64,000 nucleotides of DNA. Origin: Magnolia sinica (Eukaryota; Streptophyta; Magnoliopsida; Magnoliales; Magnoliaceae). Shown here piece after piece: positions 1 to 64,000 of this stretch. Within the stretch, counting starts at the first letter, position 1. Each line of letters opens with the position of its first letter. The DNA lies in contig NC_080582.1 of NCBI RefSeq assembly GCF_029962835.1, positions 21,770,032 to 21,834,031 of the forward strand. The letters run 5' to 3'. Below the pieces are notes generated by a model that saw only the letters and a program-made list of their open reading frames with translations, searched no databases and had not been told where the DNA came from. Made by a program: the position numbers and the translations under genes.

Positions 1-1130
1 GGGTGTGATTTGTACTTGATTGATATGATTGATGTGATAGATTCTCTTGAGATTAGCAATGCGCGGCGTTTTCCTTGAACTGAACGCCGGCCCATGTCTC
101 CTGGCTCAAGTATCGAATTAGCGAGCGAGACGCGACATCAGAACCGCGATGACCACGCGGTCACATGGGTATAAGTCTTGGGTCGAACCGACTCTGATAT
201 ACGGAACATGACTCAGGATCACGCGCAAATACCAATAACAGATCACGGGTCACCGAAATTCAACCGAGAGGACTGCGGAGGCCTATGGAACGGTATGGGC
301 TAGGATACGGGTCTTACAAGCCTTCTCGATTGAGATTTCCAAAACCCTTCCCCTATGATTATGGTTTAGAGATATGGCACCAGCCAGAGATCCATTGTGT
401 CTGGGATTTTAGACATCCAAAATCAAATGTTATCCAGTGATGGCGCTTGTTGGATTCTAGTGGCGGGATTAGATTTCAATATGAATTCCCTATTTTTTGT
501 CAAGATCAGACAACCTCTGACCCTGTCTAGAAACAAAGTTCACAATCGATGTTTAGTTTGCTCTGATACCACATGTGAGACAAACCCCACATTGGATTCC
601 AAGATCTATACTGGCATCAATCTAGGGGATCCGAAAGTGTTTAGAAAGTGTGCCTTGATCGATCATCTCGCAGACTATTAGGGTTTGTGCGTCGATCTTT
701 CGCCTCTACCATGCTTACATCAGGTTGCACGCTCTAATGGGGATAAACATGTATATAATGTGTGTATAGATTAGGGGACCGAACGCTTCTTTATAAAGAG
801 ACAGGCCATGAGAAAATTGCACTCATTGTAGGACTTTCCCAAGCTCATGTCTCCTCAATCACTGGGTGAGAAGCCTTCTCCCAATGCAACTCCATAAGAA
901 GTTGTCAATTGTACTTCATGCCTATAATACACTATGTACGTGGGTCCCACCTTGATGGTCATGTGATTGATCCAATCTGATCATTACATTGTCATATGGA
1001 ATTATGCCATTTATAACCCATAATTTCCACATATAAAACATACACACTGAGATCTGCTACCAGGCTCTTACTTTTGACTCACCTATTCTAGGCCTTTCTT
1101 TAAAGCCTTTAAAAGGTAGGGCTAGTGTTA
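1..1130. other. Unassigned sequence, no gene seen
   Basis: I recognise no gene here. An open frame at 397-681 has no familiar motif. A TATA-like stretch 'ctttataaagagacagg' near 789-806 and the mix of GC-richer and AT-rich parts would fit the remains of an LTR or its flank, but no terminal repeat or primer site can be seen, so I leave it unassigned. Confidence 0.4.
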
Positions 1131-1480
1131 TGTAGGCTCCATCTTGATATATGTGTTTTACCCACAATGTCTCTTCATTTTTTTTCCAGCTCATTTTTGG
1201 GCATGATTCGAAAATGAGACAGATTCGAATATGAGGTAGATGACACCCTAGGAAAATAATGGTGACCAAATGCTCACAGTTAAAAACCTTCTTGGACCCA
1301 TTGTAATGTTCATTTTCCATCTAACCTTTTGTTTAGATCACACGGGCTTGGATGAAGGAGAAGTAAAAATATCATCTTGATCGAAAACTTCTTTTATGGC
1401 CTAAAGACATTTTAATGGTTGGCTTTCAGTCACTATTGTTTTCCTACCATATGGTTCACTTGAGATTAGGCTGAAAATTA
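1131..1480. mobile_element. Foldback MITE copy, degenerate
   Basis: The order of landmarks matches the family seen throughout the window: a short 'atatgtgttttacccac' arm, 'cagctcattttt-gggcatga', an 'aatgagacagat' block, the central 'gatgaagg-gaa-taaaaatat' block, and the mirrored 'ggttcacttgagat' arm. Outer ends are eroded, so the limits are approximate. There is no coding potential. Confidence 0.65.
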
Positions 1481-1589
1481 ACTAAATGATACAGATAAAA
1501 CATATATGATTGGATGCTTTTCTTTTTCTTGTGTGCTTTCATTGTACCTAGATTTCCTGCCAAAGCCTTTTACGGGAAGTCCCTGCTAT

Positions 1590-2143
1590 GGGATGATAGA
1601 GAGGGTCCATTATGATGTTTGTAAGAAATCCACCCTGTTCATATGTTTTGCGAGCTTATTTTAGGACATGCGACTCAAAATTAGGTGGATCCAAAATTCA
1701 ACTGGGCCACACGGGAGGAAAAAGTGGTGATCCAGTGACCACCGTTGAAATATTTTTATGGACACAAAAGTTTCGTATCATGCTAAGTTGGGATGATAGA
1801 TAGGGCCCATTATGATGTTTGTGAGAAATCCACCCTGTTTATATGTTTTGCGAGCTTATTTTAGGACATGCGACTCAAAATTAGGTGGATCCAAAATTCA
1901 ACTGGGCCGCACGGGAGGAAAAAGTGGTTATTCAGTGACCACCGTTGAAATATTTTTATGGACACAAAAGTTTCGTATCATGCTAAGTTGGGATGATAGA
2001 TAGGGCCCATTATGATGTTTGTGAGAAATCCACCCTGTTCATATGTTTTGTGAGCTTATTTTAGGACATGCGACTCAAAATTAGGTGGATCCAAAATTCA
2101 ACTGGGCCGCACGGGAGGAAAAAGTGGTGATTCAGTGACCACC
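1590..2143. repeat. 200-bp tandem array built from half a MITE
   Basis: Two full units and about two thirds of a third follow each other at an exact 200-bp step (for example 'gatgtttgt' at 1615, 1815 and 2015). Units differ at only a few bases, so the expansion is young. Each unit is the left half of the foldback MITE: 'gggcccattatgatgtttg', 'gagcttattttaggacatg', 'aggtggatccaaaattcaa', 'gaccaccgttgaaa'. The 63-codon frames that repeat with it are by-products of the repeat. Confidence 0.9.
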
Positions 2144-2583
2144 TTAGTGTTTGTTAGGAATAAAAGCAACTTGGTATAATTAATCAGATCTGTCTCTTTA
2201 AATTTAAACCTTACACTATTCAGGCTCTTTGAGCCTACCATGTTCCAAATTTGAAATCCAATCCAGAAAAGTTAAGCCTAAAACCTCCAACTTCTTGTAC
2301 TGTGGATTGTCTGTTTTGAAACAGCTTGATTTTTGTTTAGTTATTTTTATTATTTTCTTATCTTCTTCTTATCGCATCTAAAGAACAACTTTGATAAATT
2401 TTAGTATGGCCCAGATGAAATGATGTGCATATTGGCTGATTTTTATTTATTTTTAGTCCATAGCCACGGTATGAGGAGCAAATCTGATGGACTGACTGAG
2501 TTTAATTCACTTTTACAGAATATGATAGCTCCAAAGGGTTTGGGTCACCGGATAACAACTCAATGGATGTTACTCTTATTGTA
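2144..2583. other. AT-rich spacer, nothing recognised
   Basis: No open frame, RNA gene or repeat that I recognise lies here between the 200-bp array and the next MITE copy. Confidence 0.4.
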
Positions 2584-2757
2584 GGGCCCACATTGATCAT
2601 ATGCTGTATATCCACTCTGTCTATCGGTTTTTACAGCTCATTTTAACACATGGTCCCAAAAATTAAAGATATAAAAATCTAGTGGACTACACTACAAGAA
2701 ATAGCGATGATTTAACGCTCACAGTAAAAACTTTCCCAACGCCCAGCAACATCTTTT
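2584..2757. mobile_element. Left half of a MITE split by copia element 1
   Basis: The sequence runs 'gggcccacattgatcatatg', 'cagctcattttaacacatgg', 'agtggactacactacaagaa', then stops at the copia LTR. The matching half resumes at 8065 with 'aatggtcattcaccac' and 'tggtccacc'. The two halves are flush with the 5-bp target duplication CTTTT (2753-2757 and 8065-8069). Confidence 0.8.
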
Positions 2758-3111
2758 TGTTGGGTCTAAAACCCAGCTTCCTGCTGACGTGTGGCTGCAG
2801 CCACCATGAAACAAAAATTAGAAACTTTTGGAAGAAGAAGAAGAGAGAACAGCAGCTGTATTGGAATGAATCGAAAATCGTATTACACTGCTGCCTATTT
2901 ATAGGCTTTCTTATTGTGTGAAATTACTAAACAATCCCTGTCTAGATTCATCCTAGGGGTAGCTAAATAAAGAAAAAATAATCCAGAGAAATCTAGAAAG
3001 AAATCTACATAGCTAGCAATTTGATCTTAGAAGAAAAAAAAATCTAATCTAACAACTTGCACATAAGATATGCACACAGTTTTGGATTTGCAGAAATCAC
3101 CGTTTCCAACA
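2758..3111 (-). repeat. 3' LTR of copia element 1
   Basis: Reads TGTTGGAAACGG to GACCCAACA on the minus strand and pairs with 7711-8064. The adjoining purine tract (AAGGGGAG on the minus strand, 3112-3119) is the plus-strand primer site. Confidence 0.95.
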
Positions 3112-6100
3112 CTCCCCTTCAAACCAAAACCGGCTTCATTCCAAGCATTGATCTAAGTCTCCTGAATGTGTCAGTTGGCAATGCTTTGGTGAAGATATCT
3201 GCCACTTGCTCAGTGGTGTGAGAGTATTCCAGCTTTACCAATTTCTGCTTTACTTGATCTCTAAGAAAGTGATATCTTGTGTCGATGTTCTTGCTCCTTC
3301 CATGCTGAACTGGATTTTTGGCAAGTTCGATTGCTGACTTGTTGTCCACATATAACAGTGGATTCCTCCTGTAGATGCTTCAGCTCCTTTAGCAGATTCC
3401 TTAGCCAGATCGCCTCACATACGGTGGATGAAGCTGCTATGTACTCAGCTTCACATGTGGATAGGGCGACCATACTCTGCTTCTTTGAATTCCATGTAAA
3501 TGCTGTCGACCCAAGATAGAAAGCATAGCCTGTGGTACTTTTTCTTTCATCTTGGTCACCACCCCAATCACTATTAGAGTATCCATACAACATCGCTTCA
3601 TCATCGTATGCATAAAAGAGACCGAATTCAATAGTCCCTTTGATATGCCTCAGTACTCATTTTGCAGCTAGCCAGTGTGACTCTTTTAGGGCTTCCATAT
3701 ACCGGCTTAGAAGCCCAACACTGTAGACTATATCTGGCCTAGTGATTGTGAGGTACCTTAAGCTTCCGATTAGGCTCTTAAATAGGGTTGAGTCAACGTT
3801 TCTTCCTTCTCCATCTCTTGTGATCTTCAGGCCTGTTGTTACAGGTGTATTTACGGCTTTACAGTCGACCATCTGAAACTTCTCAAGAAGTTCCTTTGTG
3901 TACTTCTTCTGGGATATGTAAATGCAGCCGACTTGTTGCTTCACTTCAATGCTCAAGAAGAAAGACATCAATCCACCATCAGTCATCTCGAACTCTTTGA
4001 ACATAGCCTGCTTGAATTCTTCAAACATCGCCTGGTTGTTCCCAGTGAACAGTAGATCATCAACATATAAACAAGCGATAAGGATATCACCACGGGCATT
4101 CTTCTTTGTGTAGACTGCATGCTCATACGGACATTTGACGAAGCCATTCTCTTGAAGATAACCGTCAATCCGTGCATTCCAAGCACGGGGAGCTTGCTTC
4201 AACCCATACAGGGCTTTCTTTAGCCGATACACCTTGTGTTCCTCCCCTTGCATGACAAAGCCTTCAGGCTGGTCAACATATACTTCTTCTTCGAGTACCC
4301 CATTTAGAAATGCAGATTTCACATCCAGTTGGTAGATCATCCAACTGTGATGATCTGCAAGGGAGATAATCATTCTTACAGTGTCAAGGCAAGCAACTGG
4401 GGCGAAAACTTCTTCATAGTCTACCTCATATTTCTGTTTGTAGCCTTTTGCTATGAGCCTTGCCTTATATCGTTCGATCTTACCATCGGCATTCCGTTTA
4501 ATTTTGTACACCCATTTGAGACCAATGGTCTTCTGGCTTTTGGGGAGTGAGGTCAACTCCCATGTTCGATTCTTCTCGATGGCATGAATCTCTTCTTCCA
4601 TAGCCTTTCTCCAACATTCTTTATTCACAGCCTCCTCGAATGTGAGAGGCTCGTGGTCCGCATAAAGGCAGAGAAAATTCACTTCCTCAGTTTCTGCGTA
4701 GATGTCGTTGAGGCTTTTCATTTTAATGGGAGCCAAGGGTGAAGGAGAATCGGATGAAGATGTGTTGGATAAATTCTGATTTGATGAAGTACTTCCAGGA
4801 GAGATGGAGCGTACTCCTGGACTTCTGTGATCCGAAGGGGGTGATGTGGGTATCTGCTCTTGCTTCTCATGTCTCTCTTCTTCATATTCTTCGACCTCGA
4901 CTTGCTTTTCTTTGGCTGAGTTTCCCTCGTTCCATTTCCATGCTTCTTCCTCACAAAATATCACATCTCTACTCACCACCACCTTATTGGTTAGTGGGTT
5001 GTAAAGCTTGTATGCCTTTGACTCTTCGCTGTAGCCGATGAAGATGCACTTCTCGCCACGATCATCAAGCTTTTTCCTTCTTACTTCTGGAACTTGATCG
5101 TAGGCAATACACCCATAAATCTTAAGGTGTGCCACGCTAGGTTTGTATCCACTCCATGCTTCTTGCGGTGTCTGGAATCTGATACTCTTAGTCGGACACC
5201 TATTGAGCAGATAGGCAGTACATGCAACTGCCTCTGCCCAGAAATTTTTTGGCAGACTTTTCTCCTTCAGCATGGTCTTCGTCATATCGAGGATGGTGCG
5301 GTTCTTCCGTTCCGCAATTCCGTTTTGTTGTGGCGTGTATGCTGCAGTATGTTGTTGCTTAATGCCATGTTCCCTGCAATATTCTCGAAAAACATTTGAG
5401 GTGTACTCCCCACCTCTGTCAAATCGAAGAGTTTTGATTTTAAGACCACTTTCTTTTTTAACAAGAGCCTTAAAATTTTTAAAAATAGTAAAAGCAGCAG
5501 ACTTCTCTTTGATTACATACACCCATAATTTTCTACTGAAATCGTCAATGAATGTAATAAAGTATTTATTACCTCCAAGAGAGATTGGATCTAATGGTCC
5601 ACAGATGTCACTGTGAACCAACTGCAACGGTTCTCTTGCTCTTCGGGATATTCCACTCAGAAAGGAGTTCCTTTGTTGTTTCCCAAGTGTGCATGCCTCA
5701 CACACATGTTCTGGAGCTTCAATAGTAGGCAAACCATGCACCATGCTTGATGAGGACAGAAGTTTCAGGCCACTGAAATTTAGATGGCCAAAGCGAAGAT
5801 GCCACATCCAGGAATCGTTCTTTGCTTTTCCATAAAAACACTTCTCAAGCATTGTGTTTATATGGAGAGGAAACATATGGTTCTTTGCCATCTGGACTCT
5901 TACAATCAAACATCCATGCATATCTCTAATGGAAAGAGAAGAGTTCTCCATGTGTATGACATACCTTTTTTCGAGGAGTTGTCCGAGACTCAGTATGTTA
6001 CTTTTCATGTTAGGCACATAGTACACATTAGAGATATAGTTTGGAACACCATTCTTCTGAAAGATTTGGATTTTACCTTTACCTTTCACAGGTGTTTTTG

Positions 6101-7214
6101 ATGAGTCTCCAAACGTTACATCACCATGAACTCCTTCTGTGAGTTCCACAAAGAGTTTCTTGTCGCCGCACATGTGATTACTTGCACCCGTGTCGAGATA
6201 CCATACATCATGCTGATCACTACCTTTCTCTTGTGCAAGGAGAAGTGTGGAGCTTTCTTGTTCATGGCTTGATGCTTCGGCATAGTTGGATAGCTCGTCT
6301 TGAGTCACCGGCGTGCTCCAGCAATCAGATGCATAGTGGCCAAGTTTGTTGCAATTGTAACATTGGATGTTCTTTGTACTTCCTCGTCCATGCATAGATC
6401 TACCTCTACCATTTCCTCTTCCATGGAGATTGGTATTTTTCTGCTGGTTTTGGCCATGGCTTTGTTGGTATCTGCGCCCTCTGCCTCTTGCGCGATTGTT
6501 AGCAAAACGTCCACCACGTTGTGAACTTCCACATCCACCATTGTTATTATTCAGAGTCAATCTTGACTCTAAAGCTTGTTCCATCGGCATGGAACTGGCA
6601 TTCTTCTGCATTCGTTGCTCATGAACTTGCAACGATCCCATCAACTCCTCAATGGAGAGTTTCTCAATATCTTTTGATTCTTCGATCGGCACAACCACAT
6701 GCTCAAACTTGGTTGTGAGGGTTCGAAGTATCTTTTTAATAACTCGGACATCTTCAAACTTTTCACCATTTCTTTTCAAATTATTGACAATTACAAGCAA
6801 ACGTGAAAAATAATCAGTAATATTCTCACCTTCCTTCATGTGAGTCGCTTCAAACTCGGCTCTTAATGTTTACAGGCGAACCCGCTTCACTCGATCTACA
6901 CCCTTGAAGATGGTGCTAAGGGTATCCCATGCTTGCTTGCTTGATATTACTTCGGCAATCTTTTCGAAGGTGGATTCATCCAACCCTTGATAGAGGAGAA
7001 ACAAAGCTTTATTGTCTCTCTTCCTCTGATTTTTTAGAGTGATATTTTCTTCATTGGTGAAGACGGCTTCTTCTTCCATAGTGGGTTCTTCATACCCATC
7101 CGTGAAGATTTCCCATAATTCTTGCGACCCAAATAATGCCTTCATTTGGATGCACCATTTTTCATAGTTGTCCTTTGACAACTTAAGAACCCGCGGCTCG
7201 ATTGTGCTAGCCAT
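3112..7214 (-). pseudogene. copia gag-pol region (fossil)
   Basis: Read on the minus strand, the order is: gag from about 7214 with the 'LSKDNYEKW' start typical of plant copia gag; a CCHC zinc knuckle (CYNCNKLGHYASDC) near 6315-6365; the aspartic protease motif DTGASNHM near 6170-6195; the GAG-pre-integrase 'WHLRFGHLNF' near 5770-5810; the integrase core with 'HSDICGPL' and 'DDFSRKLWVY' near 5500-5610; reverse transcriptase with 'SAFLNGV' near 4300 and 'YVDDLLF' near 4045-4065; and RNase H with 'DWGGDQDERKS' and 'ALSTCEAEY' near 3410-3570. Integrase before reverse transcriptase is diagnostic of Ty1/copia. In life it would have encoded the particle and replication enzymes. The copy is broken. 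Confidence 0.95.
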
Positions 7215-7694
7215 CTTTTCTATTTTTTAAAGGAATGGCTGTTTCTTTTTTGAAAAATGAAGGGAGATAGAAAAATAGATTTTTTTTGGCTAAAATCTGA
7301 TTTTTTTTAAAACAGGTTTTTTTTTTTTTTTGCTGCAATCTCTTTCTTTTGCAAACAGATTTTTTGCAATCTGATTTTTTTTTATAACAGGTTGTTGCTA
7401 CAATCTGATTTTTGAAATCAGATTTTTTCAATTGGATTTTTTTTTTTTAAAGCAGATTTTTTTTGCTGGAAAATGTTTCTGATAAAAAACTGGACCTGTG
7501 GGTTATGGCCCCACCACAACTGACGTATCAAACAAACCTGGCAGAGGGAAAACAGGGAGTGCGAGACCTCCTTCCATGGCTGATTTGTCTTGGGTATTGC
7601 AGACCCAAAACAGGTGTAGAACCTCCTTCTTACGGCTGATGAGACCCAATGATCAACAACTCCTTCTCATGGCTGATGAGGCCCAAGGATTAAG

Positions 7695-7707
7695 GGCTCT
7701 GATACCA
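7695..7707 (-). other. Primer-binding site, initiator Met tRNA type
   Basis: TGGTATCAGAGCC on the minus strand, three bases inside the 5' LTR, is the usual plant copia site pairing with the 3' end of initiator methionine tRNA. Confidence 0.9.
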
Positions 7708-7710
7708 CTT

Positions 7711-8064
7711 TGTTGGGTCTAAAACCCAGCTTCCTGCTAACGTGTGGCTGCAGCCACCATGAAACAAAAATCAGAAACTTTTGAAAGAAGAAGAAGAGAG
7801 AACAGCAACTGTATTGGAATGAATTGAAAATCGTATTACACTGCTGCTTATTTATAGGCTTTCTTATTGTGTGAAATTACTAAACTATCCCTGTCTAGAT
7901 TCATCCTAGGGGTAGCTAAATAAAGAAAAAATAATCCAGAGAAATCTAGAAAGAAATCTACATAGCTAGCAATCTGATCTTAGAAGAAAAAAAAATCTAA
8001 TCTAACAGCTTGCACATAAGATATGCACACGGTTTTGGATTTGCAGAAAGCACCGTTTCCAACA
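7711..8064 (-). repeat. 5' LTR of copia element 1
   Basis: Pairs with 2758-3111. On the minus strand it carries the likely TATA box of the element in the 'gcctataaataagcagcag' stretch near 7845. Confidence 0.95.
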
Positions 8065-8233
8065 CTTTTAATGGTCATTCACCACTTTTTCTGGTGGTAT
8101 GGTCCACCAGAAATTTGGATCTGCTTTTTGTTTTTGTTTTTTTTTTAGAGGGGGGATAATGTCCTTAAATAAGCTGAAAAACCAAATGGACAATGTTGAT
8201 ATAATACAAAATCATCAAGGTGGCCCCCACATA
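8065..8233. mobile_element. Right half of the MITE split by copia element 1
   Basis: Continues the copy that starts at 2584: 'aatggtcattcaccac', 'tggtggtatggtccacc', 'aagctgaaaaaccaaatgga', ending near 'atcatcaaggtggcccccac'. Confidence 0.8.
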
Positions 8234-8309
8234 GTAAGGGTAACACCCACTAACTAGGTACTGTTGGGTAGCAGCTAATCGTTCAGTAATTACTTTGTAT
8301 AAATTTGGT

Positions 8310-8640
8310 GGGACCCACTAGAATATTCTTGTGATATCTACTGTCTGTCTTTTTAGCTAGCCAAAAAATTAACCAGATCCAAATGTATGTGGCCACAGAA
8401 AGGCATCAACAGTACGTGGGATTTTCAATCACCTTTTGTTTTGTGCAGGTGGCCCATTTTAGTATTAGATCTAGCTATTTTGGCTCCGAGCCTTACTTGA
8501 GGCCACACACACGAAGGTAAAACACAAATATCTGCTTGATCCAAAACTTGTGGCCAACAAATTTTTAATGGTCATTGACCTTGTTTCCTACAGTGTAGTC
8601 CACTTGAGATTTTGTATCCGGTACATTTTTTTTAAAGAGA
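8310..8640. mobile_element. Foldback MITE copy, degenerate
   Basis: 'ggtgggacccactag', 'accagatccaaatgtatgtg', 'caatcaccttttgttttg', 'aacacaaatatctgcttgat' and 'agtgtagtccacttgagatt' follow the family order with many changes. Limits are approximate. Confidence 0.6.
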
Positions 8641-9469
8641 TCTCCTAAAATAAGTTGGTGGTTGCGATCGCTGCTATTCCGCGTTCGTCTTTTTTATTTT
8701 TATTATTATTTTTTAATGTGATGCCCGTTTTACAAGAAATTTGGTTGTCTGGTTTTTGTCTTCTAGTCTCGTTAGGTGACACATCATTTTAATATCAAAG
8801 CAAGCTGCGTTGATTTTCAGGTCCGTTTCCTTTATACGGGCAGTAGAATATTCTAACTTTTGGGGCCACAATGTTTTATATGCGAAATCTAAAGTTCGTG
8901 AAATTACAACTAAAATGATGAAATTTCAAGTCTAGAATGGGTCACAAGCAAAGGATTACATCTGAGTGATTAACTAATAATGTTTAATCATTAATTTACA
9001 TGGACAATGTTTGGACGGCAGAGATCATCCAATAAAAATAATTTAGTAAGATACAATTGATAATTTGATTGTTTTGGGATATCATCAATGGGCCATGTGC
9101 CAAATATATTAGTATCCTACTAACACACATGTTACACCTAAGACTCTTAAGATAATTTTAGATATAATCCAAATTTCACCTTGGATTTCAAACCCTTTTT
9201 GAAGGGATTTGAAACCCCAAGCACTTTATGGTGCCAAACACACGGGATTTGATATCCCCTCCAATCCCCCAAATTCAATGGTGCCATATAACCCTCAACC
9301 TGGGGCACTGTGGACAGCCTGAGTTCCGGAACATGCTGATTTTTCTTTCTTTCATTTATCTTGGAAAGTCGAACCGTTTTAGTAAAACATGAACACCATG
9401 TGGTCCCACAACAAACATAAGGCTAGTATACCTTTTCCATTGTTCTCTTTGGTGTGACCCATATGAGTC
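8641..9469. other. AT-rich intergenic sequence
   Basis: No gene or element recognised. The short open frames here carry no motif. Confidence 0.4.
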
Positions 9470-11440
9470 TTAGATTTGGCCGAGTTTTTGGCCTTAGCAC
9501 TAAGTACTAAGGAGTGAAACTGATGAACGGAGTGGATTTCACTTTTAAGGCATAATGGCTTGAAAGAAATTGGGCCTTTTCCGTGCTTGTATAGAACACA
9601 CGGATTCATTAAAATTATTAGTTTTTAATAGAGAATCCCTACCAAATCTGCCAAAAAGACAATCCTAATCCAGTTGATTACTATTTTTTGTTGATTTGGG
9701 TCCGTGATCACCGACTGTGGGGCCACCATAATGCATGTACCTAGCATCTACTCCATCCATCCTTTTTTACAACCCCGGCATGATCTAAAAAATGAACTAG
9801 AGGCAAATCTTAGGTGGACCAAACTACAAGAAACAATAGTGATTGAATACCCACCATTAAAAACTTGAGGGCCACCAGAATGGTTTCGCCATCCAAACTA
9901 TTGATAAAGTAAAGAATTGGATGAACGGACCACAAAATATCAGTTTGATCCAAAACTTTTGTGGCTCATAAGTACTAGGCCTGATTTTCTGGTATCAGGC
10001 CTAGTACCAAGGACTGAGCCTGATGAACGGAGTGGATTTCACTTTTATCACGTAATAGCCTTAAAAAATTCCAATTTTTACCAGCTTATTATAAAACATG
10101 CGGACCTACTTTTCTTAGTAACCATACTTTAAAAGTACTTTCAAAAAACTCCTACCAAATCTGCAAAACGACAATCCTACCCTAATTGAATACTATTTTA
10201 ATTGAGTTGAGCACGCGATTCCTGACTGTGGGGCCCACCATGATGCAGGTACCATATATTCATCCATCCGTTTTGACAACTCATTTTAGGCCATGATTCC
10301 AAAAAGATGCAAAGCCAAATCTTAGGCAGACCACACCACATTAAACAGTGGTGATTGAATACCCACCATTAAAAACTTCTCAGGGGCCACTCGATTGTTT
10401 TTTTGTTATACAAAAATTTATAAAGTCACGTAGACCTCGATGAAGGAATCACACAAACATCAATTTGATCCAAAACTTTTGTGGCCCATAAAAAGCTTTT
10501 AACATTCAATCACCCCATTTCCTTTGATTTGTTCCATCTAAGATGTGGTTGATTGTTTGGCCTTCGGCAGTACTGCAGAGTAAACATTACGGAGGAGGTG
10601 GACTTCAGTTTTACATGAATATGGAATTAAAAAGCTTCCATCTTTTTCCCACTTTATTTTAAAACGTGGACGTCCGTTTAATTCGCTGTACATTAAAATT
10701 ATTATTAAAAAATCTGAACATAATTTTCAAAAAAAGACAATCATACCCTAGTTGACTAATATATTTCATTGATTGGGGCACATAATCCCTAAATATGGAG
10801 CCCACCATAATGTATATACCTTGTACCCACACTGTGATGGCTCATTGTTGGGCACGATCAAAAAATGAAGCAAAGCCAAATCTTAGGTGGACCAAACTAA
10901 AAGAAACAGCGGGGATTGAATACCCACCATTGAAAACATCTCAAGGCCATAAGATGTATTTGCCATCCAAACAATTGATAAAGTCACAAAGGCCAAGATG
11001 AAGGACCACACAAATATCATCAGCTCGATGCAAAACTTAGGTGGCCCATAAGAAGTTTTTAATGGTCAATCGCCTATATTTCCTAATATTGTTTGGTCCA
11101 TATAAAATTTGGCTGACTTTTTAACTAAGGCCTGGTACTGAAGAGTGAACCTGATGGATAGTTCACTGGTGAACCTGATGGATGGTTCACACGACATAGT
11201 GGCCTCAGAGTTGCGGTTTTTACATGCTTCATATGAAACACAAAGACAACCTTCTCAACGAATTAGGTACTACCCCCGCCTATTCAGAACTCGGACAGGC
11301 GGAGGAGGCTTTGAGGGCTACGGTGGAAGCAGAACTAAATCTAGGGTGGACCACACCACTGGAAATAGCGGTGAATAAATTCTGTTACCACCAAAATGTT
11401 TCCAATGGTGTCCATTCAATCCTGCTGTTTCATGTTATGT
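9470..11440. repeat. Degenerate tandem array, unit about 0.5-0.56 kb
   Basis: The same succession recurs three times and part of a fourth: a 'ggcctagtactaaggagtga' block with 'gatgaacggagtggatttca', an AT-rich stretch ending 'aaaaagacaatcctaa', then a MITE arm 'tgtggggcccaccat-atg', 'gattgaatacccaccattaa' and 'gatccaaaacttttgtggc'. The arm starts near 9713, 10226 and 10795, so the step is about 515-565 bp. Each unit joins MITE sequence to a non-MITE segment, so the array multiplied a composite unit. Units are well diverged, hence old. Confidence 0.8.
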
Positions 11441-11501
11441 GACTTACATGAGTTTTGTATTTGCTTTATTTTTGGACACTTGTCCTAATATGGTCTTGCG
11501 C

Positions 11502-11600
11502 CTATATTTTGCTAGAATTACGCTTATCTGTTGGATGATCCGAGTGTCCTTGTGAGCTTATATTTTGCTAGAATTACGTAATCTGTTGGATGATCATCAC
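11502..11600. repeat. Short 54-bp direct duplication
   Basis: 'tatattttgctagaattacg' followed by 'atctgttggatgatc' occurs twice about 54 bp apart. No coding meaning is seen. Confidence 0.75.
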
Positions 11601-11660
11601 TAGCGACACGGTTTGGCTGCTGAACCCAACACCGGTGAGCTGGCTTATGTCAAATTTCCA

Positions 11661-12068
11661 TGGCCCCACCATGATTTATGTATTCTATCCACACCATCCA
11701 TATATTTTTCAGCTCATTTTAAGCAAGAGCCTAAAAATGAGACAGATCCAAATCTAAGGTGGACCACACCACAAGAAAGGTTGGGAATTGAACGCTTACC
11801 ATTCAAAACATTTTGGAGTCAAAAGTTTTGGATCAAGCTAATATTTGTGTTTTCCCTTCGTCCAAGTTTGTGTGACCTTATCAACAAGTACAATGGCAAA
11901 TAAACATTAAAGAAGTTTACAATGGTGGACATTCAATCAGCACTACTTTCTTGAAATGTGGTCCACCTAATATTAGATTCTGCTTATTTTTTTAATGGTC
12001 CCTTAAAATGAGTTGGAAAAATGGATAGATAGTGTGGACAAGACGCATACATCTTTGTGAGACCCATA
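11661..12068. mobile_element. Foldback MITE copy, near full length
   Basis: A good reference copy. The left arm 'ggccccaccatgatttatg ... cagctcattttaagcaagag ... aggtggaccacaccacaag' is mirrored by the right arm 'tgtggtccacctaatattag ... aaaatgagttggaaaaatgg ... acatctttgtgagaccc'. The two arms pair for roughly 170 bp each around an asymmetric loop holding 'gatcaagctaatatttgtg' and 'ttatcaacaagtacaatggc'. There is no transposase. Confidence 0.85.
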
Positions 12069-12618
12069 GACCTGTGACACCAGTTAGCTGGCTAGTGTTG
12101 GGATCACATGCCAAACCGCGTCCCCTCACTAGGACCTATGTGGATGTGGCCCGAAAGCTGATCTATTGACACCAAGTGAATGTGCGATGCCCCAATTGAA
12201 AGATAATAACTCTTTGATATTTAAAGTGAAAAAAAAACACTTCATGTTTATGTACACCCACATGCCAACATGGTAGGTTTGAGATCCAATTCTTCTATCA
12301 CTATATTGATGCTTGGTCTAAGAATCAGTTTGCAAAAACAGTTTATGGCTACAACTGAAGTTTTTACTAATGGGTCTGCCTGTTTTTAATATTGGGGCAC
12401 ACGGTTGATTGAACGAAAATTCTAATTTTGAAAAACGCGTACAATGACAGACTAGCTTGATGATTGGATTAGAACTCAAGCAGAAACATGTATGGTGTGC
12501 ACACTGCACACGAGCTTTATGGTAGATGGGTGTGCACTTAGCTAAGTTAACTGTGCTTTTTTCTCCACACAGCACATGGGCACTCGAGCCCATGGAATGT
12601 CTGCCGTTGAGCTTGGGC
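12069..12618. other. Spacer without recognised genes
   Basis: A 114-codon open frame on the minus strand (12318-12662) has no known motif and overlaps the next MITE. I see nothing else. Confidence 0.4.
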
Positions 12619-13161
12619 GCGGATTGGCTACTGACAAGTTGAGGAGCGAGACTGCTATTCAAGTGACGTCACCAAGTTCTGTGGGCCTCACCATGATGTA
12701 TGTTTTGTATCTATGCCGTCCATCCATATGGAGAGATCATTTGAGGGTAAGATCCAAAGAATGAGTCACATCCAAAGCTCCAATGGATCCCACCAGAGAA
12801 AACAGTGGGGAGAGTGAGACCACCGTTAAAAACTTCTAAAGTCCACAAAAGTTTTATATCAAGCCGATATTTGTGTTTTCCCTTCTTTAATGTCTTTGTT
12901 AACTTTTGAACAAGTTGGATTTCAAAAAAACATCATGGTGGGCCTTAGGAAGGTTTCAACGGTGGGCATCAATCTTCCCGCTATTTTCTTTGGTGAGGTC
13001 CACTAAAGCTTTGGATCTGCCTCATTCTTTTGGTCATGCCTTAAAATAATATATCCAAATGAATGGACGTTGTGGATACAACACATACATCATCGTGGGG
13101 TCCATAGAACTTGGTGACATCACTTCAGTAGCGAGTCTCGCTACTCTATGTAATCCACATC
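12619..13161. mobile_element. MITE copy with long outer inverted repeat
   Basis: Beyond the usual arms, the outer flanks also mirror each other: left 'agcgagactgctattcaagt' with 'gacgtcaccaag', right 'cttggtgacatcactt' with 'gcgagtctcgct' (ends near 12645 and 13142), and weaker pairing goes on to 'gcggattggcta'. So this subfamily has terminal inverted repeats well beyond the common 'gggcccaccatgatg' core. Confidence 0.85.
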
Positions 13162-13169
13162 CAGTTGAG

Positions 13170-14068
13170 TAGAGGTGGGCATCAAGCCGAGTCGAGTTGA
13201 GGTGGGCCAAGCTCGGCTCGGCTTGTCCATGTTGTACTCAAGTTCGAGCTCAGCCTCGAGCTCAACATTGAAGCTTGGTTTGTTTGCTAAAGCTATCGAG
13301 TCGAGCTCGAGCTTGTTGGGTGAGAGAGTAATGGATTCTGTTATTGATCCTCCTCCATTGATAAAAAAATTCAAAAATCTTAGGAGAATTAAAGCAAAAC
13401 CCGATGAAAAAACTAAACAAAGCTTCAAATCGGATGAGGAAACCTGTAAGAACCTATCTATTCTTGATCTTCTTCCACCCGCCGAAATCTAAGTACTAAG
13501 AAAGAAACAAAACAGAACATAGATCAGAAATCCAAGTAAAGAGCTCTAGCCAATCGGATCATTTGATTTCCTTGAAGCTCTAACAAATCTGAAAAGAACA
13601 CATCTCCAATTTCTTAGGTTTCTCATTCAAGAAGTATATCTCAAGAGATTGAAATCATACTATTGTGGAACTGAAATGAAAACGGGTGGTGATTGTCCGA
13701 GTGGGCGTGCGGCTGGCAGCGGGTAGAGAAAGAGAAGAAAGGGAAAGTGAAAGAGGGTGCGTGCAGTCAAGTAAAGACTCTAGGGTTTGTTTTCTTCTTC
13801 TTTTTTTTTAAATTAAAACTTAAAACTTATATTAATATTATATATATATATATATATAATATTTAATATATTTATTAATCGAGCCGAGTTGAGCTCGAGT
13901 CGAGTCAAGTTCGAGTCGAGTTGAAATGCCCCTTGGTCGAACTCGGCTCAAACTCAACTCGAGCTTCAAATAATTAGCTTGACTCGCCCGAATCGACCAT
14001 TCAAGCTGAGTCAATCCGAGCTGAGTCGAGCGAGTTTTTCGAGCTAGCTCGACTTGTGAACAGCCCTA
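13170..14068. mobile_element. Non-autonomous hAT-like element with 8-bp target duplication
   Basis: The ends are imperfect inverted repeats: left TAGAGGTGGGCATCAAGCCG, right (reverse complement) TAGGGCTGTTCACAAGTCGA. They are flanked by an 8-bp duplication matching at 7 of 8 bases (cagttgag 13162-13169, ccgttgag 14069-14076), as for hAT transposons. Both end regions (13170-13320 and 13880-14060) are packed with GAGCTCGAG / GAGTCGAGTC words able to pair with each other. The middle is AT-rich with a (TA)n run at about 13840-13858. No transposase is visible, so it would depend on another element. Confidence 0.85.
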
Positions 14069-14092
14069 CCGTTGAGCTTGGGTTGGAAGTAC

Positions 14093-14603
14093 GCGGAATT
14101 ACGGCCTGGAAGTTTGGCTACTAAAGTGACGTCACCAAGTTGTGGGGCCCACCATGATGTATATGTTCAATCTACACCGTTTATCCATTTGGAGAGATTA
14201 TTTTGGAGCATGAACCAAATAATGAGGTAGATTCAAAGCTCAAGTGGACCCCACCACAGAAAATAGTGGGGACAACAACAACCACCGTTGAAACCTTTTT
14301 AGGGCCCATTATGATATTTATTTGATATGGAACTTGTTCACAAGTCAACAAGGACATGGATGAAGGGAAAATAGAAATATCAACTTGATCAAATATTTCC
14401 ATAGACACTAAGAAATTTTCAATGGTAGGCGTTGTTTTTTTTTTTTTTCTGGTGGGGTCTACTTAAGCTTTGGAACTGCCTCATTGTTTGGCTCATGCTC
14501 TAAAATGATCAATCCAAATGAATGGGCCGCGTGGACGTAACATATACGTTATGATGGGATCCACAGACCTTGGTGACTTCGTTTCAGTAGGTAATTCACG
14601 TCC
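14093..14603. mobile_element. MITE copy, same subfamily as 12619-13161
   Basis: Left end 'ctactaaagtgacgtcacca' and right end 'ttggtgacttcgtttcagta' mirror each other. The flank 'ccgttgagcttggg' (14069) recurs before the previous copy (12603), so the two copies are a tandem pair with the hAT-like element in the junction. Confidence 0.85.
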
Positions 14604-14694
14604 GGGTTGGAACCCTCTTTTGAAGGTGCTTAAGGTTTCCCTCTCCGTTTTTAAATATAAAAAATAATAAATACATCTCTTTAACCTCATTCTC

Positions 14695-15218
14695 GACGCG
14701 GATTGCGTCCTACCCCACCGTCTCCAGCTGGGAACGGGCAGCAGCTTTGATTGGCCACCATGATGTATGGGTCTTATCCACACCGTCCATCAATTTTTTT
14801 CGTATAATTTTTTGGTATAAATCATAAAATGAGGCGGATCCAAGTCTCAAGAGATTACACAATGGGGATTAGACTCTCACCGTTGAAAACTTCTTGGGGG
14901 CCACAGAAGTTTTGGATGGAACGGATATTTGTGTTTTCTCTTCATCCAGGTTTATGTAACTTTATGAATATGTTGGATGGAAAATAAACATCACGGTGGG
15001 CACTTAGAAAGTTTCAACGGTGAGAATCATTATCACCGCTGCTTCCTGTGGTGTGGTCTATTTGAGCCTTGTATCCGCCTTATTTTTTATATTAACCCCT
15101 AAAATTATACAAAAAACTGGATGGACGGTGTGGATAAGAACCATACATCATGGTGGTCACTCAAAGCTGCTGGCCGTTCCCAGCTGGAGAGGGGCCGGGG
15201 TAGGGCGCAATCCGCGTC
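14695..15218. mobile_element. MITE copy with about 80-bp perfect-style ends
   Basis: Left end 'gacgcggattgcgtcctacc' with 'ccagctgggaacgggcagca' is mirrored by right end 'tgctggccgttcccagctgg' with 'gggcgcaatccgcgtc'. The inverted repeat continues through 'ccaccatgatgtatg' into the core arms. This is the clearest copy for defining the outer terminus GACGCGGATTGCG. Confidence 0.9.
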
Positions 15219-16145
15219 CCCTCGTTCCTAGGTTTGAAAGCTCGCTTTCATAAACATTTAAGCTACAGGATTTTTATTTTTTTTTTTGGTTTTTGAAAAT
15301 TAGTAATTGTAAGGAATATCCGGGTAAAAATCTCCACATAATTTCCTTCTTAAAGTACTATGAGAAAATTTTAGCACCTTAAGGCACTGTTTGGTAAAAT
15401 CTAAACTTTAAAGTGTCTCCGGAGGATCATGCATTGCCAAAGATCAAATTACTCCCTGTTATATATATATAATTCAAAAAGTGAGCCATGCCCCTGAATC
15501 TTTGTTAATAAGAACCGATCATGTACAATCTACACTTTCCGGTGGGCACCACACAAAATGACTCTCCTCTTATTACCCAACTAAAACAGGTGGTTGGATG
15601 CTTGAAGTTTACTTCGGTAGATTATGATTGGATATTATATAAGCACTTAGAAATTAGAAATTCCATACACAATCATACAAGTAATTCAAACTAAACCATA
15701 TAAATTACGTCCTCCATCTTAAATGTTTAACAAAACAAAAATTATACTTATTTTCTCATTAGACAATAAGATTGGTCATTTATTGGAGGTTTAAAATGAA
15801 TTATTCAATAGTCGCAATTCAACAAATAAGTGTCCAGAAATTAAAGATTTAATAGTTCAACATATCTTTTTTTTTTTTCCTTTTTGGACTGGTCAATGAG
15901 CTGGGTTGGAGTATTAGGCCCTGGGGATGCGCCCATGCTCAAAATTCAGGCCCGTTTCTCAGTTGGGCCAGATTCAAACCGTGTATTACAGCTTATCAGC
16001 CCAACCCAAGTCCAACCATTAGCATTTGCAAAGGCAATTTTGTAATAGATACAATGAGTAGAAACCCTCATTTACTCCTCATATTACTACAACCGCGGGA
16101 TCACCCCAAAACCGGACCAATCATAAACATTTTCACCAGGCTCAA
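15219..16145. other. AT-rich intergenic sequence
   Basis: No gene or repeat recognised between the MITE and the gypsy 3' LTR. Confidence 0.4.
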
Positions 16146-16845
16146 TGACGCAGGGATGAACATGATGAGGTCAATCACAGTCTTCCTCAAGGATTACTAC
16201 AAATCCATGGAGCTTCTCTTGACTCCTCACGGAGACGAGGAGGAAAAGGCAAGAAAAATAGAAAATAAAATATATAAAATTTGTAATTTGATTGATATAT
16301 GAATAAACAAGTTTACACCCCTTTAAATAGGGATACTAAGCCATGGATGAAGTTTCGGAATCAAACTACAACTAAAACTCTTAGAAATTGTGACTTACTA
16401 TAAATAGTAAACTTACTATTTAAAACTCTACTAGTGCCAAGGTTTTCAGCCAAAAATAGTAAGTGTCCTATTTGGCCACACCATGACGTTCTCCTAATCA
16501 TTCTAAGCACTTTTCATGTTGGGCGCAACTCCTAGAGCCCAACGGATGAAGAGTTATAACCAAACTAAAAGTTACTATAAATAGTAAAAACGAAATTAAA
16601 ACAGGAATTCGATCGTTGATCTTGTGGTATTTTGCAAATTCGGCACGTGCAACCCGACATAGTGGGGTTGGGTGGCTAAAGTAGCTCGTCTTACCCCAAA
16701 ATCATATATGGTACGTCCGATAGCTCATTCCGGTTTGCGAGATATGTCTGTTTTAAGTTTTGACGGTCTAGATCACCTCTACTTCCGATCGAGCCTTTTA
16801 TAATCCATCTTGGCCATAAAACTATCCGCAACCCATTCTACATCA
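16146..16845 (-). repeat. 3' LTR of gypsy element 1
   Basis: Matches 39130-39827 throughout, with shared blocks such as 'gtttacacccctttaaatag', 'actataaatagtaa' and 'taccccaaaatcatatatgg'. On the minus strand it starts TGATGTAG, directly after a purine tract at 16846-16860. Confidence 0.92.
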
Positions 16846-16899
16846 GTCCCCTCCACTTCAAAAGAACTCGTCCTGCTTTGGTTCATGATACTCGGTTAG

Positions 16900-19295
16900 G
16901 TCCGCAATATTGAAAGTCTGCAAGATCGCCATGTCATCTGGAAGATCAACAATGTAAGCATTGTCATTGATCTTTCAGATGATCGGTACTGCTCCAATTT
17001 TCTTATTCTTCAATTTGTTATACGTCCCGGTCGGAAATCTCTCTGTGTAGATGGACCATAACGTGGTCGCCCACCTCAAACACTTTTTGTCGCCGCTACT
17101 TGTCCGCTTGTTCCTTGTACTTCTCATTCAAGGCATGTAGCTTGGTTTGCTCCTCCGCATGAATGGCCATGATACTATCTACCATATGTTCTACTACAAT
17201 ACTCATGTTCGGGAGCTTGGGCAAGAGAACTCAGTCAAGTGTGTAACGAGGCAATCGACTGTAAACAATATGGAACGGGGATTTCCCTGTCAAGTGGTTC
17301 ACCGTGTCGTTGAATACAAACTCCACTTGAGAAAAAGTCAAATCTCACTGCTTCGAGTTTTCACCTGAAATGCATAGGAGGTTTCTCAACGAGCAATTCA
17401 CAACTTCAGTATGTCCATCAGTCTGTGGATGGTAGGCGTTGCTGAACTGAAGGCTTATATTGAATTGAGTCAAAAAAGTTCGTCAAAAGTGACTAATGAA
17501 CTTCATGTCACAATCAAAAGTAATGGTCTTGGGAACCCTGTGTAGCCGCATGACCTCTCTGAAGAATAGATTCACCACGTATGTTGCATGAGGGTCTTCT
17601 CACATGGGATAAAGTGCGTCATCTTGGAGAAATGATCTACCATCACGAACACTGAATTCATGTCGCGTTGTGTCCATAGAATACCAAGCACGAAGTCCAT
17701 AGAAAAATCTTCTCGGGTCGTCAGGCACATGTAACAGGGTATAAAGGCTCGTATTCTGAGATTGCCCATTGGAAGTCTGACAAACACGACAATGTTGTAC
17801 TGCTTTTCCCACATCATGTACCAATTACGACTAGTAATACCGCTCCTCTACAAGAGTTTAGTGATGCACGACGGCTAAGTGCATCAGTCACCTTGTTCTG
17901 CTGCCCTGACTTGTGCTTTAGAACGAACGTAAATTCCTGCAAAAACATAACCCATCTAGCATGCACATGATTCACGTTAGTCTAACTATTAATAAGCTTT
18001 AATGCTTGATGGTTAGTGTACAGAACAAACTCTCTTTGAATCAAATAATGCCGCTAATGTCACAGTGCCTAAACAATTGCGTACAACTCAAGCTCATATG
18101 TCAACTTCTTTCGAGCTTTACTGTAATTTTCACTATAGAAGGCTACCAATCTGCCTTCCTGTGATAATAATCCTCAAATTCCGACATATGAAGCGTCACA
18201 CTCAACTTCAAACAGTTTGTCGAAATTAGGAAGAATCAAGACCAGTGTTGTGGACAATTGATGCTTGATTTCATGAAAGTTTTTGTCAGTCTCTTCGGTC
18301 CACTGAAATAGTCCTTTTTTCATGCAATCAATAATAGATGTGACTATCATGTTAAAATTCTACACGAATCGACAATAAAAGGTCGATCGTCAACCCGTAG
18401 AAACTCCTCACTTCATGAAGGTTTGTCGGGATCGATCATCCCTAATGGCTCACACATTTTCATCGTACACATGGATGCCCGTGGATGTTACAACAAATAC
18501 TATGAACAACAGGTTGTTCGTTAAAAAGCTACACTTCTTTAAGTTGAGATACAACTTGTTAACTTATAAGACCTATAGTACTTGCCTAAGATGTTCTTTG
18601 TGCTGTCTCATACTGGCTATATATCAGGATGTTGACAAATCGGCCAGTGAATGGTTTTAGCACTTGATTCATCAAACGCATAAAAGTGTTTGGTGCATTC
18701 GATAGACTGAAGAGCATAACCAGTCACTCATACAACCCTTCATTAGTCTTAAATGTCATTTTCCACTCATCGTCAGGTGGGATACGAATTTGATGGTACC
18801 CGCTTCTTAGAATATAACTTAGAGAACACCTTAGCCCCTTCTACCATATCGAGCATATTGTCCAACCGCGGTATTGAGAACCGATATTTGATGGTAATTT
18901 TGTTGATTGCCCAACTATCGACACACATTTGCCAACTTTCATCTTTTTTTAGCATTAATAACGCTGGTCGACACATGTGCTCATGCTCTCTCTCAAAAGA
19001 CCCTTATAGATCAATTCCTCCACTTACCCCTAAAGTATCTCACACTCCTTCGGACTCATCTGATAATGAGGGCTGTTGGCAGGCTTGCCCTAGGGACAAG
19101 GTCTATGTAATGCTAGATGTCCATCGAATAAATCTTCAAGCCAGACTTTTTTAAATTCGTTTAGCAATAGCATTAAACTTGGAGGAACGTTTGAGGGCTC
19201 CGATTCCTCGCCCTTCACTACTATAGCGTATACCTCGCCAATTTCCTAAGATTTCTCCATAAAATCTCAAATGCAAATGAGCGAACTCCCCTCCA
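16900..19295 (-). pseudogene. gypsy reverse transcriptase to integrase region (fossil)
   Basis: Minus-strand translation shows reverse transcriptase words '[17 protein letters not shown]', '[11 protein letters not shown]' and 'PRLDNML' at about 18830-18970. RNase H-like text lies near 17950-18150, and integrase words '[11 protein letters not shown]' and '[18 protein letters not shown]' lie at about 17590-17720. These belong to the Ty3/gypsy polyprotein, probably a chromovirus-type lineage. The region is broken in many places and is cut at 19295 by the CACTA insertion. Confidence 0.88.
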
Positions 19296-19430
19296 CACTA
19301 CTAAAAATTAGGGCAACGCTGACGGCAATAACCTTCCCTGACGGCTTTTAGTCGTCGGACGGTCCGTCAAGAAAGGCATCAGCGTTGCTCACTGATGGAT
19401 TAAAACCGTCGACGTCACCAATAGTTTTTG
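19296..19430 (+). repeat. CACTA element left terminal and subterminal repeat
   Basis: Starts CACTACTAAAAATTAGGGC and is followed by several 'gacgg / ccgtc' words within 120 bp. Such subterminal words are where CACTA transposases bind in known families. Confidence 0.85.
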
Positions 19431-19802
19431 CAGTCAACAATTCTTATTAATTAAAAAAAAATAATGAAAATTAATTGCCTGATCAATGCACACATCCAAA
19501 ACTAGATATACCCATTTCTCCAAAGCCCTAAACGAACCAACCTATTTGAGAAGGCAAGTCTACAGAAAAGAAAAGGAAGAAATCAAAATCAAATATATCA
19601 TCCAAATTCCAAATATTTGGATTGGATATTTCAGTCAATATGTCTAAGTATACTCCTATAAAGAATAATATAAAATGTCCTCCATGTAATAGTCATTAAA
19701 AATAACTACAAATCCAAGAAAACTTTGATAGATTCAAAGTAGAAAAGAAATAGAACTTGCTCATTTTGTTATCACCTTTCCTAAGGTGAACTGTTGTTGA
19801 AA

Positions 19803-19955
19803 TTTACCTGGGCAGTTTGTTCTAGGACCATTGCGAGTTATGATAGTCTCAAATGTGCCTGAAGTTGTTGTTGCGCCAATGATAAAGGGCTTGAACTGAT
19901 CTCCATAGCTTTGGAGTAATGGTTCATCTCCAACAACAATATACATGTAAATTGT
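19803..19955 (-). pseudogene. Possible captured exon, unrecognised
   Basis: On the minus strand an open stretch reads TIYMYIVVGDEPLLQS and then GATTTSGTFETIITRNGP, ending 'tgcccag' followed by 'gtaaat', a good splice donor. An AG lies just upstream. It looks like a host exon carried by the CACTA element, in the same orientation as the other captured exons. I do not recognise the protein. Confidence 0.45.
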
Positions 19956-20177
19956 TCTGTTAGTAAACGATACATAAATTTCAAAATATAATTGCCATTA
20001 TCTTTATTAACATAGAAAATGAAATGAACATTATCATCCTTGTCTTGTGTGAAGGAAAAGAAAAATTATGTATCTAAGAGATGGTCTAAAATCCAAACAG
20101 TTGGACAATAAGTTATGGTTCACCCAGTGGGGATAACTTCAACCTTTCATGTGTGTGAAATAAGGCAGATCCCAATC

Positions 20178-20590
20178 TCAAGTGGATCAATAACTATGTA
20201 TCGAAGCTGTTCATTCATTTTGCCAGCTCATTTTAGAGCATGGTCTGAGTAAATAAGGCAGATCCCAATGTCAAGTGGATCACACCACAAGAAAAAAAAG
20301 TGGTAATTGAACTCCCATCATTAAAAAATTCTAAAGGCCCTCTGTAATGTTTATTTATCATCCAATCCGTTGATAAGGTCACAATGACCTGAATGAAGGG
20401 AAAACACGGAATAGCGTTTTGATCCAAAACTTTTGTGGCCCCCAGAAATCCCTACTATGGTTCACCTGAGATTTTGTATCTACCTCAATTTTGGTATAAT
20501 GCCCTCAAATGAGCTGAAAAAACAAATGAAAAAATAAAAAGAATGGACGGTGTGCATCTACAACACATACATCGAGGTGGGCCACACATT
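20178..20590. mobile_element. MITE copy inside the CACTA element
   Basis: Family arms 'ccagctcattttagagcatg', 'aagtggatcacaccacaaga', 'gatccaaaacttttgtggc', 'tggttcacctgagattttg' and 'caacacatacatcgaggtgg' are present. It must have entered after or together with the captured sequence. Confidence 0.8.
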
Positions 20591-21001
20591 CAGGGCCTCA
20601 CTCACTAAACTGTTAAACTGTTACCCTGCCTCACTTAATCCACGACTCCCAACGACGGTGTCTTTCGTCAAAGCACACGTCCTTCCTCAGAAATCCCATG
20701 AAACTACAAACACTATCAGCCCAAAACTGCAAAGTGGACACCTGGCATTTCAAAAGGTCATAGCCACTAAATAAAAACTCATCAAGGAGGTCCCAAGTCT
20801 AACGTGTTGGATTACATTAATAGTCCACCTTGCAAATAACTTTCAAAAACCTAAGATCCAACATGCAAATCAAACAGTGCATCACAAAAAAGACATCAGC
20901 TATAGAGAGTATCTAACACAACTTCTAGAGGATGATACTAAAATTTTTGAAGTATGTAACATACTTGGAACCCATCAGTACTTGCTAGAAATTATGTTGA
21001 C

Positions 21002-21130
21002 ATGCCTCTCAGGACAAATCTGCTCTCCCCCTGGGAGTTGTTCATATTCTATGTTGTCGATAGACACCTCATTCATGATTGGGATGTAACCCGGATAAGG
21101 ATCCAAATTAGGAACATAAAACAACAACAA
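21002..21130 (-). pseudogene. Captured exon of an ABCC (MRP-type) transporter
   Basis: Minus-strand translation gives LLLFYVPNLDPYPGYIP, then IEYEQLPGGEQICPERH. This matches, from memory, the linker before the first nucleotide-binding half of plant vacuolar ABCC1/ABCC2 transporters (their PNLDPYPG... and GGE.ICPERH stretch). These proteins pump glutathione and other conjugates into the vacuole. Only this piece is present, about 40 codons. A stop lies just upstream in the same frame and the sequence leaves the family after ICPERHV, where a GT donor could sit. So it is a fragment without function of its own, moved here by the CACTA element. Confidence 0.82.
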
Positions 21131-22492
21131 GATGTGTGACGTGCATCAGGTGGACCTCCATGTTGATGGATGACCTACCCAAGAAAAAACTCAACTAAGA
21201 ACATATCGATGGCTAAAAACCACTGAGCTATGGTGTTCTTATGGTAGGGGAGCTGTTTGATCCAATGGCAGAGTGCAATAGTTGATAAGCAAACACTCAC
21301 AAAATGTGTAAGTGGCAGATATCTGCTCAAATTGAAGAGTACAGAGTTTATCATTCCAAATAATATTGATTAAACAATCCTAACTTATAGATATAATCAA
21401 GGGACATTTGTTCATTGAATTCAAATGGACTACTCTTCTTTTTTTCCCGGCCATCCTGTGTCAATTTTCATATATGCTGCCGCTTAATTGGGTCAACTTG
21501 TAGAATTCTTAGAACCTATGTATCAACAATCACACTCTGTTGGACTATCAAAGTTAATGTAGGCGGAGAAACACCTATAATGGACCTGATATTTTAAAAC
21601 AATTTCTGATGAACAGAGTATTAAACCCTCTCAACCGTTCACAAATGGTGAAAATAAACAAGATGAGGATTGAAGGATTGAAGAATGTAGAGAAGGGGAT
21701 ATTATACACATTCAAATCAGTCAGCACCTAATCAGTCATCACATGCTAAGTAGGTTTTGCAGGAAAATTTTGTAACACAAATATAAGCAAATGAAATCAA
21801 CAGACAGTACAAGGTCTACAGCAGACCATATTTCAAAAGAAAATTATTATAGAGCTGGATGTTTTGCTCAAGCAAATAGAGTTAAACAATCTACTTCAAA
21901 GTTCAAAAATTAAGAAAATATGAAAGATCGAATCCGTTGTCTAGCTCTCATTGCAAAAACATATAGTGTACCTTTCCTCCCAAACTGACCACCAGGTAGA
22001 AAAATAAGAACATAATATAGACAGACCAGTAATCAACTACAAATTTGCTTCTTTTTTAAAAATCTAATATCCTAGAAGCCCCTTGTGCTGACTATCCACT
22101 CTTATGTTAGCCTCAAAGGAACAAGCAGAAAACAAACAATATATCTACCTAGATCTCGAATCTCATAACAGTTTTCATAAACCCAAAACTTTCCTCGAGG
22201 CCCAAGCAATAATCGAAAAAGAACCTCCTTACACCACAAGTTCAGAAATTTGACATGCCTATATGTGCAAACTTTACAGAAAATTGAAGAGATAAGATGC
22301 AATATCGAAAGGTATTAGACATAATACCAATATGGATGCTTTTCCTATTTTGAAATATCTGGGTATCATCTGCCAGCTATTCCACCCCCCGGTTATTCTC
22401 TCTCAATACTTTTACGGGCCCGTATGAAAAGATTTTCAAGTGGACCCACTACCAACCACTCATATCTATAGTTGCTTAAAAAAGATGACTAC

Positions 22493-22605
22493 CTGCCAAT
22501 ATTGGGAGCCCGGGCTACAGCATATACCCTATCACCCCCGTCTCCTGGTAAAGCTAATTCAGCAACTGGTAGCCATCGTTGATGAACCCCATCAAATTCC
22601 CAAAC
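22493..22605 (-). pseudogene. Captured exon of nucleoporin SEH1
   Basis: A clean 113-bp exon on the minus strand, with 'ctctacag' acceptor before and 'ggcag|gtagtc' donor after, reads VWEFDGVHQRWLPVAELAL, then DRVYAVARAPNIG. I recognise this as a stretch of plant SEH1, the WD40 subunit of the nuclear-pore Y complex (family text: VWEFDE.H.RWLPVAELAL...VYAVAWAPNIGRPYE). Both splice sites are intact, so it could still be spliced into a transcript of the transposon. The neighbouring SEH1 exons were not found. Confidence 0.82.
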
Positions 22606-22770
22606 CTGTAGAGCATTTACAATAAGACAAGGTGCAGCCACTATTATAAGGCTGCTTCATTCCCTACACACTATTTGGTTCAGTTATAAATTTTAGTTGA
22701 AGCATAAAAAGTCACCACTACGATTCCACTGTTTAAGGTTAAAAATAAAATTAGAAGAAGAGCTTCTGGT

Positions 22771-22882
22771 CTATTTCTTAACCTCACTTGCCTCGGCTAA
22801 TGAGACTGCCCAAAATAGTTCTCTTACATCAGGATTTGCGGGAATGTAGCCTTGCTTGAATACGAGGACGTCCCTTGTTGAT
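22771..22882 (-). pseudogene. Captured terminal exon, gene not recognised
   Basis: After a good acceptor ('gactgttttag') the minus strand reads STRDVLVFKQGYIPANPD, then VRELFWAVSLAEASEVKK and a stop. It looks like the last coding exon of a host gene. A probable partner exon, VGVGDTSGGVNQ, lies at about 22992-23027 behind 'cgttcttgcag', and its donor reads 'ataagt' in place of 'gtaagt'. I cannot name the protein. Confidence 0.6.
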
Positions 22883-23940
22883 CTAAAACAGTCAGAGAAT
22901 TACAATTAAAGAAAGAAAGAAAAAGAAAGAAAGAAGGCAAGCAGGCAATCAGACACTCAAATGCTACCAAAAAGAAAAAGAAAAACTTATCTGGTTAACT
23001 CCCCCTGAAGTGTCACCTACACCAACCTGCAAGAACGGAAACCAGATAAGTCTCAAATGTGTACTTAGCAATCAAGGCATCACAAACATGCTGAATCAGA
23101 CTGATTTTTAATACAGGACCATGTGGACTTGAAACCTTTTGGGTGTTTTCACAGAATTTCATTTTCCATTCCGTGCAAACTTTGAACAGTCAAGATTGTT
23201 TATGCAACAATTGGGACACTTGGCCAGTTCAATCCATTGACCTAGACTGTTCTTTAGGTCCAACACACATTACATGGGCTACTATGTAAATGTCACACCA
23301 ATCTGACCATTAACCATTTGATCAATGTCTTTTAATATGAACAGTCAAGATTGTTTATGCAAAAATAGGTCCAATCAGCAGTTTGATCTATCTGTTAAGG
23401 ACCATCATGGATTGCTTATAATTCTAAAGAATCACGTCTATTAGGCAATTGCAACCATCCCATCCATGGCTTGGCGAAAGGATGGCTATAGAAAATAAAG
23501 CCACATCGGGGATAGATTGGATCATTATATCAGTGCGATTTCTGCATGGCAGCCTGTGAAATGTGTTCCGGACTTGATGAACAGTTCAAATCAATCAATT
23601 AGAGCGTCCAAGTTACTATAACTTAGTGCTCTGAGAGCACCAGAGCATCTCTCAACCAAAAGTTCAGTTTTCAAGAGTTGGCAGTGTATGATGGAAAAAA
23701 GAAAGCATAGAACCACATCGCAAGAAGCCAACAAAAGGGTACATTGATGTTTTTTGCTGAAAAAAACATTCAACAGGCATTTCAAGTAGCTTCAGCCTTC
23801 CATTCGGATCCCATCTGTAACCACACAATACATCCTCCTTTCGAAACGGATATCATTTCAAAAAAAATAATAATAATAAAATAAAATAAATGAGCCAACA
23901 ACTGACGCTGAGACATTAAATAGCATAGATTAGTCCTAAC

Positions 23941-24140
23941 CTTTGTCATCCGTTGTTCATAGCTTGCTTTTGAAGGCCCAACACACTCTTTGTCAAAACT
24001 TTGATTGCAATGAAAAAAACCATCATTAAATTTTGCCATGGAAGTAAGTCTCAGGACTTGGAGTTGGTCCATTTTATCCTCACACCTCGTGTACAGTTTC
24101 TCACATAACTTTGGTGATATTCATTTGCCAGAATGAAATT
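23941..24140 (-). pseudogene. Captured exon of a guanylate-binding family protein
   Basis: The minus strand reads NFILANEY, then in the next frame LCEKLYTRCEDKMDQLQVLR and MAKFNDGFFHCNQSF...ECVGPSKASYEQRMTK. It ends at a good donor (aag|gttagg) and starts after 'atatacaag'. This is the C-terminal helical part of plant guanylate-binding proteins (dynamin-like large GTPases with GBP and atlastin relatives). One frame change separates NEY from LCEK, so the exon is damaged. It lies 0.6 kb 3' of a second exon of the same gene. Confidence 0.82.
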
Positions 24141-24737
24141 CTTGTATATCTACACAAAATTTCAACAAATATACAGTGAATACAGTTATATAATAATATG
24201 TTCCAGCAATTCTTTAAAACAAAGTAATCTTGATATAAGATGCCTTGACAATCACTTCTCAACGGGAAGACTTGTTAAAATCACACACACATCTACACAG
24301 CCACATGGTATAGATGGGTCTACCTCTACACAGCCAATTGTTAAAATCACAGACACTTCTACAACCTTTACACAGCCACATGTGCCAACTTGGCATGTGT
24401 GGGAGATCCAAGCTGTAAATAAGGTGGGTCCACTGCGTTGATGATCTGGCAAAATACGAGGCAGGCCACTCATGAGGACACATGTATGTTAAAAGTGGGC
24501 AGCCAACTATGTTCTCAAACCATTCATTCAGTTTGTAGGTGTTGCCAATTTGATGAGTTGATCAGACTGATTCTTGGGCCAGGTTATCTACATGATGGAG
24601 TCTGCATGATTTATAGCTCAGTTATCCTAAGTATATGGCCATATGTAGAGGTGATTGTGGGCTTAGCAAAGCTCTAGCGAAAGAGGAAAATAGAAACTTC
24701 AATAATATCTCTCTGATATTGTACTCCCTAATTATAC

Positions 24738-24995
24738 CTTCTGTATTTCTTCATCCAACTTATCTACAAACCATTTAGCATGATGTCGACCAAAATGCTG
24801 CTCGTCGAAGACTTTCATTGCTTCTTCTCTTGATTCATCATGTGCTTGCCGCAGCATGGGCACTGAGACTGGCAGCCCCAGCCTCTCCATCCTTTGATTG
24901 TATAACTCCAAGCAGTGCTCAAGAATCGCCTTATTGAAAACCTCAACTAGAGAACCCGTCGATGGAATCTCTCCTTTGTTCAAGGCCTCAAGAAT
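24738..24995 (-). pseudogene. Captured upstream exon of the same guanylate-binding protein
   Basis: An 86-codon exon on the minus strand, between acceptor 'gtttcag' and donor 'aag|gtataat', reads ILEALNKGEIPSTGSLVEVF, later DEQHFGRHHAK and LDEEIQK. From memory this matches the middle of plant guanylate-binding family proteins almost residue for residue (EALNKGEIPSTGSLVEVFN... FDKQHFGRHHA). The GTPase domain would lie further 5' and is not present in the element. Exon-intron-exon order is kept, so capture was from genomic DNA, not from a processed mRNA. Confidence 0.88.
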
Positions 24996-26679
24996 CTGAA
25001 ACACCCAATAATAAACTCTTGTAAAAGAAATAGCGATGACCAAAGACAACCATTGCTATCCTTGTCGGAAATTTAATGGCAAATGGAAGTACGATATGCT
25101 CCAAGGGGTAGGGTAACAAATTTTTATGTGGAATGGGAAAATCAAAGAAAAGTTACCTGCTCTAAAAAAGATACGAACTCCTTCGTGGCCACCATTCATA
25201 TCTACAGTTTCGATCATTGAACCATGGACCCAACTTTTACAAACTGAAAACCCCAACACATCATAGAAACTACCTGTCTAAGCATTATATGAAACCTTCT
25301 AACAAGGACAGTGTACTTTGCTAAAGAATTACGTGCTAGTGTAGGCAACATGGACACTACTGTAGACAAAAAACTAATATTACCTTTTCATTTGTGTCAT
25401 GGGTAATGCCGGAGTCTGTGAGGGTTAAAAGGCATCACAAATTGAAACTGCTCACAAGTAAATTCTTTTTTTTACAATGGTGGCCCACTTGATGATTAGA
25501 ATGGGTGAACAGGCCGGCCATTCCTCATTGGCCCACGATCAGCTTGAATACCACGCCTATATTTCAAGCCCAGGCCCTGCCCTTTCGCCATGTTTAGGGT
25601 CCAAGCCCTGGCCTAAAGCGGTGGGAGGGCCGGGCTGCTTGGCCCATTGCCACTTCTAGCATTAATGGCACGAATGGGCCTAGGTATCATCCATGGAGAA
25701 GTTATCTAACCCCTACCCATAAATCCACCAAGTCTAGTGGCCCACCATGAATAGGAGAATCAGGCTAATTAATTCACTCATTAGGTAAGCCACAGCTTCC
25801 AATTGATTTCAACAGCATGCATGGCACTAGGTGATCATAATGGTAAGGTTGAATCGTGGCATCATTGTAAATGTGATAGGCTCTCATCAGATAAGGTCCC
25901 AAGGTAGATTTCTTGCCCACAAAGCAAGCCAATCTGTCTGGCAGGTAGATTAGAAATAGACACGGTCTGACAAAATTGACCAATGACTCATATTCAATGT
26001 ATATTTGTGGCCTAGTGAAGCAGCCAGAGCATTTGCCCAGGACATGTTTGTACTAGGCATCATCTCATGAATGTTTCCCAATCTGGCCCACAAGTGCAGT
26101 GATGACATATGAGCTACAAATCCCTCTATCCATCTCATGGACCCCACCAAATGAACCATCCATATGCATACCAAAAGTGTGAATCACAATATAGGTGACC
26201 CAACCCACGTGTATCCTAATAGCTCCTACGATCCAATACTCAATTAATTGTTCTAACCATCCATTGGACAGGCCACAAAACAGATGGTTAGAATCAACAT
26301 TTGGACTGCGGTATCTTTCTTTTTGATCATATGCATTGCCATACCTACCCTCACTCACCTGACTACAGTCTGATCAAAGATTGTTCCATGCCAGTTTATG
26401 TATGCATGCAAGGCACCCATCAGACCACATGAAGGGAAAGAAAAATTGATATACATACACACACCTTTTAAATGGTAATCAATGAAATATACCAAATCCA
26501 TAGAGATTAAACACAAATCTCGTTGAGGCCAGACATCGAACAAATGGCGTGCACCATCTTCTATGAAACAAAACTGATGAGATCGAAGAAACTAGCATGA
26601 CCAGTAAGAAATATAATACGAATATATTATCATTCATAGAGACCTCAACAGATGGGCCAGGCGTTGATGAAGCGTTGCC

Positions 26680-26890
26680 GTAAAATGATTGGGATTAAAC
26701 GGAATGTGAAGATGAAACTTCCAAACAGAAATGTAGAGTGCAGCCCTGCGAATGCTCACCTATTTGAGATGGTTCTGCACGGCGACTGGTGAGGAAGAAG
26801 GCGCTCGAACGAGGGAATGGTGAGGAAGAAAATGGCGGTCGAAAGAGGGATTTGGAAATTTCCTCCGCTGAAATGGGATAAGAGATTCAA
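26680..26890 (-). other. GC-rich island near the CACTA right end
   Basis: An island of higher GC lies in AT-rich sequence. On the minus strand it ends at 'ctcaaatag|gtgagc', a plausible splice donor. It could be a captured promoter and 5' untranslated exon feeding the captured exons downstream. There is no direct evidence of expression. Confidence 0.3.
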
Positions 26891-27171
26891 ATTCGGAAAA
26901 TGGGTGTTTTACGTAATTTATAAAAATAAACTGTATTTACAGCCGTACGATTAAGGGTGCATTTACTTGATGGCTAAGATACTTTTACATAGGAAAATTA
27001 TAAATATAAACCATCTACAACAAGACCCATTATTTGGATGGTCTGGATAGCCATATATCAAACCCACTTTTTATAAGAACAAGTCATCACTATTTTACAT
27101 TAAATGCAAAACTAACACCTTTTCACCTTACAAATAACCACGTTAGCTTTAGCTTTGGATCTGGTAGGGCG

Positions 27172-27340
27172 TTGTGGGCCCAGCATGATGTTTTTGTTTA
27201 ATCCACACCATATATCCATTTGTAAACATTCTTTTAACATTGACACCAAAAAATGAGCTTGAAATATATCTCAGGTGAACCACACCACAGGCAAACAATA
27301 GCAATTGGACATCCACCGTTAAAAATGGCTCCCTGGGTAC
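27172..27340. mobile_element. Half MITE copy inside the CACTA element
   Basis: 'gtgggcccagcatgatgttt', 'aatccacaccatatatccat', 'caggtgaaccacaccacagg' and 'ccaccgttaaaaa' make up a left arm. The mirror arm is missing, cut off by the CACTA right subterminal repeat. Confidence 0.75.
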
Positions 27341-27345
27341 AGATA

Positions 27346-27445
27346 AATGAGTTTCGGCTACAGCTTTTAGCCGTTGGCAGCTCCAATGGCTTTTAGTCGT
27401 AGCAGAAACCACCTCACATCGACTTTGCCCTATTTTTTGGTAGTG
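27346..27445 (-). repeat. CACTA element right terminal and subterminal repeat
   Basis: Reverse-complemented it begins CACTACCAAAAAATAGGGC and contains 'cgactaaaagccattgg' and 'aacggctaaaagctgtagcc' words, the counterpart of the left end at 19296. Confidence 0.85.
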
Positions 27446-28516
27446 TCACTTTAAAAGTTTTAGGATAGTTCTCTAGTGCTATAGAAGCAAGGATTATTTT
27501 TCGACTATCTTCAATGAAAATGTAAATAGTGTCTCGTCCTCGGTAGATCGCATCACGATTCGACTACCATAGTTGACCAAGTAACATATGGCATGCTTTC
27601 ATGTCGACTACGTCACAAAATATTTGATCTTTATAAGTTTTGTCAATTGAAAATGATATGGTGCATTGTTCATTTACCTTGGTCTCGTTCACCTTTTTTT
27701 ATCCAGCTACTTGAATATAGGAAAGGATGTTTTGTCATTAGTAGCTGCAACTTGTCCACTATGACTCTTGAGACGATGTTCTTGCTACCACTATCTATTA
27801 TTACATCATAGACTTTGTCGTTAATGGTGATCCTTCCGTAGGGTGTACAGTAATTGCCTCACAACTAGATATTCGCCACGATCCTCGCTTATCCATTCAT
27901 CACCATCTACTCCTTCCTCGGTGGCTTATTCATGTTCATCAAAATCATGGTCTTCTTCTGCGGCATCACATTCAGTGCCCCCTTCGTTTATGGTCAAGTG
28001 AGTTGCGGGGCTCAAGGACATGTGTTTGATAAGTAGTCCGGTTGGTCACAATGGTAACAATTATTCTACCTTAGCCGAACGTAAGGATTTAGAATCCTAC
28101 TTGGGTCCGCAGTTGTGAATACTACACGTTGAGGCCTAGATGAGCTGCTCCTCGTATCACGGTTTGTGGTTGCAGGAGGTTGTGGACATTCTCCTATTGA
28201 TTCTTTTCCTTGTGCCAACATTAGATCCTGTGTAGGACTTGTCATGGGGGGTTGAGTTGAAGGATAACACCGAGCATGAACTCTTGCAAGTTGCGTTTTG
28301 GCCCTATTTGCCAAATGAACTGCTTCATCCATAGTTCTGACTAAGTGCATCTGAACTCGGTTCTGAATCGTCAATCGTAACCTACCTATAAATCATACTA
28401 CCTTCTATGATTCAAATTCTGACGGATCATTTGTCTTACTAACCGCTGGAATTCTTCAGTGTAATCTGTAATGATTCGATTTTCTTGTCGGCAATTTTGA
28501 TATTGCTGAAACAATA
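27446..28516 (-). pseudogene. gypsy gag 3' part and protease region (fossil)
   Basis: The minus strand shows gag text 'QYQNCRQENRIITDYTEEF' near 28440-28505 and a linker rich in S, P and T near 28070-28370. Protease-region words lie near 27700-27830 ('DKVYDVIIDSGS'). It belongs to gypsy element 1 and is bounded by the CACTA element on the left and the long LTR-type element on the right. It is broken. Confidence 0.82.
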
Positions 28517-28569
28517 TGTAACACCTCATACCTTCAGTACACGGGTATTACCTTTTAAACCCATACTAA

Positions 28570-29580
28570 CCTAAAACAGATTGGGTTAACCAAAAACTTG
28601 AACTCGACATACGCAGGATGAGGATTCCGGTCGAGGCTAAAGCCATCCATGAGGGTCTCCAAGGGCCAAAACACGCCCTACAACAGTCAGGAAGGTGAGG
28701 CTATCCAAACACTCTAATTAAAGCCCTAATGTCAATAGAGATTGCTGCAACACACTGGTCACCAACACTTGAGAACTAGTTAGTGACAAAAACGACCCTT
28801 CGTCATAATCAGTACCATATATTAACTGTTAAAAACAAGTATCAGGCCCACCCGACCAACGGATTGCATCTCATGGGCCAATAATGGCCCAAGGGAGTGT
28901 GTAACGGCCCACCTAGGGCACACCATCAACCCAAAATGGGCCAGGGTCCTCATGTAGTGTTCCCCAATGAAAATGGACAGGGTAGATTACGATGATAACG
29001 TCACAGTGGACCCCTACTCAATGCATGTGCACCCCATGGACGAACACACGACATACACAGGGAGGATGGGCTCGGTCAAAAGACCTTTGACCGAGCTCTT
29101 TGCAAAAATGAAGAAAACTAACACATCCCCGCCATTTTTTTTAAAATTTAACGGAGGATCTTTAAGCTCCTAGGTGGCCCACCATGGCCGATTTCCAGGC
29201 CATCTGAGCCGTTCAAATCATCTGTGGGGCCCAGCTTTACATGACCGTATAGCCACCCGACCTCTTGTAAGTGAATGCGGGAGATGGGTTGCCACCGTCC
29301 ATCTCTCATTTGAGGCGGTGCTCGTTTCATTCCAAAACCGGCCAAACAACAGCCTATGCAAGGAAAGAGAGAGAAAAGCTTTCCTCTCTGGGGTAGGCAA
29401 GGGCTGGTAAAATCTCAGTCGTCCGATCGTAGGGGCATTCTCAGCCATTCCCTTCTCCCTCTCTCCCTCTATAAGACAGGCCCTGTAGACCTAGGAAATT
29501 GGTGCACAACGAGAGAGAGTAGTAGAGGGAAGGAGTGCGGACCATTGCAGCCCGAGAACTGGGAGTTGAACCAGGTAGCC
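28570..29580. other. Left body of the long LTR
   Basis: No real coding sequence: the overlapping open frames on both strands at 29150-29450 carry no motif. The TATA-like 'ctataaga' near 29469 followed by 'ggtgcacaacgagagagagt' may be the LTR promoter and transcript start. Confidence 0.45.
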
Positions 29581-29599
29581 GAATGCCCCCTCTTACCTC

Positions 29600-29655
29600 T
29601 CTGTCTTTCTTTCTGTCCTTTCTTTCCTTCTTTCTTTCTTTCTTTCTTTCTTTTT
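29600..29655. repeat. (CTTT)n microsatellite
   Basis: A pyrimidine run, 'ctttctttctttctttc' and variants, about 55 bp long. Confidence 0.9.
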
Positions 29656-29699
29656 CAATATAGGAATGTCAATAGCGAAGCTGGTGCTGACCTCCTTCA

Positions 29700-30092
29700 T
29701 GCCATGGAGATAGGTCATGCCAAGCTCCAACGAACCAGGAAACCAAACTTGAAACTGGCCAACTGGTGATCGTTTTCCAGGATGAGGAACTAGCCAAACG
29801 ATGGCTATGTACTCGGACTGAGAGCCAGGCCAAGTTTATGACTCTGTTTTTTATCTGAAGCTGAGCCGATCCATGGCTCTGACCCGGACTAAGAACCCAC
29901 CCAACTACAGCACCCATTCCGGTCCAGGACCCAGCCAAACAATGGTCGTGTGTGGGGCCATGAACAGGATAAAATAGAAACTCTGCTTTAAGCGGAAAAC
30001 GCGCTTCAAACAGGCCCATTTGGAGCTCTGTTTTGAGCTCTCAGTAGAGCTTCGAAACAAGTTCAAGGATGGAGCTAAACAATGGCCGGAAC
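29700..30092. repeat. Degenerate short-period repeat, left part
   Basis: Words such as 'gagccaaacaatggctctg', 'ctgagccgatccatggctct' and 'cccagccaaacaatggtcg' recur every 45-60 bp. The same word field resumes on the other side of copia 2 at 35446, so the copia element landed within one degenerate array. Confidence 0.65.
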
Positions 30093-30471
30093 TGTTGGAT
30101 ACGGTGGAGGATTTGTGCAAATCCAAAACCGTGCTAACTGTGCATGCAAGATCCGTGTGAGCTAGCTGTGCTGGCAGTTTTTTTCTAAGTTTAGATTATA
30201 ATAGTTGTGTTAAATCTAATAGCTGTGTTAAGATTTCATTAAGATTTTTTCTGGATTTTTTTCTTTCTTTAACTGCCCCTAGGATGAATCTAGACAAGGA
30301 TAAATCAATCATTTCACCTAAGTAGAAAAGCCTATAAAAGGGACCACTGTAATCGTTCAAAATCATTCCAATACAGCAGCAGTTCTCTCTTCCTCTTTTT
30401 CAAAGTTTTAGTTTTTGTTTCATGGTAGCTGCAGCCACACGTCAGCAGGAAGCTGGGTTTTAGACCCAACA
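30093..30471 (+). repeat. 5' LTR of copia element 2
   Basis: TGTTGGATACGGTGGAGG to TTTTAGACCCAACA. A likely TATA box lies in 'aagcctataaaagggacca' near 30330-30346. Confidence 0.95.
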
Positions 30472-30474
30472 AAG

Positions 30475-30487
30475 TGGTATCAAAGCC
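30475..30487 (+). other. Primer-binding site, initiator Met tRNA type
   Basis: TGGTATCAAAGCC lies three bases after the 5' LTR; it differs by one base from the site of copia element 1. Confidence 0.88.
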
Positions 30488-30952
30488 CTTGATCCTTGGG
30501 CCTCATTAGCCGTGAGAAGGAGCTGTTGATCCTTGGGCCTCATCAGCCGTGAGAGCCTCATCAGACGTGAGAAGGAGCTGCTGATCTGTGAGAAGGAGGT
30601 CCTGCACCTCTACCTGTTTTAGGTGTCTGCAAATACCTAACAACAAAACCAGTAGAAAAGTTCCAGCAAAAAGTTTTCTAGCAAGTTTTCAGCCACAACA
30701 GAATTTATTTTTTTTCCAAAAAAAAAAATCTGTTTTGAAAAAAATCAAATTGCAGCAAAAACAAAAACATCTATTTTTAAATCAGCTTGCCAAGCCAATG
30801 GGTTGTTTTTTTTTCAAAAAATAAAAATAAAAAATCAGAGTTTAAGCAAAAAAGGTCAGATTTGAGAAGATTTTTTTTCTATTGTTTTTTTAAAAAAATA
30901 AAATCTGTTCTTCTAGTCCATCCCTCTCTTTAAAAAAAAGAAAAAGAAAAAG

Positions 30953-33900
30953 ATGGCTAACACAAACCAGCCACAAGTTCCTAAGTTATCAAAGGACAAC
31001 TATGAAAAATGGTACATCCAAATGAAGGCATTGTTCGGGTCGCAAGAAGTATGGGAGATCATCACCGATGGGTATGAAGAACCCACTATGGAAGAAGAAG
31101 CCGCTTTCACCAATGAAGAAAAGATTGCTCTAAAAAATCAAAGGAAGAGAGACAATAAAGCTTTGTTTCTCCTCTATCAAGGGTTGGATGAATCCACCTT
31201 CGAAAAAATTGCCGAAGTAATATCAAGCAAGCAAGCATGGAATACTCTTGACACCATCTTCAAGGGTGTAAATCGAGTAGAGCGGGTTCGCCTTCAAACA
31301 TTAAGAGCCGAATTCGAAGCAACTCACATGAAGGAAGGTGAGAATATTACTGATTATTTTTCGCGTTTGCTTGTAACTGTCAATAATTTGAAAAGGAATA
31401 GTGAGAAGTTTGAAGATGTCCGAGTTATTGAAAAGATACTTCAATCCCTCACAACCAAGTTTGAGCATGTGGTTGTGGCGATCGAAGAATCAAAAGATAT
31501 TCAGAAACTCTCCATTGAGGTGTTAATGGGATCGTTGCAAGTTCATGAGCAACGAATGCAGAAGAATGCCAGTTTCATGCCAATGGAACAAGCTTTGGAG
31601 TTAAGATTGACTTTGAATGATAACAATGGTGGACATGGAAGTTCTCAACATGGTGGACGTTTTGCTAACAATCGCGCAAGAGGCAGAGGGCGCGGATACC
31701 AACAAAGCCATGGTCAAAACCAGTAGAAAAATACCAATTTCCATGGAGAGGAAATGATAGAGGTAGATCTATGCATGGACGAGGAAGTACAAAAAACGTC
31801 CAATGCTACAATTGCAATAAGCTTGGCCACTATGCATCTGATTGCTGGAGCAAGCTGGTGACTCAAGACGAGATATCCAACTATGCCGAAGCATCGGGGC
31901 ATGAACAAGAAAGCTCCACACTTCTCCTTGCACAAGAGAAAGGTAGTGATCAGCAGGATGTATGGTATCTCGACACGGGTGCAAGTAATCACATGTGCGG
32001 CGACAAGAAACTCTTTATAGAACTCACAGAAGGAGTTCATAGCGATGTAACGTTTGGAGACTCATCAAAAACGCCAGGAAAAGGTAAAGGTAAAATCAAA
32101 ATCTTTCAGAAGAATGGTGTTCCAAACTCTATCTCCAATGTATACTACGTGCCTAACATTAAAAGTAACATACTGAGTCTCGGACAACTCCTCGAAAAAG
32201 GGTATGTCATACACATGGAGAACTCTTCTCTTTCCATAAGAGATATACATGGACGTTTGATTGTAAAAGTCCAGATGGTGAAAAATCGTATGTTTCCTCT
32301 CCATATAAACATAATGCTTGAGAAGTGTTTTTATGGAAAAGCAAAGAATGATTCCTGGATGTGGCATCTTTGCTTTGGCCATCTAAATTTCAGCGGCTTG
32401 AAACTTCTGTCCTCATCAAGCATGGTGCATGGCTTGCCTGTTATTGAAGCTCCAGAACATATGTGTGAGGCGTGCACACTTGGGAAACAACAAAGGAACT
32501 CTTTTCCGAGTCAAGTATCTCAAAGAGCAAGAGAACCGTTGCAGTTGGTTCACAATGACATCTGTGGACCATTAGAGCCAATCTCTCTTGGAAGTAATAA
32601 ATACTTTATTACCTTCATTGATGATTTCAGTAGAAAATTATGGGTGTATATAATCAAATAGAAGTCTGCTGCTTTTACTATTTTTAAAAATTTTAAGGCC
32701 CTTGTTGAAAAAGAAAGTGGTCTTAAAATCAAAATCCTTCGATCTGACAGAGGTGGGGAGTACACCTCAAATATTTTTCGAGAATATTGTAGGGAACATG
32801 ACATTAAGCAACAACATACTACAGCGTACACGCCACAACAAAATGAAATTGTGGAACGGAAGAACCGCATCATCCTCGATATGACGAGGACCATGCTGAA
32901 GGAGAAAAGTCTGCCAAAGAATTTCTGGGCAGAGGCAGTTGCATGTACTGCCTATCTGCTCAATAGGTGTTTGATTAAGAGCGTCAGATTCCAGACACCA
33001 CAAGAAGCATGGAGTGGATACAATCCAAGCGTGGCGCACCTTAAGATCTTTGAGTGTGTTGCCTACGTTCAAGTTCCAAAAGAGAGAAGGAAAAAGCTTG
33101 ATGATCGTGACGAGAAGTGCATTTTCATCAGCTACAGCGAAGAGTCAAAGGCATATAAGCTCTACAACCCACTAACCAATAAGCTGGTGGTGAGTAGAGA
33201 TGTTGTATTCTGTGAGGAAGAAGCATGGAAATGGAACGAGAAAAACTCGGCCAAAGAAAAGCAGGTTGAGGTTGAAGAATATGAAGAAGAGAGACATGAG
33301 AAGCAAGAGCAGACACCCACATCACCTCCTTCGGATTGCAGAAGTTTAGGAGTACGCTCCATCTCTCCTGGAAGTACTTCATCAAATCAGCATTTATCCA
33401 GCACATCTTCATCCGATTCTCCTTCACCCTTGGCTCCCATAAAAATGAGAAGCCTCAACGACATCTATGGAGAAACTGAGGAATTGAATTTACTCTGCCT
33501 GTATGCGGACCACGATCAGCCTCTCACATTCGAGGAGGCTGTGAATGAAGAATGTTGGAGAAAGGCTATGGAAGAAGAGATTCATGCCATCGAGAAGAAT
33601 CGAACATGGGAGTTGCCTCACTCCCCAAAAGTCAGAAGACCATTGGTCTCAAATGGGTGTACAAAATCAAGCAGAATGTCGATGGTAAGATCGAACGATA
33701 TAAGGCAAGGCTCGTAGCAAAAGGTTACAAAGAGAAATATGGGGTAGACTATGAAGAAGTTTTCGCCTCAGTTGCTCGCCTTGACACTGTAAGAATGATT
33801 ATCTCCCTTGCAGCTCATCACAGTTGGATGATCTACCAACTGGATGTGAAATCCGCATTCCTAAATGGGGTATTCGAAGAAGAAGTATACGTTGACCAGC

Positions 33901-35051
33901 CTGAAGGCTTTGTCATGCAAGGGGAGGAACACAAGGTGTATCGGCAAAAGAAAGCCCTGTATGGGTTGAAGCAAGCTCTCCGTGCTTAGAATGCACAAAT
34001 CGATGGTTATCTTCAAGAGAATGGTTTCGTCAAATGTCCGTATGAGCATGTTGTCTACACAAAGAAGAATGCCCGTAGTGATATGCTTATCACTGGTTTA
34101 TATGTTGATGATCTGCTGTTCACTGGGAATAGCCAGGCGATGTTTGAAGAATTCAAGCAGGCTATGTTCAAAGAGTTCAAGATGACTGATGGTGGATTGA
34201 TGTCTTTCTTCTTGGACATTGAAGTGAAGCAACAAGTCGGCAGCATTTACATATCTCAAAAGAAGTACATAAAGGACCTTCTTGAGAAGTTTTAGATGGT
34301 CGACTGTAAAGCCGTAAATACACCTGTTACAATAGGCCTGAAGCTCACAAGAGATGGAGAAGGAAGAAACGTCGACTCAACCCTATTTAAGAGCCTAATC
34401 GGAAGTTTATGGTACATCACAATCACTAGGCCAGATATAGTTTACAGTGTTGGGCTTCTAAGCCGGTATATGGAAGCCCCAAAAGAGTCACACTGGCTAA
34501 CTGCAAAACGAGTACTGAGGTATATCAAAGGGACTATTGAATTCGATCTCTTTTATCCATACGATGATGAAGCAATGCTGTATGGATACTCAGACAGTGA
34601 TTGGGGAGGTGACCAAGATGAGAGAAAGAGCACCACTGACTATGTATTCTATCTCGAAATGACAGCATTCACATGGAATTCAAAGAAGCAGAGTGTGGTC
34701 GCCCTGTCCACATGTGAAGCTGAGTACGTAGCAGCTTCATCCACTATATGTGAGGCGATCTAGCTAAGGAATCTACTAAAGGAGTTGAAGCATCCACATG
34801 AGGAATCCACTGTTATATATGTGGACAACAAGTCGGCAATCGAACTTGCCAAAAATCCAGTTCAGCATGGAAGGATCAAGCACATCGACACAAGATATCA
34901 CTTTCTTAGAGATCAAGTAAAACAGAAATTGGTAAAGCTAGAATACTGTCAAACCACTGAGCAAGTAGCAGATATCTTCACCAAAGTATTGCCGACTGAC
35001 ACATTCAGGAGACTTAGATCAATGCTTGGAATGAAGCTAGTTTTGGTTTGA
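30953..35051 (+). pseudogene. copia gag-pol region (fossil)
   Basis: On the plus strand the order is gag from about 30953 ('LSKDNYEKW'), a CCHC knuckle near 31800-31845 (CYNCNKLGHYASDC), protease 'DTGASNHM' near 31972-31995, 'WHLCFGHLNF' near 32360, integrase 'DICGPLEPISLG' near 32560, reverse transcriptase with 'SAFLNGV' near 33855 and 'YVDDLLF' near 34100, and RNase H with 'DWGGDQDERKS' near 34600 and 'ALSTCEAEY' near 34705. Same lineage as copia element 1. Broken. Confidence 0.95.
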
Positions 35052-35058
35052 AGGGGAG

Positions 35059-35440
35059 TGTTGGATACGGTGGAGGATTCGTGCAAATCCAAAACTGTGC
35101 TAGCTGTGCATGCAAGATCCGTGTGAGCTAGCTGTGCTGGTAGATTTTTTCTATGTTTAGATTATAATAGCAGTGTTAAATCTAATAGCTGTGTTAAGAT
35201 TTCATTAAGATTTTTTCTGAATTTTTTTCTTTCTTTAACTGCCCTTAGGATGAATCTAGATAGGGATAAATCAGTCATTTCATGACCTAAGTAGAAAAGC
35301 CTATAAAAGGGACCACTGTAATCGTTCCAAATCATTCTAATACAGCAGCAGTTCTTTCTTCCTCTTTTTCAAAGTTTTAGTTTTTGTTTCATGGTGGCTG
35401 CAGCCACACGTCAGCAGGAAGCTGGGTTTTAGACCCAACA
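35059..35440 (+). repeat. 3' LTR of copia element 2
   Basis: Pairs with 30093-30471 and directly follows the purine tract at 35051-35058. Confidence 0.95.
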
Positions 35441-35445
35441 GGAAC

Positions 35446-35730
35446 TAGGTCAAGACCAAGCCAATCAATGGCTGTCGGTCCGATTGAAAAACCAGCCATA
35501 GTTGGGTCCCTGTTTCGGGCAAGAACCGAGCCAACCCATGGCCCTGTTCCGGGCTAAAATCCGACCCAATTAAAGCTCTGTTTTAAGCTGAAATCCGGGC
35601 CTAAGAACACCTGCACCAGTTCTTTTAAATGCTGTGATTAGGACCAAAGAATCAGGCCTTCATCAGGCTCTGTTCCGAGCCAAGGCAGTGGCCAAACAAT
35701 GGCTCTGCATAAAGGTGACCTGGATCGGGA
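35446..35730. repeat. Degenerate short-period repeat, right part
   Basis: Continues the field left of copia 2: 'caagccaatcaatggctgt', 'gagccaacccatggccctgt', 'gtggccaaacaatggctctg'. The recurring core is 'agccaa-caatggc-ctgtt-cgggc', about every 45-60 bp. Confidence 0.65.
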
Positions 35731-37748
35731 ATAATGGCAGGAAGGTGGGTCGACACCACGCCAATCCATGACTGGGAAGATGACTCCGAACCAAGCCGCA
35801 AACGGACCTTCATGCGGCTGGAAACATGCCTCAGTCGGCCTTGCTGAAGGAGGTGCATGGAGTCGACGTAGGCCGCTTTTTCGTGGACTGCATGCAGCAG
35901 ATGGGCCTCACCAAGTTGCGGGTCCCACCTAGGATTCAAATGCAGGTGGGCCTCACCTAACGTCAGTGGGCTGACCCTGACTGTGAGCCCTGCATTGACC
36001 GTGGGGCCCACCAAATGAGGGTGGGCTGCACTAACGCTAGGCCACCATGGGCCACTAGAGTTTGGACCGTCCATCAGGGACGTTGTGTCCAGGTAGGACC
36101 CTAGGCTGGACGGACGTCCAGTGTTGGACGCCTTCTCCTTTCTTCTTTCTTTCTTCTGTTTTTTTTTTTTTTTTCTTCTTTCCCTTTTTGAAAGCAAGAT
36201 AAAGTAATATATATAATAATACATATGTTAGATAAAATACTTATGCACTGCATGGATCTGTGGTGGGCCCCACGAGGAACCCACCTGTGAAAGGAAGTAC
36301 TGGTGTACACATTCTCCAGTTATATGGCTGCAGCGCTGATGGGCGGCAGCGCTGATGGGTTGTGTTTAAAAATCTGGGCCGTCCACCTGAGTTGCTGCTA
36401 GGTGGGACCCACCTTGCACATTGTATGCGTGTGGGGTATGGTGCCTACACTAATAAATATAATATATGTCCACCGTCCAAGGATTGGACGGTGGGAGGCA
36501 GCTGACTGGAAGCTTGACAGGTACCTCACGTCCTACATGGAACCCACCAGGTGCTCGTGTAATGCATATGTAATAGTGTATACATGTATACCATATGACA
36601 CAAATATGATGTATGCGGCGTATACGTATATACCAAATGATACAAATATAGTGTATGTGATGTATACATTATAAGCCATGAGATACATACATAATATATA
36701 TAATGTATACATATATATACTATGTGATACATATATATAATGTGTATACATATATACTATCTGGCGAGCTTGTCCATATGGCGGTGGGCCACGTATGTGG
36801 ACCCCACCATGATATAAATATTTATTTGCACAGTCCATGCAGTGGATCCCACCAATCAGATAACTGTATATTGATGTCGGGAGGCCACCTTTGGGCCCAC
36901 TTTGATGGGTCAGGTCAGGCCCAAGTTGAGCCCACTCACTGGGACAAGTGTTGTTAGGCCTAGACCCCTCTCAAATAAGAGTCGGACCATCATGATTTGG
37001 GACCATTCAACCAACCATGACATCCTAGAACTTTAGAACTTATTAGCTAATGCAAGGGATTTCTCTAGAGATTTGTTCGAGTGACGTAGGGGCGCTTGTT
37101 TCTCGAGAGGACTCACACCAAGGGACACCCTACAACATATCTAATGATGATTTCTTCCCCTTGAGCTTTCCATCCCTAACTAAACCAGAAATAGTAACTT
37201 TGTGAAGCTTAACGGATAGTTTGATTAGGGATAAATTGTGTGTAGAAATGGACTGCTTTCACTTGGCATATCTATTTAAATAAAATGACTCTTATGCTTG
37301 CTATTATTTAACTCATGTAGATGCAGTTAATGTGCACTAATGAAAATACATGTATTGCTTTTCATTTCCCTATTTATGATAAGATCTATGTTACTAATAT
37401 GATGGTATGACACACATATTGCTGAAACCTCTCTATACGAAATCCGGTAAAAGGAGAGTCTGTGCTTGGGGTGTAACTAGCCTAGTTGTGATAAAAGTAG
37501 GCCCTTGACATAGAGGTTTGTTGATTGACCACCTGTTGGTTGGTCCTACTCACACCCCAAGACGGTAGTCTCATGGCCGGGGATGGTGGTAATGGGACAC
37601 TATGCCCGAGCCGTCGGCCTACGCTGGGCCACAAGCTCCCCGCTGTGACCATGAGCTTATTTAAAAATGGTTAAGTGTAATTGGATTAATAATGGGCTGA
37701 CTAATCATGCATATATCACAAAGACCAGCATCTATTGTTATCATACGT
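35731..37748. other. Right body of the long LTR
   Basis: No gene recognised. A 190-codon minus-strand frame (35652-36224) is a low-complexity by-product of GC-rich repeats and a poly-purine tract. An AT-rich patch at about 36555-36765 is full of 'tatacatatatata' and 'gatacatac' words. MITE-like words 'accccaccatgatataaat' occur near 36800 but do not make a full copy. Confidence 0.5.
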
Positions 37749-37965
37749 GATGTACGTATTGTTCCGACTGGATGATGTGTCTCGGGTTCAATAATTGCAT
37801 GGGTGATGTACGTATTGTTCCAACTAGATGATGTGTCCCGGGTTCAATAATTGCATGGGTGATGTACGTATTGTTCCGACTGGATGATGTGTCTCAGGTT
37901 CAATAATTGCATGGGTGATGTACGTATTATTCTGACTGGATGATGTGTCTTGGGTTCAATGATGA
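37749..37965. repeat. 56-bp tandem repeat, about 3.9 copies
   Basis: Units start with 'gatgtacgtattgttccgac' at 37749, 37805, 37861 and 37917, an exact 56-bp step, and each carries 'gatgatgtgtctcgggttca' and 'ataattgcatgggt'. Copies differ at one to five bases. It lies inside the long LTR-type element. Confidence 0.93.
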
Positions 37966-38468
37966 GCCCACTGTCTGCACGGATGAACATCCCCGGGGCG
38001 AAGATTGCATTCCATACATCCATATACTTAATAAGACTGCATTTACTATGTTTTGGATTATCTGTATGTTTTTATGTTATTCCTTGTTTAGGGCGGCGGT
38101 GTGTAATCTTGAAGGGAGATCACACTGAGCTGGTCACTCATTCATCAATGTTCAACTGTAAAGAGGATACAGGGACTTATGGACCTGCAGTAGAACCAGG
38201 GATGGTTGAGGCGGCTGCTTATTTTGAATTAAATCAGTAGACTATTTGCTTATTGTCATTTCAGTTCATCTAGAAATTTGAGGTTTTGTATATGGGCCCT
38301 AGTTGAGTAGCCCAGAATATTGTTACTACTTGGCTTTTATCTATACTACGCTTGGTTTCGTTAAATCGCACTTTGATTGGGTTTGATCATCCTTTTTGCT
38401 TATCAATTAACACCTGGATTTTCAAGAGACGAGTGGTATACTCGGGTCTTGAAAACCGGAGCGTTGCA

Positions 38469-39115
38469 CAATACCTGCTCATAATCACTAAGAAGGATTC
38501 CTGATCGAAAAAGGTGTCTCATCCATGGCCATGATAATATGGGCGTCTTATTCTGTTAGGCACGTAAGAGTTATAATTACTCCAACCATATAGGAGCACC
38601 AGATTTTAATTTAAACACTACTAATTTCACATTTTTATCCTCTAACACGTCTAAGTAATCAAAATATCTTTCTACTTTAGCTAACCACTCAAGAAAATCT
38701 TCTATGCATAATAAACCATTAAAATTAGAAAGTTTGGTCTTACCTTGATAGTCTTTTTCAGCACGATCTAGATGATCGCCTCCATAAATTGATCATCCTT
38801 CATTAAGGCCCCCGTTGTTATAGCTTGAATCATTTGTTGTAGTCCTAAGATTTACCACTGGTAGTGCTCTACGAAAATCGGAGTTGTATCGTACAACAAC
38901 TACATGCGGTTGAGCATTGCCTAGGGCTCGGGGTGGAAGTAGCGTATCCACAAGATGATTGAGAGTTATCTGCAGCCCTTGCATGGTTAATTGACTCTTC
39001 CGGTGGAAAGCTTCTATTCTTTCCGAAAGATAATGAATCCGTATATCACTGTCCACAAGATTTTGATTCATACCTTCGTTATTTGTCAGCAGCCCGAGGG
39101 AAATCCTCGCTCTAA
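38469..39115 (-). pseudogene. gypsy gag 5' part (fossil)
   Basis: Minus-strand text includes 'NFNGLLCIEDFLEWLAKVER', 'FDYLDVLEDKNVKLVVFKL' and 'SGAPIWLE', the conserved retrotransposon gag domain of gypsy elements. It lies between the 5' LTR with its primer site and the long LTR-type insertion at 38468. Broken. Confidence 0.88.
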
Positions 39116-39124
39116 TACCAATTA
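39112..39124 (-). other. Primer-binding site of gypsy element 1
   Basis: On the minus strand 'tggtattagagcg' lies a few bases inside the 5' LTR and resembles the initiator-Met site TGGTATCAGAGC with one change. Confidence 0.75.
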
Positions 39125-39129
39125 ACACA

Positions 39130-39827
39130 TGAATGAATGTGATGAAGTCAATCACTATCTTCCTCAAGGATAATTACTCCGAATCCAGGAAGCTTCTATG
39201 AACTCATCATAGAGACTTCTCAAATTCAGGAAGAAAAAGTAAGAAAACTAGAAAATAAATACTATAAAATTAGTAATTTGATTGACATTTGAATAAATGA
39301 GTTTACACCCCTTTATATAGGGATACTAAGCTATGGAAGAAGTTTCGAAATCAAACTACAACTAAAACTCCTAGAAATTGTGACTTACTATAAATACTAA
39401 ATTTACTATTTATAGACAGTCGTGATGTCTACTAGTGTGCAAGGTTTTCATCCAAAAATAATGAGTGTCCTATTTGGCTGCACCATCACATTCTCCTAAC
39501 TATTCTAAGCACTTTTCATGGTGGGCACAAGTCCTAAAGCCCAACGGATGAAGAGTTATAGCCAAACTAAAACTTACTATAAATAGTAAGAATGAAATTA
39601 AAACAAGAATTTAACTACCGATCTGGTGGTATTTCACAAATTTTGGTGTGTGCGGGCTAAAGTAGCTCATCCTACCCCAAAATCATATATGGTATGTCCA
39701 ATAACTCATTTCGATTTGTGAGATACGTCTGTTTTAAGTTCTGACGGCCCGCCGGATCACCTTCACTTCTGGTCGGGCCTTTTCTGATCCATCTTGGCCA
39801 TGACTGTCCACCACCTGTTCTACGTCA
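39130..39827 (-). repeat. 5' LTR of gypsy element 1
   Basis: Pairs with 16146-16845. A TATA-like 'cctatataaaggggtg' on the minus strand (near 39310-39325) is the likely promoter. Confidence 0.92.
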
Positions 39828-40192
39828 CTGGAGCTAGACTATTTTGGCTCATCATAAGCACGGGCCACTGAACTATTTTGGCTCGTTATAGGCTTAGATT
39901 GAGCTCGAGCCTATGTTGGATAATGCCAGCTGAGCTTAAATAGAGCTTGGCTTAGCCCTAGCCCAGCTCGTTGACACCACCTACTTATTGTAGGATCTAC
40001 TGTTTAGTTGATCTAATTGGCATTAAAGTATGGCATGTGTATGATTTCTGAGTAGGCAGGTGCTTGAGCATGTTACATCATATGCCTGAGTATCAAATGA
40101 CTCCCCATCCTTTTGTAATTGAGTGCTTGAGAGTTTGGTCTCCTGAGGTTTGCTAATTCTACGAGGATGTTTTGTTCTCTGCATAAAATGGA
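39828..40192. other. Spacer with GAGCTC-rich words
   Basis: 'gactattttggctc-t-ata' occurs twice (39837, 39879), and 'gagctcgagcc', 'agctgagctta' and 'cccagctcgttgacaccacc' at 39900-39985 resemble the arm of the hAT-like element at 13170. No gene seen. Confidence 0.4.
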
Positions 40193-41335
40193 AGCGGATT
40201 GGCTGGTGTACTTCACACCAGCAATATAGCTGCTGTACGTATGTGTCTCGTGGGAAGCACTGATGCTCCTCGAGCTCCGAGTTGTACGGACAGTTCAAAG
40301 GAGATAAAAGTTACATGGCCCGAAGTGATGTATTTAATATATCTACACCGTTCATCTATTTTTAGAATTCGGTTTAGAGGATTATCCAAAAAATGAATGA
40401 TATTGAAAAATTATTTGGACCACGCAATAAATAGCAGCGGAGACAATGATTTTCACTGTTAAACAATTTCTAGGGCCCATGATAACATTTATTTTACATC
40501 TAATCTGTTCATAAGGTTAAAAATACCTTAATTAAGAGGAAAAAATAAATTTCATATTGATCCAAAACTTCTGTGACCCCAAAAAGGGTTTCAATGGTAG
40601 ACATTCAATCCCCCGCTAGTTTTTTTACTGTGGTCCACTTGGTAGTTAAATCCATCTTATTTTTTGTCTCAAGCCTTAAGACGAGCTCGCCAAATGGATG
40701 GACGGTTTGGATATAACACATACCTCATAGCTGGTGTACCATACACCAGCTATATAACTATTGTAAGTACATTTTGTGTGCAGACAAGCACTGGCACTCC
40801 TCAAGCTCCGAGTTGTATGAACGGTTCAAAGGAGATCAAAGTTACATGGGCCCTACAGTGATGTATTTATTATATCTATATCATTCATCTATTTTTAAAG
40901 ATCATTTTAGAGCATTATCCAAAAAGTGAATCATATCTAAAGTTCATGGACCAGGCCAAAAATAGCAGTGGAGATAAAGATTTTCAACATTAAAAAACTC
41001 GTAGGGCCCACCATAATGTTTATTTTATGTCCAATCCGTTCATAAGGTTACAAAGACATGAATGAAGAGGAAAAATAAATTTCATATTGTTCCAAAACTT
41101 TTGTGACCCGAAAAAGGGTTTCAATGGTAGATGTTCAATCTCCCACTGCTTTTTGCAGTGTGGTCCACTTGATAGTTAGATATGTCTTACTTTTCGTCTC
41201 AAGCCTTAAGATGAGCTCGCCAAATGTATGGATGGTTTGAATATAACACATACCTCATGATCAGACCCACGGATCTTAGTAACATCAATTAAGCAGCTAT
41301 ATAGCTGGTTTGAGGTACGCCAGCCAATCCGCTTC
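40193..41335. repeat. Tandem MITE dimer, step about 532 bp
   Basis: Two complete MITE units follow head to tail ('gctccgagttgta' at 40273 and 40805). The outer ends 'gcggattggctggtgtactt' (40195) and 'gtacgccagccaatccgctt' (41317) are inverted copies, so the dimer as a whole is bounded by one pair of termini and shares an internal arm, 'atagctggtgtaccatacac', near 40728. Confidence 0.85.
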
Positions 41336-44300
41336 CATGTTGCAGAGGATTTCAAATCTTTTCCATCATTTCCAAGGGCTGGCAATGGGTCGTGTCTACC
41401 TACTGACTGACTCACCCAATGCGCTTCTAAGTAAATGTACTGGGTTTGGGTTTAATGCTACCTGACCCAATCTGCCTACGCAAGATATACATCGCTAGGC
41501 AGGGCAGGATGACCTAATCAGTGACCCATGAAAAACCATTCACATTAAGTTTTGATCCATGAACCACCTACGGGACTGGTTGGATGTAATGTTGATTGCA
41601 TTCTTAAAGTTGGGTTGGGTCCAATCTGTCGAGCCTACCAGACTACAATTAAAAAGGTCAACTGGGGTCAGCCTTGGGCTCTTTCAATTATAAGTAGTAG
41701 GCCAAGTTGAAATGGGTAGTAGGTCAGGCTCCTCAGGCCAGATTTATTGACCCATGGGCCCCGATCCGAACCAAAGCCAGTGCATCGCGCGTCACCCTAG
41801 TTCTGATTTTCCCAAACCCCACCGCTATCCTTGATAATTAAATACCAACTCAGCTCATATCTCTGACATCTCTCCCATGCATTGGGCAGAATGACCTGCT
41901 GGCCAATGGCCCAGCTAGTCCATTAATCAGAGGCCACATGTACCTGTTGAGTGAAAGCACATTGGTTGATCTCTTTAGACATTCAAATCTTTTCGTACGT
42001 GTCATATGAAGAAATATGTCATTCTATGCTGTAAAGCCTTATGAAATGTATCAACGTATTTCATTGCTTAATAAAAAGATAGGTAACTTTACATAGATTT
42101 ATGTCAACTTCTACTTGTCTTCATTTAAGTACATTAAATAGGCCTGATTGAGTATTGACCACAGACATGAAATGCATCTCTTTAGGTCCACGGTTTTTCG
42201 ACGCAACGACTCGGAATGACTTGTCCAGTACTGAGTCGAGTTGGGACTTAGGCAAGTCTAGAACGAATCGTCCATGTTGGGCCAATTCAGGTACACTAGA
42301 GGGGCTGACTCATTCGACTCGACTAGGACAAGTCCCATCAGACTCGGACAAGTCAGCAATCCATACTTCAAATCCTTCAAAAGAAGATATAGCAACTGTG
42401 AAAATTATCAGCAACGGTTGTCCAAACGGTCTTTCATTTCAGTACACCATTTTCTCGATCGCCATGAACAAAAAGCAAGGCTGGATCCAATATCTTGGCT
42501 TGAAAAGACTAACCGTCCATCATAGCCTGTTACAAGAACACACATGCATTTGAATCCCATTATCCAGCAATTCAATAATATGTTCAAATCAACGGAGCAT
42601 TGTTTTTAGCAAGAGTTTTCATTTTTTTTTTCTCTTTTCTTTTTTCTTCTAAAAAGTAAGGGTGTCACATTTTCTACTCTTAAGGTGGTCTTGTCTTTTG
42701 AAAACTCCTTTGAAATGTAAAATAAAAAATAAAAATCATTGTCAAGGTTTTGCCAAGTGGCTCGTCTAAGTGGACTTTCAAGATGAATAGTCTGGATTAC
42801 CATGTGGTGGGTTGAAATATTCATTTTGAGAGTTGTTTTGAGCACCACGGCATTCAAGTGTAGGCTTATCAAATAAACAGTTTGGGTCATTGAAAGAGGC
42901 CAAAATCCAATGACTAGAGTCCTGACGCAATCCAATAACAAGTTGGGATGCATCACTGAACCTCAAAAATCAATGAAAAGTATGATCCCATGACAACTGA
43001 AGAAAGAAAATGAATGACCAAGAAGTTTATGAAAAGGGTACGGCTGCAACTTGGGTTCGTGTCAACCTGTACCAAATTGAACCAAGCCAAGTTCAGGTTG
43101 GGTTGGCTCGGTTTGTCAAAGTCCTCCAGTTGGGTTAGAGTTAGAAAACACCAACCTGCTTGAAATTGGTTTGGGTTCAAGTTGAGTGATTTTGGATCCG
43201 GTTAGGTCCGGTTGGGGATGATCACACAAACTTGGATCAGGTTGTGTTGGGCGATTGTGTTAGGTTTGAGTATAGAGAGATTTGGGCTGGAATCGGGTCA
43301 GGCACCTTGGGTTAGAATTCATGTTAGGTCAGGTCGTAGGTTATGTTCTCTTGAGGTCGGGTTGGGCTTGGGTACGTTGACCCTCAATTAGGTCATGTTA
43401 GGTCTGGTTGTAGGTTGTGTTCTCTTGAGGGTGTGATTGGTTGCACTAAATTTCATAAAATATCATTTAGGGGAAGGTATGCACCGAGTCTTCAGCTTGT
43501 GCAAGTTAGGCCCGTGGCTCAGTGATCTAAACCGTAGATGTAGATGTGATGTAATTTATTGTGAACGGGAGATTCTTCAATACTTCCCCTAATAAAACAT
43601 AACAAGCTGTTGTTTTTGGGTCATGAAATTAGAAATTTAATAAGAAAAGGCCACAAGAGTCCACATTAGATTAATGTTCCTCCTCCTCCTCCTCCTTTTC
43701 AAAAGGTGAGGACATCCACCTAAGATTATATTCAAGTAATGTGGAGGAAATCACAACTAAAAGAGTGAGTTGAAACCAACATACTGGCAACCAACAAATC
43801 TAAAATCATTTCAAGGCCAATATGATAGGAAAAAATGCATCATTTTATAAAGACGAATTTATGAGAAATAGATGGCTAATTCATTTGACATTTACAAATG
43901 TTTGATAAATGAAAAAGTTATGGATTCTATATGTCAATCATTAAACTTATCCACAGTTAGCTGAAGAGATACAAGGTAACCATTGGATAATGAGAATGGA
44001 ATATCTACTTCCTATCCATGCAAACATTTTAAATTGCTTACTAGCTTGCATACACTACACAGTTTATATAGTACATGTTACATAATTTACATTATAAGTT
44101 ATTTTTCATTAAAATATTAAAATCAATTAATGCTTTCATTGATTTGTTACATTTTGAAATTTTAATAAAATTGAATTAATCATTTTAGTCATTTAGTAAA
44201 ATAATATAAGTAACAATATCAAAATAATTATGTACTTACCTTTAAACTTAATATTTGCCTATTAATTATTGCTTCTATTATTTTAGGTTGTGTTTGTTGC

Positions 44301-44375
44301 ACTAACTATCATTAAATGTCAAAATCAATCAGAATAATTATTATTATTATTTTTTAAAGAAAGATATTTTTCTAT
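41336..44375. other. Intergenic sequence with degenerate GGTTGGG-type words
   Basis: No gene recognised. Two stretches, about 41385-41780 and 43040-43440, are rich in 'gggttgggt', 'ggtcaggttgggttggctcg' and 'gacccaatctg' words on both strands, typical of eroded plant repeats that use a family-name-like low-complexity body. A (TCC)n run lies at 43679-43697. Overlapping open frames at 42155-42956 have no motif. Confidence 0.45.
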
Positions 44376-45315
44376 CTTGAAAGCGCCTACTAAGTACTGG
44401 TCCATAGCTCTGGTGTGGGGAGGGATGTGATGAGGTTGATCATCATCTTCCTCAGGGGATAACTACTTTGAATAATTCACGGAGTTCTCTAGACTCTTCA
44501 TAGAGCATCATTGAATCCACGAGGGATAAAAGTAGGAATAATTACTAATAAATAACTTGATTGATGATTTTAAAAAATGAAATTACTATTCTTTAAATAA
44601 TGAACTCAAACTTGGGATGGAGTTTTAGAGTTAGACTCAAACTCAAACAACCTAAAAACCTGAGTATTTATAGTTAGCCTCTATTCCTACTAGACTTTGT
44701 GGTTTTCGCACAGAAATAGTAAGTGTCCAATTTAGCCCAACCATGTTATTCTCTAAACCTTTCTAAGCCCTTCACATTTGGACATGACTTCTACAATTCA
44801 AATGATCAAAAGTTATACGGAAACTAAAACTTACTATTTATAGTAAAAATGAAATTAAACAAGACTTTTGACTACCAATTAGATGAAACTTGTATATCTG
44901 GCATGCACAACCAGACATAGCAGGGTTGGTTGGCTTAAGTAGGTTCTCCTACCCCAAAATCATATGTAATGTGTTGAAAAATTCATCCCGGTTTGCAAGA
45001 TACGACTGATTTAAGATTCTAACAGTCTGGATTATTTCCACCTTCCATCGGGCCTTCTCTGGTCCATCTTTGCCATGAAAGTGTCTGCGACCTGCTCTAC
45101 ATCATGCTCCATCCATCTTTTTATACACATGATTCTACCACAGATGACAGAGATGAAAAGGTGAGTAGTATCCATAGAAGATAGTTCACCACCATTTTCA
45201 AGCACCTACTAAGGACTGGTCCATGGTTCAATCCATCTCTTTGTACACATGATTCTACTATACGTGACAGTAAAGAGAAGGTGAGTAATATCTATAGGCA
45301 GTAGTTCACCACCAT
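44376..45315. repeat. Tandem duplication of about 125 bp, first unit split by a solo LTR
   Basis: The unit 'gcacctactaaggactggtc', 'caatccatctctttgtacac', 'atgattctac', 'tagttcaccaccatttt' occurs at about 45208-45320 and, with the gypsy solo LTR in its middle, at about 44380-44410 plus 45105-45207. Confidence 0.8.
44411..45104 (-). repeat. Solo LTR of the gypsy element 1 family
   Basis: At 694 bp it has nearly the same length as the two gypsy element 1 LTRs. It shares blocks such as 'taccccaaaatcatatgtaa', 'agtaagtgtcc' and 'aacttactatttatagtaa'. No internal gypsy sequence adjoins it. Flanks agctc and tgctc match at 4 of 5, as for a decayed target duplication, so it is a solo LTR left by LTR recombination. 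Confidence 0.85.
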
Positions 45316-46690
45316 TTTGGAAATTATGGTCCTTCATGCACCATGCACATGATATACATGGACAAAAATCTAACAACCCAAATTGCATGGCCCACTACCA
45401 ATGCCTATCAGGTGATTGGCTAAAAAATTCATAGCTTATATTGTAAACATAATCCGCAAACTCAAATGGTCTAGATCATCCTATCATAATCATGCTAAAT
45501 CTACATAAGGCCCACAATATGAATGGTCCTGACGTGTGGCCATCCTCTTGAAAGTGGTGGTTAACCATCACATTTCCAAACAAAATAAAAGACCAATTTG
45601 GGCTGTGGTCGGGAGCATAGGGGCCTAAACAATAGTTAAACACCGGGTTCCAAACTCACTGCACCAACAACCTATGTCCGATCCCATTCACATTATATGA
45701 GGCACGATCCTCACATTATATGTCTTATAGCCACACACAAGTTAGCAATCTCCAAGTAGAAACTAGGGATCTTGGCCTGCATATCAAGCATGATGAGCGG
45801 GTTCGTTTCTAGCTCAACAATCTTGTGGGTGATGACAGTACGTACTAACCATTCCATCAACGTTAATATCCTCATTAAGTGGTTTTAATGGATTCAACCT
45901 CCATATGTAAATTGATGCAGAAAATAGGGTCGACGCACATGCTTGGACACTACAAGTAAAGTTTCCACCTAGGTGTATGGTAGTGTATAGATGACGTTGG
46001 AAGAAAAATTGGAGCGGAAGCTACACACCTAACTGTAGAAGTCCTGTATGTGCATGTCATATGAGGTGAGGAGGACGTAGAGCCCAACTCGAGGGTTGAT
46101 CGGGAGCGAACGTGTAGATGTGTACATGATGCTTTTGATTAAGGATTAGATGGAGAGGTAGGTGAGGGATATTTTGTGGGAGTAGACATTGGAATATGGG
46201 AAGTAATACGCAAGGAAGAAATGAAAAAATTCGAAAAGAACAAATAGTATACAATGGAAAAAATGAAGATATTTAAATGAAAAAAAAAATAGATTTGTGA
46301 GTTTCCTTTTTTAAATATTCCAACAAGTATAAAAGAATGAAGATGACAAATTGTCTTCATAATACAATGAACTTATAAATTTACACAAAGATCTGCACCA
46401 CTAAGTGTTGAATAGATTTTCAAGAGTTGGTCATAGATATGCGACAATTACAATAAAGACAAAAGCACAAGTTTATGGATGGCTTGATCTAGGAATGGTG
46501 TTACCTCCATGGAGTTAGGAGGGACATGGTGTCTGAGAAACATATCTCTTAAGGAAATCCATATACTCATTCACATACATCAATCATTTTGTCATGAATG
46601 GACATGACCTTTTTGCATTTGACAGCAAATTTTATCACTTTTGGATAAAGATAATTAAACAACATGAGAAATTTATTGGCACATGACAAC
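45316..46690. other. AT-rich intergenic sequence
   Basis: No gene or repeat recognised. Short minus-strand frames at 46057-46360 have no motif. Confidence 0.4.
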
Positions 46691-48234
46691 ACATGGAACT
46701 GCCACCCAAATCGTAATCAATTCTATTGTCGCCACGTGTACAACATATTACACCAATTCGACGTGTACACCCATATGTCAAACATACTCAATCAACAATA
46801 TAACCAGAACCGTAGACACTAGTGGGCTAGCAAGACCTTCGGTCACTCCCTAAGTGTACGATAGCACGGATGGAACGGAACCAAGTTCCAAAAAGATTAG
46901 GCGCTTTAAGCTTCTTACAAATGTGAAGTCCTATGATACACACCACGTGTGTCTAGGAACAGTGCTTCACACCATCCTTGTGGAGATTTAAACTTAGGTT
47001 TTTCCAAGCAAAAACTACCCTCTTATTACTAATCTAAGTTATTATTTTTATAAATTTTCCATATACAATATATTTATCTACTTTTTAAAACTACAAGATT
47101 TTATTTTTGAAGTTTAATTTCCTCATAAAAACACAACAACAGAAGCAATTGTTCTTGTCTATGCCAAGGCGCATGATATTGGTGTTGTTAGTGCCAATCT
47201 GATCCGTATAAAGACAGGTAATTAATGTCCCACCTCTTCAAGACAAAGGAGAAGTTGGCTTGCATGGTTAAGATCTAGTGGATGAAGGCATATTTGTTGT
47301 GCTTTTGGGAGGGCCTTAGTGTCGGCCCCACCTTGATGCATGTTACTCTACATCCACTTCTTCCACTTGTTTTTCGATATCATCTTAGGGCATGAACCCA
47401 AAAGTGAAGCAAATCAAATCTCAAGTGGACCATAACATAGGAAACAGTGGTGATTGACCATTAATTAACAAGTTATAATATGCCACAAAAGTTTTGGGTC
47501 GAACTGATATTTGCATTTTTCTCTTAATCCAGGTTCATGGGACTTATCAGGTGCAAGTTAGATGACAAATAAACATTCGGATAACATTAACATTATGGTG
47601 TGCCCTAGGAAAATTTTAATGATAGAATATCTAATTACCACTGTTTCCTATAGTGTGGTCCACTTGAGAATTGAATATTCTTCATTTTTAAACTCATATT
47701 CTAAACTTATCTGGAAAAACAGATGGACAGAGTATATTAGACCCCACTGTAAGGCCGCACCTAAGCTGCTCCTGCGTTGGGAACTACCCCACCAGGAGCT
47801 AACCAGAGACGGATGGTCCTGAAAGGGGCCTGTGGGTTCACCACCGTGACACGTGTTTTATCCAGCTGTCCATGCATGGGCTCACAAAATCCGAGTATAG
47901 AGTGTGCACCCTCAGACCCGAGTTTCAGTTCGTAACTCGTACACAAAGTGCACTAATTTAATTCCTTAATTGGTTTAATTAGAGATGATAATTATATTCA
48001 TTATAAGTTCCACCATAATTTAAATCACACATACATAGCACTTAGCACCAATCAACCAAGCATATATAAATCTTAATGACCCTTAAAATAAAATGAACCT
48101 TAAGATCATTAACTTATTATACCATTATACTATAATGATATTTATTTCATGCTAATATTATTTCAAATAAATAAATCTAAATCATTGTTTAAAGTCTCAA
48201 AATAAATACTAGTATGCATTATTAAACTATGCTA
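46691..48234. repeat. 1544-bp tandem duplication, copy 1
   Basis: Starts 'acatggaactgccacccaaa' and is repeated at exactly +1544. The first 1199 bp (46691-47889) look identical to copy 2 in every stretch I compared. The last about 345 bp differ at about 21 positions (6%). It contains one complete MITE and the left end of another. Confidence 0.93.
47318..47755. mobile_element. MITE copy in duplication copy 1
   Basis: 'cggccccaccttgatgcatg', 'gcatgaacccaaaagtgaag', 'tcaagtggaccataacatag', 'gtgtggtccacttgagaatt' and 'agaccccactgtaaggccg' give both arms and the loop. Confidence 0.82.
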
Positions 48235-48861
48235 ACATGGAACTGCCACCCAAATCGTAATCAATTCTATTGTCGCCACGTGTACAACATATTACACCAA
48301 TTCGACGTGTACACCCATATGTCAAACATACTCAATCAACAATATAACCAGAACCGTAGACACTAGTGGGCTAGCAAGACCTTCGGTCACTCCCTAAGTG
48401 TACGATAGCACGGATGGAACGGAACCAAGTTCCAAAAAGATTAGGCGCTTTAAGCTTCTTACAAATGTGAAGTCCTATGATACACACCACGTGTGTCTAG
48501 GAACAGTGCTTCACACCATCCTTGTGGAGATTTAAACTTAGGTTTTTCCAAGCAAAAACTACCCTCTTATTACTAATCTAAGTTATTATTTTTATAAATT
48601 TTCCATATACAATATATTTATCTACTTTTTAAAACTACAAGATTTTATTTTTGAAGTTTAATTTCCTCATAAAAACACAACAACAGAAGCAATTGTTCTT
48701 GTCTATGCCAAGGCGCATGATATTGGTGTTGTTAGTGCCAATCTGATCCGTATAAAGACAGGTAATTAATGTCCCACCTCTTCAAGACAAAGGAGAAGTT
48801 GGCTTGCATGGTTAAGATCTAGTGGATGAAGGCATATTTGTTGTGCTTTTGGGAGGGCCTT

Positions 48862-49299
48862 AGTGTCGGCCCCACCTTGATGCATGTTACTCTACATCCA
48901 CTTCTTCCACTTGTTTTTCGATATCATCTTAGGGCATGAACCCAAAAGTGAAGCAAATCAAATCTCAAGTGGACCATAACATAGGAAACAGTGGTGATTG
49001 ACCATTAATTAACAAGTTATAATATGCCACAAAAGTTTTGGGTCGAACTGATATTTGCATTTTTCTCTTAATCCAGGTTCATGGGACTTATCAGGTGCAA
49101 GTTAGATGACAAATAAACATTCGGATAACATTAACATTATGGTGTGCCCTAGGAAAATTTTAATGATAGAATATCTAATTACCACTGTTTCCTATAGTGT
49201 GGTCCACTTGAGAATTGAATATTCTTCATTTTTAAACTCATATTCTAAACTTATCTGGAAAAACAGATGGACAGAGTATATTAGACCCCACTGTAAGGC
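48862..49299. mobile_element. MITE copy in duplication copy 2
   Basis: Appears identical to the copy at 47318-47755, so it arose by the tandem duplication and not by transposition. Confidence 0.82.
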
Positions 49300-49346
49300 C
49301 GCACCTAAGCTGCTCCTGCGTTGGGAACTACCCCACCAGGAGCTAA

Positions 49347-49440
49347 CCAGAGACGGATGGTCCTGAAAGGGGCCTGTGGGTTCACCACCGTGACACGTGT
49401 TTTATCCAGCTGTCCATGCATGGGCTCACAAAAGAGGCAG
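49347..49440. mobile_element. Left end of a MITE split by a 2-kb insert
   Basis: 'agagacggatggtcctgaaa', 'ggcctgtgggttcaccaccg', 'cacgtgttttatccagctgt' form the outer arm. The rest of this copy resumes at 51395, and its far end 'acgtccgtctctagt' (about 51737-51751) is the inverted partner. Confidence 0.75.
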
Positions 49441-51355
49441 AGTGTGCACCCTCAGACCCGAGTTTCAGTTCGTAACTCGTACACAAAGTGTACTAATTTA
49501 ATTCCTTAATCGGTTTAATCAGAGATGATAATTATATTCAATATAAGGTCCACCATAATCTCAATCACACATACATAATACTTAGCACCAATCAACTAAA
49601 CATATATAAATCTTGACGACCCTTAAAATAAAATGAACCTTAAAATCATTCACTTATTATACCATTATACTATAATGATATTTATTCCATGCTAACATTA
49701 TTTCAAAGAAATAAATCTAAATAATTGCTTAAAGTCTCAAAATAAATACTAGTATGCATTATCAAACTATGCTAACAAAATAAAACATATAATCAAAAAT
49801 TGTCTAATGCCGCCACTTCATCTTCAGATAAGTATGCCCATGTTTCAGGTGGGTCGTGTTCAGGTACAGTAGATCCTTCCGGTTCTTGCGTCACATCATC
49901 TGCTAATAGCTCCTCTGTACGATTTTTCCATCAATAAAAATGTAAGCTGGCCAGGCTTAGTGATATAACCCAGCATGGTTCATAATCATAGCAATTAAAA
50001 TAATACATAAATACATGTACAATGATATGAATGTAAAATGATGTATGAATGCATCAGATGGGATGATCGTCCATCTGCTTGGGTTGGAGGTCGTCAACCC
50101 GCATCCACCCGTTGGGTAGGCTTCCACCTTTCGGTAGGCTTGGGCATAGCCCGCATCTGGTAACGCTCTACCAGGATCGACATTTCTTCCAGGGAGGGCC
50201 CCTAGGATCGACCATGCATTATGCAATGCAATGAATGAGGGATGATATGTAAATGCATATTTTTCATATTTGGCATAGTTGTCTCGATTAAAATATTCAC
50301 ATATAAATTTATCGTACAATTATCATATCAAAATATTCAAACCAGTAAATCAATCAAACAATCACAATGATTTATTTTAATTTTAATGAATTATGAGACA
50401 AGTTGGGTTACTCACCTGAGTTTGGTAGTATTGACTCTGCAATGTAATTAGGTTGATTTGAATTCCGGGGTCCTATCAATTATATCAACGATATTATTAT
50501 TCATTTATTTGTATTACATGGTGGGGTCCACCTTTGATTAACATTCTAAGTGGCCAAATCTAAAATAATCAAATAATTAAAATTATATGTTTATGTAAAT
50601 TTAATTATCAAGATTTAAATTTTCTTTTTAAGATCCTGAAATTGAATGTCAAATAATTAATCGGGGTGGCCCACCGGATGATTGGATCATCCAGATTCTT
50701 GAGGTATTATCATGTTTTGCCTCTACACATTAGATGGATGGTGTGGATCTAACCACACATACACTGATGGCCCATCTCGACCTTCTACGCCAAGTGATAC
50801 CAACACTTGCGCAAAAATCTAAGATTCCTTTATTAAACACTTTTAGATCTGACTAATGTGGCCTATCTGATTGTTAGATTGATCTAAAAATTATGGCCCT
50901 TGTATATTTTGGCCTTAAGGATCATATGATCCGTACAGATCTATCTTAGCACAATCAGATTCCATCCATTTAATTTATTCCTAAAATATTACTAATTAGA
51001 CCGAAATCATAAAAACATCACTTTATTAAAATTGACTCTACACACCTATACAATGATGGTGTGGATGATCCACACCATCCATTGTATAGATCAAGAAGAA
51101 ATTAACAACATAATAAAAAGTTAAAAAGATCTAACGATTAGAACTTACCTGATCGAGCCTTCTTAGAATTTTCTCTTCCTTTTACTTTAGGGCATCCTAT
51201 TTCCTTTTTTACTACTTCAAGAATCGATCCCTAAACCTCTCTCTAAATTAAGAATTTCGCTACCAACTCAACTATTGACTTGTTTTTATTTTTATTTAAA
51301 AATAAAATCTTTAAATATTTAGCTTAGTTTTTTTATAATGTACCAAAATTTAGGA
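49402..51355. mobile_element. Unclassified 1.95-kb insert bounded by a 39-bp direct repeat
   Basis: The 39-bp segment 'ttatccagctgtccatgcat' plus 'gggctcacaaaagaggcag' occurs at 49402-49440 and again at 51356-51394. The sequence in between interrupts a MITE. A 39-bp target duplication is long for any known transposon, so unequal exchange or repair-driven insertion is also possible. Inside, there is no recognised coding sequence. The part 49441-49778 is a diverged copy of 47895-48234. 'gttgggttactcacctgagt' near 50403 and similar text resemble LTR-flank sequence, but no LTR pair is visible. Confidence 0.55.
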
Positions 51356-51394
51356 TTATCCAGCTGTCCATGCATGGGCTCACAAAAGAGGCAG

Positions 51395-51755
51395 ATTGAA
51401 AGCTCAAGTGGACCACACCAGTGGGATTGAATGCCTGATTGTGAAAGCTTCTGGGGAGTCATAGTAGTTTTGAATCAAGCTAATATTTATGTTTTCCCTT
51501 CATCCAGGTATTAGTGAGATTGTGAACATACGGATGGCAAAGAAACATCATGTGGGCCCTAGGAAGGATTCAACGGTGGGTATCATTGTCACCACTGTTT
51601 GCTGCGGTCTGGTCTACTTAAGCCTTCGATCTGCCTCCTTTTTGGGATCATTCCCTAAAATGATCTGTCGAAAATGATGAATGGCGTCGATAAAACATAT
51701 ACATTATGGTGGCCCCGACATATACTTGTCAGGAACGTCCGTCTCTAGTCAGTGG
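51395..51755. mobile_element. Right part of the split MITE
   Basis: 'gaaagctcaagtggaccaca', 'gtgggccctaggaaggattc', 'catatacattatggtggccc' and 'gaacgtccgtctctagtcag' complete the copy that starts at 49347. It ends about 100 bp beyond the stop codon of the NLR gene. Confidence 0.8.
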
Positions 51756-51764
51756 GTTAATAGG

Positions 51765-51795
<31 letters not shown>

Positions 51796-51796
51796 G
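51765..51796. repeat. (GT)n(GA)n microsatellite
   Basis: 'ggtgtgtgtgtgtg' runs straight into 'agagagagagagagagagag' between the MITE and the NLR 3' end. Confidence 0.92.
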
Positions 51797-51858
51797 TACA
51801 TACAATTTCTCATTTGAAGTTGGATTGCGTGATGATTGATCCCGTGAGTCATGACAGC

Positions 51859-54576
51859 TCATACCCGACTAATTAATTTCCCATCAACATCGTGAAAATG
51901 GAAAATCCTGGGGATGCGCTGTACTTTGAAGCGGTCCTCTCCATCCTTCTTTACCCTGTCCATGAATTCTTCGCCCATGTCCTCCAAGGCTAGTTGTTGA
52001 AGAGCGGCAAGATGCTGAAATCCGTCTGGGAGCATCTTTAAATTTGGACATTTTTCAATGCTAAGATAGTGTAGGCATGGCATGGTACCCTCATCTATGC
52101 TGCTCCACTCCTCCAATGCTTCCATTTCATCTAATACCAAACTTCTGAGCTTAGGAAATCCTCCGACCGTACAACCAATCCGCTTCCCCATATAAGCATT
52201 CACTAGAAGAAGGTACACCAGATTGGGTAAATGTCCTAGAGCTGTGAGTGGGTCACTTGCTGATCGGGTCTGGGCAAATATGATCTCCCGCACACAGTTG
52301 AGAGAACCGACCCAAACCGGCAAATCCTTCATCACGCCTCCGAATGCTAGTTTCTCAAGATACTGCGGAGGCCTCGAGACTGTTTCTAACTGGAGCGGTT
52401 CATTCACGTTAAGAACTTGTATTTTGAGGGAACGCAGGTGTTCCAACTGACTAATGGAATTGCATAGTTGTGCACAACATTCTTTCCTAACACCTCCAAC
52501 ATTTAATTTCCTAAGTTGGGTTAACTGACCCAATTCTCTCGATAATCTGTCATCAACAAACGCACCTGTTAATGTTTGGAGGTTACGTAAGTTGATTGCT
52601 CCGGTTGGCATCTTAAGGTATCTGATTAAGAGAAGATGCCTCAATTGCATCAGCATCTCTATTCCAGCAGGCAAGCATTTCAAATTGGAATGCCTTACAT
52701 CCAATGTCTGTAAGTTATGCAATCTTCCCATTGAAGTCGGCAGGTTCTCGATTTGTGTCCTCATCAAGCTTAAATACCGTAAGTCAATCAAGCCACCCAC
52801 TTCTTCTGGTAGATTCCTGATTTGAATGCCATCAAGATCTAGTACTCTCAGCAGCTTAAAATCTAATAACGTTCTGCGTAATGAGGAAGGAGAGTCATTT
52901 ACATTAAACACAAAGAGTGACCGAGGACTCAAGCCCACGGTGCTAGATAGAATGCCAATTTCACAGTTTTGAATTGCTAAATGGCGTTGCTTTCCATCCA
53001 CGTTGGTGTCTCGGTTTGTTACTATTGTCCCAAACCCTTCCTTCTTAAACATATAGATAGCGATGTCACTCATGAGGTCATGCACTTGACACGCTATCAA
53101 CTTCCCTGACAATATATGAGTGACGGGCTGGAGGAGGTTTCTGTTAATGAGTTGAACAAAGTAATCACTTGAGACCTCCTCAAGCGTCTTCCCTGGACTC
53201 TCCTCAACGAAGCCTTCAGCCACCCATATGCGGATCAGTTTATTTCTCTTGATTACATGATCCTCAGGAAACATACCACAACACAAGAAACAGTACTTGA
53301 GGTGAGGAGGTAAATAACGGTAGCTCATGAGCAGGGCTTGGTTCAATCTTGCAAGATCTTCGTTGTGGGTCAATTCCCAGTCTGGATTTTTTAGTACATT
53401 ATTCCATTCAAAAGCATCCATGCTCTTCTTTGACATGAGGCCACCTATCGCCACGATTGCAAGCGGTAAGCCTCTGCATCTTCTGACCAGGGCTTCTCCC
53501 ACTCCAATCAAATGCTGTGGACAAGTCCCTTTGGGGTCTTTGTCCCAAAAGGCCTTTCTGCAGAAGAGCTCCCAAGCCAAATCATCAGATAACGGCTCGA
53601 GTTCATGTATGTTACATCTCTCGCCCACGGGAGATGCGACATTTTGCATGCGGGTGGTGAAGATGATCTTGCCTCTGCCCTCACGAGGCAGAGCATCCTT
53701 CACACCATCCCAAACACGAATATCCCAAATATCATCGAGGACGAGTGCATACCATCTTCCTTGCAGGTAGTTGTATATGGTCCTTCGCAGTTCTTCTCTG
53801 GGCATGTTCTCCATGCTGCTTGGAGGTGATTCTTTTCTGCTCTTGCAGAATTCTGTGAGCATTCCTTTCAAAATAATATCTATTTTGAATTGATGAGAGA
53901 CATAAATCCATGCATGGCATTCGAAAGACACCTCTGCAGTTTTGAATAGTTTCTTCGCAAGGGTTGTCTTTCCCATACCACCCATCCCCACGATGGAAAT
54001 GATGGTACGTTGCTGCGTCTGCTCTTCCTTAAGCAAGTTCATAAGCTGCTCCGACGCATCCTCCAAGCCCACGATATCTGGTTCTTCGACCCAATGAGCA
54101 GCGACTCCAGGATCCGGATGGCCATCATCCACCAAAATTGAAGCTGTCTCTTGTGTAATTTGGAAACGGTAGTGTTCCCTCCTCTCATGAATCTCTTTCG
54201 CCATTCTTCTGAACTTCTGAACTTGAGTGCCGAAATGTCGCTGAGCTTTCAAGCGCCTGATGAAGCAGGCTTGAAATGCAAGGCAGCCCATGGGCCTGTC
54301 ACGAAGACGGCGTTGCATCTCCATCCGTATCAAGTACTCATCAACTGCATCTTCAGCATCGAAGGCTAACTGTCTCACTTGGGTGATCCAAGCCTCAACA
54401 CCTTCTTCCCTCTGATCTCCTCTTCTTTCAGCGTCTTTCAAGAAGGCTTTTATGGATTGGAGCTCATCCCTTATCCATTCAACCCCTTCGCGAGCTTCAG
54501 AGAGGAGCTTCAGTTCCTGCGTGAGCTGCCCGTCCAATTTTTGAAGGAAAAAGGTAAGAAATCCCTCGGCCGCCAT
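51859..54576 (-). CDS. CC-NBS-LRR (NLR) disease-resistance protein, RPM1-like
   Basis: A single uninterrupted 905-codon frame and the only intact host gene here. These proteins sense pathogen effectors in the cytoplasm or at the plasma membrane and trigger defence and cell death. Counted from the chosen start: a coiled-coil domain 1-140 with the EDVID-type stretch DAEDAVDEYL (73-82); P-loop GMGGMGKTT (197-205); kinase-2 LVLDDIWD (278-285); RNBS-B KIIFTTR (303-309); GLPL (369-372); RNBS-D CFLCCGMFPED (429-439); the MHD site as VHD (498-500); then about 12 leucine-rich repeats (570-890). All ATP-handling residues are present and the length is normal, so it looks functional. I chose ATG 54576 (MAAEGFLTFFLQKL) because this start is typical of the family. 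An in-frame ATG at 54615 would add 13 residues. No neighbouring NLR is visible. MITEs flank it on both sides. Confidence 0.95.
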   Translation of the reverse strand: MAAEGFLTFFLQKLDGQLTQELKLLSEAREGVEWIRDELQSIKAFLKDAERRGDQREEGVEAWITQVRQLAFDAEDAVDEYLIRMEMQRRLRDRPMGCLAFQACFIRRLKAQRHFGTQVQKFRRMAKEIHERREHYRFQITQETASILVDDGHPDPGVAAHWVEEPDIVGLEDASEQLMNLLKEEQTQQRTIISIVGMGGMGKTTLAKKLFKTAEVSFECHAWIYVSHQFKIDIILKGMLTEFCKSRKESPPSSMENMPREELRRTIYNYLQGRWYALVLDDIWDIRVWDGVKDALPREGRGKIIFTTRMQNVASPVGERCNIHELEPLSDDLAWELFCRKAFWDKDPKGTCPQHLIGVGEALVRRCRGLPLAIVAIGGLMSKKSMDAFEWNNVLKNPDWELTHNEDLARLNQALLMSYRYLPPHLKYCFLCCGMFPEDHVIKRNKLIRIWVAEGFVEESPGKTLEEVSSDYFVQLINRNLLQPVTHILSGKLIACQVHDLMSDIAIYMFKKEGFGTIVTNRDTNVDGKQRHLAIQNCEIGILSSTVGLSPRSLFVFNVNDSPSSLRRTLLDFKLLRVLDLDGIQIRNLPEEVGGLIDLRYLSLMRTQIENLPTSMGRLHNLQTLDVRHSNLKCLPAGIEMLMQLRHLLLIRYLKMPTGAINLRNLQTLTGAFVDDRLSRELGQLTQLRKLNVGGVRKECCAQLCNSISQLEHLRSLKIQVLNVNEPLQLETVSRPPQYLEKLAFGGVMKDLPVWVGSLNCVREIIFAQTRSASDPLTALGHLPNLVYLLLVNAYMGKRIGCTVGGFPKLRSLVLDEMEALEEWSSIDEGTMPCLHYLSIEKCPNLKMLPDGFQHLAALQQLALEDMGEEFMDRVKKDGEDRFKVQRIPRIFHFHDVDGKLISRV

Positions 54577-55004
54577 TGCTATTCTTTTGTTCTGCTTCCT
54601 GTCAGAGAGAACCAAAAGTACTTCCTACTTCTTTCAGATTCTGGATAAAAACTGAAAGAAAATGCTAAGCTTCCTCAGCTTATGTTTGGCATGTTACTTT
54701 AACATATCCTTTCTTCTTTCTGACGAAATTGCAGCAATGTGGGCTGAGAATAATCACGTGGAGGGGAGAAGGGAGAAAAAGAAGAGAAAGAGACGAGCAT
54801 GAGAAGGAAAGCGAGCCGAGGATTGAGAGGTATCTCGAGATACACGAATGGAAACTTTTGAAATATTTCAGAGAGAAGGAAAAGGAGAGGTCCAGATTCG
54901 GATTAGATTAGGTGGTGACGTCACATGATCCGTGGCACTGGACGTGGATTGGGTACGCGGATTGCCTGGCTGCGAAGGGATGGATCTGCCTCGCCCGAGT
55001 GCGG
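54577..55004. promoter_or_regulatory. NLR upstream region
   Basis: About 430 bp between the NLR start and the next MITE must hold its 5' untranslated region and core promoter. It contains a purine-rich tract at 54765-54900. I cannot pick out a convincing TATA box on the minus strand. Confidence 0.45.
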
Positions 55005-55545
55005 ATCGTCTGGAAACGGATCGGCGACTCCCCTGCCAGCAGTCAATGGCTGATGGTCAGTGCTCTGTGGGCCCCATCATGATGTATGTACTTCATCCAT
55101 GCGCGTACATATATTTTTCTATATCATTTTAAGTATGATACCAAAAATGAGGTATATATCACTCTCAAGTGAACCACATTACAGGAAACAGTGTTGAATG
55201 AACTTTGACCATTAAAAATTTATTGGGGGTCATAAATGTTTTGGATCAAGCTGATTTTTTTTTCCCTTCATCTGGGTCTGTGTGACCTAATCAACAGATT
55301 AGATGTCAAATAAACAGTACAGTGGGCCTTAGGAGGATTTTAATGATGGATATCCAATCACTATTGTTTTCCTGTGGTGTGGTCCACCTAAGATTTATAT
55401 ACCTCTAATTTTTGGTATCAAGATCTAAAATGATCTTAAAAAATGGATGAAACACATACATCATGGTGGGCCCACAGAACACCGACCACCACCCACCGGG
55501 CTGGTGGCAGGAGAGTAGCCAATCCGTCTCCGGATCGTCTCTGTT
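55005..55545. mobile_element. MITE copy with extended termini, upstream of the NLR
   Basis: Left end 'gatcgtctggaaacggatcg', 'gactcccctgccagcag', 'tgctctgtgggccccatcat' is mirrored by the right end 'gatggtgggcccacagaac' type text near 55465, 'ctggtggcaggagagtagcc' and 'aatccgtctccggatcgtct'. Core arms and loop are complete. Confidence 0.87.
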
Positions 55546-55671
55546 GAAGTCGCTTCTCATTGGTCCACGTCGTTGCCGACTACGCTCTTAGAACACTCGG
55601 ATTTTCTCACGGAAATGCATAGGTTACTAGACAACCCAACCCAAGTTTTAAGGTATGAAACTTCTCTAAGC

Positions 55672-55965
55672 TGGATATGATTTATGTGTAGATACACACC
55701 ACCGAGTCGAAATTTTCAGATTATTTCAGAGCATGTCCAAAAATGTACTACATCCATATCTCAAGGGGGCCACACCATAGAACCTAAAGTCCACTGTAAG
55801 GTTTATTTCCCATTTAATCTCTTCATAAGGTCGTATAGACCTTGAAAAGAAAAAAAACCCAAGCATTGGCTTCATCATATCTTACTGTGGCTTTAAAAAG
55901 TTTTCAACGGTACACCCAATACATGTTATTTGTTGTATCATGGCTCAAATGAGCTTTTTTATTAC
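55672..55965. mobile_element. Degenerate MITE copy
   Basis: 'tatgatttatgtgtagatac', 'catgtccaaaaatgtac', 'tctcaagggggccacaccat' and 'tcatggctcaaatgagct' keep family order. The ends are lost. Confidence 0.6.
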
Positions 55966-56045
55966 TTCGTTTTTTGTCATAGGGCAATGGAAATTCCCAG
56001 TGCCAATGCTACGGTTTTCTTCTCTCAATTGACCATCGGAATTTA

Positions 56046-56600
56046 ATGATACATTTCTTAGATTTATATTGTCTACTCATTTTTTTTGTCAGATCATTCT
56101 AAGAGTATGAACCTATAAACAAGTTAGATCCAAACTTCAAGTGGACTACACCAAAAATAATAGGAATAGATGGTATGGTCGAAGACTTCTTGAGCCACAT
56201 ATGGCTATGATCAAGCTGATATTTATAATTTACCTTCATCCAGAGTATGAGCCTATAAACAAGTCAGATCCAAACTTCAAGTGGAATACAAAAATAATAG
56301 GAATCGATGGTATGGTCGAAGACTTCTTGAGCTACATATGGCTATGATCAAGCTGATATTTATAATTTACCTTCATCCAGGTATGGGTGACCTTATCAAC
56401 AGGTTAGATGGCAAATAAACCTCATCGGTTGACCTTATGAAATTTTCAATAGCAGCATATTCAATCCCTACTTTTTATGCTGTTTGGCCTACTTGAGCTT
56501 TGGATATAACTCATTTTTGTGCTCATGCTATAGAAATATCTGGAAAAAAATTGATGGACAGTGGATCTAACACAAAAATTATGGTGGGCCCGAAGAAGTC
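56046..56600. mobile_element. MITE copy with internal 140-bp tandem duplication
   Basis: The segment 'agagtatgaacctataaaca' to 'aatttaccttcatcc' occurs at 56102-56241 and 56242-56380 with few differences. The remaining family parts, 'gtgaccttatcaacaggtta' to 'attatggtgggcccg', follow. The duplication covers part of the left arm and loop. Confidence 0.82.
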
Positions 56601-56680
56601 TCACATGTTACAAGGTAGGTTGTGTAGCAGGTAATCTAGTTGCAGTGAGGAAATCTGCATATTTTGTAGCAGGTATTCTA

Positions 56681-56872
56681 GTCGCATAGCGGGATTGGTT
56701 GGCTAAAGTAGCTCGTTCTACCCCAAAATCATACATTTTATGCTCGATAACTCATTCTGGATTATGAGATATGCCCGATCTAAGGTCCGACAGTCCGGAT
56801 CACTTTTGTCGTCGACCGGGCCTTTTCTAATTTATCTTGGTCATGAAACTATCCACGACCCGCTCTACATCA
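56681..56872 (-). repeat. Fragment of a gypsy element 1 family LTR
   Basis: 'ggctaaagtagctcgttcta', 'ccccaaaatcata' and 'catgaaactatccacgaccc' to 'gctctacatca' match the last 190 bp of the LTR at 16146-16845 (its 5' end on the minus strand). Confidence 0.82.
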
Positions 56873-57026
56873 CCGAGTCATTGGAAATGACCTGTGATCT
56901 AATAAGCAGAGCCTGCACTAGAATTTCTTGCGCTTTGGACGCAGACCATCTGCACGCGCCTCACCCAAGATGGGAGTGGAGTAGGCCATGACCCCAATGC
57001 CACCAATATCTAGTGATCGGATTATG

Positions 57027-57280
57027 TGGGGCCCATTAGAGTGTAAATGTTTTATCCATACTATTCAGCTATTTAGCCAACTCATTTTAGAGCACTAGCA
57101 ATATGAAGCATATAGAAATCTCAAGTGCACAATATTATAGGAAACAATATGGAGAATGAATGCATACCATTGAAAATTTCATAAGGACAGAAGTTAAGTT
57201 GATATTTTGTTTTCCCTTTATTCATGTTTGTATGACCTAATGAACATGTTGGATGGCAAATAAATATCACAGTGGACTGT
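57027..57280. mobile_element. Partial MITE copy
   Basis: 'ggggcccattagagtgtaaa', 'ccaactcattttagagcact', 'atctcaagtgcacaatatta' and 'gttggatggcaaataaatat' are present. The right arm is missing. Confidence 0.65.
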
Positions 57281-57464
57281 CATTGTAATCCACTCCTTGA
57301 AATTGCAACTAAAACCTTTAGGGCATGTTTGAAATGTTGGATTTCATGAAAATTGTTACTTAACATCTTTTTACATTAATTATTTACCATTCGAATTTCA
57401 AAATGAATGGAGGTTGCTTGACACTGATAGCAACACCTTTTCAATAGCTCATTATGAAAATCAA

Positions 57465-57715
57465 GACAGTCTTCATGGGCCCACTATAACATGTGTTTTA
57501 TATATCCATGTCATCCACTCATTTTTTTTCAGATCATTCTAAGGTTACAAGCCCAAAAATTAGACAGATGCAAAGCTCAAGTGGACCATAATAATACAGC
57601 ATAAAAGTAGCAATGGTTCTCGTTCAATCCCGACCTTTTATTAGTGTGGTCCACTTGGGCTTTGGATTTGCTTCATTTTTAGGACCATACCCTAAAATGA
57701 TCTGAATTAATGAAT
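57465..57715. mobile_element. Miniature MITE without the central loop
   Basis: Both arms are present ('atgggcccactataacatgt', 'aagctcaagtggaccataat' against 'agtgtggtccacttgggctt', 'accataccctaaaatgatct'), but the loop is cut to about 50 bp. Half of one arm end is cut off by the CACTA end at 57716. Confidence 0.72.
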
Positions 57716-58223
57716 CACTAAAACAATTTAGTCTTTTTGCGACAAGTCAACTCGTCGCTAAAACTCCAAACTCATCGCTAAAAACTTTTAGTGACGAATG
57801 TTGCTCGTCGCCACGTTTGTTGCAAATACGGCGTCACTAATTCTATTTAGCGACAAAAATGACAACCCATCGCCAATAACTCAACTATTTGTGACGGCCT
57901 ACTAACTTGTCACAAAATATAATTAATTAACGATGAGTTGACACGTTGTCATTGCATATCGTAAAACTTCGCTAAATATGAGACTCGTTGCGAATAAAGA
58001 TGTTTTGCGACGAGTCCTCGTCGTCGCTAGCAAAACCAAATTTATCATAAAAAGTTTTTTACAGCGAGTGTGAATTGTCACCAATAATAATTATTTGCGA
58101 CGATTTTATACATCACCATCGCATATTGTAAAACGTTGCTAAATATAAAAGTCATTGCGAATAAATACGTTTTGCAATAAGTCCTCATCGTCGCTAATAA
58201 TTTTAAACTTGTCACAAAAGCTT
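57716..58223 (+). mobile_element. Left end of a third CACTA-like element
   Basis: Starts CACTAAAACAATTTAGTC and is followed by some fifteen 'gcgacgagt' / 'cgtcgc' words in both directions, a typical CACTA subterminal array. A 178-bp internal direct repeat ('gcatatcgtaaaacttcgct' at 57954, 'gcatattgtaaaacgttgct' at 58131) lies within. The element is interrupted at 58224 by another CACTA end. Its other terminus is not in the window. Confidence 0.72.
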
Positions 58224-58665
58224 CACTACCAGAAAACTGGGCAAAGGCTACGGATAAAAGCCATAGCTAAAGACTTATAGGTACGGTTTTAGTTCATAGC
58301 GGACCATAGTCGTAGGGTATCATACGTCTAATATCTATGGCTACGGATTTAATCCATAGCTATAGATTACTGAAGCTACCGATATAATCTATAGCAATTG
58401 TCTTTGTAGCAAACTACCTAGAGCTACGGTTAATATCCGTAGCTATTGCCTAATTAAAAAATAATAATTTATAATCATTCATTCATTCAATTACCGCCTG
58501 CATAATCTTTCATTCATTCAATAATGAATCAATTACAATTACAATTACAATCCTTCATTCAAGTATGACGTCCATACGTGTAGACAACCTTACCATAAAG
58601 AGCTTGTATAATGCAATCCTCCTGCACCAAGAATAAGGAAAAAGAATAAATAGGGGGAGAGAGAT

Positions 58666-58740
58666 CACCTATGAATGGAGCTCCTATATCAAAGGAAGGA
58701 CCTGATTGAGCTACAAGTAGATCAATGAGTTCTCAAGATT
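58666..58740 (-). pseudogene. Possible captured exon, unrecognised
   Basis: The minus strand reads LIDLLVAQSGPSFDIGAP, then FIGDLS, after a possible acceptor 'atcttgag'. The text looks like real protein but I cannot name it. A very short exon-like piece, EDCIIQALYG, between 'ggtgcag' and 'gtaagg', lies at about 58590-58617. Confidence 0.4.
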
Positions 58741-59049
58741 TTATATTACTTTAAGCATACAATTCTTGCAAAAAGAAATTAAGTTAAGGAATCTCACTCT
58801 ACACCAATTTACTCTAATAATTGTCTAAAAAAGAAAATTAATATAAGTGGCCATCGTTTCATCAATGTGTGTGCACAGCCATCATTCCACTGCAGATCAA
58901 TTGTACCTCTAATTTATAATATAATGAAGACTTAAAAATTTGAGACACTTTTTATAACCTCTAGTAATTGATCAGAAGTAACAAGAACGATTTTTTTTTT
59001 TCTTTTTAATAACCTACAAAAGAAAAGAGAAGAAGCCTATATGCATCAT

Positions 59050-59125
59050 ACCATCATGGCTCAACAGTCCATGTTTGGTACAGGCATCTTCCAGTAATTC
59101 CAAGACTTAAATCCCTCGATAGTTG
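59050..59125 (-). pseudogene. Possible captured terminal exon, unrecognised
   Basis: The minus strand reads NATIEGFKSWNYWKMPVPNM, then DC and a stop, a plausible protein C-terminus. I do not recognise the family. Confidence 0.35.
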
Positions 59126-59834
59126 CATTCTTAGAGCAAATAACTGAAGCAGAAACTGTGACAGCTCACCACTTCATTTGTAGATTCTCCTGAAAGAACA
59201 GTAATATAATAAAAAAGCCCACAATTAATTAAAGAATGACATGAAGCTCAGAACTAAAACCAGATGGTTCAGCAAGCTGGATCAGGTAAATCTCTCATAA
59301 AAATTATGACAACAAACAAAAACATAACTGATCAACAATCAGAAGTTAGCACAACCTTTACCTGTATATTTCTAATCTTCATTGTTTATGTTAATAAAAA
59401 TAAGGATAAATTACAAAGTACCCTTGGATATGCAACAAATAGCATTTTAAATCTAGGACTTCAATGCAAATCATTCATCCAACTAGCACTCCACCCCAAA
59501 ATTGACAAAAGCTTATCAGAGCAATCATGCAACAAAAACAGATCACAATGACAAACAATCTGCTAGATCTCTTCATAGTGAACCACTGACAAACAAATTA
59601 CATAATTACTAAAATTGCTTTCACAAGTGCAGTTTATTTAAAAGTTGTATTAGTGGAGAACCCTTTTAACATGATCAAAGATGTGGAAAAATAAGGAAAA
59701 CATTGTGGTTTCAATTAAATAAATTTCCATAAAGAAGAAACCATGTAGCAACTTCTTGTATGACTTCAACAAAACAGGAGTTACCCATCAGTTTTAACTG
59801 AAACATTCAGAAAAATTTTCTACTCTGGACACAG

Positions 59835-59935
59835 GCAGAGGTTGCTTCAAATGTGGTGGTCTGGATCATATCACCAAGGATTATGCCGATAGCCCGACTA
59901 CAAAGAAGCAAAATCCTAAATACAATTTTTTTAGA
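59835..59935 (+). pseudogene. Captured exon with CCHC zinc knuckle
   Basis: After an acceptor ('ggacacag') the plus strand reads RGCFKCGGLDHITKDYADSP and TTKKQNPKY. This is a CCHC zinc knuckle (C-x2-C-x4-H-x4-C) whose last cysteine is changed to tyrosine, so it could no longer bind zinc properly. It resembles small plant zinc-knuckle proteins of RNA metabolism. A further open stretch, [19 protein letters not shown], at about 60065-60130 may be the next exon of the same gene. Confidence 0.62.
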
Positions 59936-60553
59936 GATATCCAAACAACTTTTCCATGTTGCATTTGTCCTGAAAACCAAGCACCAGTTACAACCATCAA
60001 GATATGCGTATATAACTAATTGGCATCAATGCTAGATAGAAGAGTCAATCTCACCAAGAGGGTGATAAATAGTGGAAATAGCACAGCATCAATTGGAGAC
60101 AAAAAGACACATATGAACAGGTCCAGTCCAAAAAGAAGATTGAGCCCAGGTGCAATGCCCAGAATTTGTTATAGTCAACATAAATAAGTATGTTAGAGAT
60201 ATCCAAAAATGGTTCTAGCTATCAAACCAAGTATGGTAGCATTAAGAACTGGAAAATCCTGAATTTGCAGGTGAATTGTGACAGAAGGGAGAACCAATGA
60301 AGAAGAAACTTTAACAATCCAACTGACTTAAGACACCCACCAAGGATCAAATGTCAGTACGCCATTAAATAAACATCAAAGCATTTACACCCAATTTCCT
60401 GAAAATCAAATCTAAACCTACGAATGTAGGTAAAATGAATCAAATAATAAGAACATAAATTACAAGATGCCGTAACTTCTTAGAAGAGTTGTACCAAGAA
60501 TTCAACCAAATTTGTAAAGAAAACTCATGCCTAAACAACAGGAAGAGTTGTAC

Positions 60554-60651
60554 CTAGAATTTGTTCATCAATGAAATGTAGTGAGAGAGAGCCAGGAGTC
60601 GTGAACTCTGGCTGTCCAACATCTGTATCTAAATAAGCCACTATCCTATAT
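60554..60651 (-). pseudogene. Captured NOL9/GRC3-like polynucleotide kinase exon, copy 1
   Basis: The minus strand, between acceptor 'ccttttcag' and donor 'ctag|gtacaa', reads IVAYLDTDVGQPEFTTPGSL and then SLHFIDEQIL. VAYLDTDVGQPEF is the Walker-B-side signature of the GRC3/NOL9 and CLP1 polynucleotide 5'-hydroxyl kinases, which act in ribosomal RNA processing. Only this 98-bp exon is present. Both splice sites look usable. Confidence 0.82.
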
Positions 60652-60753
60652 CTGAAAAGGAAGCAGAGGACATTGAGTTGCAAAAGCCTAGACTAAAGTA
60701 TAATAATTTTTTTTTAAAGGTATTTTTATTTTACCAACAATGACTTATGGTAC

Positions 60754-60847
60754 AATTTTTTCATCAATGAGATGTAGTGAGAGAGAGCCAGGAGTCGTGA
60801 ACTCTGGCTGTCCAACATCTGTATCTAAATAAGCCACTTTCCTATAT
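60754..60847 (-). pseudogene. Captured NOL9/GRC3-like exon, copy 2
   Basis: Same protein text as copy 1 through SLHFIDE, with a changed 3' end ('gatgaaaaaatt|gtacc'), still followed by GT. Two almost identical exons in tandem could be spliced as alternatives. Confidence 0.8.
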
Positions 60848-60950
60848 CTGAAAAGGAAGCAGAGGGCATTGAGTTGCAAAAGCCTAGACTAAAGTATAAT
60901 AAAAAAAATTTTAAAGGTATTTTTACTTTACCAACAATGACTTATGCAAA

Positions 60951-63005
60951 TGTTGAGGGTCAAATATTGCATATCCAACCCAATTATTGCCTAGATTTAC
61001 AAGCATGATACCGTTCAATGGCCTGATTTAATCGTGTTTGTGATGCAGAGTGTATTGACAAGCATGGATTGAAAAGGATGCTAAAAGCATGGATTTAACG
61101 CTCAAGCATCACCAAGGCATTGAACGGGACTCCATGGGTCCAAGATAGAGGATTTACACGTCGGAGATCAGAGAAATTCTAGCCACTCACTTTAAACAAG
61201 CCTGAAAGACGTCCATAATGCAAGATCACAGGGTTCCCACCATCTGATCGGCTCCAAACTTTATACATGGCCTGAGGACCATAAATGAACCGTACACGTA
61301 AAATTTCAGCTCATGGATCCTTGTGGAAATGGCCCAATGGATAGATCAGCCTATAAATATCTGATCTGGGGCCCACCTAATATCTAGATATGCTTCAATT
61401 TTGGTCTCAACCCCTTAAATCACATCAGGAAAGAGATGGACGGGGTGGATTTTTCACATACATCATAGTGGACCCCACGTATACATGTAGGAGTGCACAG
61501 GCGGTGCACTCCCGCAACGCACCAGGCTGGCCGCCCGGTCAAAACGGGGGCTGACCCGTCTTTCTGTAAAATGTCCAGCAGACGGACAACATCCGTCCAG
61601 TTTTGAGTTGTGGGGCCCATACATCGTTCAAAAGATAGATCTGGACCATACATGAGAATCACAAGAGCCATATCACTCATGCATAGGTGGTAAATTTTCA
61701 AAAGGTCCTAGAGATTCATTTTTGATCGTCCAAAAGAAAGATGGACGGTGAATGGATCTGGTACAATGGGCCATGCAGAATTAGAAGAAAACCCACCATT
61801 CCTGACCAGTTTTTCGTCAGGAATCCAAAGAATGGAGTGGATTTATTATTCGAAGCCGATAAGTGGGTCCCACCGAAAGCCAGCACAAGAAGCACTGGCT
61901 CTGTTTCGCAGTCCGTGAAATTCAGACATCGTAGGCCCCTGTGTTCTTCTGATCACCGTCGGATCCATGATCGGGACCGTACACATGTTACAACAGGTGG
62001 CCATAACCCTAGCCAAGATGTTAGAATCAATAGATGAATTGATTTTGCACCGAAATTCTTCTCCAAAACATGAGTATTTCGCATGGTTCTTGCGCACGCT
62101 GCTGGGCTGCGTAAAGAAAACTTTCGCATGAAGTTTCTCCACTCCAGCTGACCTACACCTATTATAAGAGGAGGGGGGATCCAAGTTGGGAAACATCTTT
62201 TGACATGGGAAGAGGGAGAAAGCTTGAAACGGCTCGTACGAGAGGAGTCTTCCTTCTCCTTTTCTTCTTTAGTTTCTTTCTTCTTTTACTGCTTTTAAGG
62301 GTTTTGATTTCACTATGTCCATGACTGGCTAAACCTCTTAGCTAGGGCTAAGAGGTGAAGCTTATAGTCTGATGGGAGAGCTTTGCTTGTGCCTCTTGTT
62401 TAGACTGACTGATGTTGATTTTAGTTCAATTAAAAGGAATACTTTCAGTTTTTTTAATGGTTTGTTGTGACCGAAATTACAATAGATCTGCGATGGCTTT
62501 GAGCATTTCTTCCTCCTTTTGATGTTTATTACGTCAGGAAGCCTTATTGTTCACCATCGTTCCATGGGCATGGTCGGATGATGGTACCCTTCCTAACCTT
62601 CATGCTTTGTTGATTGGTTAGTAATTAGTTTAATTCTGTTGTTTGCTTTGTCTCCTGGGCGTGATTTGGTGATGGAATCCATTCTAATTCATATACCTTT
62701 CATCTCGTGTAAACTAGATCAAGTAAGTTCAGCTTAATTTCCATGATTCTTGATACAGGCATAAGATCTCCCTGATCTCTACAAGTGGATCCTCTGAATC
62801 CCTAGTTTCCTTCCTCTGAATTCCTTAAGTTTTAGATTAGTATTTCACTATTATTCCTCAAAAATCATTCAATTTAGATTTCATCTTAATCTAGTTCTCA
62901 TTCTACTTAGTTTCAGATAACGTACAGGTATCAGTCCCTTGGGATTCGACCTTGGTCTCACCGAGTTTATTACTACATCACAACCCTATACTTGGGGAGT
63001 GAACA
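60951..63005 (+). repeat. 5' LTR of gypsy element 2
   Basis: The end at 63005 is well set by the primer site. The start at 60951 is inferred from the TG start and from the break of the NOL9 tandem repeat just before it. A TATA-like 'cctattataagagg' lies at about 62157-62170. A MITE half-arm ('ggggcccacctaatatctag' to 'cacatacatcatagtggacc', 61360-61482) is embedded in the LTR. Confidence 0.65.
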
Positions 63006-63011
63006 AGTTTT

Positions 63012-63029
63012 TGGCGCCGTTGCCGGGGA
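63012..63029 (+). other. Primer-binding site of gypsy element 2
   Basis: TGGCGCCGTTGCCGGGGA lies six bases past the LTR end, a standard plant gypsy primer site. Confidence 0.88.
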
Positions 63030-63931
63030 CTGACGATTGCGATTCTCTGAAATTAATTAGGTTTAGAATTAGTTTAAGATTAGAATTTGACTAAATATAG
63101 TTTTAGATTTTTATTTCTAGAACTAACTTGTTTTCCTGTTTTGTAGGATCCTGACATAAGTTTCTAAATTGGTAATTCCTTCCTAATTTCTCTACTTTTT
63201 CTACTTTTAAAATTAGGGTTTGAATTTTAGAATTTTTCTAATTATAGTATTTTCTTATTTGTAGGAAATAGTTTATTTTTAGAAACTTTCCTCTTTTGTT
63301 TTTAGAAACTAGGTTAGTTATTTTCCTTTTTAGAAATTAACTTTCTATTTTTGTCTTTTAGTAACTTTCTAATTCTAACTCTTTTAAAATCTAATTTTGT
63401 TTCCTAATTTTCTACTTATAGAATTTTTGTTTAGAAACTAACTTTCCTATTTTGTAGGCCTTTAAGATAGAAATTTCTAATTCGGTGAGTTCTTTCTCTA
63501 CTTTCAATTTTTCAGATCTCTTTTAGTAACTTACTTTCTAGTTTAGGACTTTCCTAATTTATTTTAGAAATTTTCACTTTCTTTTAAGAATTTCTTCTTT
63601 TAGAAATTGGTTTGTTTCTATCTTCCTTTTTAAGGATTTTCTAATTCTAGACCTTCTCGTTAGAAACTGACTTGTTTTGTTTTCTTTTGCAGGTGTTGTT
63701 ACTTAAGGCTTTCAATTTGGTAACTTCTTTCCAACTCTCTCTTTTTTTCTAAATTTTCTTTTTTCTTTCTTAGGAATAGGTTTCGAATTTGATTGAGGGC
63801 TGCGAGTGTTTCATGCCCAAGTGGGCCCGTGACAACACTCGACATCTCTTGACTGAAGGAGGATTGGTTGAGGACTTGACTATCCATCGCAGGATTAGAC
63901 ACCACTCAAAATCCCCTGAGTTAATTGAAGT
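63030..63931 (+). other. Leader of gypsy element 2
   Basis: A T-rich leader with the word 'tttagaaact' and variants repeated many times ('tttctaattttag', 'gaaactaacttt'). No gene. It joins the LTR to gag. Confidence 0.6.
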
Positions 63932-64000
63932 AATGGCTGAAAATCAACCTCTTCTACCCCAACCTAGGGTGGAGGACATTCAGGATGAGAATGAGGTGTA
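63932..64000 (+). pseudogene. Start of gypsy gag, cut by the window edge
   Basis: MAENQPLLPQPRVEDIQDEN begins here. The 'MAENQ...PR' start is common in Athila-type gag. Only 22 codons are visible, so its state cannot be judged. Confidence 0.55.

What the first reader, a model, noticed from the sequence alone, without database searches (positions are those of the whole stretch)
19296..27445. CACTA transposon carrying exons of at least three unrelated host genes
Clear CACTA ends enclose minus-strand exons of an ABCC vacuolar transporter, the nucleoporin SEH1 and a guanylate-binding protein, plus one or two unrecognised exons. All lie in the same orientation and several have intact splice sites. 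Introns are kept (two guanylate-binding exons with about 0.6 kb between them), so the pieces came from genomic DNA. A single promoter could make a chimeric transcript across them: guanylate-binding, unknown, SEH1, ABCC.
Basis: partly seen in the sequence, partly recalled or inferred. Interest (0 to 1): 0.85.

Follow-up and report, generated by a model that had tools for sequence, protein, structure and literature searches.

The report
CACTA transposon carrying plant gene fragments
A plant DNA transposon carries broken pieces of at least three unrelated genes and sits inside an old retrotransposon; it is a good example of a known way in which plants shuffle gene pieces.

Summary
Window 19296-27445 is an 8150-bp element with CACTA-type inverted ends (18 of 20 matching; no pair in 100 simulated windows exceeded 17) and a subterminal motif shared by both ends and found nowhere else in the window. 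Its flanks read as one decayed Ty3/gypsy element, with gag- and protease-like remains (weak matches) on the right and RT, RNase H and integrase remains on the left, so the ends bound one insertion.

Inside, on the minus strand, are two exons of a guanylate-binding protein with their intron, one SEH1 exon and part of an ABCC2-like exon. Two more exon-like stretches are unidentified. No transposase was found.

The proposed chimera is weaker than stated: the ABCC piece lacks clear splice sites and runs into a stop, and the second guanylate-binding exon is frameshifted. Chimeric RNA is possible; an unbroken GBP-unknown-SEH1-ABCC protein is not, with the splice sites seen.

This is a Pack-CACTA-like element, close to soybean Tgm-Express1: a new member of a known kind. 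Donor genes, sister copies and transcripts could not be tested.

The parts
19296..27445 (.). whole non-autonomous CACTA (Pack-CACTA-like) element, 8150 bp
   Evidence: TIR pair 18/20, best in the window (next 16) and above every pair in 100 simulated windows; flanks in the order of one Ty3/gypsy element
19296..19315 (+). left terminal inverted repeat, CACTACTAAAAATTAGGGCA
27426..27445 (-). right terminal inverted repeat, CACTACCAAAAAATAGGGCA on the minus strand
19293..19295 (+). left copy of a possible 3-bp target-site duplication, CCA
   Evidence: 2 of 3 match with TCA at 27446-27448; dropping 3 nt, or none, keeps the frame of the flanking peptides
27446..27448 (+). right copy of the possible target-site duplication, TCA
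19343..19355 (+). subterminal motif GGCTTTTAGTCGT, left end
   Evidence: two occurrences in the whole window within one mismatch on either strand, both in this element's ends
27388..27400 (+). subterminal motif GGCTTTTAGTCGT, right end; a related word lies at 27360
24738..24995 (-). GBP exon A (guanylate-binding protein C-terminal domain), 258 nt, phase 0/0, open, AG and GT sites present
   Evidence: Pfam GBP_C PF02841, 32.8 bits, E 6.3e-8 for the exon alone; splice sites
23941..24149 (-). GBP exon B, 209 nt, AG and GT sites present, internal frameshift
   Evidence: adding its pieces to exon A raises GBP_C from 32.8 to 41.5 bits and the profile match from position 107 to 135, covering the first 27 of its 70 residues; reversed-B control 33.8 bits, to position 110; the rest of exon B has no database match; length and phase
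24150..24737 (-). retained GBP intron, 588 nt
   Evidence: between the GT after exon A and the AG before exon B
22783..22882 (-). unidentified exon-like stretch, 100 nt, phase 2/0, AG and GT sites present
   Evidence: open frame; no match in Pfam, NCBIfam (a prokaryote library) or PDB sequences
22493..22605 (-). SEH1 nucleoporin exon, 113 nt, phase 0/2, AG and GT sites present
   Evidence: PDB 9sob_O Protein SEH1, residues 203-239, E 3.9e-12; splice sites
20963..21136 (-). ABCC2-like transporter exon fragment with a TGA stop (20977-20975) and no clear splice sites
   Evidence: PDB 9u57_A ABC transporter C family member 2, E 7.4e-11 for 21002-21130; in the whole-frame search the alignment runs four residues past the stop; edges
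19808..19956 (-). exon-like stretch, 149 nt, phase 2/1, AG and GT sites present; weak resemblance to non-specific phospholipase C
   Evidence: PDB 8hav_A (NPC4) E 0.14, 0.012 and 0.014 in three searches over about 30 residues, with an unrelated repetitive chain scoring as well or nearly so; no Pfam match; not established
26760..26922 (-). TATA-like word (26922) followed by a stretch without ATG that ends at a donor-like AATAG|GTGAGC (GT at 26759): possible captured promoter and 5' untranslated exon
   Evidence: inspection; on the minus strand of the element 4 TATA-like and 11 donor-like words were listed, so this is a conjecture
20197..20581 (.). dispersed repeat embedded in the element (20197-20447, with shorter similar stretches at 20456-20534 and 20537-20581)
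   Evidence: similar to many other places in the window, depth up to 24
27171..27326 (.). second partial copy of the dispersed repeat, near the right end
   Evidence: depth up to 6
16885..19295 (-). left flank: RT, RNase H, integrase and SH3 remains of a decayed Ty3/gypsy element, in different frames
   Evidence: Pfam RT_RNaseH 7.5e-23 and SH3_Tf2-1 5.5e-10 above cut-off; RVT_1 1.6e-4 and Integrase_H2C2 0.0016 below their cut-offs
27446..28510 (-). right flank: gag-, zinc-knuckle- and protease-like remains, probably of the same element
   Evidence: Pfam Retrotrans_gag 0.066 and Asp_protease_2 0.039, both below cut-off; CX2CX4YX4C peptide; no protease match in PDB; order and strand as expected

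Best explanation
This is a non-autonomous CACTA transposon of the Pack-TYPE kind in a plant genome. Shown here: matching CACTA ends around an 8.15-kb interior with no detectable transposase; exons or exon parts of at least three unrelated host genes (GBP, SEH1, ABCC2-like), all on the minus strand, with one intron kept; and a position inside a decayed Ty3/gypsy element, between protease-like and RT remains. Inferred: the ends are moved by the transposase of a related autonomous CACTA element; the pieces were taken up as genomic DNA, perhaps in several steps by fusion of neighbouring copies and joint mobilisation, as proposed for Pack-CACTA; they have since decayed as pseudogene fragments. If the minus strand is transcribed, the surviving splice sites could give chimeric RNAs of GBP, SEH1 and the unidentified exons, but not an unbroken GBP-unknown-SEH1-ABCC protein.
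For: Ends: 18/20 match and simulation control; shared subterminal motif found only at the two ends. Cargo: GBP_C, SEH1, ABCC2. Intron and splice sites. No transposase family in six frames against Pfam at E up to 1. Single insertion: gypsy domains in order on both sides, and frame kept across the empty site when 3 nt or none are dropped. Broken coding: frameshift in GBP exon B, stop in ABCC. Precedents: Tgm-Express1 and maize Pack-CACTA with several loci.
Against: The target-site duplication is 2 of 3, which chance gives about one time in six or seven. No second copy and no intact donor gene could be looked for. The right-flank gag and protease matches are below cut-off, the strict CCHC pattern did not match there, a PDB search with the protease-like ORF found no protease, and RT pieces scanned alone (18773-19003, 18200-19003) gave no Pfam family. 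GBP exon A has a sub-threshold match to a Tc5 transposase DNA-binding family (E 0.048, 14.1 bits against a cut-off of 22.2), which I take as chance because the same residues match GBP_C far better. That the pieces went from host genes into the transposon, and not the reverse, is general knowledge, not tested.
Confidence: 0.9

Rival explanations
1. The exons are remnants of ordinary local genes and the CACTA-like ends are a chance pair.
For: Splice sites around several exons look usable; the duplication is imperfect.
Against: Unrelated proteins are each represented by one or two exons only: one matched stretch each for SEH1 and ABCC2 in whole-frame searches. The ends beat every simulated pair, and the flanks look like two halves of one retrotransposon.
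Confidence: 0.03
2. A Helitron or a Mutator-like element (Pack-MULE) collected the exons and was later enclosed by the CACTA ends.
For: Helitrons and Pack-MULEs also carry several host gene fragments (PMC1947982 passages).
Against: No perfect GC-rich 6-9 bp hairpin followed by CTRRT on either strand of the element (0 found; 0.02 per simulated element; imperfect hairpins would be missed). The longest inverted repeat listed in 19200-27600 is 32 nt with 81% complementarity, not long Mutator ends (gapped or very diverged ends would be missed).
Confidence: 0.05
3. The element is an expressed chimeric gene: a captured promoter (TATA-like word at 26922, 5' exon ending at 26760) drives a minus-strand transcript spliced across captured exons, possibly with a selected product.
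For: All recognised pieces are on one strand. GBP exon A, SEH1 and the 19.9-kb exon join in frame without a stop over 173 codons if the exons between are skipped. TATA-like and donor-like words upstream. Tgm-Express1 gives chimeric RNAs.
Against: Two in-frame joins have a chance of about 1 in 9, and I looked at five splice combinations. GBP exon B is frameshifted, ABCC is broken, and the other orders tried through the unknown exon are stopped. Three loci on one strand happen by chance 1 time in 4. TATA-like and donor-like words are common in the element. No RNA evidence.
Confidence: 0.12

Closest known systems
Tgm-Express1 of soybean (CACTA; PMC1947982, abstract and passages seen)
   Same: CACTA ends around fragments of several unrelated host genes (five there), with exons and introns kept and splice sites usable
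   Different: Tgm-Express1 is 5.7 kb, sits in intron 2 of F3H and has proven chimeric transcripts; this one is 8.15 kb, sits in a decayed retrotransposon, carries other genes and has no transcript data
Pack-CACTA elements of Arabidopsis, maize and rice (PMC8903248: abstract, passages, sections 10 and 15 seen)
   Same: CACTA-type ends, no transposase, coding fragments, sometimes from several loci
   Different: Their pipeline filters on a duplication and removes single-copy clusters; here the duplication is imperfect and copy number is untested
Captured gene fragments in Chenopodium CACTA elements (PMC8978399, passages seen)
   Same: CACTA-like elements with host gene fragments
   Different: The passages describe fragments upstream of the element's own coding sequence; no CACTA coding sequence was found here
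Gene-carrying Helitrons and Pack-MULEs
   Same: Mosaic of host gene fragments
   Different: Other ends; not found here

Membership tests
CACTA (En/Spm) superfamily | terminal inverted repeats beginning CACTA | tested here: met
   18 of 20 matching positions, above every simulated pair
CACTA (En/Spm) superfamily | short target-site duplication (3 bp as recalled; PMC8903248 states 5 nt for rice and maize) | tested here: inconclusive
   CCA versus TCA, 2 of 3; the 5-nt flanks (CTCCA, TCACT) do not match
[quoted passage not shown]
   one 13-nt motif shared by both ends and a related word at 27360; dense repeat arrays of several hundred bases were not seen
Pack-TYPE (Pack-CACTA) | no transposase coding sequence | tested here: met
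   six frames against Pfam at E up to 1, no transposase family; one sub-threshold Tc5 HTH match on GBP exon A when searched alone
Pack-TYPE (Pack-CACTA) | contains host coding sequence | tested here: met
   GBP, SEH1 and ABCC2 matches at protein level; DNA match to the host's own genes could not be run
Pack-TYPE (Pack-CACTA) | more than one copy in the genome | not testable with these tools
   no genome held for this window
Helitron | 3' hairpin followed by CTRR (recalled) | tested here: not met
   no perfect hairpin plus CTRRT on either strand of the element
Mutator-like (Pack-MULE) | long terminal inverted repeats and 9-11 bp duplication (recalled) | tested here: not met
   longest inverted repeat listed in 19200-27600 is 32 nt; TIR similarity of the element fades after 20-30 nt; the duplication length was not tested for nested elements

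The most novel reading that the evidence does not exclude
The element is a live source of new exon combinations: a captured promoter and 5' exon near its right end make a minus-strand transcript in which GBP exon A, SEH1 and the 19.9-kb exon are spliced in frame into a new protein, skipping the broken pieces.
Probability: 0.06. Interest if true: 0.6.

Novelty: new member of a known kind. Interest (0 to 1): 0.33.

Why it matters
It is a well-bounded case of multi-gene capture by a CACTA element in a plant whose species is not given here, and the insertion site is itself partly readable (a split retrotransposon). It adds an example for the question of how Pack-CACTA elements collect several genes and whether their retained splice sites make chimeric RNA. 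It does not change what is known about the class.

Tried and rejected
Helitron and Mutator origins were tested and set aside. A chance TIR pair was set aside by simulation. Internal relics of further CACTA ends, which the fusion model of capture might leave, were sought: none inside the element with up to 4 substitutions to the element's own 19-nt end pattern; the looser word CACTACAAGAAA with one mismatch gave one internal hit at 20283, inside the dispersed repeat, where the same word recurs at other places in the window. The unidentified 22.8-kb exon gave nothing in Pfam, NCBIfam or PDB sequences. The 19.9-kb exon gave a weak phospholipase C match only. Relatives of GBP exon A in genome and viral contigs, and of the flanking RT piece in viral contigs: none. 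A text search for a motif of the 19.9-kb exon was uninformative. No Rfam match at gathering score in the window. The plus strand of the element was scanned with Pfam only (no family), not against PDB sequences. A paper search for magnoliid, CACTA and Pack showed no evident case among the 20 of 30 papers listed (listing only); that the window comes from a magnoliid was a guess that I did not test.
Full report
Ends and insertion. The element begins CACTACTAAAAATTAGGGCA at 19296 and ends, read on the minus strand, with CACTACCAAAAAATAGGGCA at 27445. The two 20-mers match at 18 positions. Among all CACTA/TAGTG pairs 300-15,000 bp apart in the window this is the best; the next reaches 16. In 100 windows simulated with the same dinucleotide frequencies the best were two pairs with 17. 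The word GGCTTTTAGTCGT occurs near both ends (19343 and 27388) and, within one mismatch, nowhere else in the window. The 3-bp flanks are CCA and TCA, so a duplication is possible but imperfect.

One insertion, not two ends of different elements. Left of the element the minus strand encodes RT, RNase H, integrase zinc-domain and Tf2-like SH3 remains (Pfam E 1.6e-4, 7.5e-23, 0.0016 and 5.5e-10; the first and third are below their cut-offs). To the right the minus strand has, in order, a gag-like stretch (E 0.066), a zinc-knuckle-like peptide with tyrosine at the histidine position and an aspartic-protease-like ORF (E 0.039). These right-hand matches are weak: below cut-off, with no protease found in PDB. 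RT pieces scanned alone gave no Pfam family. Yet order and strand are those of one Ty3/gypsy element split between protease and RT. When 150 nt of each flank are put together, one peptide on each side, which I take from recall for the protease tail and the linker, are in the same frame if 0 or 3 nt are dropped and not if 1, 2, 4 or 5 are; chance gives this about one time in three.

Cargo. On the minus strand, from the right end: GBP exon A (24995-24738), splice sites present, Pfam GBP_C E 6.3e-8 alone (8.4e-6 in the whole-frame scan). A 588-nt intron. GBP exon B (24149-23941): its pieces added to exon A raise the GBP_C score from 32.8 to 41.5 bits and extend the profile match from position 107 to 135, on both sides of the frameshift; reversed exon B gives 33.8 bits and 110; the last 43 residues of exon B are not matched. 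Exon B is 209 nt, where phases 0/0 need a multiple of three, and reads in two frames. An unidentified exon-like stretch at 22882-22783. The SEH1 exon at 22605-22493 (PDB 9sob_O, E 3.9e-12). An exon-like stretch at 19956-19808 with a weak match to phospholipase NPC4 (E 0.14, 0.012 and 0.014), which I do not count. No transposase family in six frames and no Pfam family on the plus strand.

Chimeric product. The order GBP A - GBP B - unknown - SEH1 is stopped inside GBP B; GBP A - unknown - SEH1 is out of frame and stopped; GBP A - SEH1 and GBP A - SEH1 - 19.9-kb exon are open, the last over 173 codons (five combinations tried). Chance gives two such in-frame joins about one time in nine. A TATA-like word at 26922 and a donor-like site after 26760 lie upstream on the minus strand; such words are common and this is a conjecture. 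Three loci on one strand have a one in four chance and need no special explanation.

Comparison. Tgm-Express1 of soybean is a 5.7-kb CACTA element with five host gene fragments and introns kept; at least 12 distinct transcripts were found, 11 of them with captured cassette exons (PMC1947982, abstract and passages). [quoted passage not shown]). The proposed mechanism is insertion of related elements close together followed by joint mobilisation (PMC8903248 passages; review PMC13317346 passages). I found no internal remains of this element's own ends, which neither supports nor excludes it.

Limits. No genome is held for the window, so donors, copies, age, species and expression are untested. 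The reach for plant proteins was limited to PDB sequences and family models.

Noticed in passing
58224-64000: A second CACTA-like left end (CACTACCAGAAAACTGGGC, 58224, plus strand) with no matching right end found before the window stops. Downstream on the minus strand is a CLP1_P exon (Pfam PF16575, E 2.5e-8 for 60552-60653; 3.3e-7 and 1.1e-6 in two frames), present twice in a tandem duplication (60555-60749 and 60751-60946, 94% identical). Possibly a second gene-carrying CACTA element.
   Followed up: partly
2756-8066 and 30093-35440: Two related elements in opposite orientation, probably LTR retrotransposons: 91% identical over 4.5 kb, with terminal direct repeats 97% and 95% identical within each, and a CCHC knuckle in each.
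   Followed up: no
46691-49777: Direct tandem duplication of about 1.5 kb, 98% identical.
   Followed up: no
20197-20447, 27171-27326 and many other places in the window: A highly dispersed repeat of about 230 bp in both orientations, about 66-78% identical between the element's copies and others, embedded in the CACTA element.
   Followed up: partly
59829-59930: Plus-strand peptide resembling part of a zinc knuckle (CFKCGGLDHITKDY) inside the possible second element; no Pfam match.
   Followed up: partly
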